Position numbers and translations under genes: made by a program
In this document: positions 1 to 48,215 of the stretch, in pieces
Layout of the letters: the number at the start of each line of letters is the position of its first letter
Position numbering within the stretch: position 1 is the stretch's first letter
DNA from: Trichodesmium erythraeum GBRTRLIN201
Lineage (GTDB): Bacteria; Cyanobacteriota; Cyanobacteriia; Cyanobacteriales; Microcoleaceae
Direction of reading: 5' to 3'
Length of the DNA: 48,215 nucleotides
Assembly (NCBI GenBank): GCA_018457135.1
Contig: JAGGDU010000053.1
Span: 1 to 48,215, forward strand
Notes under the pieces: generated by a model
Told to the model about the DNA's origin: nothing
The model's input: only the letters and a program-made list of their open reading frames with translations
The model's database searches: none

Positions 1-222
1 CAAAACTTTTTCAGTATGAAATTTTGCCGCAACCTACTTAGGATTGCTATATATACTAATAATAGTCTGTCAGGAAAAATATATGGGTTGTTAGCTGTGT
101 AAAGTGTTATAATCAAAAGTATATAAAAATATATAATGATATTATAAAAAATCTCATATGTACCCAAATTAGGGACCATAAATAATTGTAATTTTCCATA
201 ATATATCATTTATATTCAAAAT

Positions 223-830
223 AATTTAGGCTTAGTAGATCAAGTCATAGAAGCAAACAATGATGAAGAATGCTGGGAAAAATATAGTCTAAAAATACCT
301 GATTTAATTATAATAATTAAATTTGCTAACTTTGAGGTTTTAACTAAAGTTACTAAATGTCCTGTGTTTGAAGAATATATAGAGAGGGAATGGCAAAAAA
401 TGGTCAGGAAAAAAGTACTCATAGTTTTGGTTCTATGTGACGTTGACTATTTTAAGGACTACAACGATGCTTATGTTCCTCAAGTAAGATATAGCTGTCT
501 CTAAATAATTGCTAATGTGATCTGATTAAAGCAGAACTCAAGAGAACAGAAGACTTAGTAGCACTTTACGTCAGGAAAAATTTATAATTTGTAATGGTAT
601 TGCCTCGAATAGATGCTCAATATGGATTTTTAATAGCAGAATTTATCTGTCAGATACTTTTAGGTTTAAAGTTATTTCATACTGGTTCTTAAATATCAGA
701 ATTTGTTACCATGAGTTTAGGTGTAGAAAGTACTATTCTTTTAAGATATTTTTCCTGGGAAAAATTGCTTAAAATAGCATCTGAAGCCCTCTATAAAATC
801 CAGAGATAAGGACGTAATTATACGATTATT
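223..830 (+). pseudogene. Decayed REC-GGDEF response regulator (diguanylate cyclase relic)
   Basis: No open frame spans this stretch, but joined frames recover a two-domain response regulator of the PleD type. At 241-330 the frame reads like the end of a receiver domain (EECWEKYS then PDLIII). At 330-504 it reads like the linker and start of a GGDEF domain (EVLTKVTK, EEYIEREWQKM, LCDVDYFKDYNDAY), then stops at 502-504. After frameshifts, pieces follow in order: RTEDLVALY, VMVLPRIDAQYG, SEFVTMSLGV (about 695-720) and EKLLKIASEALYK near 755-800, which match the family's GGEEF-to-C-terminal order. The GGEEF active-site segment itself has become LYVRKNL and is destroyed. The gene would have made cyclic di-GMP. 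The relic has at least two stops and two frame changes, so it is not functional. The family call rests on ordered motif matches by eye. Confidence 0.75.
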
Positions 831-870
831 AAAACTTTTTGCACTACTAATTTTTCTAATTATATTATAG

Positions 871-1476
871 ATGAAATTTATGGTTTATCGCTATATTTTA
901 TTTAATAAGCCTTATAATGTTTTGAGTCAGTTTACTGATAACCGTAATGTTAAGCATCGATCTTCTACTCTTAAAGAGTATATTTCAGTTGATTCAGTTT
1001 ATCCAGTTGGCAGATTAGACCAAGATAGTGAAGGTCTTTTATTATTAACAAACCATGGACAGCTTCAATATCGACTAAGTGATCCTAAGTTTGCTCATCC
1101 TCGTACTTATTGGGTACAAGTAGAACGAATACCAGATACAATAGCATTAAAGCAACTACAAGAGGGTGTAATGATCAAAAATTATCAAACACGACCCGCA
1201 AAAGTTAAATTGTTATCTAACGAACCTCTGTTACCATCGCGCCATCCACCAATTCGATTTCGCAAAACTGTACCTACTGCATGGTTAGAAATCACTCTCA
1301 CAGAAGGTCGAAATCGTCAAGTACGAAGGATGACAGCAGCAGTAGGTTTTCCTACACTTCGGTTAGTTAGGATAGCGATCGCTAATCTTCGTCTTGAGGG
1401 ACTAAAACCTGGCGAGTGGCGAGACCTAAATTTAAGTGAAATTCAATCTCTCAAGAACTACCTCGGCTTAGGATAA
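871..1476 (+). CDS. rluE: 23S rRNA pseudouridine synthase, RluE/RsuA family
   Basis: The 201-residue product is a single-domain pseudouridine synthase that would isomerise a uridine in ribosomal RNA. The family signature [14 protein letters not shown] lies at residues 47-60, with the catalytic aspartate at about residue 50. [11 protein letters not shown] near the N-terminus and [18 protein letters not shown] near the C-terminus are also typical. There is no S4 domain in front, which fits RluE (E. coli target U2457 of 23S rRNA) better than RsuA or RluB. A second in-frame ATG at 880 ([11 protein letters not shown]) is an equally good start, and neither has a clear ribosome binding site. The 3' end overlaps the convergent DUF218 gene by 19 bases. 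The family call is firm, but the exact target base is inferred. Confidence 0.9.
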
Positions 1477-2138
1477 CAAATTGATTCTGGTTTCAATTGT
1501 GCTTGATGTTCACACTGAAAACCTTTCTGACACCATTGTGTCATATTTACCTGTGAGAGTTTGACCACATCTGTACATTTTGCTTCTATTACCTTACTTG
1601 CTAACGCCCACATTAAACTACGAATTACATCTACTGCTGTCTTGAGAGGAGATTCTTGATTTCCTGGTATACCTATTTCCTGAACAATATCAGTTTCTAC
1701 CCAAATTCCATGAGTACCCAAAATAATTTGTGCCAACCACTTTGCCCTGGGCAAATGACTAGGAGATGTCACCAGTTTAATATGTTGTACTCCCCATTCT
1801 TCTAAAATTGGCATAGTAAAAAAGAAATTACTAAAAGTAGATTTAGCGCAATGTTCTAACCAAACTCCATCTAAAGGAACATTTTCCCGTTGAAATAATT
1901 TCACAATACAGGGGTCTTTAGAACCAGCAGAAATGAGTATAGGTATATGAGGATATTGTTTAGCCACTTGAGTAATATAAATTTCCCGTTTAATACTACC
2001 ACCCAAAACTAAGTAAGCATCAACGGGAGCTTTGGCTGCTGAGTTTAGGGAAATAGTATTCCCTACTATGCAAACTAACGTGTAAGAAGCTATGGACAAA
2101 AGTATCAGCAGCAGTATGTTTTTAGTTTTCTTGTGCAC
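1458..2138 (-). CDS. YdcF/ElyC family (DUF218) membrane-anchored protein
   Basis: The 226-residue protein has one N-terminal membrane segment (about residues 7-30, [18 protein letters not shown]) followed by a DUF218 domain. Visible family features are AYLVLGGSI after the anchor, [19 protein letters not shown] and [17 protein letters not shown]218 proteins include SanA, ElyC and YdcF, which are linked to envelope integrity and undecaprenyl-phosphate or peptidoglycan metabolism; the substrate is not known here. The domain should face the periplasm. The C-terminal 60 residues hold several cysteines ([21 protein letters not shown]), which is common in cyanobacterial members. Its end overlaps the end of the pseudouridine synthase gene, so the two are convergent with no room for a separate terminator. 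Confidence 0.8.
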
Positions 2139-2171
2139 GACAAATGATTTGACTTTCTCTCATATAAATTG

Positions 2172-2261
2172 TAGTCATTTCAAATTTTGAATAAAACACT
2201 TTTTGACCTGAAACTTTTTTACAAAAATAAAGCTTTGTCTCAGTTTAAACTGAAATGACTA
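2172..2261. repeat. 90-bp MITE-like element, copy A
   Basis: The element is bounded by a perfect 11-bp inverted repeat, TAGTCATTTCA at 2172-2182 and TGAAATGACTA at 2251-2261. It has no coding capacity. It lies just upstream of the DUF218 gene. A related element with similar ends lies at 3691-3796. The TA-rich outer flanks and this terminal sequence suggest an IS630/Tc1-like parent, which is an inference. Confidence 0.6.
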
Positions 2262-2348
2262 TATTTGAAATTCTATCATGTCAAGCAGGTTAAGTTCTTT
2301 GGGGCTTACTTAAAATTAAGCTACCAGATCTGATTTTAATATTTTCCT

Positions 2349-3161
2349 CTAATCTGAAGATTCTGGCAAGAGAAAAAGCTTTTCTCCATTTTCACTCATT
2401 TCCACTTTCCCACCAAGTTCGATAATTTCTTGTTGAGCGCGCTCTTTTACCCTTGAGTCTTGTGTTTGATAATATACCCATAACCAGGCGTTGAACTTGA
2501 TTAATTTACTATCTGGATCTGTCTTGAGAAATTCTGCTGTGTTTTTAAACAGAGAGCTTAATTCTTGGTATGATGTATTCTCAGTCCATTTTGCTGCCAT
2601 TTCGTGAGAACGAATTGCCCCTGGAATATCACCTACTAATAATAATTGATCGATCCCTTTTAATCTCCATACTTGCCAAGCTTCCGGATCTATTTGTGGG
2701 GAAAGTGCATCGGTGCCACGGGTCATATATTCTACAGCTACTTTGGGTTTACCTTGATATATAGATAAAGAGTTGGAAAGGAATAGGTATATATCAACCC
2801 ATTTGGGATCTAAATGGGTGATGATATCAAAATAATCTTCGCTTAAGGAATAACCTGTTTGATTTCTGGCTACCTCATCCCCGAAATATTGGATGAACTG
2901 GAGGAATGCCCAATCTGCAATTAAATTATCAAACCCAAAAGTGGGAGATGTTTTCAATAGCTTAAGCTGAAACTGCAAAGCTTCTTTTTGTTCGGCTAAG
3001 GCTGCATCTGTTGAGTCTAAAATAATTTTTTCTTTTAAGGGTGAACCTTCTGGTGGCCAGAGTACTTGCAAGCTGATCGTACCTGTTAAAGCTATGATAG
3101 AAATTGCTAGATTTACTAATGAACCTAGCCAATTTAGGGTTTTGGCTTTGGTTTTGATCAT
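2349..3161 (-). CDS. Conserved cyanobacterial protein with N-terminal membrane anchor and helical repeats
   Basis: The 270-residue product has a membrane segment at about residues 10-33 (LGSLVNLAISIIALTGTISLQVLW). A soluble, mostly helical region follows that looks like degenerate TPR repeats, for example FDIITHLDPKWVDIYLFLSNSLSIY and GTDALSPQIDPEAWQVWRLKG. The WPPEGSPLKEKI segment after the anchor and the pattern of aromatic and acidic residues look like a conserved hypothetical family of filamentous cyanobacteria. No catalytic motif is visible. It probably sits at a membrane as a scaffold, but nothing in the sequence fixes a function. The ATG at 3161 is the natural start. Confidence 0.65.
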   Translation of the reverse strand: MIKTKAKTLNWLGSLVNLAISIIALTGTISLQVLWPPEGSPLKEKIILDSTDAALAEQKEALQFQLKLLKTSPTFGFDNLIADWAFLQFIQYFGDEVARNQTGYSLSEDYFDIITHLDPKWVDIYLFLSNSLSIYQGKPKVAVEYMTRGTDALSPQIDPEAWQVWRLKGIDQLLLVGDIPGAIRSHEMAAKWTENTSYQELSSLFKNTAEFLKTDPDSKLIKFNAWLWVYYQTQDSRVKERAQQEIIELGGKVEMSENGEKLFLLPESSD

Positions 3162-3926
3162 TTCTCAAATTTTCCTGTTAATAAAATTAATTATTAAAAT
3201 TTTTGAGCCCAAAATTAGGTAAATTTTATACCCTGACAAATATCATACGTCTAAATATTTGATATTTTCCATTTTTTCTAAATTATTTACTAATTTTTTT
3301 GACTCCGGATGAGCCATCAGTAGGATAATTTTTTAACGTGGATGCCTTCTAAGTCATGCAGTGTAAGATTTTCCGATTTTAACCATAATTCTCAAAGCTG
3401 TTAATTTAGTTTTTTCTTAAGGAGGCTAGCTGTTTGTGTTTTTGGCTGTCACTGACATGACATGCTATTTAATATTAATGCCTAGAATCCTCTATATACC
3501 TATTCTCCTATCGAAATGCTAAAAACTGATAGCTAGTTAAGTATTTGCTTTGAAAACTCTGGTATAATTAAATAGGTTAGGTTAAGTATTTTTACAATTA
3601 CTTTTGATATTTTGAGTTTGTTAGCTAAAATATTTATTTGTTAAGAGCTCAATTTTTGGCATTGATCATTAATTTTTTAATTCTAGGTACTATAGTGGTT
3701 TCAAATAAAAATAATACGGCCAAAATTGTGATATAAAAGAATTGTATTTATCATTTTATAATGATAAGTGTATCAATCTTAACTGAAATGACCATACAAT
3801 TTTGCAGATACTGAATTTTCTAGGGACTTACAGATATAATGGTTTATATTCTAATATAGATTTACTGTAAAGTATCATAAGCTTAGTCGAAAAGTCAACT
3901 AAATATCTAATTACCAATAAAAATCA
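3162..3926. other. 765-bp non-coding spacer with one MITE and a possible gene remnant
   Basis: The spacer separates a minus-strand gene from the divergent protease gene and should hold both promoters. A MITE-like element lies at 3691-3796. On the minus strand around 3250-3400 two adjacent frames read LTLHDLEGIHVKKLS and MAHPESKKLVNNLEKMENIK, ending in a stop. These are protein-like and may be the tail of a lost gene, but I do not recognise the family. No RNA gene was seen. Confidence 0.5.
3691..3796. repeat. 106-bp MITE-like element, copy B
   Basis: Its ends are imperfect inverted repeats: TATAGTGGTTTCA at 3691-3703 and TGAAATGACCATA at 3784-3796, matching at 10 of 13 positions. They resemble the ends of copy A at 2172-2261 (GTCATTTCA core). 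The interior is AT-rich and non-coding. It lies about 130 bp upstream of the protease gene. Confidence 0.5.
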
Positions 3927-5231
3927 ATGAACATAGCTTCAATACACTCTCTTTTTAAAAATATTTTATATAGTGGAGCGATCGCCACAACAGCAGCTAT
4001 ATCTTTATTGGCCCCTAGCTTAAGTAAACCTGCTGAAGCAAATTTAGAAAATAGCCCCAAAGTAGTTTTGGACGAAGCATGGCAAATTGTCAACCGCGAG
4101 TATGTTGATGGTAGTTTTAATCATACAGACTGGAAAGCTACTCGCAAAAGTTTATTAGAGAAAAACTATACTTCCCAGGAAAAAGCTTACGAGGCATTAA
4201 GGCAAGCTCTAGACCAACTCAATGATCCTTATACTCGTTTTTTAGACCCAGAACAGTTTAAAGCTCTAACGAGTCAAACATCAGGAGAAATGTCTGGAGT
4301 GGGAATGCAACTGAAGCAAGAAGAACTTACCAAGACGATCGTTGTAGTAGACGTTGTGGAAAATTCTCCAGCGATGAAGGGAGGTTTATTACCAGGAGAT
4401 CAAATTCAAGAAATTGATGGTAAATCTACTTCTGATTTAAGTGTATCGGCAGCGGCTAAACTGATTCGAGGTGATGTGGGTACAAAGGTAATGCTAGGAG
4501 TTATTCGCCCTGGAGATAGGGAATTTGAGGTGACTTTGACAAGGGCAAGAATTGAATTACAGGCAGTTCGTTACGATCTCAAGCAGGAAAAAAATCAACG
4601 TATTGGGTATATCCGTTTACAAGAATTTAGCGCCCATGCTGGAGAACAGATGCAAAGAGCAATAGAGAAATTGAATAATCAAAATCCTGATGGTTATGTT
4701 TTAGACTTACGGGGCAACCCAGGGGGTTTATTGCGTATTAGTATAGATATTGCTAGGATGTGGATGGATAAAGGTGCTATTGTCAGCACTGTAGACCGAG
4801 ATGGTGACAGACAAGAAGTGTTGGCAGACCGTTCTGCTTTGACTGATAAACCAATAGTGGTTTTAGTAGATGGTGACTCGGCAAGTGCTAGTGAAATTCT
4901 GGCAGGAGCGCTCAAAGATAATGGTCGTGCTACAATTATAGGGGATCAGACTTTTGGGAAAGCTTTGGTACAGTCGGTGCATTCGTTATCAGATGGTTCT
5001 GGTTTGGCTGTAACTATTGCTCACTACTATACTCCGAAAGGAACTGATATTAGTAAAAAAGGTGTGACTCCTGATGTGGTTCTTAATTTGACGGACTCTC
5101 AAAAACGACGCTTATATCGGCGTCCAGAAGCGATCGCGACTAGTTCTGACCCCTATTATGCTCGAGCTATTAATCTTTTGAGAAATGAAGTATTGTTAAG
5201 TCCATTGATCTTAGGGGAACAAGAAAATTAA
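3927..5231 (+). CDS. ctpB: Carboxyl-terminal processing protease, S41A family (CtpB type)
   Basis: The 434-residue protein starts with a signal peptide (hydrophobic stretch about 15-31, cleavage near PAEA 35-38), so it should act in the periplasm or thylakoid lumen. A PDZ domain spans about residues 115-200 (SGVGMQL, VVENSPAMKGGLLPGDQI, IRGDVGTKV). The catalytic domain follows: VLDLRGNPGG at 258-267, the nucleophile Ser320 in DSASASEI, and the general base Lys345 in QTFGKALVQS. The Ser-Lys spacing of 25 is that of Tsp/CtpA enzymes. In cyanobacteria CtpA matures the D1 protein of photosystem II, and CtpB and CtpC are paralogues with less certain substrates. The N-terminal region (VLDEAWQIVNREYVDG) resembles CtpB proteins from memory, so the paralogue letter is less sure than the family. 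Confidence 0.9.
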   Translation: MNIASIHSLFKNILYSGAIATTAAISLLAPSLSKPAEANLENSPKVVLDEAWQIVNREYVDGSFNHTDWKATRKSLLEKNYTSQEKAYEALRQALDQLNDPYTRFLDPEQFKALTSQTSGEMSGVGMQLKQEELTKTIVVVDVVENSPAMKGGLLPGDQIQEIDGKSTSDLSVSAAAKLIRGDVGTKVMLGVIRPGDREFEVTLTRARIELQAVRYDLKQEKNQRIGYIRLQEFSAHAGEQMQRAIEKLNNQNPDGYVLDLRGNPGGLLRISIDIARMWMDKGAIVSTVDRDGDRQEVLADRSALTDKPIVVLVDGDSASASEILAGALKDNGRATIIGDQTFGKALVQSVHSLSDGSGLAVTIAHYYTPKGTDISKKGVTPDVVLNLTDSQKRRLYRRPEAIATSSDPYYARAINLLRNEVLLSPLILGEQEN

Positions 5232-5284
5232 ATTAATAAGTGTTGATTTGATTTAAGGTTCTCCAGGTGCTCGCTGATCCAGGT

Positions 5285-5794
5285 TTAATTTTTACGCAAC
5301 TGCAAAACTAAGTGAACTAATTCCGGTAGGATTAAGTTTTTTATAGCTAGCTTAACTGCATTAGTAGAACCTGGAAGTGAAAATACTAATTTACTTTGAT
5401 AAACACCAGCAACAGCACGAGAAGCGATCGCCCGGGAACCAATTTCTTGATAACTCAACCACCGAAATAATTCCCCAAAACCAGGTAAAGTTTTTTCTAG
5501 TAAATGTTCAATAGCATCATAAGTAGTATCTCTGGGAGCTATTCCTGTTCCGCCGTTAAAAATTACAGCATCTATATCATCTCGTTGACATAGAGCTTCC
5601 ATTTGTGCGACTACTGCCAATTTTTCATCTTTGATAATCAGATATTCTGTTATAGAATGACCAGAACTTCTCAGAATTTCCTGAAGTAACTGACCACTTT
5701 TATCTGTTTCTCCTGTGCGGGTGTCACTAACAGTAATTACAGCACAACCCAAGGAAATATTCTCAGGATCAGGATGAGGAATTTGTTTATTCAT
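5285..5794 (-). CDS. moaB: Molybdenum cofactor biosynthesis protein MoaB/MogA
   Basis: The 169-residue protein has the full MoCF-binding domain: AVITVSDTRTGETDKSG near residues 19-35, NGGTGIAPRDTTYDAI at about 99-114 and FSLPGSTNAVKLAI near 137-150. This family adenylates molybdopterin (MogA activity), a step before molybdenum insertion. In cyanobacteria the product would serve nitrate reductase and other Mo enzymes. The GGTG and aspartate positions needed for binding are intact. The ATG at 5794 has an AGG-containing site about 10 bases upstream. It is convergent with the protease gene. No other Mo-cofactor gene is in the window. Confidence 0.92.
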   Translation of the reverse strand: MNKQIPHPDPENISLGCAVITVSDTRTGETDKSGQLLQEILRSSGHSITEYLIIKDEKLAVVAQMEALCQRDDIDAVIFNGGTGIAPRDTTYDAIEHLLEKTLPGFGELFRWLSYQEIGSRAIASRAVAGVYQSKLVFSLPGSTNAVKLAIKNLILPELVHLVLQLRKN

Positions 5795-5972
5795 TCAAAT
5801 AACCTAATCTGGTAAAGAGTTAATTTAGTCAAGTATATATTGTCAAAGACCCCTTTATAGTTTTGAGAACTTAACGGTGAGTTATTTGTTCTCTGCTTTG
5901 CAAAAGTCTATAGAAGTAGCTAGATATTCCCAGGCTCAAAATTGCTCAAAATTTGCTAGCCTGGGGAACTTA

Positions 5973-6335
5973 TCAAGCCTTAGCCTTTTTAAATCCTAAG
6001 TCATGCTCTTTAGCATAACTCTCCATAAAGCGCATAAAACGCTCCCATTCTTGCTTAGTCTTCATAACATAAAGTCCCTCAAGGAATTTAGGCTGACCAT
6101 TAACAAATCTGGCCTTAACGTCACGACTAGTTATTTGGCCTTCTTCATCAATCATATACATCCCTGTAATTTCTTGAGTAACATCTTGGCCTAAAGCCTT
6201 GGGATCTTCAAAAATCAATGTAGCTGTTCCCTGGTTACCACTACGAGAACGAGTTAGACGCACTTCTGGTGTTACTTCTTCATCTATTCCTTGAATAAAC
6301 TGAATTGTAGTCAACTTTTTGTCAATTGTAGTCAT
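5973..6335 (-). CDS. psb28: Photosystem II assembly protein Psb28
   Basis: The product of 120 residues matches Psb28 along its length: IQFIQGIDEEVTPEVRLTRS near the start, GMYMIDEEGQI in the middle, and EWERFMRFMESYAKEHDLGF at the C-terminus. Psb28 binds the cytoplasmic side of CP47 and D1/D2 in photosystem II assembly intermediates (RC47). The open frame extends upstream to a TTG at 6359, but the ATG at 6335 gives the usual N-terminus and lies behind AAGGA, so it is preferred. It appears to be a single-gene unit; a 178-bp spacer separates it from moaB. Confidence 0.93.
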   Translation of the reverse strand: MTTIDKKLTTIQFIQGIDEEVTPEVRLTRSRSGNQGTATLIFEDPKALGQDVTQEITGMYMIDEEGQITSRDVKARFVNGQPKFLEGLYVMKTKQEWERFMRFMESYAKEHDLGFKKAKA

Positions 6336-6428
6336 TAGTATTTTTGTAATCCTTAACAAATCATTAAAATATTATTATAAACAGAAAAACTCTCTTCTAT
6401 AACCCTAGATTTACAAGAACCTCTACTT

Positions 6429-7527
6429 TTAATTTAGGGCAAGGAAATACTGGCAGAGGCAAATAAGTAGATCAACTCTCAAATAATTGCCAAATAAATT
6501 TTCTACATAACCCGCAGAAGAACCACCATGAATAGAATTAACTCTTAAAGATTTTCTATCTTTAGATAAATCATACCTAAAAGATTGAATCACAGAAAAT
6601 AAAATCTTATACTTTCTTGTGCTAGAGATGTAGCTAGAAACTTGAACATCAAATTTTTTCAAAGCTTCAATACTCTTAGATACAGTAGGGTGAGTAGTAT
6701 CAAGTTCAGCAGTTAGTGTTTGTTCCAAAACTTTTATCATCCTTATACAACCTTCTGACTCAAAGCCTGCCTTTGCTGAATATAAATATCTTATCTCATC
6801 ATCTTCAAATTCTCTGTTAGGACTTTCTTCAGCCAAGGTTTGTCCCAACTCTTCATTTTTTTTTAGGCAAGAATTTCATCTATTCTTTTTTTTGATTTGC
6901 CTTTAACTGTTGATGACTAGCACGACCCAATATAGAATCACTAATTGCCCCTACTCTGTCGCCAAATATTCTTGCTACACCACCTTCAACAGACAGGCCA
7001 GTTGCCCCTGCTTGAGTATCCTACTTTTGTGCCAAAACTTCTTGTTCAGCTTCTTGTTTAATTTTTTCAATTAAGCCTGCTTTTTCCACAGGAGGCAAAG
7101 CTATGTACTTTTCAGTATGATGTGCTATTTAATGGCCAACCAGACAAGCTACTGTAGGAGATGCTTTTGCAACTTGCTCTAAAATACCATTGTATAGAGG
7201 AATAAGGTTAACATATTTTGGCAAAAGCTAATGTCGTATTCTGGAATAATTTAGTATCTCCCAAGGTTTTTCATCTCGTTTATTGGCCATGACAGAGTCT
7301 GGGATTTGATACAGTGCATAGAAGTCTTTAGATAGCTCTTCTTTGGCCTATTGGTATATATTTTTTGGTTGTTTGGTCTCAGTTGTTTGTTTTGTTGGGG
7401 TATAATTCTCCGATGATATGGGAGATGTGGGGTTAGCTTGAAATGATGTTGATGGGTAGATAGAAAAAGTGTGATTGCTGTTAGTGTACTTAGTATAGTT
7501 TTGATTTTTAAAATACAGCACTTTCTA
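6429..7527 (-). pseudogene. Decayed gene of unknown family
   Basis: On the minus strand one frame runs from about 7527 to 6850 and is protein-like throughout, but it is cut by stop codons after NIYQ, NYSRIRH, ACLVGH, VLAQK and NQKKE. It then shifts frame in a run of nine A at about 6856-6864 into a further 139 open codons ending at 6429. Recognisable stretches include DFYALYQIPDSVMANKRDEK, PPVEKAGLIEKIKQEAEQE and SVEGGVARIFGDRVGAISDS. Joined, the original protein had about 360 residues. I do not recognise the family. The regular spacing of good sequence between single-base lesions says the gene died recently. The 139-codon piece alone (TTG start at 6848) is unlikely to be a real gene. Confidence 0.7.
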
Positions 7528-7578
7528 TTATTATCAGCTACAGCTACAGGGGAAAGATACCTAAACTACATGATTTTC

Positions 7579-7628
7579 ACTATTTACTGTGTACATCATT
7601 TGCTCCTTATTTGCTGTATATTTAGATT
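7579..7628. repeat. Dispersed 50-bp repeat, copy 1
   Basis: This stretch (ACTATTTAC then TACATCATTTG and GCTGTAT) matches 43948-43997 at roughly three quarters of positions. Both copies are in non-coding DNA. The nature of the repeat is unknown. Confidence 0.35.
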
Positions 7629-7827
7629 CAAAGTTAAACTAATTTTTTTTTCTGCAAGTAATAGGTTAAAAGTACAAAAAGATAGGGTTGCTAATATTTA
7701 ATGTTAGATATTAGTTTTTCTCAATTTTTTATTACATCCTATTCACTCTATTTTTTCAATTTTTTATTGATTTGGTAATTGGGTATTTCCAATTTAAAGT
7801 GTTTTTTTTAAGGGGTATACAGTTATA

Positions 7828-8910
<1,083 letters not shown>

Positions 8911-9020
8911 GGTTTCTTCTTTTTATCTTTTTGAGGAGTAAATTAAAGTACTTACCCCTAATATTGATGGTGACGAGGGAGTAAGTAGGGATGTTACATA
9001 AAACATCTCCACAAAAGCTA

Positions 9021-9270
9021 TAAATAGGGTTTGCTGAAAAGTATTATGAGTGAGGTTATAACTCATAACTCAGTGGTTATCACTCAGGATAAATGGGAAT
9101 TAATTAGGAGGTAATTGGATATATTTACACTTTAATTTTTTGGCAATTATTCTTCCAAAAAGGTTTAATTTGTAAGCTTTTATATCTAAAAAATCAGCAT
9201 TTTTTTTGACCTAAAAAGCTATTAAATTTTATCTATAAATTGTTTAATATTTAATCAGCAAGCCCTAAAT
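9021..9270. mobile_element. MITE-like element, about 250 bp
   Basis: Inverted ends read inward as AAATAGGGTTTGCTGAAAA at 9022-9040 and, on the other strand, ATTTAGGGCTTGCTGATTAA at 9251-9270. The shared core is AGGG(T/C)TTGCTGA. The interior has no open frame. TTGCTGA-type ends are familiar from cyanobacterial insertion sequences, so this is probably a non-autonomous derivative or an internally deleted IS. No target duplication was confirmed. Confidence 0.5.
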
Positions 9271-9458
9271 ATAATATTTCATTAAAGTTAAAAATTAACT
9301 ATTTATTACCTTCTATAAAGGGAGGAATTGAGGTTTTATATACTCAAAAATGTGAGAGCTTTAGTGATTTTAAGAAACTATTTTCAACATGTTTAAATGA
9401 ATTTTTATAAGTATGAACAAAATTGAGGCGATCGCTCTGTAGGTCGAACATATTATCT

Positions 9459-9530
9459 ATTAATCTATTAATCTATTAATCTATTAATCTATTAATTTAT
9501 TAATTTATTAATTTATTAATTTATTAATTA
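9459..9530. repeat. 8-bp tandem repeat array in two phases
   Basis: Four copies of ATTAATCT (9459-9490) are followed by four copies of ATTAATTT (9491-9522) and one ATTAATTA (9523-9530), with a partial unit ATTATCT just before. All units are exact within each block, so the array is young and has changed by one base halfway. It lies 170 bp before the permease gene. Confidence 0.9.
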
Positions 9531-9700
9531 AGACTGTACCTAACTGAGATGAAATTTACACTAAAATAAGCAGAGACAATATTCAAAAATTTACCATAGA
9601 ATCAAAAACCTTATCAGAAGGTTTCATAAAAGGTTACTACTGTGGTCTAATTAAGTGAAAACTGCTATAAATAAACGTAACTAAGGAAGGAAGTAAATTA

Positions 9701-10501
9701 ATGCTAATAATAATCAGCAACATTATCGCAATTTACAGAAAAGAATTACAAGGATATTTTGCCTCACCATTAGCTTATACAATTACAGGAATATTTTGGC
9801 TATTGGGAGGATACTTTTTAGTAGCTATTTTATTAGGACCAGATGGAATTATTCAACAAATTGCTACTAGAGACCAACTAGGAATTACAGAACCGCCAGT
9901 CGATGCACCCTACGAATTTTTGAAGGCTTATCTGGGTATTATGGGTTCTCTTTCTTTATTTTTATTGCCTATGTTATCTATGAGTTTATATGCGGAAGAA
10001 AGAAAACGAGGCACTTTAGAATTATTAGCAACTTCACCTTTAACTAACTGGACAGTGGCAACAGGAAAATTATTAGCTGTATTAACATTTTATATTTCTA
10101 TGGTATTGCCATTGTTGGGTTTGGAGGCTATTGCTCTTAATGCAGCAAAGCCACCTATTTCACCACTTTTATTATTGTCAGGACATGGGGGTTTAATATT
10201 ACTAGCTGCGGCGGTATTATCATTAGGAATGTTTGTTTCTTCTTTAACAGATAGTGCTATTTTATCTGCCATTCTGACATTTGCTTTGGTATTATTTCTC
10301 TGGGTAATTGATGTGGTAGCTAATGCTGTTAGTGGTCCTTTTGCACAGGCATTAAAACATTTATCTATGCTGACACATTACACTAATATTATTCAGGGAC
10401 TTGTAGATACTGGCAGTATAATTATGTTGTTGAGTTATGTTGTTTTGGGAGTATTTTTAACTGCTCAATCAATTGATGCTTTAAGGTTCCAACGTTCTTA
10501 A
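9701..10501 (+). CDS. ABC-2 type transporter permease (GldF-like)
   Basis: The 266-residue protein has six hydrophobic segments of the ABC-2 membrane family. YRKELQGYFASPLAYTITGI near the N-terminus is the typical start of a GldF-like permease, and SMSLYAEERKRGTLELLATS at about 92-111 is the conserved ABC-2 cytoplasmic segment that contacts the ATPase. AAGGAAGGAAG just before the ATG at 9701 is a strong ribosome binding site. It is the likely partner of the ATPase at 7828-8910. In other cyanobacteria from memory a GldG-like protein and a DUF4340 protein often follow; neither is present here. No substrate can be read from the sequence. Confidence 0.88.
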   Translation: MLIIISNIIAIYRKELQGYFASPLAYTITGIFWLLGGYFLVAILLGPDGIIQQIATRDQLGITEPPVDAPYEFLKAYLGIMGSLSLFLLPMLSMSLYAEERKRGTLELLATSPLTNWTVATGKLLAVLTFYISMVLPLLGLEAIALNAAKPPISPLLLLSGHGGLILLAAAVLSLGMFVSSLTDSAILSAILTFALVLFLWVIDVVANAVSGPFAQALKHLSMLTHYTNIIQGLVDTGSIIMLLSYVVLGVFLTAQSIDALRFQRS

Positions 10502-11049
10502 TATTCAGGAAGAATACGGAAGTTAAAGGGAAAAAATTAGAGGCAAAAAAAAGGTTCATAAGAGAGAAGTTTTTTTTATGACTATAGGGTTGAAAATTTT
10601 GCCTGCTATTACTGTATCTGAATCAGGTAAAATTCTCTATTTCCTATTCTAATTCCTATCTTTAATATACTCAGTAGGGATGTTGTATGCCAAATTTATA
10701 CTATTCCTTAAAATTATGAATATATATATTTTATAGAGTAGGAAACTGCTGTATTTTTAGTTTGCTTGTTAAACTCTTTTGTATTGAAATAACTTATTGT
10801 TGTATAACTCGTTCAAAGAAAAATCCTGATAACTTCTGACTTCTGATTTTAAGTTGCTAAGGGTGTATCTTAAATGCGTATTAGCTGATTCTATGATTCA
10901 TAATTAGGCAAATAAAATATAACAGTATTACTATTATTTTGATATTTATTGTTGGTTACCCTTCCGGTTTCTTTGAAGACCAAATTTATCAATTTTTTTT
11001 CATCTAATAGAAACTATTTTTTCTCCTCATTTTTTTTCATCCATTTTTT
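10502..11049. other. 548-bp non-coding spacer
   Basis: AT-rich sequence between the permease and a minus-strand accessory block. A short heptamer-like stretch (TTCTGACTTCTGATT near 10833-10850) resembles cyanobacterial short tandem repeats. GAAACTGCTGTA near 10742 resembles part of the repeat at 13444-13479. No gene, RNA or terminator recognised. Confidence 0.5.
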
Positions 11050-11253
11050 TTAATTATACAGACTTGGAAGTAACTTATAGTATTCTATTTTGTTTTGTGT
11101 AAACAGTTTAGGGTCAATCTCCATCTTGTCAATTGTTTCTAATAATTTATTCAAAAAATCTGTTCCTGTTCTTTGTATCTGTAAAGTTATTCTTTTAGAC
11201 TTAGGAATAATTTCAATTTTGGTAATACTTTTTCTGAGTTTAACAAATTCCAT
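11050..11253 (-). CDS. Small hypothetical protein, 67 residues
   Basis: An intact small frame begins 5 bases after the stop of the decayed gene at 11259-13330, on the same strand. The product is basic (for example VKLRKSITKIEIIPKSKRIT) and ends with NKIEYYKLLPSLYN. I do not recognise it. The close spacing suggests it was the second gene of an operon with its decayed neighbour. It may be dying too, or may be a chance open frame. Confidence 0.35.
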   Translation of the reverse strand: MEFVKLRKSITKIEIIPKSKRITLQIQRTGTDFLNKLLETIDKMEIDPKLFTQNKIEYYKLLPSLYN

Positions 11254-11258
11254 AGTTG

Positions 11259-13330
11259 TTAATTAGTTGATTTTTGCCAACCCCAGATTTCAGTGATGTA
11301 CTCTGTCAGTTCTCGACTAATTAACTCAAGAGGAGTTTTATTGCTTAAATCTAATTTGTCTTGTTCATTTACCCATTGAATAAACTTGCCTACATATTTC
11401 TGGTAAGCACCTGTTAGATTTTCTCGCATTTTTCCCAATGTTTCACGAGTCAGTAAATATCAAACTTGACTCTCCATAAATTCTGTTTCTACTTTTTTAC
11501 TTTCCGGGTAATTATCTAATAATTGGAGCCATGTTTCTAGCCTCTCAATAAGAAAGTATTTTTCTATAATTTTATCCATAAAAATAGTTCGTTTTATATC
11601 GTCTTTGTCAAGAATATTTGAAAGTTATTGCCAACTCATCCAGGCACTAGAATTACTATCTATAACTAACTTACTTAATATTGACGATAATTCAACTTTT
11701 TCTGGGGAATTATCTGGTTTTGCTAGAGATTTATCTGGAGAATTTTGCCGGCTAATATCTGGAACGTACCTTGAAGTTAAATATGATTCTAGTGTATCTG
11801 AATATTCGTCTGTAAATTTGTCTGAAGACTTATCTTGAAAATATTGGGAATTAAACTGTTTATAAAATTTATCTGGAGACTCATCTGTCAATTTATCTCG
11901 ATATCTATCTTGAAAATATTGGGAATTAAAAAAATTATCAGCTTCCATAAAATCACATAGTTTAAATTTCACTTTTTCTTCTGGAAAACTAATACTCTTT
12001 TCTATTGCAGATTCCAATAGTGGCAAACTTTTTTCATAAGTTAGTGAGTGAGATTTTAGAGAAGTAAGATAAAGCTCACTAGTTTTAGAATTGCTAATTT
12101 TTAAATTATTACTAATCTCAGGAATATGGAAAATACTTTTCTTTTTTTGCCATAAATATCAAGTCAAAGAATTGATTGTCTCAATAAAATTTTTATGCCA
12201 ATTTTACTTGAAATTACTTAGCTCAAAATTTTTTATCTCTAAAATCGAAAAATGCGAAAAAAGTTGTTTAATAAACAAGTCTTTAAAATTATCCCTCGTA
12301 ATTTTTCCAACTAATGCTAAATCCCATAGTTAAAATTTATATTTCTGAGAATAAAATATCTTTTCACAACCGATTCTTAGTTTTTCCAGTTTGAAATATT
12401 TTTGTGTAGAGTCTTGGAAGTATTCTGGATTATTTTGCAAATCTTCAATCCCTTCTTTAGATTTTTTTTCTATCAGTTTTAAACAAACATTTTGTAATAC
12501 CTTGACAATGTCATACCCGAGATTTTTATCTGCTAAATAATCTATAAATTTATTTTCAATTAAGTTTCTAAAAAGTCAAAAAAACCTGATTATCTGTTTC
12601 TACTATCTCTAAAAAATTATCCGGCAAACAAGAAGAGATTTTACATAACAGAGTCTTCGTTAAGCTGCCATTATTTTCAAGTATTGGCAATGCTTTCCAC
12701 AGGTATAAAAGTTTTAAATTTTTACTATCTGGAATTGATGAATTTTCGCCAAACGTATCCAGAAAACTTTGCGCTTTTTCTTCCATTCGAGGAACTTACT
12801 TGCCCAAAATTTTAATTTTTTCTTGTGACTCTGCTGGGCAATTAAAAATAAAATCTATTGATGAATTATTTAACTTCAACCAACTATCTACTTCCTGGAA
12901 TTTCCAAACTAAATTATCAGAGTTATCCTGAGTAGTCTTATCAAGATACTCACATAAGTAATTAACTTTTCATATTTATCTTTGGTCGGAGCAATTAAAT
13001 CTTTGACATATTCCTGGTCTAGATTTTCTTCTTTCTCAAACTCCTCTTGACTAAAATCTCACAACACTATATTATCAGGAAAAAAATATTTTGAAAAATT
13101 ATCTGCCTTAAGTATTATTTGTGCCCACTTGCAATATTCAGGGTCAACCGAACCTATAGCTAAAGATATTTTGCTGCCCAGATGAGTAGACAGGAAAAGC
13201 AAAGGAATATCTAGAAGTAATAATGATGATACTATCTTTGGTTGACTAGTTGGTTGACTAGTAAGTAATAATTTTTTACTATTCAAAAGTACATTTAGTC
13301 TTTGAAGCAAAATATTTTGCTCAGATTTTT
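11259..13330 (-). pseudogene. Large decayed gene of unknown family, about 700 codons
   Basis: Joined minus-strand frames give one long protein-like sequence with many stops and frameshifts. Pieces in order are: LLDIPLLFLSTHLGSKIS (about 13200), EEFEKEENLDQEYVKDLIAP (13040), YLADKNLGYDIVKVLQNVCL (12520), KYFKLEKLRIGCEK (12390), an open stretch of 133 codons ending at 11625, then ETLGKMRENLTGAYQKYVGK (11430) and the terminal ITEIWGWQKSTN stop at 11259-11261. The open stretch has an internal duplication: FNSQYFQD occurs twice about 60 bp apart, each followed by acidic, serine-rich DKxTDEysD text. I do not recognise the family. It lies directly downstream of the FGE-sulfatase gene on the same strand and may have been part of that accessory locus. 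Confidence 0.65.
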
Positions 13331-13443
13331 TAAGTTTTTTTCATACCTTTTCTATTAATACAGCGCTTTTCAAATTTATCAACTACATCACCATAACCAA
13401 AACTTTGTAGGGAGGTTCCATGGAAGGTTCCTATTTGCAACGT

Positions 13444-13479
13444 CTCTGCTGTGGTCTAGGGTGATGAAAACTGCTGTAA
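13444..13479. repeat. Dispersed 36-bp repeat
   Basis: CTGCTGTGGTCTA followed by GATGAAAACTGCTGTAA. The copy at 9636-9670 reads CTACTGTGGTCTA then AAGTGAAAACTGCTATAA. The two agree at most positions and lie in unrelated spacers. They are probably fragments of a multi-copy element. Confidence 0.5.
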
Positions 13480-13509
13480 TTATTCTTGGAGGCTAATTTT
13501 TTATTCTAA

Positions 13510-13544
13510 CTGATGGCTGATAGCTGACAGCTGAATGCTTACAG
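13510..13544. repeat. Heptamer short tandem repeat (STRR type)
   Basis: Five successive heptamers: CTGATGG, CTGATAG, CTGACAG, CTGAATG and CTTACAG. Degenerate heptamer repeats are a known feature of filamentous cyanobacterial genomes. Another set is at 31091-31176. Confidence 0.75.
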
Positions 13545-13681
13545 TCACTATACCTATTTCCTTCCACCAAAGTATAAGTATTCACCCAGATATGATATCA
13601 GTTGAGAGCATCAATAAATTTAAACTTGACATCAGACTATCATAGATTTCAATGTAATACGTTGTAGTATTATATGGTAGC

Positions 13682-13708
13682 AAAAAAAAATCGACCCGCT
13701 AAAGCGGG
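13682..13708 (-). terminator. Intrinsic terminator or DGR-type hairpin downstream of FGE gene
   Basis: On the minus strand CCCGC-TTTA-GCGGG forms a GC-only 5-bp stem with a four-base loop (extendable to 6 bp), followed by TCGA and nine T. It lies 57 bases after the stop of the FGE-sulfatase gene. This fits a rho-independent terminator. Diversity-generating retroelements also often have a GC-rich hairpin with a tetraloop just downstream of the variable region, so it could serve both roles. Confidence 0.75.
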
Positions 13709-13764
13709 ACAATAAAGGAAAAAGAAAAACAGGGCAAAGGGCAAAAGGGGAAAAGAGAAAAGGG

Positions 13765-15576
13765 TTAGAGAGTTCTCCCGCCATCGCAGACAAGACGAAA
13801 ACCAGTAATGTAGTTGTGGACGTCGCGCCTAATAAAGTAGTAGCGAACCGCAGAACGGCAAATATAAGGATAGCTGATCCAAGAACCGCCCCGCAGCGGT
13901 GATAGACTTTTATTTCCATTTAGCCAAACACTGCCATCTGTAGGCGCACCATCATAGTTATCATGCCATTCATCAGCACACCATTCCCAGACATTCCCGT
14001 GCATATCGTACAAGCCAAAACTATTGGGTGGAAAATTTCCCACATCTGTTGTTTCTTTTCTATATTTTCCTTTTGGCCCATTACCGTAAGTGTACCTGCC
14101 ATCATAGTTGACTAACTCAGACGTTATGGTTTCTCCAAAATAAAATGGTGTTGTTGTTCCTCCACGACAGGCATATTCCCATTCTGCTTCGCTCGGCAGT
14201 CTATAGTCTCTTCCCGTTTTCTTAGAGAGCTTTTGACAGAACTCTGTAGCGTCATTCCAACTTACCCTTTCTACAGGGCGATTTTTTCCTTCAAAACGAG
14301 AAGGGTTGTTTCCCATAACTGCTTGCCATTGTGCTTGAGTGACTGGATACTTGCCCATGAAAAATTCTGGCACATTTACATAATGTTGCGGACCTTCATC
14401 ATCATCTCTTTCTGCTTCAGTCTCTGGAGACCCCATGAGGAATATACCTCCGGGAATTTTTACCATTTCTAGAGAAACTCCATTACCGATGTTTTCTGTC
14501 ATTACTTCTGCTTTACCTTCACTGCGACTTATTATGTTTCCTCTACTGTTAACTCTCACAGTGGTAAACGTCTGAATGGGAATTTTTGGTCGTGGTGGAG
14601 GAGTTTGTTTTTGTCTAACTTGTTCAGTTTCCCTAGAATAATTAGCGATCGCTGTTGATAAATCATTATTCATATCAAGAAATTCTAGGGATAAATTGTT
14701 TTCCCTAGCATATTTAATAATCACTTTTTTAGCTTTTTCTACATTCTCTATCCCCGATGACTGAGCTATTTTGAGAATCTTATCAAATTGTTTGGGATAA
14801 AGAATCTTATCAGAAGAAATTTGAGCAAGACTTTGAATATTGTCCTTGATAGTTTTATATTCCTCAAGTTCTAAAGAATTATCATATAGTCTACGAGTTT
14901 TTTCTGTGGCAAAAATATTTTTACTTTCTATTGCCAGACCTCTTTGAGCTTCCGTTTTCGTATCTTTTCGCCCACTTTTTTGTGATTTTTCGTATTTTTC
15001 CTGAGCTCTATCAATAAAAATATTGTTCTTTGCCGTGGTTTTTGATAGTTCTAAAAATTCGTAAATATTTTGGTAACCTAATGTCTCTAAATACCCTTTA
15101 ATTCTTTTTAATTGTGTTTCATCTAAAGTTTCTAAATTTGGTTCATCGACATCTTGATTAATTTGAATATTGTTTCTGTTGATTTCATTTCTGATAAATG
15201 ATTCTGGAACAAAATTTTTATATTTTCTAACTAACCCTTGAATTTCCGATTCGTAAATAAATCCTTTACTAGAAATTAAGTCTATTTCTGTTATTAATTT
15301 TTCTTGTTCTACTTTGCCTGGAGTCTCTTGCTGGCTAGTCTTTGCCATTTCTGCTTCTTTTGCTCTTTGACCAGGGTCCCCCATAATCTTTTTAATTTCA
15401 GGAATTAGAGCTAAATATTCTCGATACTGCGCCCCTTTTCTTCCTGGTAATTTGCTTTTTGCCGACCACTCTGCACGTTTTTGTATTAGAATTTCCTCGA
15501 ATTTTTCATCAGACCAAGATTCTTTTGGATCTATTCCCAAAAGTATGAAATAATTTTCCCGCTGTTTTTCTGGCAT
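13765..15576 (-). CDS. FGE-sulfatase (SUMF1/EgtB/PvdO) protein with J-domain-like N-terminal repeats; probable DGR target
   Basis: The product has 603 residues. Residues 7-75 (YFILLGIDPKESWSDEKFEE onward) and about 160-237 (FLELSKTTAKNNIF, NIFATEKTRRLYDNSLEL) both look like degenerate J-domain folds without an HPD motif. A helical segment and a proline-rich linker (QKTPPPRPKIPIQ style, about 323-336) follow. The FGE-sulfatase domain, a C-type-lectin-like fold, runs from about 368: IPGGIFLMGSPETEAERDDD, YPVTQAQWQAVMGNNPSRF, YRLPSEAEWEYACRGG and GLYDMHGNVWEWCADEW. The fold ends with LRGGSW at 561-566, CRSA at 573-576 and GFRLVC at 592-597. This last part has the hallmarks of a DGR variable region. 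The catalytic cysteine pair of true formylglycine enzymes is not evident, so a ligand-binding role is more likely. No Shine-Dalgarno site precedes the ATG. Confidence 0.85.
   Translation of the reverse strand: MPEKQRENYFILLGIDPKESWSDEKFEEILIQKRAEWSAKSKLPGRKGAQYREYLALIPEIKKIMGDPGQRAKEAEMAKTSQQETPGKVEQEKLITEIDLISSKGFIYESEIQGLVRKYKNFVPESFIRNEINRNNIQINQDVDEPNLETLDETQLKRIKGYLETLGYQNIYEFLELSKTTAKNNIFIDRAQEKYEKSQKSGRKDTKTEAQRGLAIESKNIFATEKTRRLYDNSLELEEYKTIKDNIQSLAQISSDKILYPKQFDKILKIAQSSGIENVEKAKKVIIKYARENNLSLEFLDMNNDLSTAIANYSRETEQVRQKQTPPPRPKIPIQTFTTVRVNSRGNIISRSEGKAEVMTENIGNGVSLEMVKIPGGIFLMGSPETEAERDDDEGPQHYVNVPEFFMGKYPVTQAQWQAVMGNNPSRFEGKNRPVERVSWNDATEFCQKLSKKTGRDYRLPSEAEWEYACRGGTTTPFYFGETITSELVNYDGRYTYGNGPKGKYRKETTDVGNFPPNSFGLYDMHGNVWEWCADEWHDNYDGAPTDGSVWLNGNKSLSPLRGGSWISYPYICRSAVRYYFIRRDVHNYITGFRLVCDGGRTL
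13789..13887 (-). other. Candidate DGR variable region (VR)
   Basis: This covers codons 564-596 of the FGE-sulfatase gene. Seventeen codons between the fixed RGGSW, P, CRSA, R and GFR landmarks (567-569, 571, 572, 577, 579-582, 585-591) all end in C or T. Their first two bases vary freely: ATC, AGC, TAT, TAT, ATT, GTT, TAC, TAC, TTT, ATT, GAC, GTC, CAC, AAC, TAC, ATT, ACT. That is what adenine mutagenesis of AAY codons in a template repeat would give. The gene prefers A/T endings elsewhere, so seventeen C/T endings in a row of variable sites is notable. No template repeat or reverse transcriptase lies in the window. Confidence 0.7.
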
Positions 15577-15930
15577 AATAGTCTCAAAACTTTACTCTGC
15601 AAATATTCGACTAAATATGATTTTAACCTTATTTTGATTTTTCCTAAAGTCCGGTTAAATTAAAAGTATTTAATTCTTAATGCTATGTTATAATTTTAAG
15701 GCTTACGGGAAAAAAATTAATCTCGTAACAAAAAGTTACACATAGTCATCCTAACAGTCCCTACTCTGCTAGAGAGTACAAAGCTCTTCTAAAAAAGGAT
15801 TTGCTAAACTGAGCTGAAAGTTTTATGGGAAAAGCCTTACAGCATCTATAGTTTTCCATGGAGAGTTGAGAAAACCTGGAATTGGTTATCCTAAAAATAA
15901 CAGGACTTACGCACCAAGCGCTATATGAGG
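15577..15930. other. 354-bp non-coding spacer
   Basis: Upstream region of the FGE-sulfatase gene, presumably with its promoter. The string CAGGACTTACGCA at 15900-15912 resembles ends of common cyanobacterial repeats; a looser match (GCAGAACTTACGTA) occurs at 22072. Nothing else was recognised. Confidence 0.4.
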
Positions 15931-16179
15931 TTATCCTCCACCAGGAAGAGAATTATTAGTAAAAGTTTGTGTACCAACACCCTCAGTCGTAGGAAGACTT
16001 CCGACAACTCCTGCTAAAAAATTACCAACTTTATTAAAAAAGCCCTGATTTTTCAAAGGAAACTGGAGAAACTGAACCTGTTGTTCTGTCGCCAAAACAC
16101 TATAGTTTAGACAATGATTAATTCTCATATTAGGGTCGGGCGGACCTTCTCGAGAGCCAATAATATATTAATTGCTCAT
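15931..16179 (-). pseudogene. Small gene with nonsense codon 4, unknown family
   Basis: GAGGAAAAGCT precedes an ATG at 16179, a good translation start. The frame reads Met-Ser-Asn and then TAA at 16168-16170. It is open from there to a stop at 15931. Without the TAA the product would have 82 residues, beginning with YIIGSREGPPDPNMRI, containing FLQFPLKNQGFFNKVGNF, and ending in NNSLPGGG. A CAA-to-TAA change would explain the stop. Restart at the internal ATG (16128) is possible and would give 65 residues. The family is not recognised. It is the gene just upstream of the FGE-sulfatase gene on the same strand. Confidence 0.55.
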
Positions 16180-16218
16180 AGCTTTTCCTCAATTAATTGA
16201 TATTTAACAACTGGCAAT

Positions 16219-16599
16219 TTAATCACCATCACCGTTACCGCCAACCTCTCCACCATCTCCAATATCAGCAATATCACCTATATCCGCAAGTTGTTCGTAC
16301 TCATATATTTCAGTATTTAAATCATCATTTTGTTTGATTCCACTCTACATATTTTCATTATTATCAACTAGGTAAGATATATTATTAAAGTCATTATTTT
16401 ATCTGCTTTCATTCCAGACACCTTTATTCTCAATATTATCTAGTTTATTATCCGGTTGTGTTCGGTTTGGCGACTGAGAATTAATAGCAGGGTTTTTCAG
16501 GCAACTATTACCATTGTTAGGGATCCAAATTTGGTGATATTTATCCAAAAGCATTCCACCGTATGCTTGAACATCATATTCTTTATGAATCCTTAGATT
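16219..16599 (-). pseudogene. Decayed gene fragment with acidic, glycine-rich tail
   Basis: One minus-strand frame from about 16599 to 16219 reads RIHKEYDVQAYGGMLLDKY, then HQIWIPNNGNSC, a polar Asn/Gln/Pro-rich middle, and an acidic tail (YEQLADIGDIADIGDGGEV) before the stop at 16219. Two stops interrupt it, after WNESR and after NENM. No start is visible and the 5' end is missing. I do not recognise the family. It lies 39 bp upstream of the small broken gene at 15931-16179 and probably belonged to the same operon. Confidence 0.5.
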
Positions 16600-16876
16600 C
16601 TATCAGAAACTCAAACCTAAATAATGCCAATTTTTATCTAGCTTTTTTCAAACGAGCTAATAAGTAAAAGTACAAATTTACAAAAAGCAAATTTAGTAGG
16701 AGGATATCAGATAGAAAGCTAATTTTAGTAAGGCAAATTTATCTGGTGCTAAAACTTATGGATGGAAAAGAAAAAATGCAAACTTTATTGATACTATAAT
16801 GTATGAGGAAAAAAAATTTATTGACACTGAAACATTCATCAATAATTAACCCACAAAATAGACAATAAAAGAAAAT

Positions 16877-17269
16877 ATGATAACCCGTAAAATAATCAAA
16901 ACCGACAAAGCACCAGAGCCAGTTGGCCCTTATAATCAAGCGATCGCTGCCACTGGCCAAATGCTGTTTATCTCTGGTCAAATAGCGATCGACACCAAAA
17001 CTAATCAAATAGTCTATAGGGAGGATGTAAGTAAGCAAACAGAGCAAGTCATGGCCAATCTCGAAGCTATCCTTACTGAAGCCAACACTAATTGGTCAAA
17101 CGTCGTCAAAACTACAGTCTACCTGAAAAACATGGACGACTTCGCTACCGTCAATAATGTTTACGCCAAATACTTCGACCCTGAGAACGCACCCGCTCGT
17201 GCTTGTGTAGAAGTAGCACGTCTACCCAAAGACGTACTTGTAGAAATTGACTGCATTGCTGTGATATAG
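16877..17269 (+). CDS. ridA: RidA family enamine/imine deaminase
   Basis: The 130-residue protein is a complete RidA (YjgF/YER057c/UK114) family member. It hydrolyses reactive 2-aminoacrylate and related enamines released by PLP enzymes, protecting the cell. Family landmarks are PEPVGPYNQAI at 13-23, LFISGQIAID at 30-39, VVKTTVYLKNMDDFATVN at 77-94 and ENAPARACVEVARLPKD at 103-119, with the substrate-binding arginine at 108. Members form trimers in the cytosol. The length is standard. The ATG at 16877 fits the family start. It lies alone, facing away from the decayed block upstream. Confidence 0.95.
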   Translation: MITRKIIKTDKAPEPVGPYNQAIAATGQMLFISGQIAIDTKTNQIVYREDVSKQTEQVMANLEAILTEANTNWSNVVKTTVYLKNMDDFATVNNVYAKYFDPENAPARACVEVARLPKDVLVEIDCIAVI

Positions 17270-18091
17270 GAATTTTAAGCTTAGGCAGGAAGGGTGAAAA
17301 AAACATCCTCCTGAGCAAAAAATCATCTCAACATCCGTATACCTTAGAAGTCGCTACTAATGAGTTTTAATTAAGATAGAAAAATTACTGATTTTCCGGA
17401 GTTTACTTTACACAACATTGATGATTTTCTGGAGCTTCAGGAGTCGATACTGATGAGTTATTATATGGTTGGGTAACTACACTTTGAAGGATAGAGTTAG
17501 CATTTACCAACAGAAAGTTTTTTTCTCAGTGATGATCCGGAGATAGTCTTATAAATAAAATGGAAAGATTGCTGATTTTCTGTGTTTTATCTACACAACA
17601 TTGCTAGAAAATTACCAATTTTTCGGATTTTACCTACACAACACTGCTAATTTTCCGGATATTATCTACATAACAGTGACTAAGAATACTAAAATCTCAC
17701 ATAATGGTACTTAGTTATGCTCAAGGTAAAAAATCATTTTTTTTCGTGGCTATTTTTTGAGGCTGAAATCTACAGACATAATTGATATAAACTATACATA
17801 ATCGAAATCTACTCAGCATCTACTAAATAACCCAACAAATATTTCATATATTCTTGACTTATGCAACTTATTTAATAGATGTCAGTAAAATTAAAGTTTT
17901 CAGCTTAATTAATCAATTAATCAAGTTAATTTATCGCTTATAAAATTTGATGTATATGTAATTTTTAGTTAGCAAACTTATCATATTTTAGTGATTCAAA
18001 AACCACCTAAAAACAAAGATAATTATTGATGAATAAATACATAATTAAACTTGAATAAATGTCTTAAGAGAGTATATAATATTTGGAAATC
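17270..18091. other. 822-bp spacer with degenerate repeats upstream of the cyclase
   Basis: Between ridA and the cyclase gene. It carries the ~40-bp repeat copies at 17381-17676 and a second-level pair (GTCGCTACTAATGAGTT at 17351 and GTCGATACTGATGAGTT at 17443). The 400 bp nearest the cyclase gene are AT-rich with no recognised motif. Confidence 0.6.
17381..17676. repeat. Degenerate ~40-bp repeats, four copies
   Basis: Copies lie at 17381-17420, 17564-17603, 17608-17645 and 17646-17676. Each follows the pattern GCTGATTTTCCGGA, then TTTTACCTACACAACA and TTG. The last three are nearly contiguous at 40-44 bp spacing. The first is offset by about 180 bp. They are not CRISPR-like because no unique spacers separate the last copies and the copies diverge. 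Confidence 0.65.
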
Positions 18092-21000
18092 ATGAACGAT
18101 CAAAATAAAACTAAAGAGGAACTAATTCAGGAACTAGTAAAACTTCGTAAAACTGTTAGTAAATTAGAAGAAGCTAATTCAAATTCCCAGTTAATAGGAC
18201 AAAAATTAAATAATGTAATTGAAGATCGCAATGCAGCACTAAAAGAATCAAACGATCAGCTTATCCAAGAAATTGTTAAACGCCAACAAGCCGTAAAAGC
18301 TTTGAGAGTAGCAAAAGAAAAGTTACTAACTGTTTTGGCAGCAGTACCAGGTACAGTATCTTGGATCAAGTCAGATTTACAGTATATAGAAGTTAATCAG
18401 CGTTTAGCTGATATGTTTGATCTACCCAAAGAAGAATTTCCGGGAAAACATATTGGTTTTTTAGAGACAAGTTCTGAGTTTAATGACTTTATCAAAGAGT
18501 TTTTTGAGAGTTCGCAGTTAGAAACAACCCGTGAAATTGGAGTAGTAGTTGATGGGAAACCTAGAAACTATTTGGTAGTTGCACAAAAGTATCATAAAAA
18601 TCAAGCTGCCTTTATAGTAGGTATAGATATTACTGAAAAAAAACAAGCAGAATACAAATTAAGAAAAGCAAAAGAACAGTTAGAAACAGTTTTAGCAGCA
18701 GTACCAGGTACCGTATCTTGGATTAGTTCAGACTTACGCTATATTGAAGTTAATCAGCAGTTAGCTAATATTTTTAGTATGCCCAGAGAAGAATTTCCGG
18801 GGAAATATATTGGTTTTTTAGGGATCAGTTCTGAATTTAATGATTTTGTTGAGGGGTTTTTTGCTAGTTCTGATCTCGAAACAATAGGTGAGGTTGTATC
18901 ACAAATTGATGGGGAAGATCGAAACTATTTAATTATTGCACAAAAGTACAATCAAAACAAGGCTGCTTTTGTCATAGGTATAGATATTACTGAACGCAAA
19001 CAAGCAGAAAAAAATCTGTTAGTTAGTAAAGAAAAACTAGAAACAGTATTAGAAGCTGTTCCAGGAATGGTTTCATGGATTAATTCAGATTTAACCTATA
19101 TTGAAGTCAATCAAAAATTAGCTGATACATTTAACCTAGCACCAGACGAATTTGTTGGCAAAAATATTGCTTTTATAAACAAAAATTATAAATTTAATTC
19201 TTTAATTCAAGATTTTTTTGCTAGTCCTGAGCAGGAAATAACTGCTGAGATTACTTCAGAATACAATAATATATCCCAAAATTATTTAATAGTTGCTCGC
19301 AAATATAATCATAATCAAGCAGCATTTGTAGTTGGAATTAATATTACCGAACACAGACAAGTAGAGTTAGAGCTTGGGGTAGCTCAAGAACAGTTCAAAA
19401 CTATTTTAGAAGCAGTGCCAGGAATCGTATCTTGGATCAGCTCAGATTTACGGTACTTAGGAGTTAATAAACACTTAGCAAAAACTTACAATTTACCCCA
19501 AGAGGCTTTTGTTGGTCAAAATATTGGCTTTCTCAAATCTAGTGAAAAATTTAGTACATTTATGCAGCAATTCTTTGCTAGTTCAGCTCAGGATGCCTAT
19601 GAAGAAATATCTGCTTGGGTTAATGGTACTCTCCGAAGTTATTTAATTGTCTGCCACAAATATGCTCAAGGGGCAGCTGCTTTTGCTGTAGGCATTGATA
19701 TTAGTGACCGCAAGCATGCAGAGGTAGCACTACAAGAAGCTGAAGAAAAATATCGTACTATCTTTGAAAATGCCATTGAAGGAATTTTCCAAGCATCTCC
19801 AGAAGGTCACTTGATCAGTGCTAACCCGGCATTAGCTCGAATTTATGGTTATGGTTCTCCTGAAGAAGTGATTGCTGATCTGGTTTGTTTGCCACATCAA
19901 CTTTACAGTCATTATAAATACCAGGAGCAATTTATCCAAAAATTAAAGGAGCATGGTCGCTTAGTTAATTATGAATCACAAATTTATCGTCCAGATGGCA
20001 GTTTAATTTGGATTTCCGAAAATACTAAAGCTGTATACGATCAAGATGGCAAATTAATTCGTTATGACGGAACTGTCGAGGATATTACAGAACGAAAACA
20101 AGCACAAGAAGCTCTACAAATAGCTAATCAGCAGTTAGAAGCCAAGGTTGAGGAACGCACTCAAGCTTTAGTGGAATCAAATCGTTTGCTAATGATAGAA
20201 ATTTCAGATCGTCGTCGTGCTGAGATTGCCTTAAGAGAATCTGAAGCAGAATTACGGGTGTTATTTGAGGCCATGACTGATATAGTTACTGTCTTTGATT
20301 CCCAAGGTAGATATGTCAAAATTTTCTCTACTAATTCTAAGGTATTATATACTCCTACCAATGAATTGATTGGCAAAAGTGTTGATGAGGTTTTGCCCCC
20401 TCAGCAAGCTAGCTTATTTATGATTAATATTCAACGGGTGCTGAATACCCAGGAAACTGTGAATGTAGAATATAGTCTATTTCTATCTGATCATCAACAG
20501 GATAATGATATACATAGTCTATCATGCGAAATGTCTAATTACCAATCTTACCAATCCCATCCCGATCATTATTCTTCTATTTCTCAACCTAATAAAGCTT
20601 GGTTTACTGCTAACGTTTCACCATTACCAGATAACTGTGTAATTTGGGTAGCGCATAATATTACAGAACGCAAACAGGTGCTAGATGCTTTGCGAACAGC
20701 AGAGGAAAAATACCGCACCATCTTTGAAAATGCCGCAGAAGGAATATTTCAAACTACTGTTGATGGACGCTTTATTAGTGCAAATCCAGCTTTAGTTAAA
20801 ATGTGTGGGTTTTCATCAGAAACAGAGTTAAAAGAGAGGGTAACTGATATTGCTAAACAACTATATGTTGACTTAAAGCGTCGCTCTGAGTTTGTTGCTC
20901 AAGTTGAAAAATATGGCTCTATATCAAATTTTGAATCAAAGATTTATCGTTGCGATCATAGTGTGATGTGGATTTCTGAAAATGTTCGTGTAGTTCGTAA

Positions 21001-21715
21001 TTCTGAGGGAGAAGTACTTTATTATGAAGGTACTGTTCAAGATATCACAAAACGTAAATATATAGAAACTGAACTGCGCTTAGAACAACAAAAATCTGAC
21101 AGTTTATTATTGAATATTTTGCCTGCTCAGATAGCTGGAAAATTAAAACAAAATCAACGTGCGATTGCAAAACGGTTTCAAAATGTGACTATTTTGTTTG
21201 CTGATATTGTGGATTTTACTAGCTTTTCGGCTCGGATATCTCCCACTGAACTAGTGCATAGGCTGAATCAAGTTTTCTCAGAGTTTGATAAATTAACTGA
21301 ACAACACAATTTGGAAAAAATTAAAACAATTGGAGACTCTTATATGGTGGCTAGTGGTTTACCCAAAGCCAAAGAAGATCATGCCGAGGCGATCGCTAAA
21401 ATGGCAATAGATATGCAAAAGGTAATTAAGAAATTTTTAAATGATCGCGGAGAACCTTTTCAAATTCGCATTGGTATTAACACCGGGCCTGTAGTAGCAG
21501 GAGTAATTGGTATTAAAAAGTTTGTTTATGACTTGTGGGGTGATACAGTAAATGTAGCATCTCGGATGGAATCAAGTGGAACACCTGGTAAAATTCAAGT
21601 TACCGAAGCTACTTATCAACTTTTACAAGATAAGTTTTCATTAGAGTCACGAGGGTATATTCCGGTTAAAGGTAGAGGAGAAATGATGACTTATTGGCTT
21701 ATAGATCAGGGATAA
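18092..21715 (+). CDS. Multi-PAS class III adenylate cyclase
   Basis: The 1207-residue protein makes cAMP. It begins with a coiled coil (about 8-80). Four tandem PAS repeats of about 115 residues follow (roughly 80-545), each with the pattern AVPG-x-VSWI-x-SDL and ending in VGIDITE-like text. A fifth PAS/PAC, a coiled coil (about 675-715), a sixth PAS with a polar insert, a seventh PAS/PAC and a C-terminal cyclase domain (about 1025-1205) complete it. Metal-binding Asp1038 (FADIVDF) and Asp1082 (GDSYM) are present, as are adenine-specifying Lys1078 and Asp1147 and the transition-state residues Asn1154 and Arg1158. These residues predict adenylate, not guanylate, cyclase. No transmembrane segment is seen, so it should be soluble. 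The frame also opens with TTG at 18083, but the ATG at 18092 is preferred. Confidence 0.9.
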   Translation: MNDQNKTKEELIQELVKLRKTVSKLEEANSNSQLIGQKLNNVIEDRNAALKESNDQLIQEIVKRQQAVKALRVAKEKLLTVLAAVPGTVSWIKSDLQYIEVNQRLADMFDLPKEEFPGKHIGFLETSSEFNDFIKEFFESSQLETTREIGVVVDGKPRNYLVVAQKYHKNQAAFIVGIDITEKKQAEYKLRKAKEQLETVLAAVPGTVSWISSDLRYIEVNQQLANIFSMPREEFPGKYIGFLGISSEFNDFVEGFFASSDLETIGEVVSQIDGEDRNYLIIAQKYNQNKAAFVIGIDITERKQAEKNLLVSKEKLETVLEAVPGMVSWINSDLTYIEVNQKLADTFNLAPDEFVGKNIAFINKNYKFNSLIQDFFASPEQEITAEITSEYNNISQNYLIVARKYNHNQAAFVVGINITEHRQVELELGVAQEQFKTILEAVPGIVSWISSDLRYLGVNKHLAKTYNLPQEAFVGQNIGFLKSSEKFSTFMQQFFASSAQDAYEEISAWVNGTLRSYLIVCHKYAQGAAAFAVGIDISDRKHAEVALQEAEEKYRTIFENAIEGIFQASPEGHLISANPALARIYGYGSPEEVIADLVCLPHQLYSHYKYQEQFIQKLKEHGRLVNYESQIYRPDGSLIWISENTKAVYDQDGKLIRYDGTVEDITERKQAQEALQIANQQLEAKVEERTQALVESNRLLMIEISDRRRAEIALRESEAELRVLFEAMTDIVTVFDSQGRYVKIFSTNSKVLYTPTNELIGKSVDEVLPPQQASLFMINIQRVLNTQETVNVEYSLFLSDHQQDNDIHSLSCEMSNYQSYQSHPDHYSSISQPNKAWFTANVSPLPDNCVIWVAHNITERKQVLDALRTAEEKYRTIFENAAEGIFQTTVDGRFISANPALVKMCGFSSETELKERVTDIAKQLYVDLKRRSEFVAQVEKYGSISNFESKIYRCDHSVMWISENVRVVRNSEGEVLYYEGTVQDITKRKYIETELRLEQQKSDSLLLNILPAQIAGKLKQNQRAIAKRFQNVTILFADIVDFTSFSARISPTELVHRLNQVFSEFDKLTEQHNLEKIKTIGDSYMVASGLPKAKEDHAEAIAKMAIDMQKVIKKFLNDRGEPFQIRIGINTGPVVAGVIGIKKFVYDLWGDTVNVASRMESSGTPGKIQVTEATYQLLQDKFSLESRGYIPVKGRGEMMTYWLIDQG

Positions 21716-22220
21716 TTCTAATTACAGGAAAAAAATTTCCAACCCTTATTATACTTATCCCACACTTTACTGATCCACTACCTAAAAGTTTTTATAAGGT
21801 TAAACACTAATTATTAACCCACATTCTGGACTTCAAGCATACTACCAGTATACTATTAAGGAAGAAGGAGGATTAGAGCTTCTATTATTTCTAATAACTA
21901 TCAATACTTTTTGTAATATTTTTTTTCACTAACAAACCTCATGGTTATTATCAGGTCAAGCTTTCAATGGCATTTCTTATATGCTACATTTTGACGTGCG
22001 GAATGTAAATTATAGGAATTGGCTTACAATATTTTTAGTTTTTTGATATAATTTATAATTTAAGCAGAACTTACGTATTGCTTCTATATGTGGTATGTTT
22101 TTGATAGTTGTTTCCGATATTTATACTAAAATTAGTGTCTTTGGGTAAGCTCTGTTAGAGTTATAATTGTCAAAAGTTTTCTTTTCTTAAGGCTAGGAAT
22201 TAATAAACTAACAAAACTAA
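21716..22220. other. 505-bp non-coding spacer
   Basis: Separates the cyclase from the restriction-modification locus and should contain the hsd promoter. Sequence is AT-rich. GCAGAACTTACGTATTG at 22072-22088 loosely resembles the motif at 15900. Nothing else recognised. Confidence 0.4.
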
Positions 22221-23702
22221 ATGATTACAGGTGAACTAAAATCAAAAGTAGATAAGTTATGGTCGACGTTCTGGAGCAATGGTATTAGTAACCCATTGTC
22301 AGTTATTGAACAAATATCTTACCTATTATTTATTAAACAACTTGATCAGCAGGAAGCAGTTAAGGAGAAAAAAGCGCGACGGCTAAAAAAGGTAAAAGAA
22401 AAACTAATATTTTCAGAAGCATCACAAAGCTGTCGATGGTCTCACTTCAAGGAATTAGCAACAGATAAGATGTTTGAGGCTGTAAGGGATGAGGCTTTTC
22501 CTTTTATCAAAACTTTGGGGGGAACTTTAGAAAATAATGCCTACTCTCGACACATGAAGGATGCTGTATTTATGATAGGCAGCCCGGCATTATTGGCAAA
22601 TGTGGTGCAACAAATAGATAGTTTACCCCTCGATGACCGAGATACTAAGGGGGACCTCTATGAATATATGCTTTCTAAGCTGAATACTGCGGGGCAAAAT
22701 GGACAGTTTAGGACACCGCGCCACATTATTAAGATGATAGTGGACTTGATGACACCCCAACCTAATGATGTCGTTTGTGACCCTGCTTTTGGTACGGCTG
22801 GGTTTTTGGTCGCCGTAGCAGAACATTTACAACAACTCAAGGATGAGAATGGTTCCTTAGTTTTGAATGCACCAGGAAACAAAGAGCATTTTTATCAGCA
22901 TATGTTTCACGGTTTTGACTTTGATGCCACAATGTTGCGTATTGGTAGTATGAATTTAATGCAGCATGGTATTGAAAATGCTCAAATTGAAGCGAGGGAT
23001 GCTTTATCGGAAGACCACGCGGGGGTTGAGGAAATGTTTACTTTGGTTTTGGCTAACCCACCGTTTAAGGGGTCGATACAAAAGTCAAGTATTGCTAAAG
23101 ATTTAACTAAAATTGTTAATACTACTAAAACAGAGTTGTTATTTTTGGCTTTATTTTTAAGGTTATTAAAAACGGGGGGTCGGGCGGCGGTTATTGTGCC
23201 TGATGGGGTTTTATTTGGTTCTTCTAAAGCCCATAAAGATGTTCGTAAGATGTTAGTTGAAGAGCATAAGTTAGATGGAGTTATTTCTATGCCATCGGGG
23301 GTTTTTAAACCTTATGCGGGGGTATCAACAGCGATTTTAATGTTTACAAAAACGGGGGCGGGTGGTACTGATTTTGTTTGGTTTTGTGATATGCAGGCGG
23401 ATGGTTTTTCGTTGGATGATAAACGGCAACCTGTAGAAGAAAATGACATTTCTAATATTACTAAAAGTTGGCAAAAACGGAATCCTAAAAAAGATAAGGA
23501 CCGGAATAGTAAGACGTTTTTTATACCGAAGGATGAGATAAAAGATAATGGTTATGATCTTTCTATTAATAGATATAAAGAGGTGGCATACGAGGAGATA
23601 GAATATGAGCATCCTTTAGTAATTTTAGGTAAGTTACGAGAATTAGAGGATGAAATTAATCAAGATTTGGATGAGTTGGGGCAGTTATTAAATGGAGATT
23701 AA
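22221..23702 (+). CDS. hsdM: Type I restriction-modification system, DNA methyltransferase subunit
   Basis: The 493-residue protein is the M subunit of a type I system and methylates adenine at N6. An N-terminal helical HsdM_N domain covers about 1-140 (LWSTFWSNGISNPLSVIEQI, YLLFIKQLD). The S-adenosylmethionine site DPAFGTAG is at 187-194 and the catalytic motif NPPF at 279-282. Length and order are normal, with no lesion. With two HsdS/HsdM partners it would form the methylase, and with HsdR the nuclease. The stop overlaps the start of the next (broken) gene by 11 bases, so the locus was a tight operon. Confidence 0.95.
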   Translation: MITGELKSKVDKLWSTFWSNGISNPLSVIEQISYLLFIKQLDQQEAVKEKKARRLKKVKEKLIFSEASQSCRWSHFKELATDKMFEAVRDEAFPFIKTLGGTLENNAYSRHMKDAVFMIGSPALLANVVQQIDSLPLDDRDTKGDLYEYMLSKLNTAGQNGQFRTPRHIIKMIVDLMTPQPNDVVCDPAFGTAGFLVAVAEHLQQLKDENGSLVLNAPGNKEHFYQHMFHGFDFDATMLRIGSMNLMQHGIENAQIEARDALSEDHAGVEEMFTLVLANPPFKGSIQKSSIAKDLTKIVNTTKTELLFLALFLRLLKTGGRAAVIVPDGVLFGSSKAHKDVRKMLVEEHKLDGVISMPSGVFKPYAGVSTAILMFTKTGAGGTDFVWFCDMQADGFSLDDKRQPVEENDISNITKSWQKRNPKKDKDRNSKTFFIPKDEIKDNGYDLSINRYKEVAYEEIEYEHPLVILGKLRELEDEINQDLDELGQLLNGD

Positions 23703-24195
23703 TCTGCAAAAGGAGGAGTTTAGTTATGCTTATATTTGAGGGGTTGCTACTGTGGCGGGTTGTGTTTTTCAAGGAACTACTCCCCCTTTAGATGGGTTGG
23801 GAATTGATTTAATTTTAACTTGATTAAAATCACGACTACCAGAAAATTTTCCGATTCTTTATGTGCTGGTAAAATGTAATTCTAGGGGGGTTATTAATGA
23901 TGATATTGTCCCCTTTCCTTTGTCTGTGAAAAACTATAATGATTTGAGGGTAATTAATCGTTATCCGCGGATAATTTTTATTGTTGTGGTTGTGCCGGAA
24001 AAGGTGGAGGAATGGCTACTAAAATCTGAATCATCTCTTTGTTTTCTAGGTTGTGGTTATTGGTTATCTTTGGCGGGTGCTGATGTGACGAAAAATCAGG
24101 ATAATATTACTGTTTCAATTCGGAGAAAAAATATGTTTAATCCTCAAGTTTTAGAGGGAATTATGGAGAAGGTTTGGCAAGGGGATATGTTATGA
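23692..24195 (+). pseudogene. DUF4365 protein gene with two nonsense codons
   Basis: The ATG at 23692 lies inside the end of hsdM. The frame is interrupted by TGA at 23737-23739 and TGA at 23821-23823 and then runs open to 24195. The joined product has 167 codons. It matches DUF4365: EEFSYAYI then GVATVAGC, GLGIDLILT, ILYVLVKCNS, PLSVKNYNDLR, PRIIFIVVVVPEKVEEWL and CGYWLSLAGA. DUF4365 proteins are uncharacterised and turn up near restriction or defence genes. Neither TGA has a context suggesting recoding. The 110-codon tail from an internal start would lack the conserved N-terminus. The call of the family is strong and loss of function is likely. Confidence 0.75.
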
Positions 24196-24728
24196 ATTTT
24201 ATTGTTAAAGATATTAATTTATTTAATAATATTCAGCGGGAAGTTGTGGCTAATTATTTGGAATAAGGAGGTTGGAAGCAGCAAAGACTGATTGAAAATG
24301 AGGGGATAATTTGGGGTAAGAATGGGGTAGATTTTTCTAATATGACTTTGGTTTTACTATTGAATCAAGAGGTTGCAGATTTTCTTTTAAGTATTAATTT
24401 ATTGGTGGAAAATTTGGCTAATTTTGAGGGGATAACTGAGTTGGAAATTTTGCTAAAGTTAATGACTAATTTGCCTAATGTGGAGATACAGGGGTTAATT
24501 GTGGGGATAAGGTCACCAGAAGGTGATATACTTAGTGGAGATGTTGATTTTATGGGGGTGGTTATGAATAAGTTGGAGAGGATAAAAATGGTATTATTTG
24601 ATAGGGATTATGTTGTGGGAATTAGGGCTGATCAGGAGCGTTTGCCTGTGTTATTTGGGGGGGATTTGGTGAAGGGACATAATGGTTTTGTTTTGAAAAA
24701 TGTTTGTAATTTTGAGGTGGATAAGTAG
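24192..24728 (+). pseudogene. Partner gene of the DUF4365 protein, broken by one stop
   Basis: The start ATG at 24192 overlaps the stop of the DUF4365 gene in the ATGA arrangement, so the two were translationally coupled. The frame reads NLFNNIQREVVANYLE-like text and meets TAA at 24264-24266. It then continues open (GGWKQQRLIENEGIIWGK) to 24728, for 178 codons in all. The YLE-stop-GGW context suggests a former CAA or AAA codon. The rest (for example EIQGLIVGIRSPEGDILSGD) shows no lesion. The family is not named with confidence; genes of this sort, a small protein with a YLxxxGW start, seem to accompany DUF4365 genes. Confidence 0.6.
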
Positions 24729-24785
24729 GATGGGGAAGGAGTTAGGAATTGAGTTTTTTTTTGTTGAGTTGAAGGGATTAATTGG

Positions 24786-25994
24786 ATGAAATGGCAGCGT
24801 GTTTTTGTTGAAGATGTAGCTAAAATTGTAACTAAGGGAACTACTCCTACTTCTATAGGTTTTAGCTTTTCTAAAGAAGGTATCCCTTTTCTACGAGTCA
24901 ATAATATCCAAGATGGTAAAATCAATCTTGGTGATGTTTTATTTATTGACTCAAAAACGGATCAAGCTCTTGCGCGTTCTCGAATTTTAAAAAAAGATGT
25001 AATAATTTCAATTGCTGGTACAATTGGAAAAACCGCAGTTATTCCTACTAATGCTCCAGCAATGAACTGCAACCAGGCACTTGCAATAATAAGGCTTCAC
25101 AATAATGTAGACCCCTACTATTTTAACCATTGGCTGAATACAGGAGATGCGTTTCGACAAATTACAGGTTCAAAAGTGACAGCAACTATTTCTAACCTAA
25201 GTCTTGGTTGTATCAAAAAGCTCAAAATCCCCCTCCCCCCAATAGAAGAACAGCGCCGAATAGCTGCAATACTCGACCAAGCTGATGCTATCAGACGAAA
25301 GAGACAACAAGCGATCGCTCTAACAGATGAATTATTGCGTTCTACATTCCTGGAGATGTTCGGCGACCCTGTTATTAATCCGAAGGGGTGGGAGGTAAAA
25401 AAATTAGAGGAAGTTGCATTAAAACGCAAGGGGGCTATAAAATGCGGACCTTTTGGTAGCCAACTACTTATAAGCGAGTTTGTCAAAGATGGTATTCCAG
25501 TATACGGAATAGACAATGTTCAAAAAAATGAGTTTGTTTGGGCCAAACCCAAGTATATTACTACTGAAAAGTACGAGCAATTAAAAAGCTTTTCTATCCA
25601 GGATGAGGACGTTCTGATTTCAAGAACTGGAACAGTTGGAAGAACTTGTGTCGCACCACCTGATATCCCTAGAAGTATCCTTGGACCTAACTTGCTGAAA
25701 GTTTCCTTAAATACTAACAAAATGCTTCCTAAATATTTGTCCTATGCTTTAAATCACTCTAATCCCCTGATTGAAGAGATAAAAAGAATGTCACCAGGTG
25801 CTACAGTTGCAGTTTTTAACACAACAAACCTTAAAGCTTTGAGGTTAACAATTCCCCATATAAACCTGCAATCCCAGTTTGTCAACTTTACTGAAAATGT
25901 TGAATTGACAAAGCAAAAAGAGTCTAACTACCTCACAGAATCCAACAACCTATTTAACTCCCTGTTACAACGCGCATTCAAAGGCCAACTATAA
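24786..25994 (+). CDS. hsdS: Type I restriction-modification system, specificity subunit
   Basis: The 402-residue protein has the two-lobed layout of HsdS. Target recognition domain 1 covers about 1-130, with the conserved segment LKIPLPPIEEQRRIAAIL at about 145-162 and a coiled spacer (RRKRQQAIALTDELL). Domain 2 starts near 200 (WEVKKLEEVALKRKGAIKCGPFGSQL) and ends with LRLTIPHINLQSQFVNF and the terminal SLLQRAFKGQL. It sets the DNA sequence recognised by the complex. Both halves are intact. GAAGGG lies upstream of the ATG. The spacer after the broken partner gene is 57 bp. The target sequence cannot be predicted by eye. Confidence 0.93.
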   Translation: MKWQRVFVEDVAKIVTKGTTPTSIGFSFSKEGIPFLRVNNIQDGKINLGDVLFIDSKTDQALARSRILKKDVIISIAGTIGKTAVIPTNAPAMNCNQALAIIRLHNNVDPYYFNHWLNTGDAFRQITGSKVTATISNLSLGCIKKLKIPLPPIEEQRRIAAILDQADAIRRKRQQAIALTDELLRSTFLEMFGDPVINPKGWEVKKLEEVALKRKGAIKCGPFGSQLLISEFVKDGIPVYGIDNVQKNEFVWAKPKYITTEKYEQLKSFSIQDEDVLISRTGTVGRTCVAPPDIPRSILGPNLLKVSLNTNKMLPKYLSYALNHSNPLIEEIKRMSPGATVAVFNTTNLKALRLTIPHINLQSQFVNFTENVELTKQKESNYLTESNNLFNSLLQRAFKGQL

Positions 25995-26010
25995 TAAAAG
26001 GAAAAAACCC

Positions 26011-29000
26011 ATGACCTCAAACTTTGACTTTCTCAAACCCCACTACCCCAAACTACACCAAACCGCCACCCAGGCAGAAACATTAATCAACAACGCCCCC
26101 CGGGCCAGTTGCTTCTACACCCGCTACACCTTAGAACAAGCGGTTATCTGGCTCTACGAAAATAATCCTTACCTAGAGCTCCCCAAGACCTACAACTTAG
26201 GGGCATTAATTCACGAGCAAACCTTTAAAGACAACCTCCAAAACAACCTTTTCCCCAAACTCCGCATCATTCACAAAATAGGCAACGCAGCAGCCCACGA
26301 CCCCAAACCCATCACCTCCAAAGATGCTCGTTACCTCATCCAAGAACTCTATCACTTCCTCTACTGGCTCACCCGCTACTACAGCCCCGACGGCAAAAAC
26401 CTCCCTAACCTCAAATTCAACCCCGACCTCATTCCCACAAGCACAACTAAGTCAGACCTCACCCTCGATAAACTCCAACAACTCGAAACCCAACTTTCTA
26501 CCGCCCAAGAAATGCAACGCATCGCCGAACAAAAAGAAAAACAAACCACCGCAGAACTAGAAACAGCAAAAGCCGAACTCGCCCAACTCAAACAACAAAA
26601 CCAGACCAAAAGCGATCGCCACGACTACAACGAAGCCGATACCCGCACCTACTTACTTGATATTTTACTCAAAGAAGCTGGTTGGCCGATACATCTGCCA
26701 GAGTCTACAGAATACCAAGTCACAGGAATGCCTAACGAAACAGGAAAAGGTAAAATTGACTATGTATTTTGGGGAGATGACGGCAACCCTTTAGCAATAG
26801 TAGAAGCAAAACGCACTCGCAAGAGTCCCCAAACAGGACAACATCAAGCCAAACTATACGCCGACTGTCTGCAAGCAGAATTTAACCACCGCCCCGTCAT
26901 TTTCTACAGCAACGGTTATGAGCATTGGATATGGGATGATTTTAACTATCCACCCCGCCCCATTCAAGGCTTTCTCAAAAAAGACGAACTAGAGCGTTTA
27001 ATATTCCGCCGGAGTCATCGTCAACCCCTCCATACCCTGGATGTCAACCCCGACATCGCCGGACGTTGTTATCAAAAAGAAGCTATCTGTTGCATCAAAG
27101 AAATATTTGACAACAAACAGCGTAAAGCATTATTAGTCATGGCAACAGGAACAGGTAAAACTCGGACAGCCGTCAGTATTGTAGAATTATTGGAACGAGC
27201 CAACTGGGTGAAACGAGTCTTATTTTTAGCGGACCGCAACGTCCTCTTAACTCAAGCCCAAGGTGTCTTTAACAGTAACCTTAACAGTATTACCACTGCA
27301 AACCTAACCGAAAAAAAACAAGACGCAGAAAACGCCACCATTGTCTTTTCCACCTACCCCACCATCAGCAACCGCATCAACGCAACTGATGGAGATAAAC
27401 GCTTATTCAGTCCTGGATATTTTGATTTAGTTATAGTAGATGAAGCACACCGTTCCATCTATCGCAAATATCGGCAAATATTTCAATATTTCGATGCTCT
27501 ACTTTTAGGTTTAACAGCTACACCCCGCAATGAAGTAGACCGGGACACTTACAGTATTTTTGACTTAGAGCCTGGGGTTCCCACCTTTGCTTATGAATTA
27601 GACAGCGCCATCAAAGACGGTTATCTCGTTCCTCCCAGTGGTGTCGAAGTTCCCTTTAAGTTTATGCGGGCAGGTATTAGATATTCAGAACTGCAACCAG
27701 AGGAAAAGACAGCCTATGAGGAACGGTTTGCTGATGCAGAAACTGGGGAAGTGCCGGACAAAATTAATGCTACAGCTCTTAATACTTGGTTATTTAATAT
27801 TAGTACCGTAGACCAAGCGCTACAGTTATTAATGGAGCGGGGGCTAAAAGTAGAAGGAGGCGATCGCCTCGGTAAAACCATCATTTTTGCTCGCAACCAC
27901 AAACATGCTGAGTTTATTTCTGAACGGTTTAATGCTAATTATCCCCACTACAAAGGTCAGTTTGCTCAAATTATTGATAGCCAAAGTTCCTACTCTCAAA
28001 GTTTGCTGGATGACTTTTCAAATGCAGACAAACAGCCAATTATTGCGGTGTCTGTAGATATGTTAGATACAGGGGTAGACGTGCGGGAAGTAGTTAACTT
28101 AGTATTTTTCAAACCAGTCTATTCTCGGATAAAATTCAATCAAATGATTGGACGCGGTACTCGTTTATGCCCTAACTTATTTGCTCCGGGTGATGATAAA
28201 ACAGAATTTTTAGTATTCGACCTGTGCAGTAACTTCAGTTATTTTGAGCAACAGATAGACGAAAAAAATGTAAAAATTCCTGACAGTCTCACAACAAAAT
28301 TAGTCAAATCACGCCTTGAACTGAGTCAATTAGTACCCACTGGCGAGTTAAAAAATAACCTCTTAGATGAGTTGCATCAATATATTAACTCAATGCCCAA
28401 AGATAACTTTTTAGTGCGCCCCCATTTGCAGCAAGTAGAAGAGTTTTCCCAGAGAGAGCGATGGAATGAGTTAGGAGAAAGCGATCAAGAAATAATAGGG
28501 GAGTCATTAGCAAGTTTACCCAATGGTTTACCAAAAGAGAGCCATTTAAATAAACGGTTTGACCTAATATGTGTCAAATTACAGCTAGCATTGTTAAAAC
28601 AGTCAACAGACTTTATCAGACTCCGGGATAATATTCGAGATATTTGCTCTCAACTCGCCCAAAAGTCTAACATTCCCATGATAGCAGCAAAACTACAAGT
28701 TATTGAAGAAGTACAAGCAGAGGAATGGTGGCGAGATATTACAGTAGAAATGGTTTCAATTTTACAGCAAGACTTACGAGAATTAGTAAAATTTATAGAT
28801 AGCCAAGAACAAAAAATTATGTATGTAAACTTTGCCGATGAAATGGGAGAAGTGCAAAATGTCAACGTTCCCACCCAAACATCAGGGTTTAGTCCTCTCC
28901 AGTATAAGAAAAAAGTAGAGGCATATATTCGGAGTAATGAGAACAATGTTGCTGTTGCTAAATTAAAACGTAATATCCCCTTAACCGACGCTGACTTAAC

Positions 29001-29370
29001 AGCATTAGAAGAAATGTTATTTAATAGTGAAGTTATAGAAGATAGGGAAATATTTGCCGAAGTTTACGGTCAAAATATTAGTTTAAAACTATTTATTAGA
29101 AAGTTAGTCGGATTAGATAGAAATGCAGCCAAAGAATTATTTAGTAAATATTTAAACAGCAAATTTAACACCAGTCAAATTAGATTTGTTGAGAATATTA
29201 TCGACTATTTAACTCAAAATGGAGTGATGTCCCCAGAATTATTATATGAGCCACCTTTTACAGATTTACACACGGAAGGATTAGATGGTATCTTTGCAGA
29301 TAAAGAGGCAGATAACATTATTGAGATATTGACAGAGATTAATGAAAGTGTTGATTATGACGTAGCTTAG
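26011..29370 (+). CDS. hsdR: Type I restriction-modification system, restriction subunit
   Basis: The 1119-residue protein is the motor and nuclease subunit. An N-terminal DUF4145-like domain (about 10-125) leads into a coiled coil (about 145-205). The nuclease domain follows with Asp250 and Glu265-x-Lys267 (PD-(D/E)xK type). The SF2 helicase has Walker A ATGTGKT at 378-384, DEAH at 477-480, LTATPR near 500, and a conserved C-terminal helicase motif (IGRGTRL near 715). The DUF4145 plus EcoEI-like C-terminal layout is common for this subgroup. All catalytic residues are present, so the enzyme looks functional. AAAGGA lies 10 bases before the ATG and hsdS ends 16 bases upstream. The GC content of the first 600 bases is higher than that of hsdM. 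Confidence 0.94.
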   Translation: MTSNFDFLKPHYPKLHQTATQAETLINNAPRASCFYTRYTLEQAVIWLYENNPYLELPKTYNLGALIHEQTFKDNLQNNLFPKLRIIHKIGNAAAHDPKPITSKDARYLIQELYHFLYWLTRYYSPDGKNLPNLKFNPDLIPTSTTKSDLTLDKLQQLETQLSTAQEMQRIAEQKEKQTTAELETAKAELAQLKQQNQTKSDRHDYNEADTRTYLLDILLKEAGWPIHLPESTEYQVTGMPNETGKGKIDYVFWGDDGNPLAIVEAKRTRKSPQTGQHQAKLYADCLQAEFNHRPVIFYSNGYEHWIWDDFNYPPRPIQGFLKKDELERLIFRRSHRQPLHTLDVNPDIAGRCYQKEAICCIKEIFDNKQRKALLVMATGTGKTRTAVSIVELLERANWVKRVLFLADRNVLLTQAQGVFNSNLNSITTANLTEKKQDAENATIVFSTYPTISNRINATDGDKRLFSPGYFDLVIVDEAHRSIYRKYRQIFQYFDALLLGLTATPRNEVDRDTYSIFDLEPGVPTFAYELDSAIKDGYLVPPSGVEVPFKFMRAGIRYSELQPEEKTAYEERFADAETGEVPDKINATALNTWLFNISTVDQALQLLMERGLKVEGGDRLGKTIIFARNHKHAEFISERFNANYPHYKGQFAQIIDSQSSYSQSLLDDFSNADKQPIIAVSVDMLDTGVDVREVVNLVFFKPVYSRIKFNQMIGRGTRLCPNLFAPGDDKTEFLVFDLCSNFSYFEQQIDEKNVKIPDSLTTKLVKSRLELSQLVPTGELKNNLLDELHQYINSMPKDNFLVRPHLQQVEEFSQRERWNELGESDQEIIGESLASLPNGLPKESHLNKRFDLICVKLQLALLKQSTDFIRLRDNIRDICSQLAQKSNIPMIAAKLQVIEEVQAEEWWRDITVEMVSILQQDLRELVKFIDSQEQKIMYVNFADEMGEVQNVNVPTQTSGFSPLQYKKKVEAYIRSNENNVAVAKLKRNIPLTDADLTALEEMLFNSEVIEDREIFAEVYGQNISLKLFIRKLVGLDRNAAKELFSKYLNSKFNTSQIRFVENIIDYLTQNGVMSPELLYEPPFTDLHTEGLDGIFADKEADNIIEILTEINESVDYDVA

Positions 29371-29555
29371 AAACCATATTTTGTGAGTCTTAGGGATTAA
29401 AATAATAGGGGTAAATAAGCATCCCTATGTTTACCCCAACTAACAGCAAAACCTTTAATAAAAACTAGTTTTACAGTCGTGAAAAATCTTTTAGTTACTG
29501 TTTAGCTGATTGACTCTAATGTTTTTTTCTCTTAGAACTTTGTACTGTCCAATAA

Positions 29556-29939
29556 CTAATCTTTTCTACTATTGAATAAGGCACAACCGCCTAAAAACAG
29601 AAAACCTCCGACAGTAATTAAATTATTTTTATGACTAATTAAGCCGATATTGTAATTACATTTTCTTGAGAAACGATAAGAACTTTGATACTCACAAATT
29701 GTAGTTTTGTAAAACCACAAAGTTCCTAGCATTGTAACTAAACCAATAGTAACGAGACCTTCTGGTATGTGAGTTACCTTAAGCCATTCTGGAATTTTGA
29801 ATTTACTACTACTAGACTCAAGTTTCCTTATTGGTGTAAATTTTTTCTTACTGCCAGGTTTAGGGCCTGGGCTTTCTTCCAGTTCAGGTTTCAGTGGAGG
29901 CGGTGGTGGTGGTGGTGGTAGTGGTAGTTTTTTGCTCAT
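29556..29939 (-). CDS. Small proline-rich membrane protein
   Basis: The 127-residue protein starts with KLPLPPPPPPPPLKPELEE and a basic, proline-rich stretch to about residue 55. Two hydrophobic segments follow at about 58-77 (EGLVTIGLVTMLGTLWFY) and 105-121 (LITVGGFLFLGGCALF). The loop between them has two cysteines. AGAGGA lies 9 bases before the ATG at 29939, which supports a real gene. No family is recognised. The poly-Pro run may bind a partner or may be low-complexity expansion. Confidence 0.6.
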   Translation of the reverse strand: MSKKLPLPPPPPPPPLKPELEESPGPKPGSKKKFTPIRKLESSSSKFKIPEWLKVTHIPEGLVTIGLVTMLGTLWFYKTTICEYQSSYRFSRKCNYNIGLISHKNNLITVGGFLFLGGCALFNSRKD

Positions 29940-30088
29940 ACCTAAAATTCCTCTAACAACTCAGACATTTCAGACTGTGACTTATTTAAGTTATCATTAT
30001 AAATAATTAGAGTATTGACATCACAATGTCTTGAAAAATCTCTAGCCCTTCTCAAGTTACCTCCATTCCTATCCAAAAGATTTGATTT

Positions 30089-30664
30089 CTATTGTAAAAC
30101 CTTCAGAAACTCAGCTAACCATCTAGGAATAGCAGGCCAAGCAGGTCCAGTAACAAGAGAACCATCCACGAACGCTTCATCAACTGAAACTTCAACGTAT
30201 GTACCCCCTGCAAGAGTCACCTCAGGAGCACAAGCAGGATAGGCAGTGCAGCGCTTTCCTTTAAGTACATCCGCAGCAGCTAAAACCTGCAAACCATGAC
30301 AGAGAGCAGCAATAGGCTTCTTCTTTGAATCAAAGTGGCGAACAATATCCAATACTTTTTCATTCAAACGAATATATTCTGGCGCACGTCCCCCAGGAAC
30401 CACCAAAGCATCATAAGCATCATAGCTTTCTGGATCAACATCATCAAAACTAGCATTCAGCGTAAAATTATGTCCCGGTTTCTCACTATAGGTTTGATCA
30501 CCCTCAAAATCATGTACCGCTGTTCTGACTATATCTCCTTTCTTTTTATCAGGACAGATAGCATCAACTTCATGCCCCACCATTTGCAATGCTTGAAAAG
30601 GTACCATCACCTCATAGTCTTCTACAAAGTCACCCACGATCATTAAAATCTTCTTTCCCGTCAT
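30089..30664 (-). CDS. DJ-1/PfpI family protein
   Basis: The 191-residue protein has the class I glutamine amidotransferase-like fold of DJ-1/PfpI. The nucleophile elbow [12 protein letters not shown] contains Cys122 and His123. [12 protein letters not shown] near the start holds the conserved glutamate, and [14 protein letters not shown] is the family's GG loop. Such proteins act as proteases, chaperones, or protein and nucleotide deglycases; the exact role cannot be read here. The open frame reaches a TTG at 30670, but the ATG at 30664 with GAGG about 10 bases upstream is preferred. It forms a single-gene unit. Confidence 0.9.
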
Positions 30665-30670
30665 CTTCAA

Positions 30671-31273
30671 CTACCTCATAAAAAAGTGAAAGTTTAAATT
30701 TTATTTATTCTACAACACCTATACAATTTTCGCGCTCACTAGGTAAAACCTAGTAATGCCTCCTCAAAGATATTTGCTTCTTGCTTCAACCGCAAGAGGC
30801 CAACCTCTTCCAATTTACAAGCATAAATTATGGTACAGCCTACCCTATTTCTTTGATTAACTTCCCCGTAGTGATATCAAACCAGCACTATATTTAAGTC
30901 CTGGTATATTCCAATTCCAGGGCAGTTAAAAGTAAAGCACTAATTCAGTTATTAGTTATCAGTAGTTTTCTTGCCTCAAAGTAGCGATCGCCAATTTCCG
31001 CCTCAAATTCAACCCTCAGAATTCTATCGACCTCCGTATTCGAGACCGATAAAATCCAACTTTTAACCCCTTACCTCTTAGTTCTTACATTTGACTTTTG
31101 ACCTTTAACTTATCAACTTCCGTATTTGAAACCAATAAAATCTTACCTTTAACTTTTGACCTTTGACTTTTAACACTCCGGTGATAGCTAGTCAGGCTAG
31201 ATGTCAGAGAACAGTCAAAATAACCAACCACACTACCACCATTACATATTTTAAATCAAGTCTTCAAAAAAAA
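30671..31273. other. 603-bp non-coding spacer with repeats and a hairpin
   Basis: A perfect 7-bp hairpin (ACTAGGT-AAA-ACCTAGT) lies at 30738-30754. Two 40-bp near-copies (CGACCTCCGTATTCGAGACC at about 31029 and CAACTTCCGTATTTGAAACC at about 31113) are about 84 bp apart. Heptamer repeats fill 31091-31176. No gene recognised. Confidence 0.6.
31091..31176. repeat. Heptamer short tandem repeats
   Basis: Runs of TTGACTT, TTGACCT and TTAACTT occur at 31091-31118 and again at 31142-31176, each unit seven bases. They interrupt the 40-bp near-copy at 31113-31150. This is the STRR type seen in filamentous cyanobacteria. Confidence 0.75.
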
Positions 31274-33079
31274 TCAATCTAATCGTAACACCGCCATAAA
31301 AGCTTCCTGTGGAACATCAACCGTACCCAAGGACTTCATCCGCTTCTTACCCTTAGCCTGTTTTTGTAATAACTTCTTCTTACGGCTAATATCCCCACCA
31401 TAACACTTAGCCAAGACATCCTTCCGTAAAGCAGGAATATGCTCACTAGCAATAACCTTAGAACCAATAGACGCTTGAATTGGTACCTTAAACTGATGAC
31501 GGGGAATTAACTCCTTCAACTTTTCCGCCAAAGCCCGGCCTACCCCATAAGCCTTATCCCGATGCACAATTATAGCCAAAGCATCCACTGGTTCAGCATT
31601 AATCATAATATCCAACTTAACCAAAGGATTCTCACGATAACCTATAAGATGATACTCCATACTAGCATAACCGCGAGACCGAGACTTCATTTGGTCGAAA
31701 AAATCCGTAACCACCTCTGCCAAAGGAATCTCATATACTAAAGTAGTTCTACCCTGAGCCAGATACTTCATATCCTTAAATACCCCCCGTCGTGACTGAC
31801 CCAGCTCCATTAACGTCCCTACATATTCCTCTGGAGTAATCATTTCCACCCGAACATAAGGCTCCTCAATTTTTTCTCGCAAATTAGGCTCCGGCAAGAA
31901 ATTTGGGTTATCAACCAAAATCACCTCCTCCTTACTAGTAGTTACCTGGTAAACCACCGATGGAGAAGTAACAATCAAATCTAAACCATATTCTCGCTCC
32001 AACCTTTCCTGGACAATTTCCATGTGCAGCAGTCCTAAAAAGCCACATCGAAATCCAAAACCCATAGCACTCGACGTTTCTGCCTCATAAGACAAAGCTG
32101 CATCATTAAGTTTAAGCTTATCCAATGCTTCTCGTAAATCTGGAAACTGGTCAGCATCAGTAGGAAATAATCCACAAAACACCATAGGGTTAGCTGACCT
32201 GTAACCTGGCAGAGGATCCTGAGCCTGTTTTTTGGCCAAAGTAATCGTATCTCCCACCCTTGCATCTTCCACCGCCTTAATAGCCGCCGAGAAATAACCA
32301 ACCTCTCCTGCATGAAGCTCCTGTACTGGTTGTTGAGTTGGAGACAAAACTCCTAGATCATCTATCTCATATTCCTTTTTAGAAGCCATAAGTCGGACGC
32401 GATCGCCCTTAGCAATAGTCCCATCCATAACCCGGAAATATACAATTACCCCTCTATAGGAGTCATAATAACTATCAAATATCAGGGCCCGTAATTTTTC
32501 ACCTATAGTATCTTGTGGTGGTGGTACTAACTGAACAATGGACTCTAAAATTTCCGGAATTCCTATTCCTTCTTTAGCAGAAGCTAAAATTGCACCCGAA
32601 CAGTCTAAACCAATTATTTCCTCTATTTCCTCTTTTACCCGTTCTGGTTCTGCCCCTGGCAAATCTATCTTATTTAAAACCGGGATAATTTCTAAATCAT
32701 GCTCCAAAGCCAAATATACATTAGCTAAAGTCTGAGCCTCTACCCCTTGGGAAGCATCTACCACCAACAAAGCACCTTCACAAGCCGCTAAAGAACGGGA
32801 TACTTCATAAGAAAAATCTACATGACCAGGTGTATCAATAAGATTTAAAACATATTCTTCCCCATCTTTAGCATGGTAATTCATTCGGGCAGCCTGGAGT
32901 TTAATTGTAATGCCACGCTCCCTTTCTAAATCCATCGTGTCTAAGAATTGCTCTTTCATTTCACGGTCTGCCACCGTACCGGTTGCTTGTAGTAAGCGAT
33001 CTGCTAAAGTTGATTTTCCGTGGTCTATATGAGCAATAATGGAAAAATTACGAATATGAGATACAGGAACTTTTGTCAT
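31274..33079 (-). CDS. lepA: Elongation factor 4 (LepA)
   Basis: The 601-residue protein is a complete LepA/EF4 GTPase that binds ribosomes and can back-translocate or help 30S assembly. The P loop AHIDHGKS is near residues 16-23, with RGITIKLQA (switch I) and DTPGHVDF (switch II) following and NKID for guanine recognition. The C-terminal domain carries [21 protein letters not shown], typical of the family and basic. Length is normal. It stands alone on the minus strand, with an IS200/IS605 relic just upstream at 33109-33260. Confidence 0.97.
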
Positions 33080-34091
33080 ATTTTTTTTTTATAATGTGAT
33101 ACTTTCGTCGACATACCCCTCGCCCTAAGCCGTTGGGGATTCTCTCTTCACAGGGAGAGCCAAGCAGGAATATCAACCCCCACCCCGATCTCTTTACCTT
33201 CGGTGACCTTTTTTCCCGTCTGCCCGACGGTACTTTATACTCTTCACTTTAACGAAAAATTAGATTTAAAGCCTTGCCCATCAGAAGCCGACTTTTTAAT
33301 TGTTTTTTTTTAATACATATGCTATAATAACTTTTAAATAATTACTTGTAGGTTGACCATCCGAAAAAAAATGGACCTAGAAGCAAAGGTAAAACTAAAG
33401 TCAACTTTCCCCACTTGCCACATAAAAAGTAGTATAATTAGGAAAGTATGTTAAATGTAAAATGTCAACCCACCAAAGAACCTCACCATTAATAGAATTG
33501 ACATTGAATCAGATTAGCCTTGAAAAAGAGAAAAAGAAAATAACCCATCTCATCAGTTTCTTAAAATAAAATGACAAATATCTAGCCATGTATAATGGTA
33601 AATCCTTACTCAATAGACTTAAGATTTAGATATCAACTTGTACTGATTATTGAGAATTACCACATAAATTAAAACTAACTTAACTCTATTCTCACATTAG
33701 CATAGAAATATTAAGCTATCGCAAGAAATACCTTGTCCTCAAGCCAGACTTCGGTAAACATAATTTACTGAGATTTTAATTATAGGCTTGACAAATAAGT
33801 AATAATGTAGTATGACTAAACATTGTTTATAAGATGCTATAATTTATAATAAAAAACTATAGTAATAGTAATTCTATATTGACATTGTCCAAAATATAGC
33901 CTTGCTACTTTTGGCAAAAAGAGAATAAGAATTAAGGTAATAGTGGGTAAGAAGTTCGGAGTTTATTTCTAGATTTTTGAATTTTCACAACCACTTGATT
34001 AGATTGTTATGTATACAGAATTATATTATTTCTGAGTAACATTGTTAAATTAGTTATTGTATATTAATAAATCAATTTAGGATTATTTAAC
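33080..34091. other. 1012-bp non-coding spacer
   Basis: The first 180 bases hold an IS200/IS605 relic (33109-33260). From 33300 to 34090 the DNA is AT-rich with no open frame of note. The divergent promoters for lepA and the ribbon-helix-helix gene should be here. Confidence 0.5.
33109..33260 (-). mobile_element. IS200/IS605-type right end relic
   Basis: On the minus strand the sequence GAGAGAATCCCC leads into a hairpin-forming stretch (AACGGCTTAGGGCGAGGGG) at 33111-33140. Before it lie the GC-rich bases GGCTCTCCCTGTGAAG. This is the layout after tnpB at the right end of cyanobacterial IS200/IS605 elements. About 100 bp of GC-rich DNA to the right may be the tail of tnpB; the rest is gone. 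Confidence 0.45.
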
Positions 34092-34325
34092 ATGGGGATA
34101 AATGAGTCTAAAATTAATCAGCGAAAGTCAACTGAAAAAGTGGAATTATCTATACATATAGATTCTAGGTTACTAGACCAAGTTCAGCATTTGACAAATG
34201 ATCCCAGTAAAGTAATTGAAAGTGCTCTTCGTCAGTGGTTAAGAGGAGGTATTCCCGAAGATGAATTAGCTTTAACCCTTCAGAGAAACCCTCCTATCCC
34301 TCCAAGAGGTGAATGGAATGATTGA
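34092..34325 (+). CDS. Small ribbon-helix-helix-like protein
   Basis: The 77-residue protein has a likely ribbon-helix-helix core: a strand (KVELSIHIDSRLLDQV, about 18-33) and two helices (PSKVIESALRQWLRGG about 40-55). The tail IPEDELALTLQRNPPIPPRGEW is conserved-looking. Such proteins bind DNA as dimers and many are antitoxins. No toxin gene lies next to it, so it may be a free regulator. The length and start fit well. Confidence 0.6.
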   Translation: MGINESKINQRKSTEKVELSIHIDSRLLDQVQHLTNDPSKVIESALRQWLRGGIPEDELALTLQRNPPIPPRGEWND

Positions 34326-34380
34326 AACTTAATTTTTTCTCAAGTTTTATATTCTCTAATTTATAATTTAATAGTACAAA

Positions 34381-34418
34381 TATTATTAGTATTTATTGAT
34401 ACTATTAGTATTTATTAA
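34381..34418. repeat. 19-bp tandem duplication
   Basis: TATTATTAGTATTTATTGA at 34381-34399 is followed at once by TACTATTAGTATTTATTAA at 34400-34418; 17 of 19 positions agree. The 310-bp spacer around it (34326-34636) is otherwise AT-rich with nothing recognised. Confidence 0.7.
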
Positions 34419-34636
34419 TTAAACAAAAACTTGATTTTCATTATTTGAGAATAAAAATATAGTAAATTATCCAAACTTGTGAGAAATTAACCTAACTTCA
34501 AAGACAATCTTTGGATATTCTCAATATCAATAGTAAATAATTACAATTGGTGTAATCTTAAAATAAACCAGTGAATAGCTAGATAGCTATTGGTAAAAAT
34601 GAATTGAATAGGAAATAGATATCAAGAATTTGAAGA

Positions 34637-35107
34637 ATGTCAAAATACACTAATTTGGGTGTAAGTTATTATTCTTTACTTGGACTTCATCCCAAAGCAT
34701 CTAATCAAGAAATTAGAAGGGCGTATCGGGAATTGAGTAAGCACTATCATCCAGATACTACAGATATGCCACAATTACTCGCCACTGCTAAATTTCAGGA
34801 AATTAATGAAGCTTATGCTACTTTAGTAGACTCAAACAGAAGATTAGAATACGATAAAAAGATTAAGCACTTATATATAAATGATTTTGAGCAAAAAATT
34901 AACTTCAATACTGACTTTGTATCTAATTCAAAATGGAAAAATTTATCTAGCTACATAGACAGTACAGACAGACCATTATCTCCAGGTGAACTATTTGCCC
35001 TATTAATTATGGGAATAACTCTGTTTGGTTGTTTGATAATAGCTATTATTATTGGCCTCATGCGTCCTGAATTAACTATTCAATCCATTAATCTACCAGG
35101 AATTTAA
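34637..35107 (+). CDS. J-domain protein with C-terminal membrane anchor
   Basis: The 156-residue protein has an N-terminal J domain (about 9-75): YYSLLGLHPKASNQEIRRAY, the essential HPD at 38-40, and FQEINEAYATLVDSNRRLEYD. A hydrophobic segment at about 122-142 (LFALLIMGITLFGCLIIAIIIGLM) anchors it to a membrane. It should recruit an Hsp70 (DnaK) to the membrane. Length and layout match a type III J protein of cyanobacteria. From memory such genes are often followed directly by a DUF3143 gene. Here that gene is at 36928, with a dead TnpB element in between. Confidence 0.88.
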   Translation: MSKYTNLGVSYYSLLGLHPKASNQEIRRAYRELSKHYHPDTTDMPQLLATAKFQEINEAYATLVDSNRRLEYDKKIKHLYINDFEQKINFNTDFVSNSKWKNLSSYIDSTDRPLSPGELFALLIMGITLFGCLIIAIIIGLMRPELTIQSINLPGI

Positions 35108-36927
35108 TTGAGTTAACCAAAATTAATTGTATATTTAATAGTCATTTAAGTTAGAGCAGCAAACCCAAAATTATATGTACAAAACTCTTATTAGTCAAAC
35201 TTTTGTAGTTTAGGATATTGCCCGCTAGATCTTTAGCTTACCAATAGTTACAATTACTTTTTCAGTTACTTAATACCTCCAGATAAAACCAGAACTTGAA
35301 ATACCGAAGTTTATTATTCCCACATTTTTGGTCAGAGAATATTTGTAGCCCAATACCATAATTTATCTAAATGTTGGCAGAAGACTCGTGCTCTCCCGTA
35401 GGGGAGTGTCCATGTCTGCCAATCATTCTTGTAGCTTGACCAATAATCTGTTCTAATATAGAAGTTAAAAAGTAGGTAGTAGACGCTTGAAAAAGCGTAC
35501 ACAAATTTAGATTTTATCCAACTCCTCAGCACTGTTAGTATGCTTTGTTACATCTACAACAAAGCCTTAGCTTCCAGGACTTAAATTTGGTATGAACACC
35601 AAGAAAAAAGTGGGCTACAAACAAAACTTATCTATGCTGAAGAACTGGAAAAAGCAGGAATATTTAGATTTTTTGACTAAAGTAATTATTATACCACTCC
35701 AGCAAGGCTTAAGACATTTACAAGCTACTTTCACCAACTTTTTTTGGGGGACAGACTAAATATCCTAATTTCAAGAAAAAGCCTAATGGTCGAAGTTCTG
35801 GTTTGCGAAGGCAGCATTCAAGTGTAAAGATACTCAAGTATATCTAGCTAAATGTGCAGAACTATTACCTATTAGATCGAGTAGACAACTACCAGTAGGT
35901 TGTATGCCTAGTGCAATAACTGTAAAACTTGATTTTAGGGGTAGATAGTCTGTATCTTTAAGAAATTTTTAATACTATAAATTTGAGACTCAATCCGACT
36001 AAGAAACAAGTGGGCATTGACTTGGGTATTACTAGCTTACTAACTACCAGCGATGGAGAAAAAGTGGCCAACCCAAAGAATCTTCAGAAGTTACACAACA
36101 AACTGAGATTAACTCAGAAGTATCTGAGCAAAAAAACTAAAGGGTTTAATAATTATCATAAAACTCGACTCAAAGTAGCTAGGATACACGCCTTAATTAA
36201 AGATTCCAGACTAGACTATACTCACAAGCTAACTACTCAATTAATAAGAGAAAACTAAGCTATTGTAGCTGAGGATTTAGCAAATAAAAAACATGGTCAA
36301 GAATCACTTATTAGCAAGAGCTATAAGTAATGCTAACTGGGGATAAATAGCCAGGCAATTAAAGTACAAAGCTGAGTGGTATGGACGGGAATTATAGCAA
36401 TTGAACAAAAGCTTAGGACGCTCTCTCTATTCCGGATTTGCGAATATAACCGAAATTAATGTCTTAACCTATACTTCGACTGCTATAATAAAAAATGATA
36501 GATATTTCCTCACTTCTAAAGAGTTGTTCTAGTTGTGGTTATGTAGTAGAAAAATTACCTCTAAATATTAGAGAGCAAGATTCTCCTAAATGTAGTAGTC
36601 ACCATGACAGGGACATAAATGCGCATTTTAAACATTTTGGCTTTGGCTGCGGGACTCGCCGTATCATTCTAGGCCACGGTCTTTATATCTGAAGAGAGTA
36701 AATCTGGGAAGGCGGGTGCTATGAAACAGAAAGCCTCTAACAGCAATGAAGTGAGAATCCCTCCCTGTCTCCTAAGAGTAGCGTCAGGAGTATTTCAAGT
36801 GTAATAACTTTAGCAAGATCAAGAATTTTTATAGTATAAGATTTTGCTCTAGTGAAAATAAATAAGTAGACCCTGCCTGAAAATGAGAGGCATTTAACCT
36901 AATTTTTCCTTGTAAGAACACAAATAA
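35108..36927. other. 1.8-kb interval between J-domain and DUF3143 genes, filled by an IS relic
   Basis: Besides the TnpB relic at 35388-36800, the flanks (35108-35387 and 36800-36927) are AT-rich. ATAGTCATTTAAGTT near 35138 loosely resembles the MITE ends at 2172 and 3691. No other gene recognised. Confidence 0.5.
35388..36800 (+). pseudogene. tnpB: IS200/IS605-family TnpB relic
   Basis: Frames joined across many lesions give a TnpB protein. Landmarks in order are: CYIYNKALAS near 35545, a central stretch of poor frames, the RuvC motif VGIDLGITSLLTT at 35992-36030 with its catalytic Asp, KLRLTQKYLSKK, AEDLANKKHG near 36270 (catalytic Glu), and the zinc-finger/third RuvC part CSSHHDRDINAHFK at 36590-36630. 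The zinc-finger cysteines are partly lost. A hairpin (CTCTCCCGTAGGGGAG) at about 35391 may be the left end. GTGAGAATCCCTCCCTGTCTCC at 36752-36773 is the usual right-end text. No TnpA is present. TnpB is an RNA-guided nuclease and the ancestor of Cas12; this copy is dead. Confidence 0.8.
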
Positions 36928-37200
36928 ATGAACTTACCCAGCCCAGATACTCCCTTATATAACCATCCTCTACCAAAAATTGAGGAATGGCTTCAAGAAA
37001 ATGGTTGTCAACAAAATCCTGAAAAACTTCACTGTTGGTGGGTTGAAAAACCTAACTGGCAAGCAGAATTATTACTTGATATCGATCAACTGACTATACG
37101 TTATGTAAATGCAGGTGTTGATGGTAGTGATATTCAACGCTCTTTTACATATTCCTTAAGTCGCCGGGATATTGAAGAAGCTATTTTTTCCGGCCCCTAG
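36928..37200 (+). CDS. DUF3143 protein
   Basis: The 90-residue protein matches DUF3143, a small family conserved across cyanobacteria and plastids: LPSPDTPLYNHPLPKIEEWL at the start, WVEKPNWQAELLLDIDQLTI in the middle and YSLSRRDIEEAIFSGP at the end. The function is unknown. It is intact despite the dead transposable element upstream. In relatives it is usually next to a J-domain gene, which is at 34637-35107 here. Confidence 0.88.
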   Translation: MNLPSPDTPLYNHPLPKIEEWLQENGCQQNPEKLHCWWVEKPNWQAELLLDIDQLTIRYVNAGVDGSDIQRSFTYSLSRRDIEEAIFSGP

Positions 37201-37215
37201 TTGGACTAGAGTTAA

Positions 37216-37962
37216 TTAAATTTTACCAAATCTACGTTCACGCTTCTGATAAGCACACAAAGCCCGATGAAATTCATAACGATTAAAGTCAGGCCAAAGT
37301 GTCTGAGTGACATAAATTTCTGAATAAGCCATTTGCCATAGTAAAAAATTACTAATACGCATTTCCCCACTAGTACGAATTAATAAATCTGGGTGAGAAA
37401 TACCAGCAGTATAAAGGTATTTTTCAAAAAGTCCTTCATTAATTTCTTCTGGCTTAAGCAAACCTTTTTGTATTTGGGTGCCGATCGCCTTACAAGCGTG
37501 TACAATTTCCTGGCGTCCTCCATAATTAGTAGCGACAGTAAATTTAATTCCCTGATTTGGCCGAGTCATCTCCATTGAGTGTTTAATCTCAGCTTGTAAA
37601 GATACAGGCAAAGAACTTAAATTACCCACAAATCTAATTTGAACATCTTCTGCGACTATCTCTTGCAGTTCTTGGCGCAAAACTTTTTCAAACAAAGTCA
37701 TCAGAAAATTCACTTCTTCTAGTGGTCTTCCCCAATTTTCACTAGAAAAAGCGTAAGCTGTTAAAGCTTCTAGACCCCAATCTCTACAACATCGCAGTAA
37801 GTCCTTAAGTGTTTCCACTCCCTTTCTATGGCCCATAATTCGAGGTAAACCACGACTTTGAGCCCAACGACCATTACCATCCATAATCACAGCCACATGA
37901 TGAGGTAACCTTTCTGGTTCCAGATCGACAGGTAAATCTTGTAAGCAAGTTCCTTGATTCAT
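37216..37962 (-). CDS. uppS: Isoprenyl transferase (undecaprenyl diphosphate synthase)
   Basis: The 248-residue enzyme adds isopentenyl units to farnesyl diphosphate to make the C55 carrier for peptidoglycan and other glycans. [20 protein letters not shown] at 21-40 includes the catalytic Asp28; [12 protein letters not shown] and [19 protein letters not shown] are the other landmarks. The frame reaches an ATG at 38004, but the ATG at 37962 overlaps the cdaA stop as ATGA and gives the usual length, so it is preferred. The two genes are translationally coupled. Confidence 0.95.
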
Positions 37963-38873
37963 CTTTTCTTTCGAGGACCTGATGGACTTTGATGAAGTAC
38001 CCATGAAATTAATTGTGATCCTTTTGATCCTATTTGACGTCCAATATTAACTAAAGGAAGTGATTTTGTACTTTTTTCACTACCTGATAGAAATAGACGT
38101 TCCTCTAATAACTCTTTTAGTCTATTACTTGTTAAGGGTCGATTCAAAATTCCTTTTTCAGCTAGAGAGATAGAACCGGTTTCTTCAGAGACAACTATAC
38201 AGAGACATTTTTCCACTTGTTCAGTAATTCCCATAGCTGCTCTATGACGAGTCCCTAATTGCCTTGAGGCTATTTTCTCAGACAAAGGTAGAATTACACC
38301 TGCTGATATAATTTTGTGTTCTCTAATTAAGACGGCCCCATCGTGTAATAAAGTTTTTGGCTGAAATATAGTTTGTAATAGCTCCTTAGAAAGTTCAGCA
38401 TTTAATTTTACACCAGGTACAGAAAAATCTCTTTCATCTATCAGTCCATTTGTTTCTATAATTAACAATGCACCTATCCGGTTTTGGGACAGTTGTTTGA
38501 TAGATTCTACTATCTCATCAATAATATTATTTGATTCAGGGAGAACTCGGCGATTATGTCCAAACATTTGGATAATTTCTCCCTGTCCCAACTGTTCGAG
38601 AAACCTACGAAATTCTGATTGTAATATGACTGCCATTGACACAGCAGAGCCAATAACTAAATTTTGAAGAGCAAAACTTAATAGTTTTAGATCAGCCAAA
38701 TGACTTAGAGCCGAAGCTAACATTAAGACAATAAAACCTCTTACCATCCATAATGCACGACGTTCCCCTATGATGACCAACACCATATATATCAGAGCGA
38801 GAACCAGTCCAATATCGATACTATGTAGCAATAAGGACTTCATATCGATACTATTTCGGAATAAGGACTTCAT
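37959..38873 (-). CDS. cdaA: Diadenylate cyclase CdaA (DacA)
   Basis: The 304-residue protein makes cyclic di-AMP from two ATP. Three membrane segments lie at about 20-85 ([45 protein letters not shown]). The DAC domain has DGA at about 178-180 and RHR at 209-211, the ATP and metal sites. C-di-AMP controls osmolyte and K+ transport and day-night physiology in cyanobacteria. The start is unclear: a 30-bp tandem duplication at 38813-38872 has copied the start region, so ATG at 38873 and at 38843 both open with MKSL. Neither has a ribosome binding site. Confidence 0.93.
38813..38872. repeat. 30-bp tandem duplication at the cdaA start
   Basis: Two copies (38813-38842 and 38843-38872) match at 27 of 30 positions. 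Each encodes MKSL-x(2)-x-SID on the minus strand, so the cdaA N-terminus reads [10 protein letters not shown] then [10 protein letters not shown]. The three changes give F/L, R/L and N/H. Confidence 0.92.
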
Positions 38874-39242
38874 CAAGCCTAGGTCATTACCGTTTAATTT
38901 ATTTTTTTTTACATTGGTAGGATACTAGCAAAAAGGAAGATATTTCAACCGAACATTTTGCGTAAGCATGAAATGTTCTAATGGTATGATATCCTTTCTA
39001 ATAAACTAATTCCTAATTAACGATCATTGATTAAGAATAATTAGCAGACTTATGGGTCAATAAATAGAACTGTTTATATTGGTTATATATACCTTAATAG
39101 GAAGGTAGATGGTTGCCCACCACAGACATCAGAAATTTATTTACCTTTGCTTTATTAGTGCAATTATATCATTTTTGTGGGAATACGATTAATTCCAAAG
39201 CTATAGAAAGCATCACAGGGTTTGATTAGTAAAAAAAAAATA

Positions 39243-39310
39243 ACATCCTCATGCCTATTAGGCACGGGGAGAGTTCTTGTCAGACAAAACTCCGATGTCC
39301 CTTGATGTTT
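39243..39310 (-). mobile_element. IS200/IS605-type right end relic
   Basis: On the minus strand AGGGACATCGGAG, then TCTGACAAGAACTC, lead into the hairpin CCCCGTGCCTAATAGGCATGAGG. This matches the right-end region after tnpB in cyanobacterial IS200/IS605 elements. The tnpB body to the right is not recognisable. Confidence 0.5.
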
Positions 39311-39903
39311 TACTGGCACAAATATACTCCATCGGTCATACTTTTGTTAACGACCTAAACTTATACTATTGGCAGGAAATAAGTAAGACGAATTACCATT
39401 GCCTTTTTTGGTGCCTTAGACTATTCAACCCAAGAATTTATTGGCCTTGAAAAGAAGCGGCAAGACTGAAAATATAATGAAATTTACTAAGTATTTGGAG
39501 CTTGCTGATTAACTCTCAAAGCATTGACAAAAATTATGCCTAAGGCAAATTTTGAATTTATCAAAGTACAACAAGTAAGGTTACTCAAGCTCATGGATAG
39601 ATCGGATGAGTGGGCATACCTAGACCGAAAAATCAGGGGACAATTCTTAGTACAGTGGACCTAGTCACCTTGCTATTTATCTGTGTTTCCCTGCCTCTGT
39701 ACTTTTATTTTTCCGTAGAACAACTCTCATCCCATTAGACAATAGATATGCTAACCCTATTTACATTAGCAAAAGCAGGAAAAAAGATGAGCAATATTTG
39801 GATATAGAGCTACTGATTATAATTTGATAGAATTTTGAGAAGATTTAATGACAATTAATACTAAAAAAACTACAGCAGAATAGTGAATAAATTGTACAAA
39901 ATG

Positions 39904-39924
39904 TGCTCCGGGGTATTCGGAGCA
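39904..39924. other. Perfect 7-bp hairpin
   Basis: TGCTCCG (39904-39910), a 7-base loop, then CGGAGCA (39918-39924). It stands alone in AT-rich DNA with no nearby gene, so it may be a leftover terminator or an IS end. Confidence 0.5.
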
Positions 39925-40659
39925 AAACCTTGTTAAAGATATTTAGTAAAAAGGTACAAATTTCATTATTGATGTACTAAAATAGGTTTAATATATACTT
40001 AAATATTTTTTTGATTGTACTGCAAATTACCGTAATTCATGACATTAAATTATCTAGAATTAAGGCTACAAAAAAGTTGTATAAATACCTAGAAAATTGG
40101 AAAATATGTGACTACTCTCTCTCTTATTTTTACACTCCGATCAATAGGATTTATAACTAAATTAACCTCATATTTATAAACAAATACGCTTATTATGTAT
40201 ATCTATTAAATCTAACAATTTTCGAGACTCATAGGTTTTTTATTAATATATTTTCTCTCATATTCCAAAGCCAAAATACTTTTTTTCTACTTATATTGAG
40301 TTTTTTTAAAGTTCGCTACATTATTGGTACACTAACTTTTATTGCTGCCTGACTTCTTAAATGCTGGGATAGTTTTTTAGATAAAGACTTACTTAACTTT
40401 CGTTCTTTATAGATTCTCTAAAAAAGGCTACTTCTTAATTCGTTTCTTTAATGGTAATGGTGCTTTAATTTTTTGACTATGTACGAACACTCTTATGCAA
40501 TGTCACTACCGTAGCAAAAATTTAAATTCCGAAACCTATACTTAGCTAATGCTAAAACTATTTTTAGTTTTCCAATTTTAGGGTAGTTAGTGACTTTATG
40601 TTTAACTACTTTAAATCCAGTAGATGGTAAGTAAATCAGCACAGTTTGTCCGTGAAGGT

Positions 40660-41110
40660 ATTAACATAAGTTGGGTAAGTTACCCTAACCCAACTCGTTT
40701 TTATTGGACGTGAGACTTTCTACCTCATCCTGACTCCTTTCCTAGACATTCCTGATCATGGGTACATCCTAATTTGGTGAGTTAACATACCATCAACCCA
40801 TATATAATTTTCCCGTAGGTTCCATGGCTTACATTTCAGATATGCCTTATTACCTGATACAGTTTTACAGTCGTGGCAATTTTGCTAGAACAGCTATTTA
40901 TTCTTGTATGTGTTGTCACCACCCTCAAACCTTTGTTTTCTGTGGTCTACTTTCATGAGGTCTGTTGGTTTGAAGTTTCGTCCACAAGATGCCCATTTAT
41001 TCTTTTGCGGTTACTGTCATTCCAAACCCTGGACGTGTAATTTCCAGCATTCCCCCAGAAAGCCTTGCAAAAACAGACTTAACCAAATAAATTATGGCGT
41101 TGATTTTTAT
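40660..41110 (-). mobile_element. Truncated group II intron, 3' end with HNH fragment of its protein
   Basis: On the minus strand from about 41000 to 40800 the frames read CGRNFKPTDLMKVDHRKQRF, GGDNTYKN and QNCHDCKT, the C-terminal HNH endonuclease of a group II intron protein, with stops. Domain V follows at 40701-40736: GAGTCAGGATGAGGTAGAAA, then a half that should pair with it, with two or three changes from the usual form. Domain VI follows at about 40662-40698 (GTTGGGTTAGGG then TTACCCAAC), and the 3' end is near 40660. The reverse transcriptase and domains I-III are missing. A sister copy with a matching end is at 48162. Confidence 0.75.
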
Positions 41111-41356
41111 CCCGTTGTGGGATAGATACAATACTTCAATCTAGGGAGTCATAATTTGACTTTTTAACTAACATTTAAAAGAACTTATCTATGAAAAACA
41201 ATCAACTAAAAAGTTAGCCAAGAAAGATAAAAATTTTAACCCAGTTTTTCAGCTATCTAGCTTTTTTATTAAGAAAAACTATCCTAAAGGCTAAAATTAA
41301 GACAAATTTTATTTTAGTTAATACTATTCTTTAAAAGAAGAGGTAATTTTTAATTG

Positions 41357-42784
41357 TCATGTTGTTAACTTTGGAAGTGTTGCTATTCGTTCTGGTAAAG
41401 TATCTTTACTAAGTAAATCTTGATAAGTTTCCCTCTGTAAAATTATATTAACCTCCTTTTCAGCAACCAAAACTGCTGCTGGGCGTGGCAAACGATTATA
41501 GTTAGAAGCCATACTATAATTGTAAGCACCTGTAGCCATAACTACAAAACAATCTCCTGGTTGAGTTACTGGTAAGGTAGCATTCTTGATCAAAATATCA
41601 CCAGACTCACAATGTTTACCAGCAATAGTAACTACTTCTGTGCTTGGCTTAGATAATCTATTAGCTACAATTGCTCGATAAACTGATTGATAAGTAATTG
41701 GTCGAGGATTATCTGACATTCCCCCATCTACAGATATATAAGTTCTAATTTCAGGAATTTCTTTTTGAGACCCTATAGTATAAGCTGTTATACAGGCAGG
41801 CCCAATTATTGAGCGTCCCGGTTCACATAATAGTTTAGGAAGTGGTAACTGTCTAGCTTTACAAACATCTACCATTGCTGTGCTTACCTTATGAACCCAA
41901 GTTTCAATACTAGGGGGGTCATCTGTTTCAGTATAACGGATTCCTAAACCACCACCAATATTAATTTCTTTGATTGGCAAGTTATGTGACATGGCAGTTG
42001 TCATTGTATCTACCATAACAGTCACTAAATCTTGATGAGGTTGAACTTCAAAAATCTGAGAACCTATATGAGCATGAACACCAATAAGTAGTAGTAATTC
42101 TTCTTTACTTATGAAGGCAAAAACATCATTTAGTTGACCTGGATCAAATCCAAACTTGCTATCTAGATGACCTGTACGAATATATTCGTGGGTATGGCAT
42201 TCAATACCAGGTGTAAATCTTACCATTATTTTTGTCGGATTTTGTACCTGATCTTTTTGTTGCTTCTTTAAACCTGCTAATGTTTCTAATTCTAGCCAGT
42301 TATCTACAACAATTATACAATCTGTTTCAATGGCAAAAGTTAATTCTGCCAGAGATTTATTATTGCCATGAAAATATATTTTGTCAGGATTAACACCTGC
42401 TTCTATAGCTGTATATAGTTCTCCTCCAGATACAACATCTATACCTAAGCCTTCAGAGGCACATAAGGCACATACTGCTAGACTACTCCAAGCTTTGGAA
42501 GCATAAAGTACTAAAGATTCTCCAGGATAGTACTTTTGAAGTCCATCTCTATATTGGCGACAAGCTGTTCGGAGAGTATATTCGTCTATAATATATAGAG
42601 GTGAGCCAAATTTTTCTACTAATGCTGGGATATCCCAACCTCCAATTTCTAAATGGTCTAAGTTGTTGACTTTAGCAGTAAGTGGTAAAAGTTCTTGATT
42701 GGGCGAACTTTGTCCAACAGAGTCTGTTGATTTTGGCAAATACTGAAGTCCAGAGTTTACTTCTACAGATTGGATTGATACCAT
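41357..42784 (-). CDS. lysA: Diaminopimelate decarboxylase
   Basis: The 475-residue PLP enzyme makes lysine from meso-diaminopimelate. The PLP lysine is Lys97 in YASKAW. HAHIGSQIFE and GGGLGIRY (phosphate-binding loop) are in the barrel, CEPGRSIIGPA precedes the C-terminal sheet domain, and GKHCESGDIL gives the active-site cysteine from the other subunit of the dimer. About 45 N-terminal residues extend past the core, which is common in cyanobacteria. It is divergent from rimI. In many cyanobacteria lysA, cdaA and uppS follow each other. Confidence 0.96.
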   Translation of the reverse strand: MVSIQSVEVNSGLQYLPKSTDSVGQSSPNQELLPLTAKVNNLDHLEIGGWDIPALVEKFGSPLYIIDEYTLRTACRQYRDGLQKYYPGESLVLYASKAWSSLAVCALCASEGLGIDVVSGGELYTAIEAGVNPDKIYFHGNNKSLAELTFAIETDCIIVVDNWLELETLAGLKKQQKDQVQNPTKIMVRFTPGIECHTHEYIRTGHLDSKFGFDPGQLNDVFAFISKEELLLLIGVHAHIGSQIFEVQPHQDLVTVMVDTMTTAMSHNLPIKEINIGGGLGIRYTETDDPPSIETWVHKVSTAMVDVCKARQLPLPKLLCEPGRSIIGPACITAYTIGSQKEIPEIRTYISVDGGMSDNPRPITYQSVYRAIVANRLSKPSTEVVTIAGKHCESGDILIKNATLPVTQPGDCFVVMATGAYNYSMASNYNRLPRPAAVLVAEKEVNIILQRETYQDLLSKDTLPERIATLPKLTT

Positions 42785-42891
42785 AAGTGCTATAAAAATT
42801 TATACTTTAGTGGCCTATATAATAAATACAATTTATTATACTTTGTCAATTCTTGATTAATTTTTTATCTAAAATTAAGACTATCGTAAGT

Positions 42892-43497
42892 ATGGCAATT
42901 ATTACTGTTGAAAAAATGAGTCCAAAGCATATTTCTAGTGTGATTGAATTAGATAGACTTTGCTTTGGCGGACTCTGGAGTGCTCAAGCTTATCAGCGAG
43001 AACTAGAAAGTCCCAATAGCGATCTGCTGATTTTAGTGATTAATCATCATACTAAAGATAGAAATGAGGAAGTTATGTTTAAATCCTCTAACTTTCAATT
43101 ACAGATTAACTATAGTCATCAATCTATAATTGGTGTATGTTGTTTGTGGGCTATCTTAGAGGAAGCACACATTACTATTTTAGGAATTCATCCCCAATAC
43201 CAATCTTTGGGTTTTGGTCAACTCCTACTATACACTTTAATGAGGTCTGCATGGGAAAGAGGGTTAGAGAGAGCTACATTAGAAGTCGCTGCTTCAAATG
43301 TTTCAGCATTGTCTTTATATTATAAATTTGGTTTTCAATATGTAGGCCGTCGTCGAGGATATTATCAACATACTGGAGAAGATGCTCTAATTCTCTGGCT
43401 TAGTCATTTGCATGAACCAGAGTTTGAGCAAACTTTGTCTGAATGGTATAGAAAAGTTGTTGATCGTATTAATGGTTATGAATTGATTAGGCATTAA
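42892..43497 (+). CDS. rimI: Ribosomal protein S18 alanine N-acetyltransferase, GNAT family
   Basis: The 201-residue GNAT protein would acetylate the N-terminus of ribosomal protein S18 or a similar target. The acetyl-CoA site is ILGIHPQYQSLGFGQLLLYT, followed by ATLEVAASNVSALSLYYKFG and VGRRRGYYQHTGEDALIL, all typical of RimI. An insert of about 35 residues (DLLILVINHHTKDRNEEVMF and onward) in the N-terminal half is longer than in E. coli and common in cyanobacteria. The frame opens at a TTG at 42853, but the ATG at 42892 (MAIITVEKM) fits better. lysA is divergent, with a shared promoter region of 107 bp. Confidence 0.88.
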   Translation: MAIITVEKMSPKHISSVIELDRLCFGGLWSAQAYQRELESPNSDLLILVINHHTKDRNEEVMFKSSNFQLQINYSHQSIIGVCCLWAILEEAHITILGIHPQYQSLGFGQLLLYTLMRSAWERGLERATLEVAASNVSALSLYYKFGFQYVGRRRGYYQHTGEDALILWLSHLHEPEFEQTLSEWYRKVVDRINGYELIRH

Positions 43498-43515
43498 CGA
43501 TAGCACTTATCGGTG

Positions 43516-43539
43516 CCCGTTAGGTATACTTTTAACGGG
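43516..43539 (+). terminator. Probable terminator of rimI
   Basis: CCCGTTA at 43516-43522 pairs with TAACGGG at 43533-43539, with a 10-base loop. It lies 19 bases after the rimI stop. The T-run after it is weak (AAGATAATTTTAAT), so confidence is moderate. Confidence 0.55.
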
Positions 43540-43947
43540 TAAGATAATTTTAATATAAGGGTTTTACTATTCATACCTTGTGTATATAATTTAATGTCTA
43601 ATTTAATGTCCAATACGATACTGTAAAACTAATAAAAATTAAAAATTAAAAATTAAGAGTCAAACTACTGAGCTCTCTAGATTAATAGACAGGATAAGAC
43701 TATCTAACTATTACTGAAATGATTGACACTAAGCTCTAATAGTTATTGACAATAAATCTACTAGCTATGTGGATGTAATAGTCCATAAAGTTATTGATCT
43801 TAAGCGTTAAAGCCTTTAGATTTAATGAGGTAGATTTGTTTTCAGGTAAAAATGTGATTAATTTAGCTTGAAGTTTATTATCCAGAGCTTTCCGTTGTTA
43901 TCAGGTACGGTTACGGAGCGAAGGTGCTGACACTAAATAATTTTTTA

Positions 43948-43997
43948 CTATTTACTACATACATCATTTGCCCGAAATATGCTGTATGTTTAGTTAC
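43948..43997. repeat. Dispersed 50-bp repeat, copy 2
   Basis: Matches 7579-7628 at about three quarters of positions (ACTATTTAC, TACATCATTTG, GCTGTAT, TTTAG). Nature unknown. Confidence 0.35.
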
Positions 43998-45566
43998 AAT
44001 AAAATAGATATCTACTACAAAAAAATAAACGGTCTCAAGTTGAGGTCAAAAAGAGCAACAGTTACGAGGATTATTTAATCCTATATCAATGGCTGTAAAT
44101 TTACTATCTAACTTAATTTGTTTAGGTTCTTTTTTAAAACTTTTTTAACGACATAATATTTACCATAACTCGATTGGATTATTCTGACTTCATTTATTTT
44201 AGTTAAATTAGTAGAAATTTTCAGATTTAATCTAAAAGTATTGATCAAATCAATATCAGCAAAGTAAGAAAATCCGAGAAAAAGCTTGATAATTATAATT
44301 GACTAAATTTTTACCTTTTTTCTTATGTTTGTATTCTGATAACTGAGGCTGGCCTCAAAACTTTTCCGGATTTTTTGGTATTTTTTTTATACTGAAAAAT
44401 CAGATTTTAAGACTTTTAATACCTCCTTAATTACCAGTGGCGCTACTTAAGTAGGTAAACTTTTATAATCATCACTATTGTTCAGGAGATTCAGAAAGGT
44501 TTTGAAATGGTGATAGTTTTTGAATATCAAAAAAATGATGGCCGACAAATATAAACTCTGCAATTGCATAAGTTTTGAGAAGCAAAACAAGTGCAATAAA
44601 TTTATTGATAATTTTTATTCTTTGGTTGAATCTAGTGTTTTTGTTCTTGTGGCATTTGATTTTTTATTTAAACAGTATTTAAAGAGTTAATAACTAACCT
44701 GAGGCACTCATTCAGATGTTAATTTTTAGTAGTTTTGCCTGAAACCTATTTTCCGTCACATAAGTTAAATAATTAAAACCTGCTCTAGTTAATCTATTTT
44801 TATTTTCTACAACTATATTTACTCTCTTTGTGCAACCAAGGCGTACAAAACTATTAAAATCATCTCATATTTATGCAACCCAGTAGGCGATAGACGATTA
44901 ATTTATAAATTTATAGTAGATTAAAATTTTTAACATAGTTTGTTACTAGTATCCCAAGTTAGTTATATGTTAATCTGCTTTAGATTTGTCAAAAATTAAA
45001 GTTATAGATCAAAATTTTGAAACTATTATTTATGTTGCATATCTTCTATATAATCAGGCTGAGGACTTCTATTTTGTTACAAATAATGTTTGATTGATTG
45101 CTTGAAATAAATGATGTTGAATGAGAAAATTTTATAATTTCTTAAAATAAATAGATGGTTTGATCATCAGCTATTGTAAAAACTTGAGCTATAATTGAGA
45201 AACCAAAACTACATAGTTAGCTTACAAAAAAGTAACTTTTAATACTATTAATGGTAGATAGAAGAAAGCAAAGGAGTAAGAGGGTCAGATAGGAGATTCC
45301 CCTACCTGAATTTTTTGTTTCTTGAGTTAAACTGTCTAGATAACAGCTCCAAATAAACTCATAAGACTATTTTGTTTTTGAGTAGCTTGGTAGAAAATGT
45401 TATTCACTTAGAACTTTGTTATATTACTGGCAAGATTACTATCGCAAAATAAATTTACATTTTGATAAGTATTTCTAGTCTAAATAACGAGAAGTGAAAA
45501 ACAGCCTTGGTATACAATGTCACGCTAGAATAAGCTTAAGAGCAATTTAAGAGATAGGAACTAATT

Positions 45567-48044
45567 ATGTTTGAACGCTTCACGGAAAAAGCAATCAAAG
45601 TGATAATGCTGGCCCAAGAAGAGGCTCGTCGCTTGGGACATAACTTTGTAGGGACAGAACAAATCCTCCTGGGTCTCATTGGAGAGGGAACAGGGGTAGC
45701 AGCTAAAGTTCTCAAATCTATGGGTGTTAATCTCAAAGATGCTCGAATTGAAGTAGAAAAGATAATTGGCCGTGGTTCGGGATTTGTGGCAGTAGAAATC
45801 CCATTTACTCCCAGAGCTAAAAGGGTTTTAGAGCTATCTTTGGAAGAAGCACGGCAATTAGGGCATAACTATATTGGCACAGAGCATCTACTATTGGGTT
45901 TAATTCGAGAAGGAGAAGGAGTAGCTGCAAGAGTTCTAGAAAATTTAGGAGTAGACCTCACTAAAGTCCGGACTCAGGTGATTAGAATGTTAGGTGAAAC
46001 AGCAGAAGTTACTGCTGGTGGTGGGGGTGGACGCACAAAAACTCCTACTCTTGATGAGTTTGGTTCAAATCTGACTCAAATGGCATCTGAAGGTAAATTA
46101 GACCCAGTGGTGGGAAGGCAAACAGAAATAGAACGAGTAATTCAAATTTTAGGTCGTAGAACTAAGAATAATCCAGTTTTGATTGGGGAACCTGGTGTGG
46201 GAAAAACGGCGATCGCTGAGGGTTTGGCACAACGCATTGCTAATAATGATATACCGGATATTCTGGAAGAAAAGCGGGTGGTTACTCTAGATATTGGTCT
46301 ATTGGTTGCTGGTACTAAATACCGGGGTGAGTTTGAGGAACGTCTGAAGAAAATTATGGATGAAATTCGCTCTGCGGGTAATGTCATCCTAGTTATTGAT
46401 GAGGTCCATACTCTGATTGGAGCTGGTGCTGCGGAAGGGGCCATTGATGCTGCGAATATTTTGAAGCCTGCTTTGGCTCGTGGGGAGTTACAGTGCATAG
46501 GGGCAACGACCCTCGATGAGTATCGGAAACATATTGAAAGGGATGCAGCTCTGGAACGTCGTTTTCAACCAGTAATGGTGGGCGAACCTTCTGTTGATGA
46601 AACTATTGAGATCTTATATGGTTTAAGAGAACGTTACGAACAGCATCATAAATTAAAAATTTTGGATACTGCTTTGGAAGCTGCTGCTAAGTTATCAGAC
46701 CGTTATATTAGCGATCGCTATTTGCCGGATAAAGCTATTGACCTGATAGATGAAGCTGGTTCTCGTGTCCGTTTGATTAATTCTCAACTACCTCCTGCAG
46801 CGAAGGAACTGGATAAGGAGTTGCGTAGCATTCTGAAAGAAAAGGATGAGGCGGTTCGTTCTCAGGATTTTGATAAGGCGGGAGAGTTGCGTGACCGGGA
46901 AATGGAAATCAAATCTGAAATTCGTTCTCTTGCTCAAAATAAAAAGCTCGACTCTACTAATGAAGATGATTCTCCAATGGTGACTGAGGAGGATATTGCT
47001 CATATTGTGGCAAGTTGGACTGGTGTTCCGGTGAATAAGTTAACTGAGTCTGAATCTGAGAAACTTCTGCACATGGAGGATACTCTACACCAACGTTTGA
47101 TTGGTCAGGAGGAAGCTGTCAAGGCAGTGTCTCGTGCTATTCGTCGGGCAAGAGTGGGATTGAAAAACCCTAACCGACCTATTGCTAGTTTTGTTTTCTC
47201 TGGACCGACTGGGGTTGGTAAGACAGAACTGACTAAGGCGTTAGCTGCATATTTCTTTGGTTCTGAGGAAGCGATGATCCGTTTGGATATGTCGGAATAT
47301 ATGGAACGTCATACTGTTTCTAAGTTGATTGGTTCTCCTCCTGGTTATGTGGGTTATAATGAGGGTGGTCAGTTAACTGAGGCAGTTCGTCGTCGCCCTT
47401 ATACTGTGGTGCTATTTGATGAAATTGAAAAGGCACACCCTGATGTATTCAATATGCTGTTGCAAATTTTGGAAGATGGTCGCCTGACTGATGCGAAGGG
47501 TAGGACTGTTGATTTTAAGAATACCTTGATTATTATGACTTCTAATATCGGTTCTAAGGTCATTGAGAAAGGTGGCGGTGGTCTTGGTTTTGAGTTCTCA
47601 GAAAATGAGGCTGATGCTCAGTATAACCGAATTCGCAATTTAGTGAATGAGGAGTTGAAACAGTATTTCCGTCCAGAGTTTCTTAACCGTTTGGATGAGA
47701 TTATTGTGTTCCGTCAGTTGACTAAGGATGAAGTTAAGGAAATTTCTGTTATTCTGCTCAAAGAAGTGTTTAGTAGGTTGACAGAGAAAGGTATTAAGTT
47801 AGAAATTACTGATCGTTTCCAGGAGCGGTTGGTTGAGGAAGGTTATAATCCTAGTTATGGGGCAAGACCTTTGCGTCGGGCAATTATGCGTTTGCTTGAG
47901 GATAGTTTGGCTGAGGAAATTCTGGCTGGCAAGATCAATGAGGGCGATACTGCTGTGGTTGATGTTGGGGAAAGTGGTCAGATTATAGTTTCTAAGGGTG
48001 AAGAAAAAGAAAAACGAGAGTTGGTACCTCAAGGTGCTGAATAG
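45567..48044 (+). CDS. clpC: ATP-dependent Clp protease ATP-binding subunit ClpC
   Basis: The 825-residue Hsp100 protein is a complete ClpC. Two Clp_N repeats cover about 1-145 ([39 protein letters not shown]). AAA domain 1 has Walker A GEPGVGKT at 207-214. A UVR/coiled middle part (about 408-450, [20 protein letters not shown]) follows. AAA domain 2 has Walker A GPTGVGKT at 546-553, and the C-terminal segment [20 protein letters not shown] ends the D2 domain. It unfolds substrates for ClpP and is essential in cyanobacteria. Length is normal and no lesion is seen. The hairpin at 48085-48118 follows. Confidence 0.98.
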
Positions 48045-48084
48045 GAGTTAGTTTCTTTCGCTAAATTAGTCAATATCTAATGTT

Positions 48085-48118
48085 GAAACGGCAGTAAGTT
48101 TAAATTTACTGCCGTTTC
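48085..48118 (+). terminator. Terminator hairpin after clpC
   Basis: GAAACGGCAGTA at 48085-48096 pairs perfectly with TACTGCCGTTTC at 48107-48118, and the stem can extend by a few A-T pairs. It lies 40 bases after the clpC stop. There is no pure T-run, but the sequence after it is AT-rich. It may also act in the other direction for the intron beyond. Confidence 0.75.
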
Positions 48119-48161
48119 GAGGTATTATATTATTTCGGAAGTATTATAGTATAGCAGTTGA

Positions 48162-48215
48162 GTTAAACTAAGCCAGGTAAGTTACCCTACCCGACTCGTC
48201 TTCAGAACCGGACGT
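48162..48215 (-). mobile_element. Group II intron 3' end (domains V and VI), continuing past the window
   Basis: On the minus strand the window ends in ACGTCCGGTTC (48205-48215), the 3' half of a group II intron domain V. Then comes TGAAGACGAGTCGGG, TAGGGTAACTTACC and GGCTTAGTTTAAC, a domain VI hairpin, ending near 48162. The same order and much of the same text lie at 40660-40710. The 5' half of domain V and the rest of the intron would be to the right. It sits 118 bp after the clpC stop. Confidence 0.7.

Follow-up and report, generated by a model that had tools for sequence, protein, structure and literature searches.

The window, by which we mean the whole 48,215-nucleotide stretch of Trichodesmium erythraeum GBRTRLIN201 DNA that was analyzed, contains a type I restriction operon with the genes hsdM, g1, g2, hsdS and hsdR, all on the forward strand. 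The gene for the methyltransferase subunit, hsdM (22221-23702), is an intact open frame of 493 amino acids with Pfam N6_Mtase and HsdM_N domains and a PADLOC MTase_I match. The specificity subunit gene hsdS (24786-25994) is likewise intact, with 402 amino acids and two Pfam Methylase_S stretches, and hsdR (26011-29370) encodes an intact restriction subunit of the EcoEI_R_C type, 1119 amino acids long, with Pfam ResIII, HSDR_N and EcoEI_R_C domains. Elsewhere in the window there are long stretches that hold short frames only.

A disabled gene pair between hsdM and hsdS

Between hsdM and hsdS lie two overlapping pseudogenes. The first, g1 (23692-24195, forward strand), starts with the ATG at 23692, 11 bp inside hsdM, which ends at 23702, and stops with the TGA at 24193-24195. 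The second, g2 (24192-24728, forward strand), starts with the ATG at 24192 and stops with the TAG at 24726-24728, and the two genes share an ATGA start-stop overlap (24192-24195). Two in-frame TGA codons interrupt g1, at codon 16 (23737-23739) and codon 44 (23821-23823), and an in-frame TAA interrupts g2 at codon 25 (24264-24266). An earlier note on this DNA had reported these three stops, both overlaps and the intactness of the three hsd genes; the stops are exact to the base, the overlaps are real, and the hsd frames are open with the expected Pfam domains. Its further claim, that the module was lost by point mutation while the restriction genes were spared, agrees with three stops in the module beside open hsd frames.

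Homology continues through the stops. Profiles built without the window match g1 across both TGA codons (E 4e-49, positions 1-164) and g2 across its TAA codon (E 3e-49, positions 1-178). There are three stops in the 343 codons of the module versus none in the 2014 codons of its neighbors, and the chance that three stops placed at random in the 2357 codons of the five genes would all fall within the module is about 0.003. Remains of the cassette are present in four of seven genomes of the genus, and none of these four encodes an intact short-form pair. One sister genome (G387) has other stops in both g1 and g2, and another (G388, which lies outside the 386-genome sample described below and is not counted in its tally) has other stops in g1, with g2 open for 168 amino acids. 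Stops at other places in the sister genomes point to repeated decay in the genus and make sequencing error unlikely. The window sequence is a single assembly of the species, yet it is scarcely credible that the three stops are sequencing or assembly errors, given their clustering in the module, the different stops of the sister copies and an additional change at a catalytic position. Stop-codon readthrough or recoding was also rejected: the stops of the window mix TGA and TAA, hsdM, hsdS and hsdR terminate with TAA and TAG, and the sister copies have their stops elsewhere.

A probable DUF4365 nuclease and its partner

The open piece of g1 (23824-24192) matches Pfam DUF4365 (PF14280) with an E value of 6.8e-10 and 39.6 bits, against a cut-off of 24.3, and it matches 24 PADLOC PDC-M02A models, the best with E 2.7e-29. 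Intact g1 proteins are 163-178 amino acids long and DUF4365 is their sole domain above cut-off. The predicted structure of an intact g1 (pLDDT 85) has the DREN domains of SPARDA as its best Foldseek match (E 7e-7), followed by Holliday-junction resolvases, and g1 is probably the remnant of a predicted DUF4365/DREN-like nuclease of the PD-(D/E)XK type. Passages of PMC10810196 and PMC12205087 assign a catalytic role to the glutamine of the QxK motif. This residue (Q57 of our alignments A2 and A4) does not vary among 17 and among 48 intact relatives, whereas the window g1 has leucine in its place at residue 59 (23866-23868, forward strand), keeping the aspartate (39) and lysine (61) of the D...QxK active site. 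The Gln-to-Leu change is a further lesion that the earlier note had missed.

The partner gene is less easily classified. Its open piece matches ten PADLOC PDC-M02B models (best E 1.5e-16), but the roughly 180 amino acids of g2 cover just positions 1-90 and 286-376 of the 380-position model, through matches at 24192-24464 and 24453-24728 of the window. The middle of the model, positions about 91-285 in the window and about 92-292 in the other short forms, has no counterpart; long-form partners also exist (L163-L167). For an intact g2, neither Pfam nor NCBIfam gave a match above cut-off, and a Foldseek search with the model of an intact g2 (pLDDT 85.7) gave no match at E 0.001. The C-terminal half of this model has the strand order b-b-b-a-b-b and aligns structurally with OB-folds, SilF with a Z score of 10.3 and SSB and PriB with Z scores of 8-9. 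An OB-fold is accordingly predicted for the C-terminal half of the intact relative, from this second structural comparison and the strand order, for residues 91-180 only.

The two genes match the PDC-M02A and PDC-M02B models of the PADLOC-DB candidate system PDC-M02 and, like its genes, are adjacent, co-oriented and overlapping. The window copy differs in being broken and in having a g2 that falls short of full-length PDC-M02B (about 380 positions), and the pair was classed as a short-form relative of PDC-M02, not as a standard member. Resemblance to a catalogued candidate anti-phage family lends some support to the earlier suggestion of an anti-phage part. The name PDC-M02 was not found in a literature search, and the sections seen of papers that name DUF4365 do not treat the g1-g2 pair. 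All 22 intact pairs checked have a 4-bp overlap between the genes (ATGA in 21, GTGA in one), and at one locus (L146) the two are naturally fused in a single frame of 343 amino acids. Two small, overlapping and co-oriented genes are what is found in type II toxin-antitoxin systems. With the DREN (DUF4365) nuclease of SPARDA (TmuRE, NbaSPARDA) the intact relatives of g1 share the Pfam family, the fold and the Asp, Gln and Lys residues; in contrast to SPARDA, g1 has no APAZ domain above cut-off and has another partner, no short Argonaute being recognizable in an intact g2 without Pfam or NCBIfam matches, and the window g1 has lost the Gln.

Distribution, docking and unequal survival

Filamentous cyanobacteria often carry intact relatives, most of them outside type I operons and some on plasmids. 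The window g2 as query found no matches in the named genomes; with an alignment of intact g2 copies as query, 80 of 123 loci were kept. Relatives of g2 occur in 17 cyanobacterial plasmids, and in ten of them the annotation shows a DUF4365 gene at the matching site. Among ten plasmid loci that were read, five have a ParA-type gene upstream (annotated as ParA in four and as an AAA ATPase in one) and nine have a recombinase or integrase gene nearby.

Linkage to type I operons is the exception. A tblastn search with seven type I protein queries found a type I-like match in the flanks of nine of 117 loci, a count that includes duplicates between two collections and in which divergent hsd genes may have escaped the queries. 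The cassette is repeatedly embedded behind hsdS (five of the 80 named loci), and the g2 tree requires the type I-operon label to change four times, which may be read as four entries of the cassette into such operons. Operon type and slot vary: the window has an EcoEI_R_C operon with the pair between hsdM and hsdS, whereas L047/L115 and L146 have T1RH-like_C operons with the pair between hsdS and hsdR. The earlier note proposed an accessory or anti-phage part; that the module belonged to the restriction system is not supported by these counts. No intact hsdM-DUF4365-partner-hsdS locus was found when we looked for one, the intact embedded copies lying behind hsdS. The note had itself named a pair found mostly away from defense genes as grounds for refutation, and for restriction genes, with type I matches at so few loci, this is largely the case. 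Judged from these sequences, the cassette does not appear to be a fixed part of the restriction enzyme.

Relatives of the window hsdM at E 1e-60 are present in eight of 61 genomes of the family, its own genome included. Of the seven other genomes, five (G433, G255, G429, G334 and G412) have operons without the pair, those of G397 and G434 being partial and left out of this reading; on this sample of five a fixed hsdM-g1-g2-hsdS architecture was rejected. In related operons the gap between hsdM and hsdS holds HicA, Phd/YefM, nucleotidyltransferase/HepT-like, PIN, DUF433 or Uma2 proteins, and in G412 it is empty. The HicA, Phd/YefM, nucleotidyltransferase/HepT-like and PIN genes of cyanobacterial hsd operons (L234-L236, hsdM 67-69% identical to that of the window) occupy the same slot as g1 and g2 but belong to unrelated families of classical toxin-antitoxin kinds. 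A literature search on toxin-antitoxin genes in cyanobacterial type I operons found nothing on this case. A 2024 preprint by Payne et al. reportedly deals with embedded defenses. A close parallel is DarTG2, which the portion of PMC12255303 seen places between hsdS and hsdR of an Escherichia coli type I operon and describes as active by experiment. It too is a two-gene toxin-antitoxin pair within a complete type I operon; its proteins are unrelated to g1 and g2, and its slot is the other one.

The two genes do not survive equally. In a sample of 386 genomes, searched from both the g1 and the g2 side, 12 loci have an intact g2 with g1 broken or missing, one has an intact g1 with g2 broken, and 26 have both intact, among them four with long partners, for which an open frame of 371-403 amino acids was the sole criterion. 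The two-sided sign test for 12 versus one gives 0.003, or 0.006 with two loci of one genus merged; the reverse class being one locus (G211) close to the end of a contig, few events underlie the ratio. Left out of the tally were divergent g1 loci (G278:C10, G101:C14, G308) and G091, all with ungradable partners; a weak g1 match (G306) and a contig-end locus (G048:C416); partial g2-like matches without g1 (G336:C1 near 6.743 Mb, G193:C108); g1 fragments without an adjoining g2 (G300, G048:C42, G289, G099 near 2.4 Mb, G039:C67 near 4.7 kb); and loci at which each gene is either broken or absent (G000, G153, G127, G024). The 80 named loci were kept out of the test because they were found by way of g2. 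Both genes are intact at 48 of them (the L146 fusion included) and 28 have an intact g2 with g1 broken or absent; one has an intact g1 with a short g2 (L148, 162 amino acids, against an intactness limit of 165), and at three neither gene was graded intact.

At least 23 changes of g1 state are required on the g2 tree. Purifying selection keeps solo g2 genes in two sister pairs, with dN/dS of 0.17 (0.11-0.28) for L113/L117 and 0.21 (0.08-0.44) for L111/L114, whose common flanks contain no g1; the estimate for L099/L102 was too imprecise and was not used. A partner that outlives the presumed toxin gene is the pattern of a toxin-antitoxin pair, and across the family the nuclease goes first and the partner stays, which would fit the shedding of a costly nuclease.

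A toxin-antitoxin-like reading and its alternatives

The explanation we favor, and consider probable, is that the window contains a dead copy of a mobile, toxin-antitoxin-like cassette that had docked in a restriction operon. The cassette would pair g1, a small DUF4365 (DREN-like, PD-(D/E)XK) nuclease, with the product of the overlapping g2, a protein that has an N-terminal alpha/beta part and a C-terminal OB-fold. In intact copies g2 most likely binds g1 and keeps the nuclease inactive, and g1 would be released or assembled upon phage infection or loss of the carrier element, so that the pair works as a toxin-antitoxin or abortive-infection cassette; complex formation, inhibition and activation by infection are what we infer. 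One copy would have inserted between hsdM and hsdS, the slot used elsewhere by ordinary toxin-antitoxin-type genes. Two stops and the change at the catalytic Gln have since disabled the nuclease in this lineage, and one stop has ended the partner as well, presumably in that order, with the restriction genes remaining open.

Several observations count against this reading. Most pairs lie away from type I genes, and one related hsdM-hsdS gap is empty. Nuclease-first gene order is not the commonest toxin-antitoxin order, and selection on solo g2 would equally fit a second function of g2. The isolated DREN domain of SPARDA had no detectable nuclease activity in the part of PMC12205087 seen, and g1 alone may therefore be nontoxic, with g2 a sensor or scaffold. 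The strongest alternative, appreciably less probable and still to be taken seriously, is a two-component defense in which g2 is no antitoxin and senses phage DNA, its OB-fold on single-stranded DNA, to assemble or activate the DREN nuclease, in the way that Ago-APAZ acts in SPARDA. The nearest structural match of g1 is a DREN domain activated by assembly, according to that same part of PMC12205087. The predicted OB-fold of g2 is of the SSB/PriB type, PADLOC catalogues such pairs as a candidate defense system, and the middle of the longer PDC-M02B could house a sensor domain. A sensor without an effector should decay, yet the two solo g2 sister pairs are under purifying selection, and g2 outlasts g1 at 12 of the 13 discordant loci.

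It is unlikely that the pair serves the type I enzyme as a functional component in the manner of PrrC, with the restriction complex silencing the nuclease until a phage protein blocks the complex and frees it. In the portion of PMC3874165 seen, prrC of EcoprrI, a nuclease gene, sits within a type IC operon, its product an anticodon nuclease sequestered in that enzyme, and the label changes on the tree and the copies behind hsdS are in keeping with such a guard. The DUF4365 pair, in contrast, mostly lacks such operons, varies in operon type and slot where it has them, and at L101 its g1 is a remnant beside open hsdM, hsdS, g2 and hsdR frames. More improbable still is a neutral passenger of no benefit that decayed by drift in a genus rich in noncoding DNA. 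The four genomes of the genus with remains have no intact short-form pair and the window has its long stretches of short frames, but dN/dS between the window and G387 is 0.47 for g1 and 0.30 for g2, below the neutral value of 1, and drift leaves unexplained why solo g2 is under selection elsewhere, as well as the 12:1 asymmetry and the repeated entry into type I operons. Drift would account for the last step in the genus, which is compatible with the toxin-antitoxin-like explanation.

More tentatively, the hsdM-hsdS and hsdS-hsdR gaps may serve toxin-antitoxin cassettes of filamentous cyanobacteria as docking sites, the DUF4365 nuclease with its OB-fold partner may be a new class of such cassettes, and the solo partner may be kept as an antidote to plasmid-borne copies; the window would be the end stage, with nuclease and antidote dead and the restriction enzyme alive. 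From a two-gene entry on a candidate list, the toxin-antitoxin-like reading makes a hypothesis that can be tested and that has a polarity, g1 being the toxic and g2 the protective member; the pair of Tychonema sp. BBK16 (L083, g1 at 6507-7001), Nostoc plasmid pairs and the natural fusion are among the intact copies named for testing. It also flags the gaps of type I operons as sites in which cassettes take up residence and later decay, with the restriction genes still open. If the solo g2 proteins are antidotes, some cyanobacterial chromosomes would be guarded against the addiction cassettes of their own plasmids.

A decayed nuclease and partner pair in an open type I operon

The two overlapping genes between hsdM and hsdS, g1 (positions 23692-24195) and g2 (24192-24728), lie exactly where the earlier note had placed them, and when the frames were read again its three in-frame stops were found, TGA at 23737 and TGA at 23821 in g1 and TAA at 24264 in g2. 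The overlaps that it described also hold, as g1 starts 11 bp within hsdM and shares an ATGA with g2, and the restriction genes that it called intact, hsdM, hsdS and hsdR, are open frames with the expected domains. Chance frames are ruled out because both genes, stops included, are matched by models of intact relatives at E values close to 1e-49, and g1 and g2 are therefore true pseudogenes. Three stops in the 343 codons of g1 and g2, versus none in 2014 hsd codons, have a chance probability of 0.003. The window g1 has also lost a glutamine shared without exception by 48 intact relatives; by our own motif matching, this position equates to the glutamine described as metal binding in the NbaSPARDA nuclease (PMC12205087) and to that of the Q62/K64 pair reported as changed to make inactive TmuRE (PMC10810196).

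Pfam identifies g1 as a DUF4365 protein, a family that has been placed among the Mrr-like PD-(D/E)XK nucleases (PMC6299218), and the predicted structure of an intact g1 (mean pLDDT 85) finds the DREN nuclease domains of SPARDA short-Argonaute systems as best matches (E 7e-7), followed by a Holliday-junction resolvase. By PADLOC models the two genes belong to a candidate defence pair, g1 as PDC-M02A and g2 as PDC-M02B. Neither Pfam nor NCBIfam gives a match above cut-off for an intact g2, and the window g2 aligns to the 380-position PDC-M02B model at positions 1-90 and 286-376 only, a limited match found likewise in other short-form g2 proteins. The long form is also present in Cyanobacteriota, the phylum of the window, and genome G388, of the same genus, has two long g2 frames adjoining intact g1 genes. 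In the predicted structure of an intact g2 (pLDDT 85.7), residues 93-176 follow the OB-fold order b-b-b-a-b-b, and the model aligns to the OB-fold proteins SilF (Z 10.3) and SSB and PriB (Z 8-9); such a predicted likeness of fold is not enough to assign a function. Behind divergent DUF4365 proteins at four loci (L191, L194, L198 and L199) are other partner frames of 75 to 385 aa, some resembling g2 in its N-terminal part only. Judged from sequence, it may be this part of g2 that binds the nuclease.

The window module is genuinely a ruined short-form PDC-M02-like cassette, lying in a type I operon that is itself open, and its ruin is probably recent. Elsewhere in the window, 33079-37216 and 10501-13632 hold short ORFs only, and non-coding or decayed DNA seems abundant; a figure of 40% non-coding is given for Trichodesmium (PMC4649490). 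Upstream of the restriction operon, 18083-21715 encodes a protein of 1210 aa that combines several PAS domains with an adenylate/guanylate cyclase domain, and 21818-22149, just before hsdM, has inverted DNA matches elsewhere in the genus (L041, 320-511; L044, 7157-7251).

Copies within the genus

Short-form remains occur in four of seven genomes of the genus, with a 29-bp DNA match as the sole trace in a fifth (G386), and none of the seven has an intact short pair. The copy in genome G387 (82% DNA identity to the window) carries one stop in each gene, at codons other than those of the window, whose stop positions are sense codons in G387. In G388, g1 survives as a remnant with different stops, while g2, open for 168 aa and slightly short, may still be whole. 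In G391 only the g2 tail is left (94% DNA identity), followed by a 104-aa frame with no Pfam match and then an hsdS-like frame. The window hsd proteins have no match in the 19.0 kb and 7.6 kb around the G387 and G388 copies. DNA similarity in G387 starts 8 bp before the g1 start and stops 14 bp short of the g2 end, as expected of a cassette moving as a unit. The dN/dS values between the window and G387, 0.47 for g1 and 0.30 for g2, suggest that constraint acted through much of their divergence, so that decay would probably be fairly recent.

At the G387 locus (L039, 4421-8727, minus strand), the g2 frame overruns its usual end to a next stop at codon 298; the extension, with no Pfam match above cut-off, adjoins a caspase protein (Peptidase_C14) that also has weak VWA and HATPase matches. 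Perhaps this g2 remnant was captured by a caspase-type conflict system.

Mobility and position in type I operons

Using the window g2 as query, we found matches in 28 of 386 genomes of the phylum, its own included. All 22 intact short pairs in this sample have a 4-bp overlap (ATGA in 21, GTGA in one), and a second collection comprises 80 named loci, all cyanobacterial. Seventeen cyanobacterial plasmids, including some near-copies, carry relatives of g2, and in 10 of them a DUF4365 gene is annotated at the match. Ten plasmid loci were read. An annotated DUF4365 gene is present in eight and a tyrosine-type recombinase or site-specific integrase lies nearby in nine; upstream ParA-type genes occur in five (annotated as ParA family in four and as AAA ATPase in one). 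The long form is carried by plasmids of other bacteria and is found in two mycobacterial prophage records, at the left end of each; one of the two was read. In L225 (MW584173, 398-2160), from a mycobacterial prophage, gene 2 is of the long PDC-M02B-like form and overlaps gene 1, which has 186 codons. The plasmid and prophage occurrence and the recombinase or integrase neighbours fit a mobile cassette.

A search of the flanks with seven type I proteins gave a match at 9 of 117 loci, a count that includes duplicates between the two collections and could miss more divergent hsd genes. The cassette lies behind hsdS in five of the 80 named loci: 6 bp behind it and followed by hsdR in Dolichospermum (L115); separated from it by a 256-aa frame in Trichormus (L104); with g1 reduced to a remnant and g2 open in Cuspidothrix (L101); as a natural g1-g2 fusion, one 343-aa frame overlapping the hsdS end by one base and followed by hsdR, in Scytonema hyalinum (L146, 6512-7543); and with a contig end behind g2 in Nostoc (L105). 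On the g2 tree these loci and the window need four label changes, and still four with starred branches only, which we read as four gains of the type I location. L047/L115 and L146 have an HsdR of the T1RH-like_C kind, to which the HsdR of L101 and L104 is 86-89% identical, whereas that of the window is EcoEI_R_C; the slot is hsdS|hsdR in the T1RH-like_C operons and hsdM|hsdS in the window. The four changes, the different HsdR kinds and the different slots argue, at the level of sequence, for independent entry into different type I operons. An HsdM_N match occurs in 211 of 386 genomes, one to seven each among the matches listed; type I operons being a small share of such genomes, four gains seem too many for random placement.

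Genomes G433, G255 and G429 have the closest full relatives of the window hsdM (67-69% identity), and in these operons the hsdM|hsdS gap holds other small co-oriented genes. The eight small frames in the G255 gap include a UPF0150-like protein with HicA, a Phd/YefM antitoxin, a nucleotidyltransferase with a HepT-like protein, a PIN protein and DUF433, and a further PIN protein lies between hsdS and hsdR. A PIN gene occupies hsdM|hsdS in G429 and hsdS|hsdR in G433, and hsdM|hsdS holds a Uma2 gene in G334 and is an empty 13 bp in G412. HsdR is EcoEI_R_C in both related operons scanned (G255 and G334). Among these related operons of the same family, those at L234, L235 and L236, G255 included, have toxin-antitoxin-type genes in both gaps. 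Because HicA, Phd/YefM, HepT-like and PIN genes lie in the related gaps, the window pair occupies what is a site of classical toxin-antitoxin-type genes in related operons. An active parallel is the DarTG2 system described between hsdS and hsdR in E. coli (PMC12255303), although the window pair lies between hsdM and hsdS.

Loss of the nuclease and retention of its partner

The 386 genomes were searched from both the g2 and the g1 side. Of the 27 gradable loci with intact g1, all but one have an adjoining open g2 (22 short and four long, 26 in all); the exception is G211, where the g2 frame stops after 89 aa near a contig end. The reverse state, g2 intact with g1 broken, reduced or missing, occurs at 12 loci, two of them long forms (G099, G334:C11, G191:C1 near 6.466 Mb, G101:C60, G022, G155, two in G064, G030, G305, G336 and G282). 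The sign test gives 0.003, or 0.006 with the like remnants of G155 and G064 counted once. The tree of named loci with the window, G387 and G388 needs at least 23 changes of the broken or absent g1 state, in a named-locus set collected by way of g2. For g2 genes without g1 beside them, dN/dS is 0.17 (upper limit 0.28) between L113 and L117 and 0.21 (upper limit 0.44) between L111 and L114, pairs whose common flanks show g1 absent already, which suggests that some solo g2 genes are under constraint.

A toxin and its antidote would leave this pattern, with the nuclease almost never retained on its own and the partner retained in its absence. In a plain sensor-effector pair, the sensor would not obviously persist, yet g2 is kept without g1. 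Toxin-antitoxin-like control of the DREN nuclease (g1) by its OB-fold partner (g2) is the likely mechanism; against it, the SPARDA DREN domain is described as inactive when isolated (PMC12205087), and selection on solo g2 could reflect another function. The broken copy in the window is itself of modest interest; the useful results are the asymmetry of loss and the slot that the pair has in common with toxin-antitoxin-type genes.
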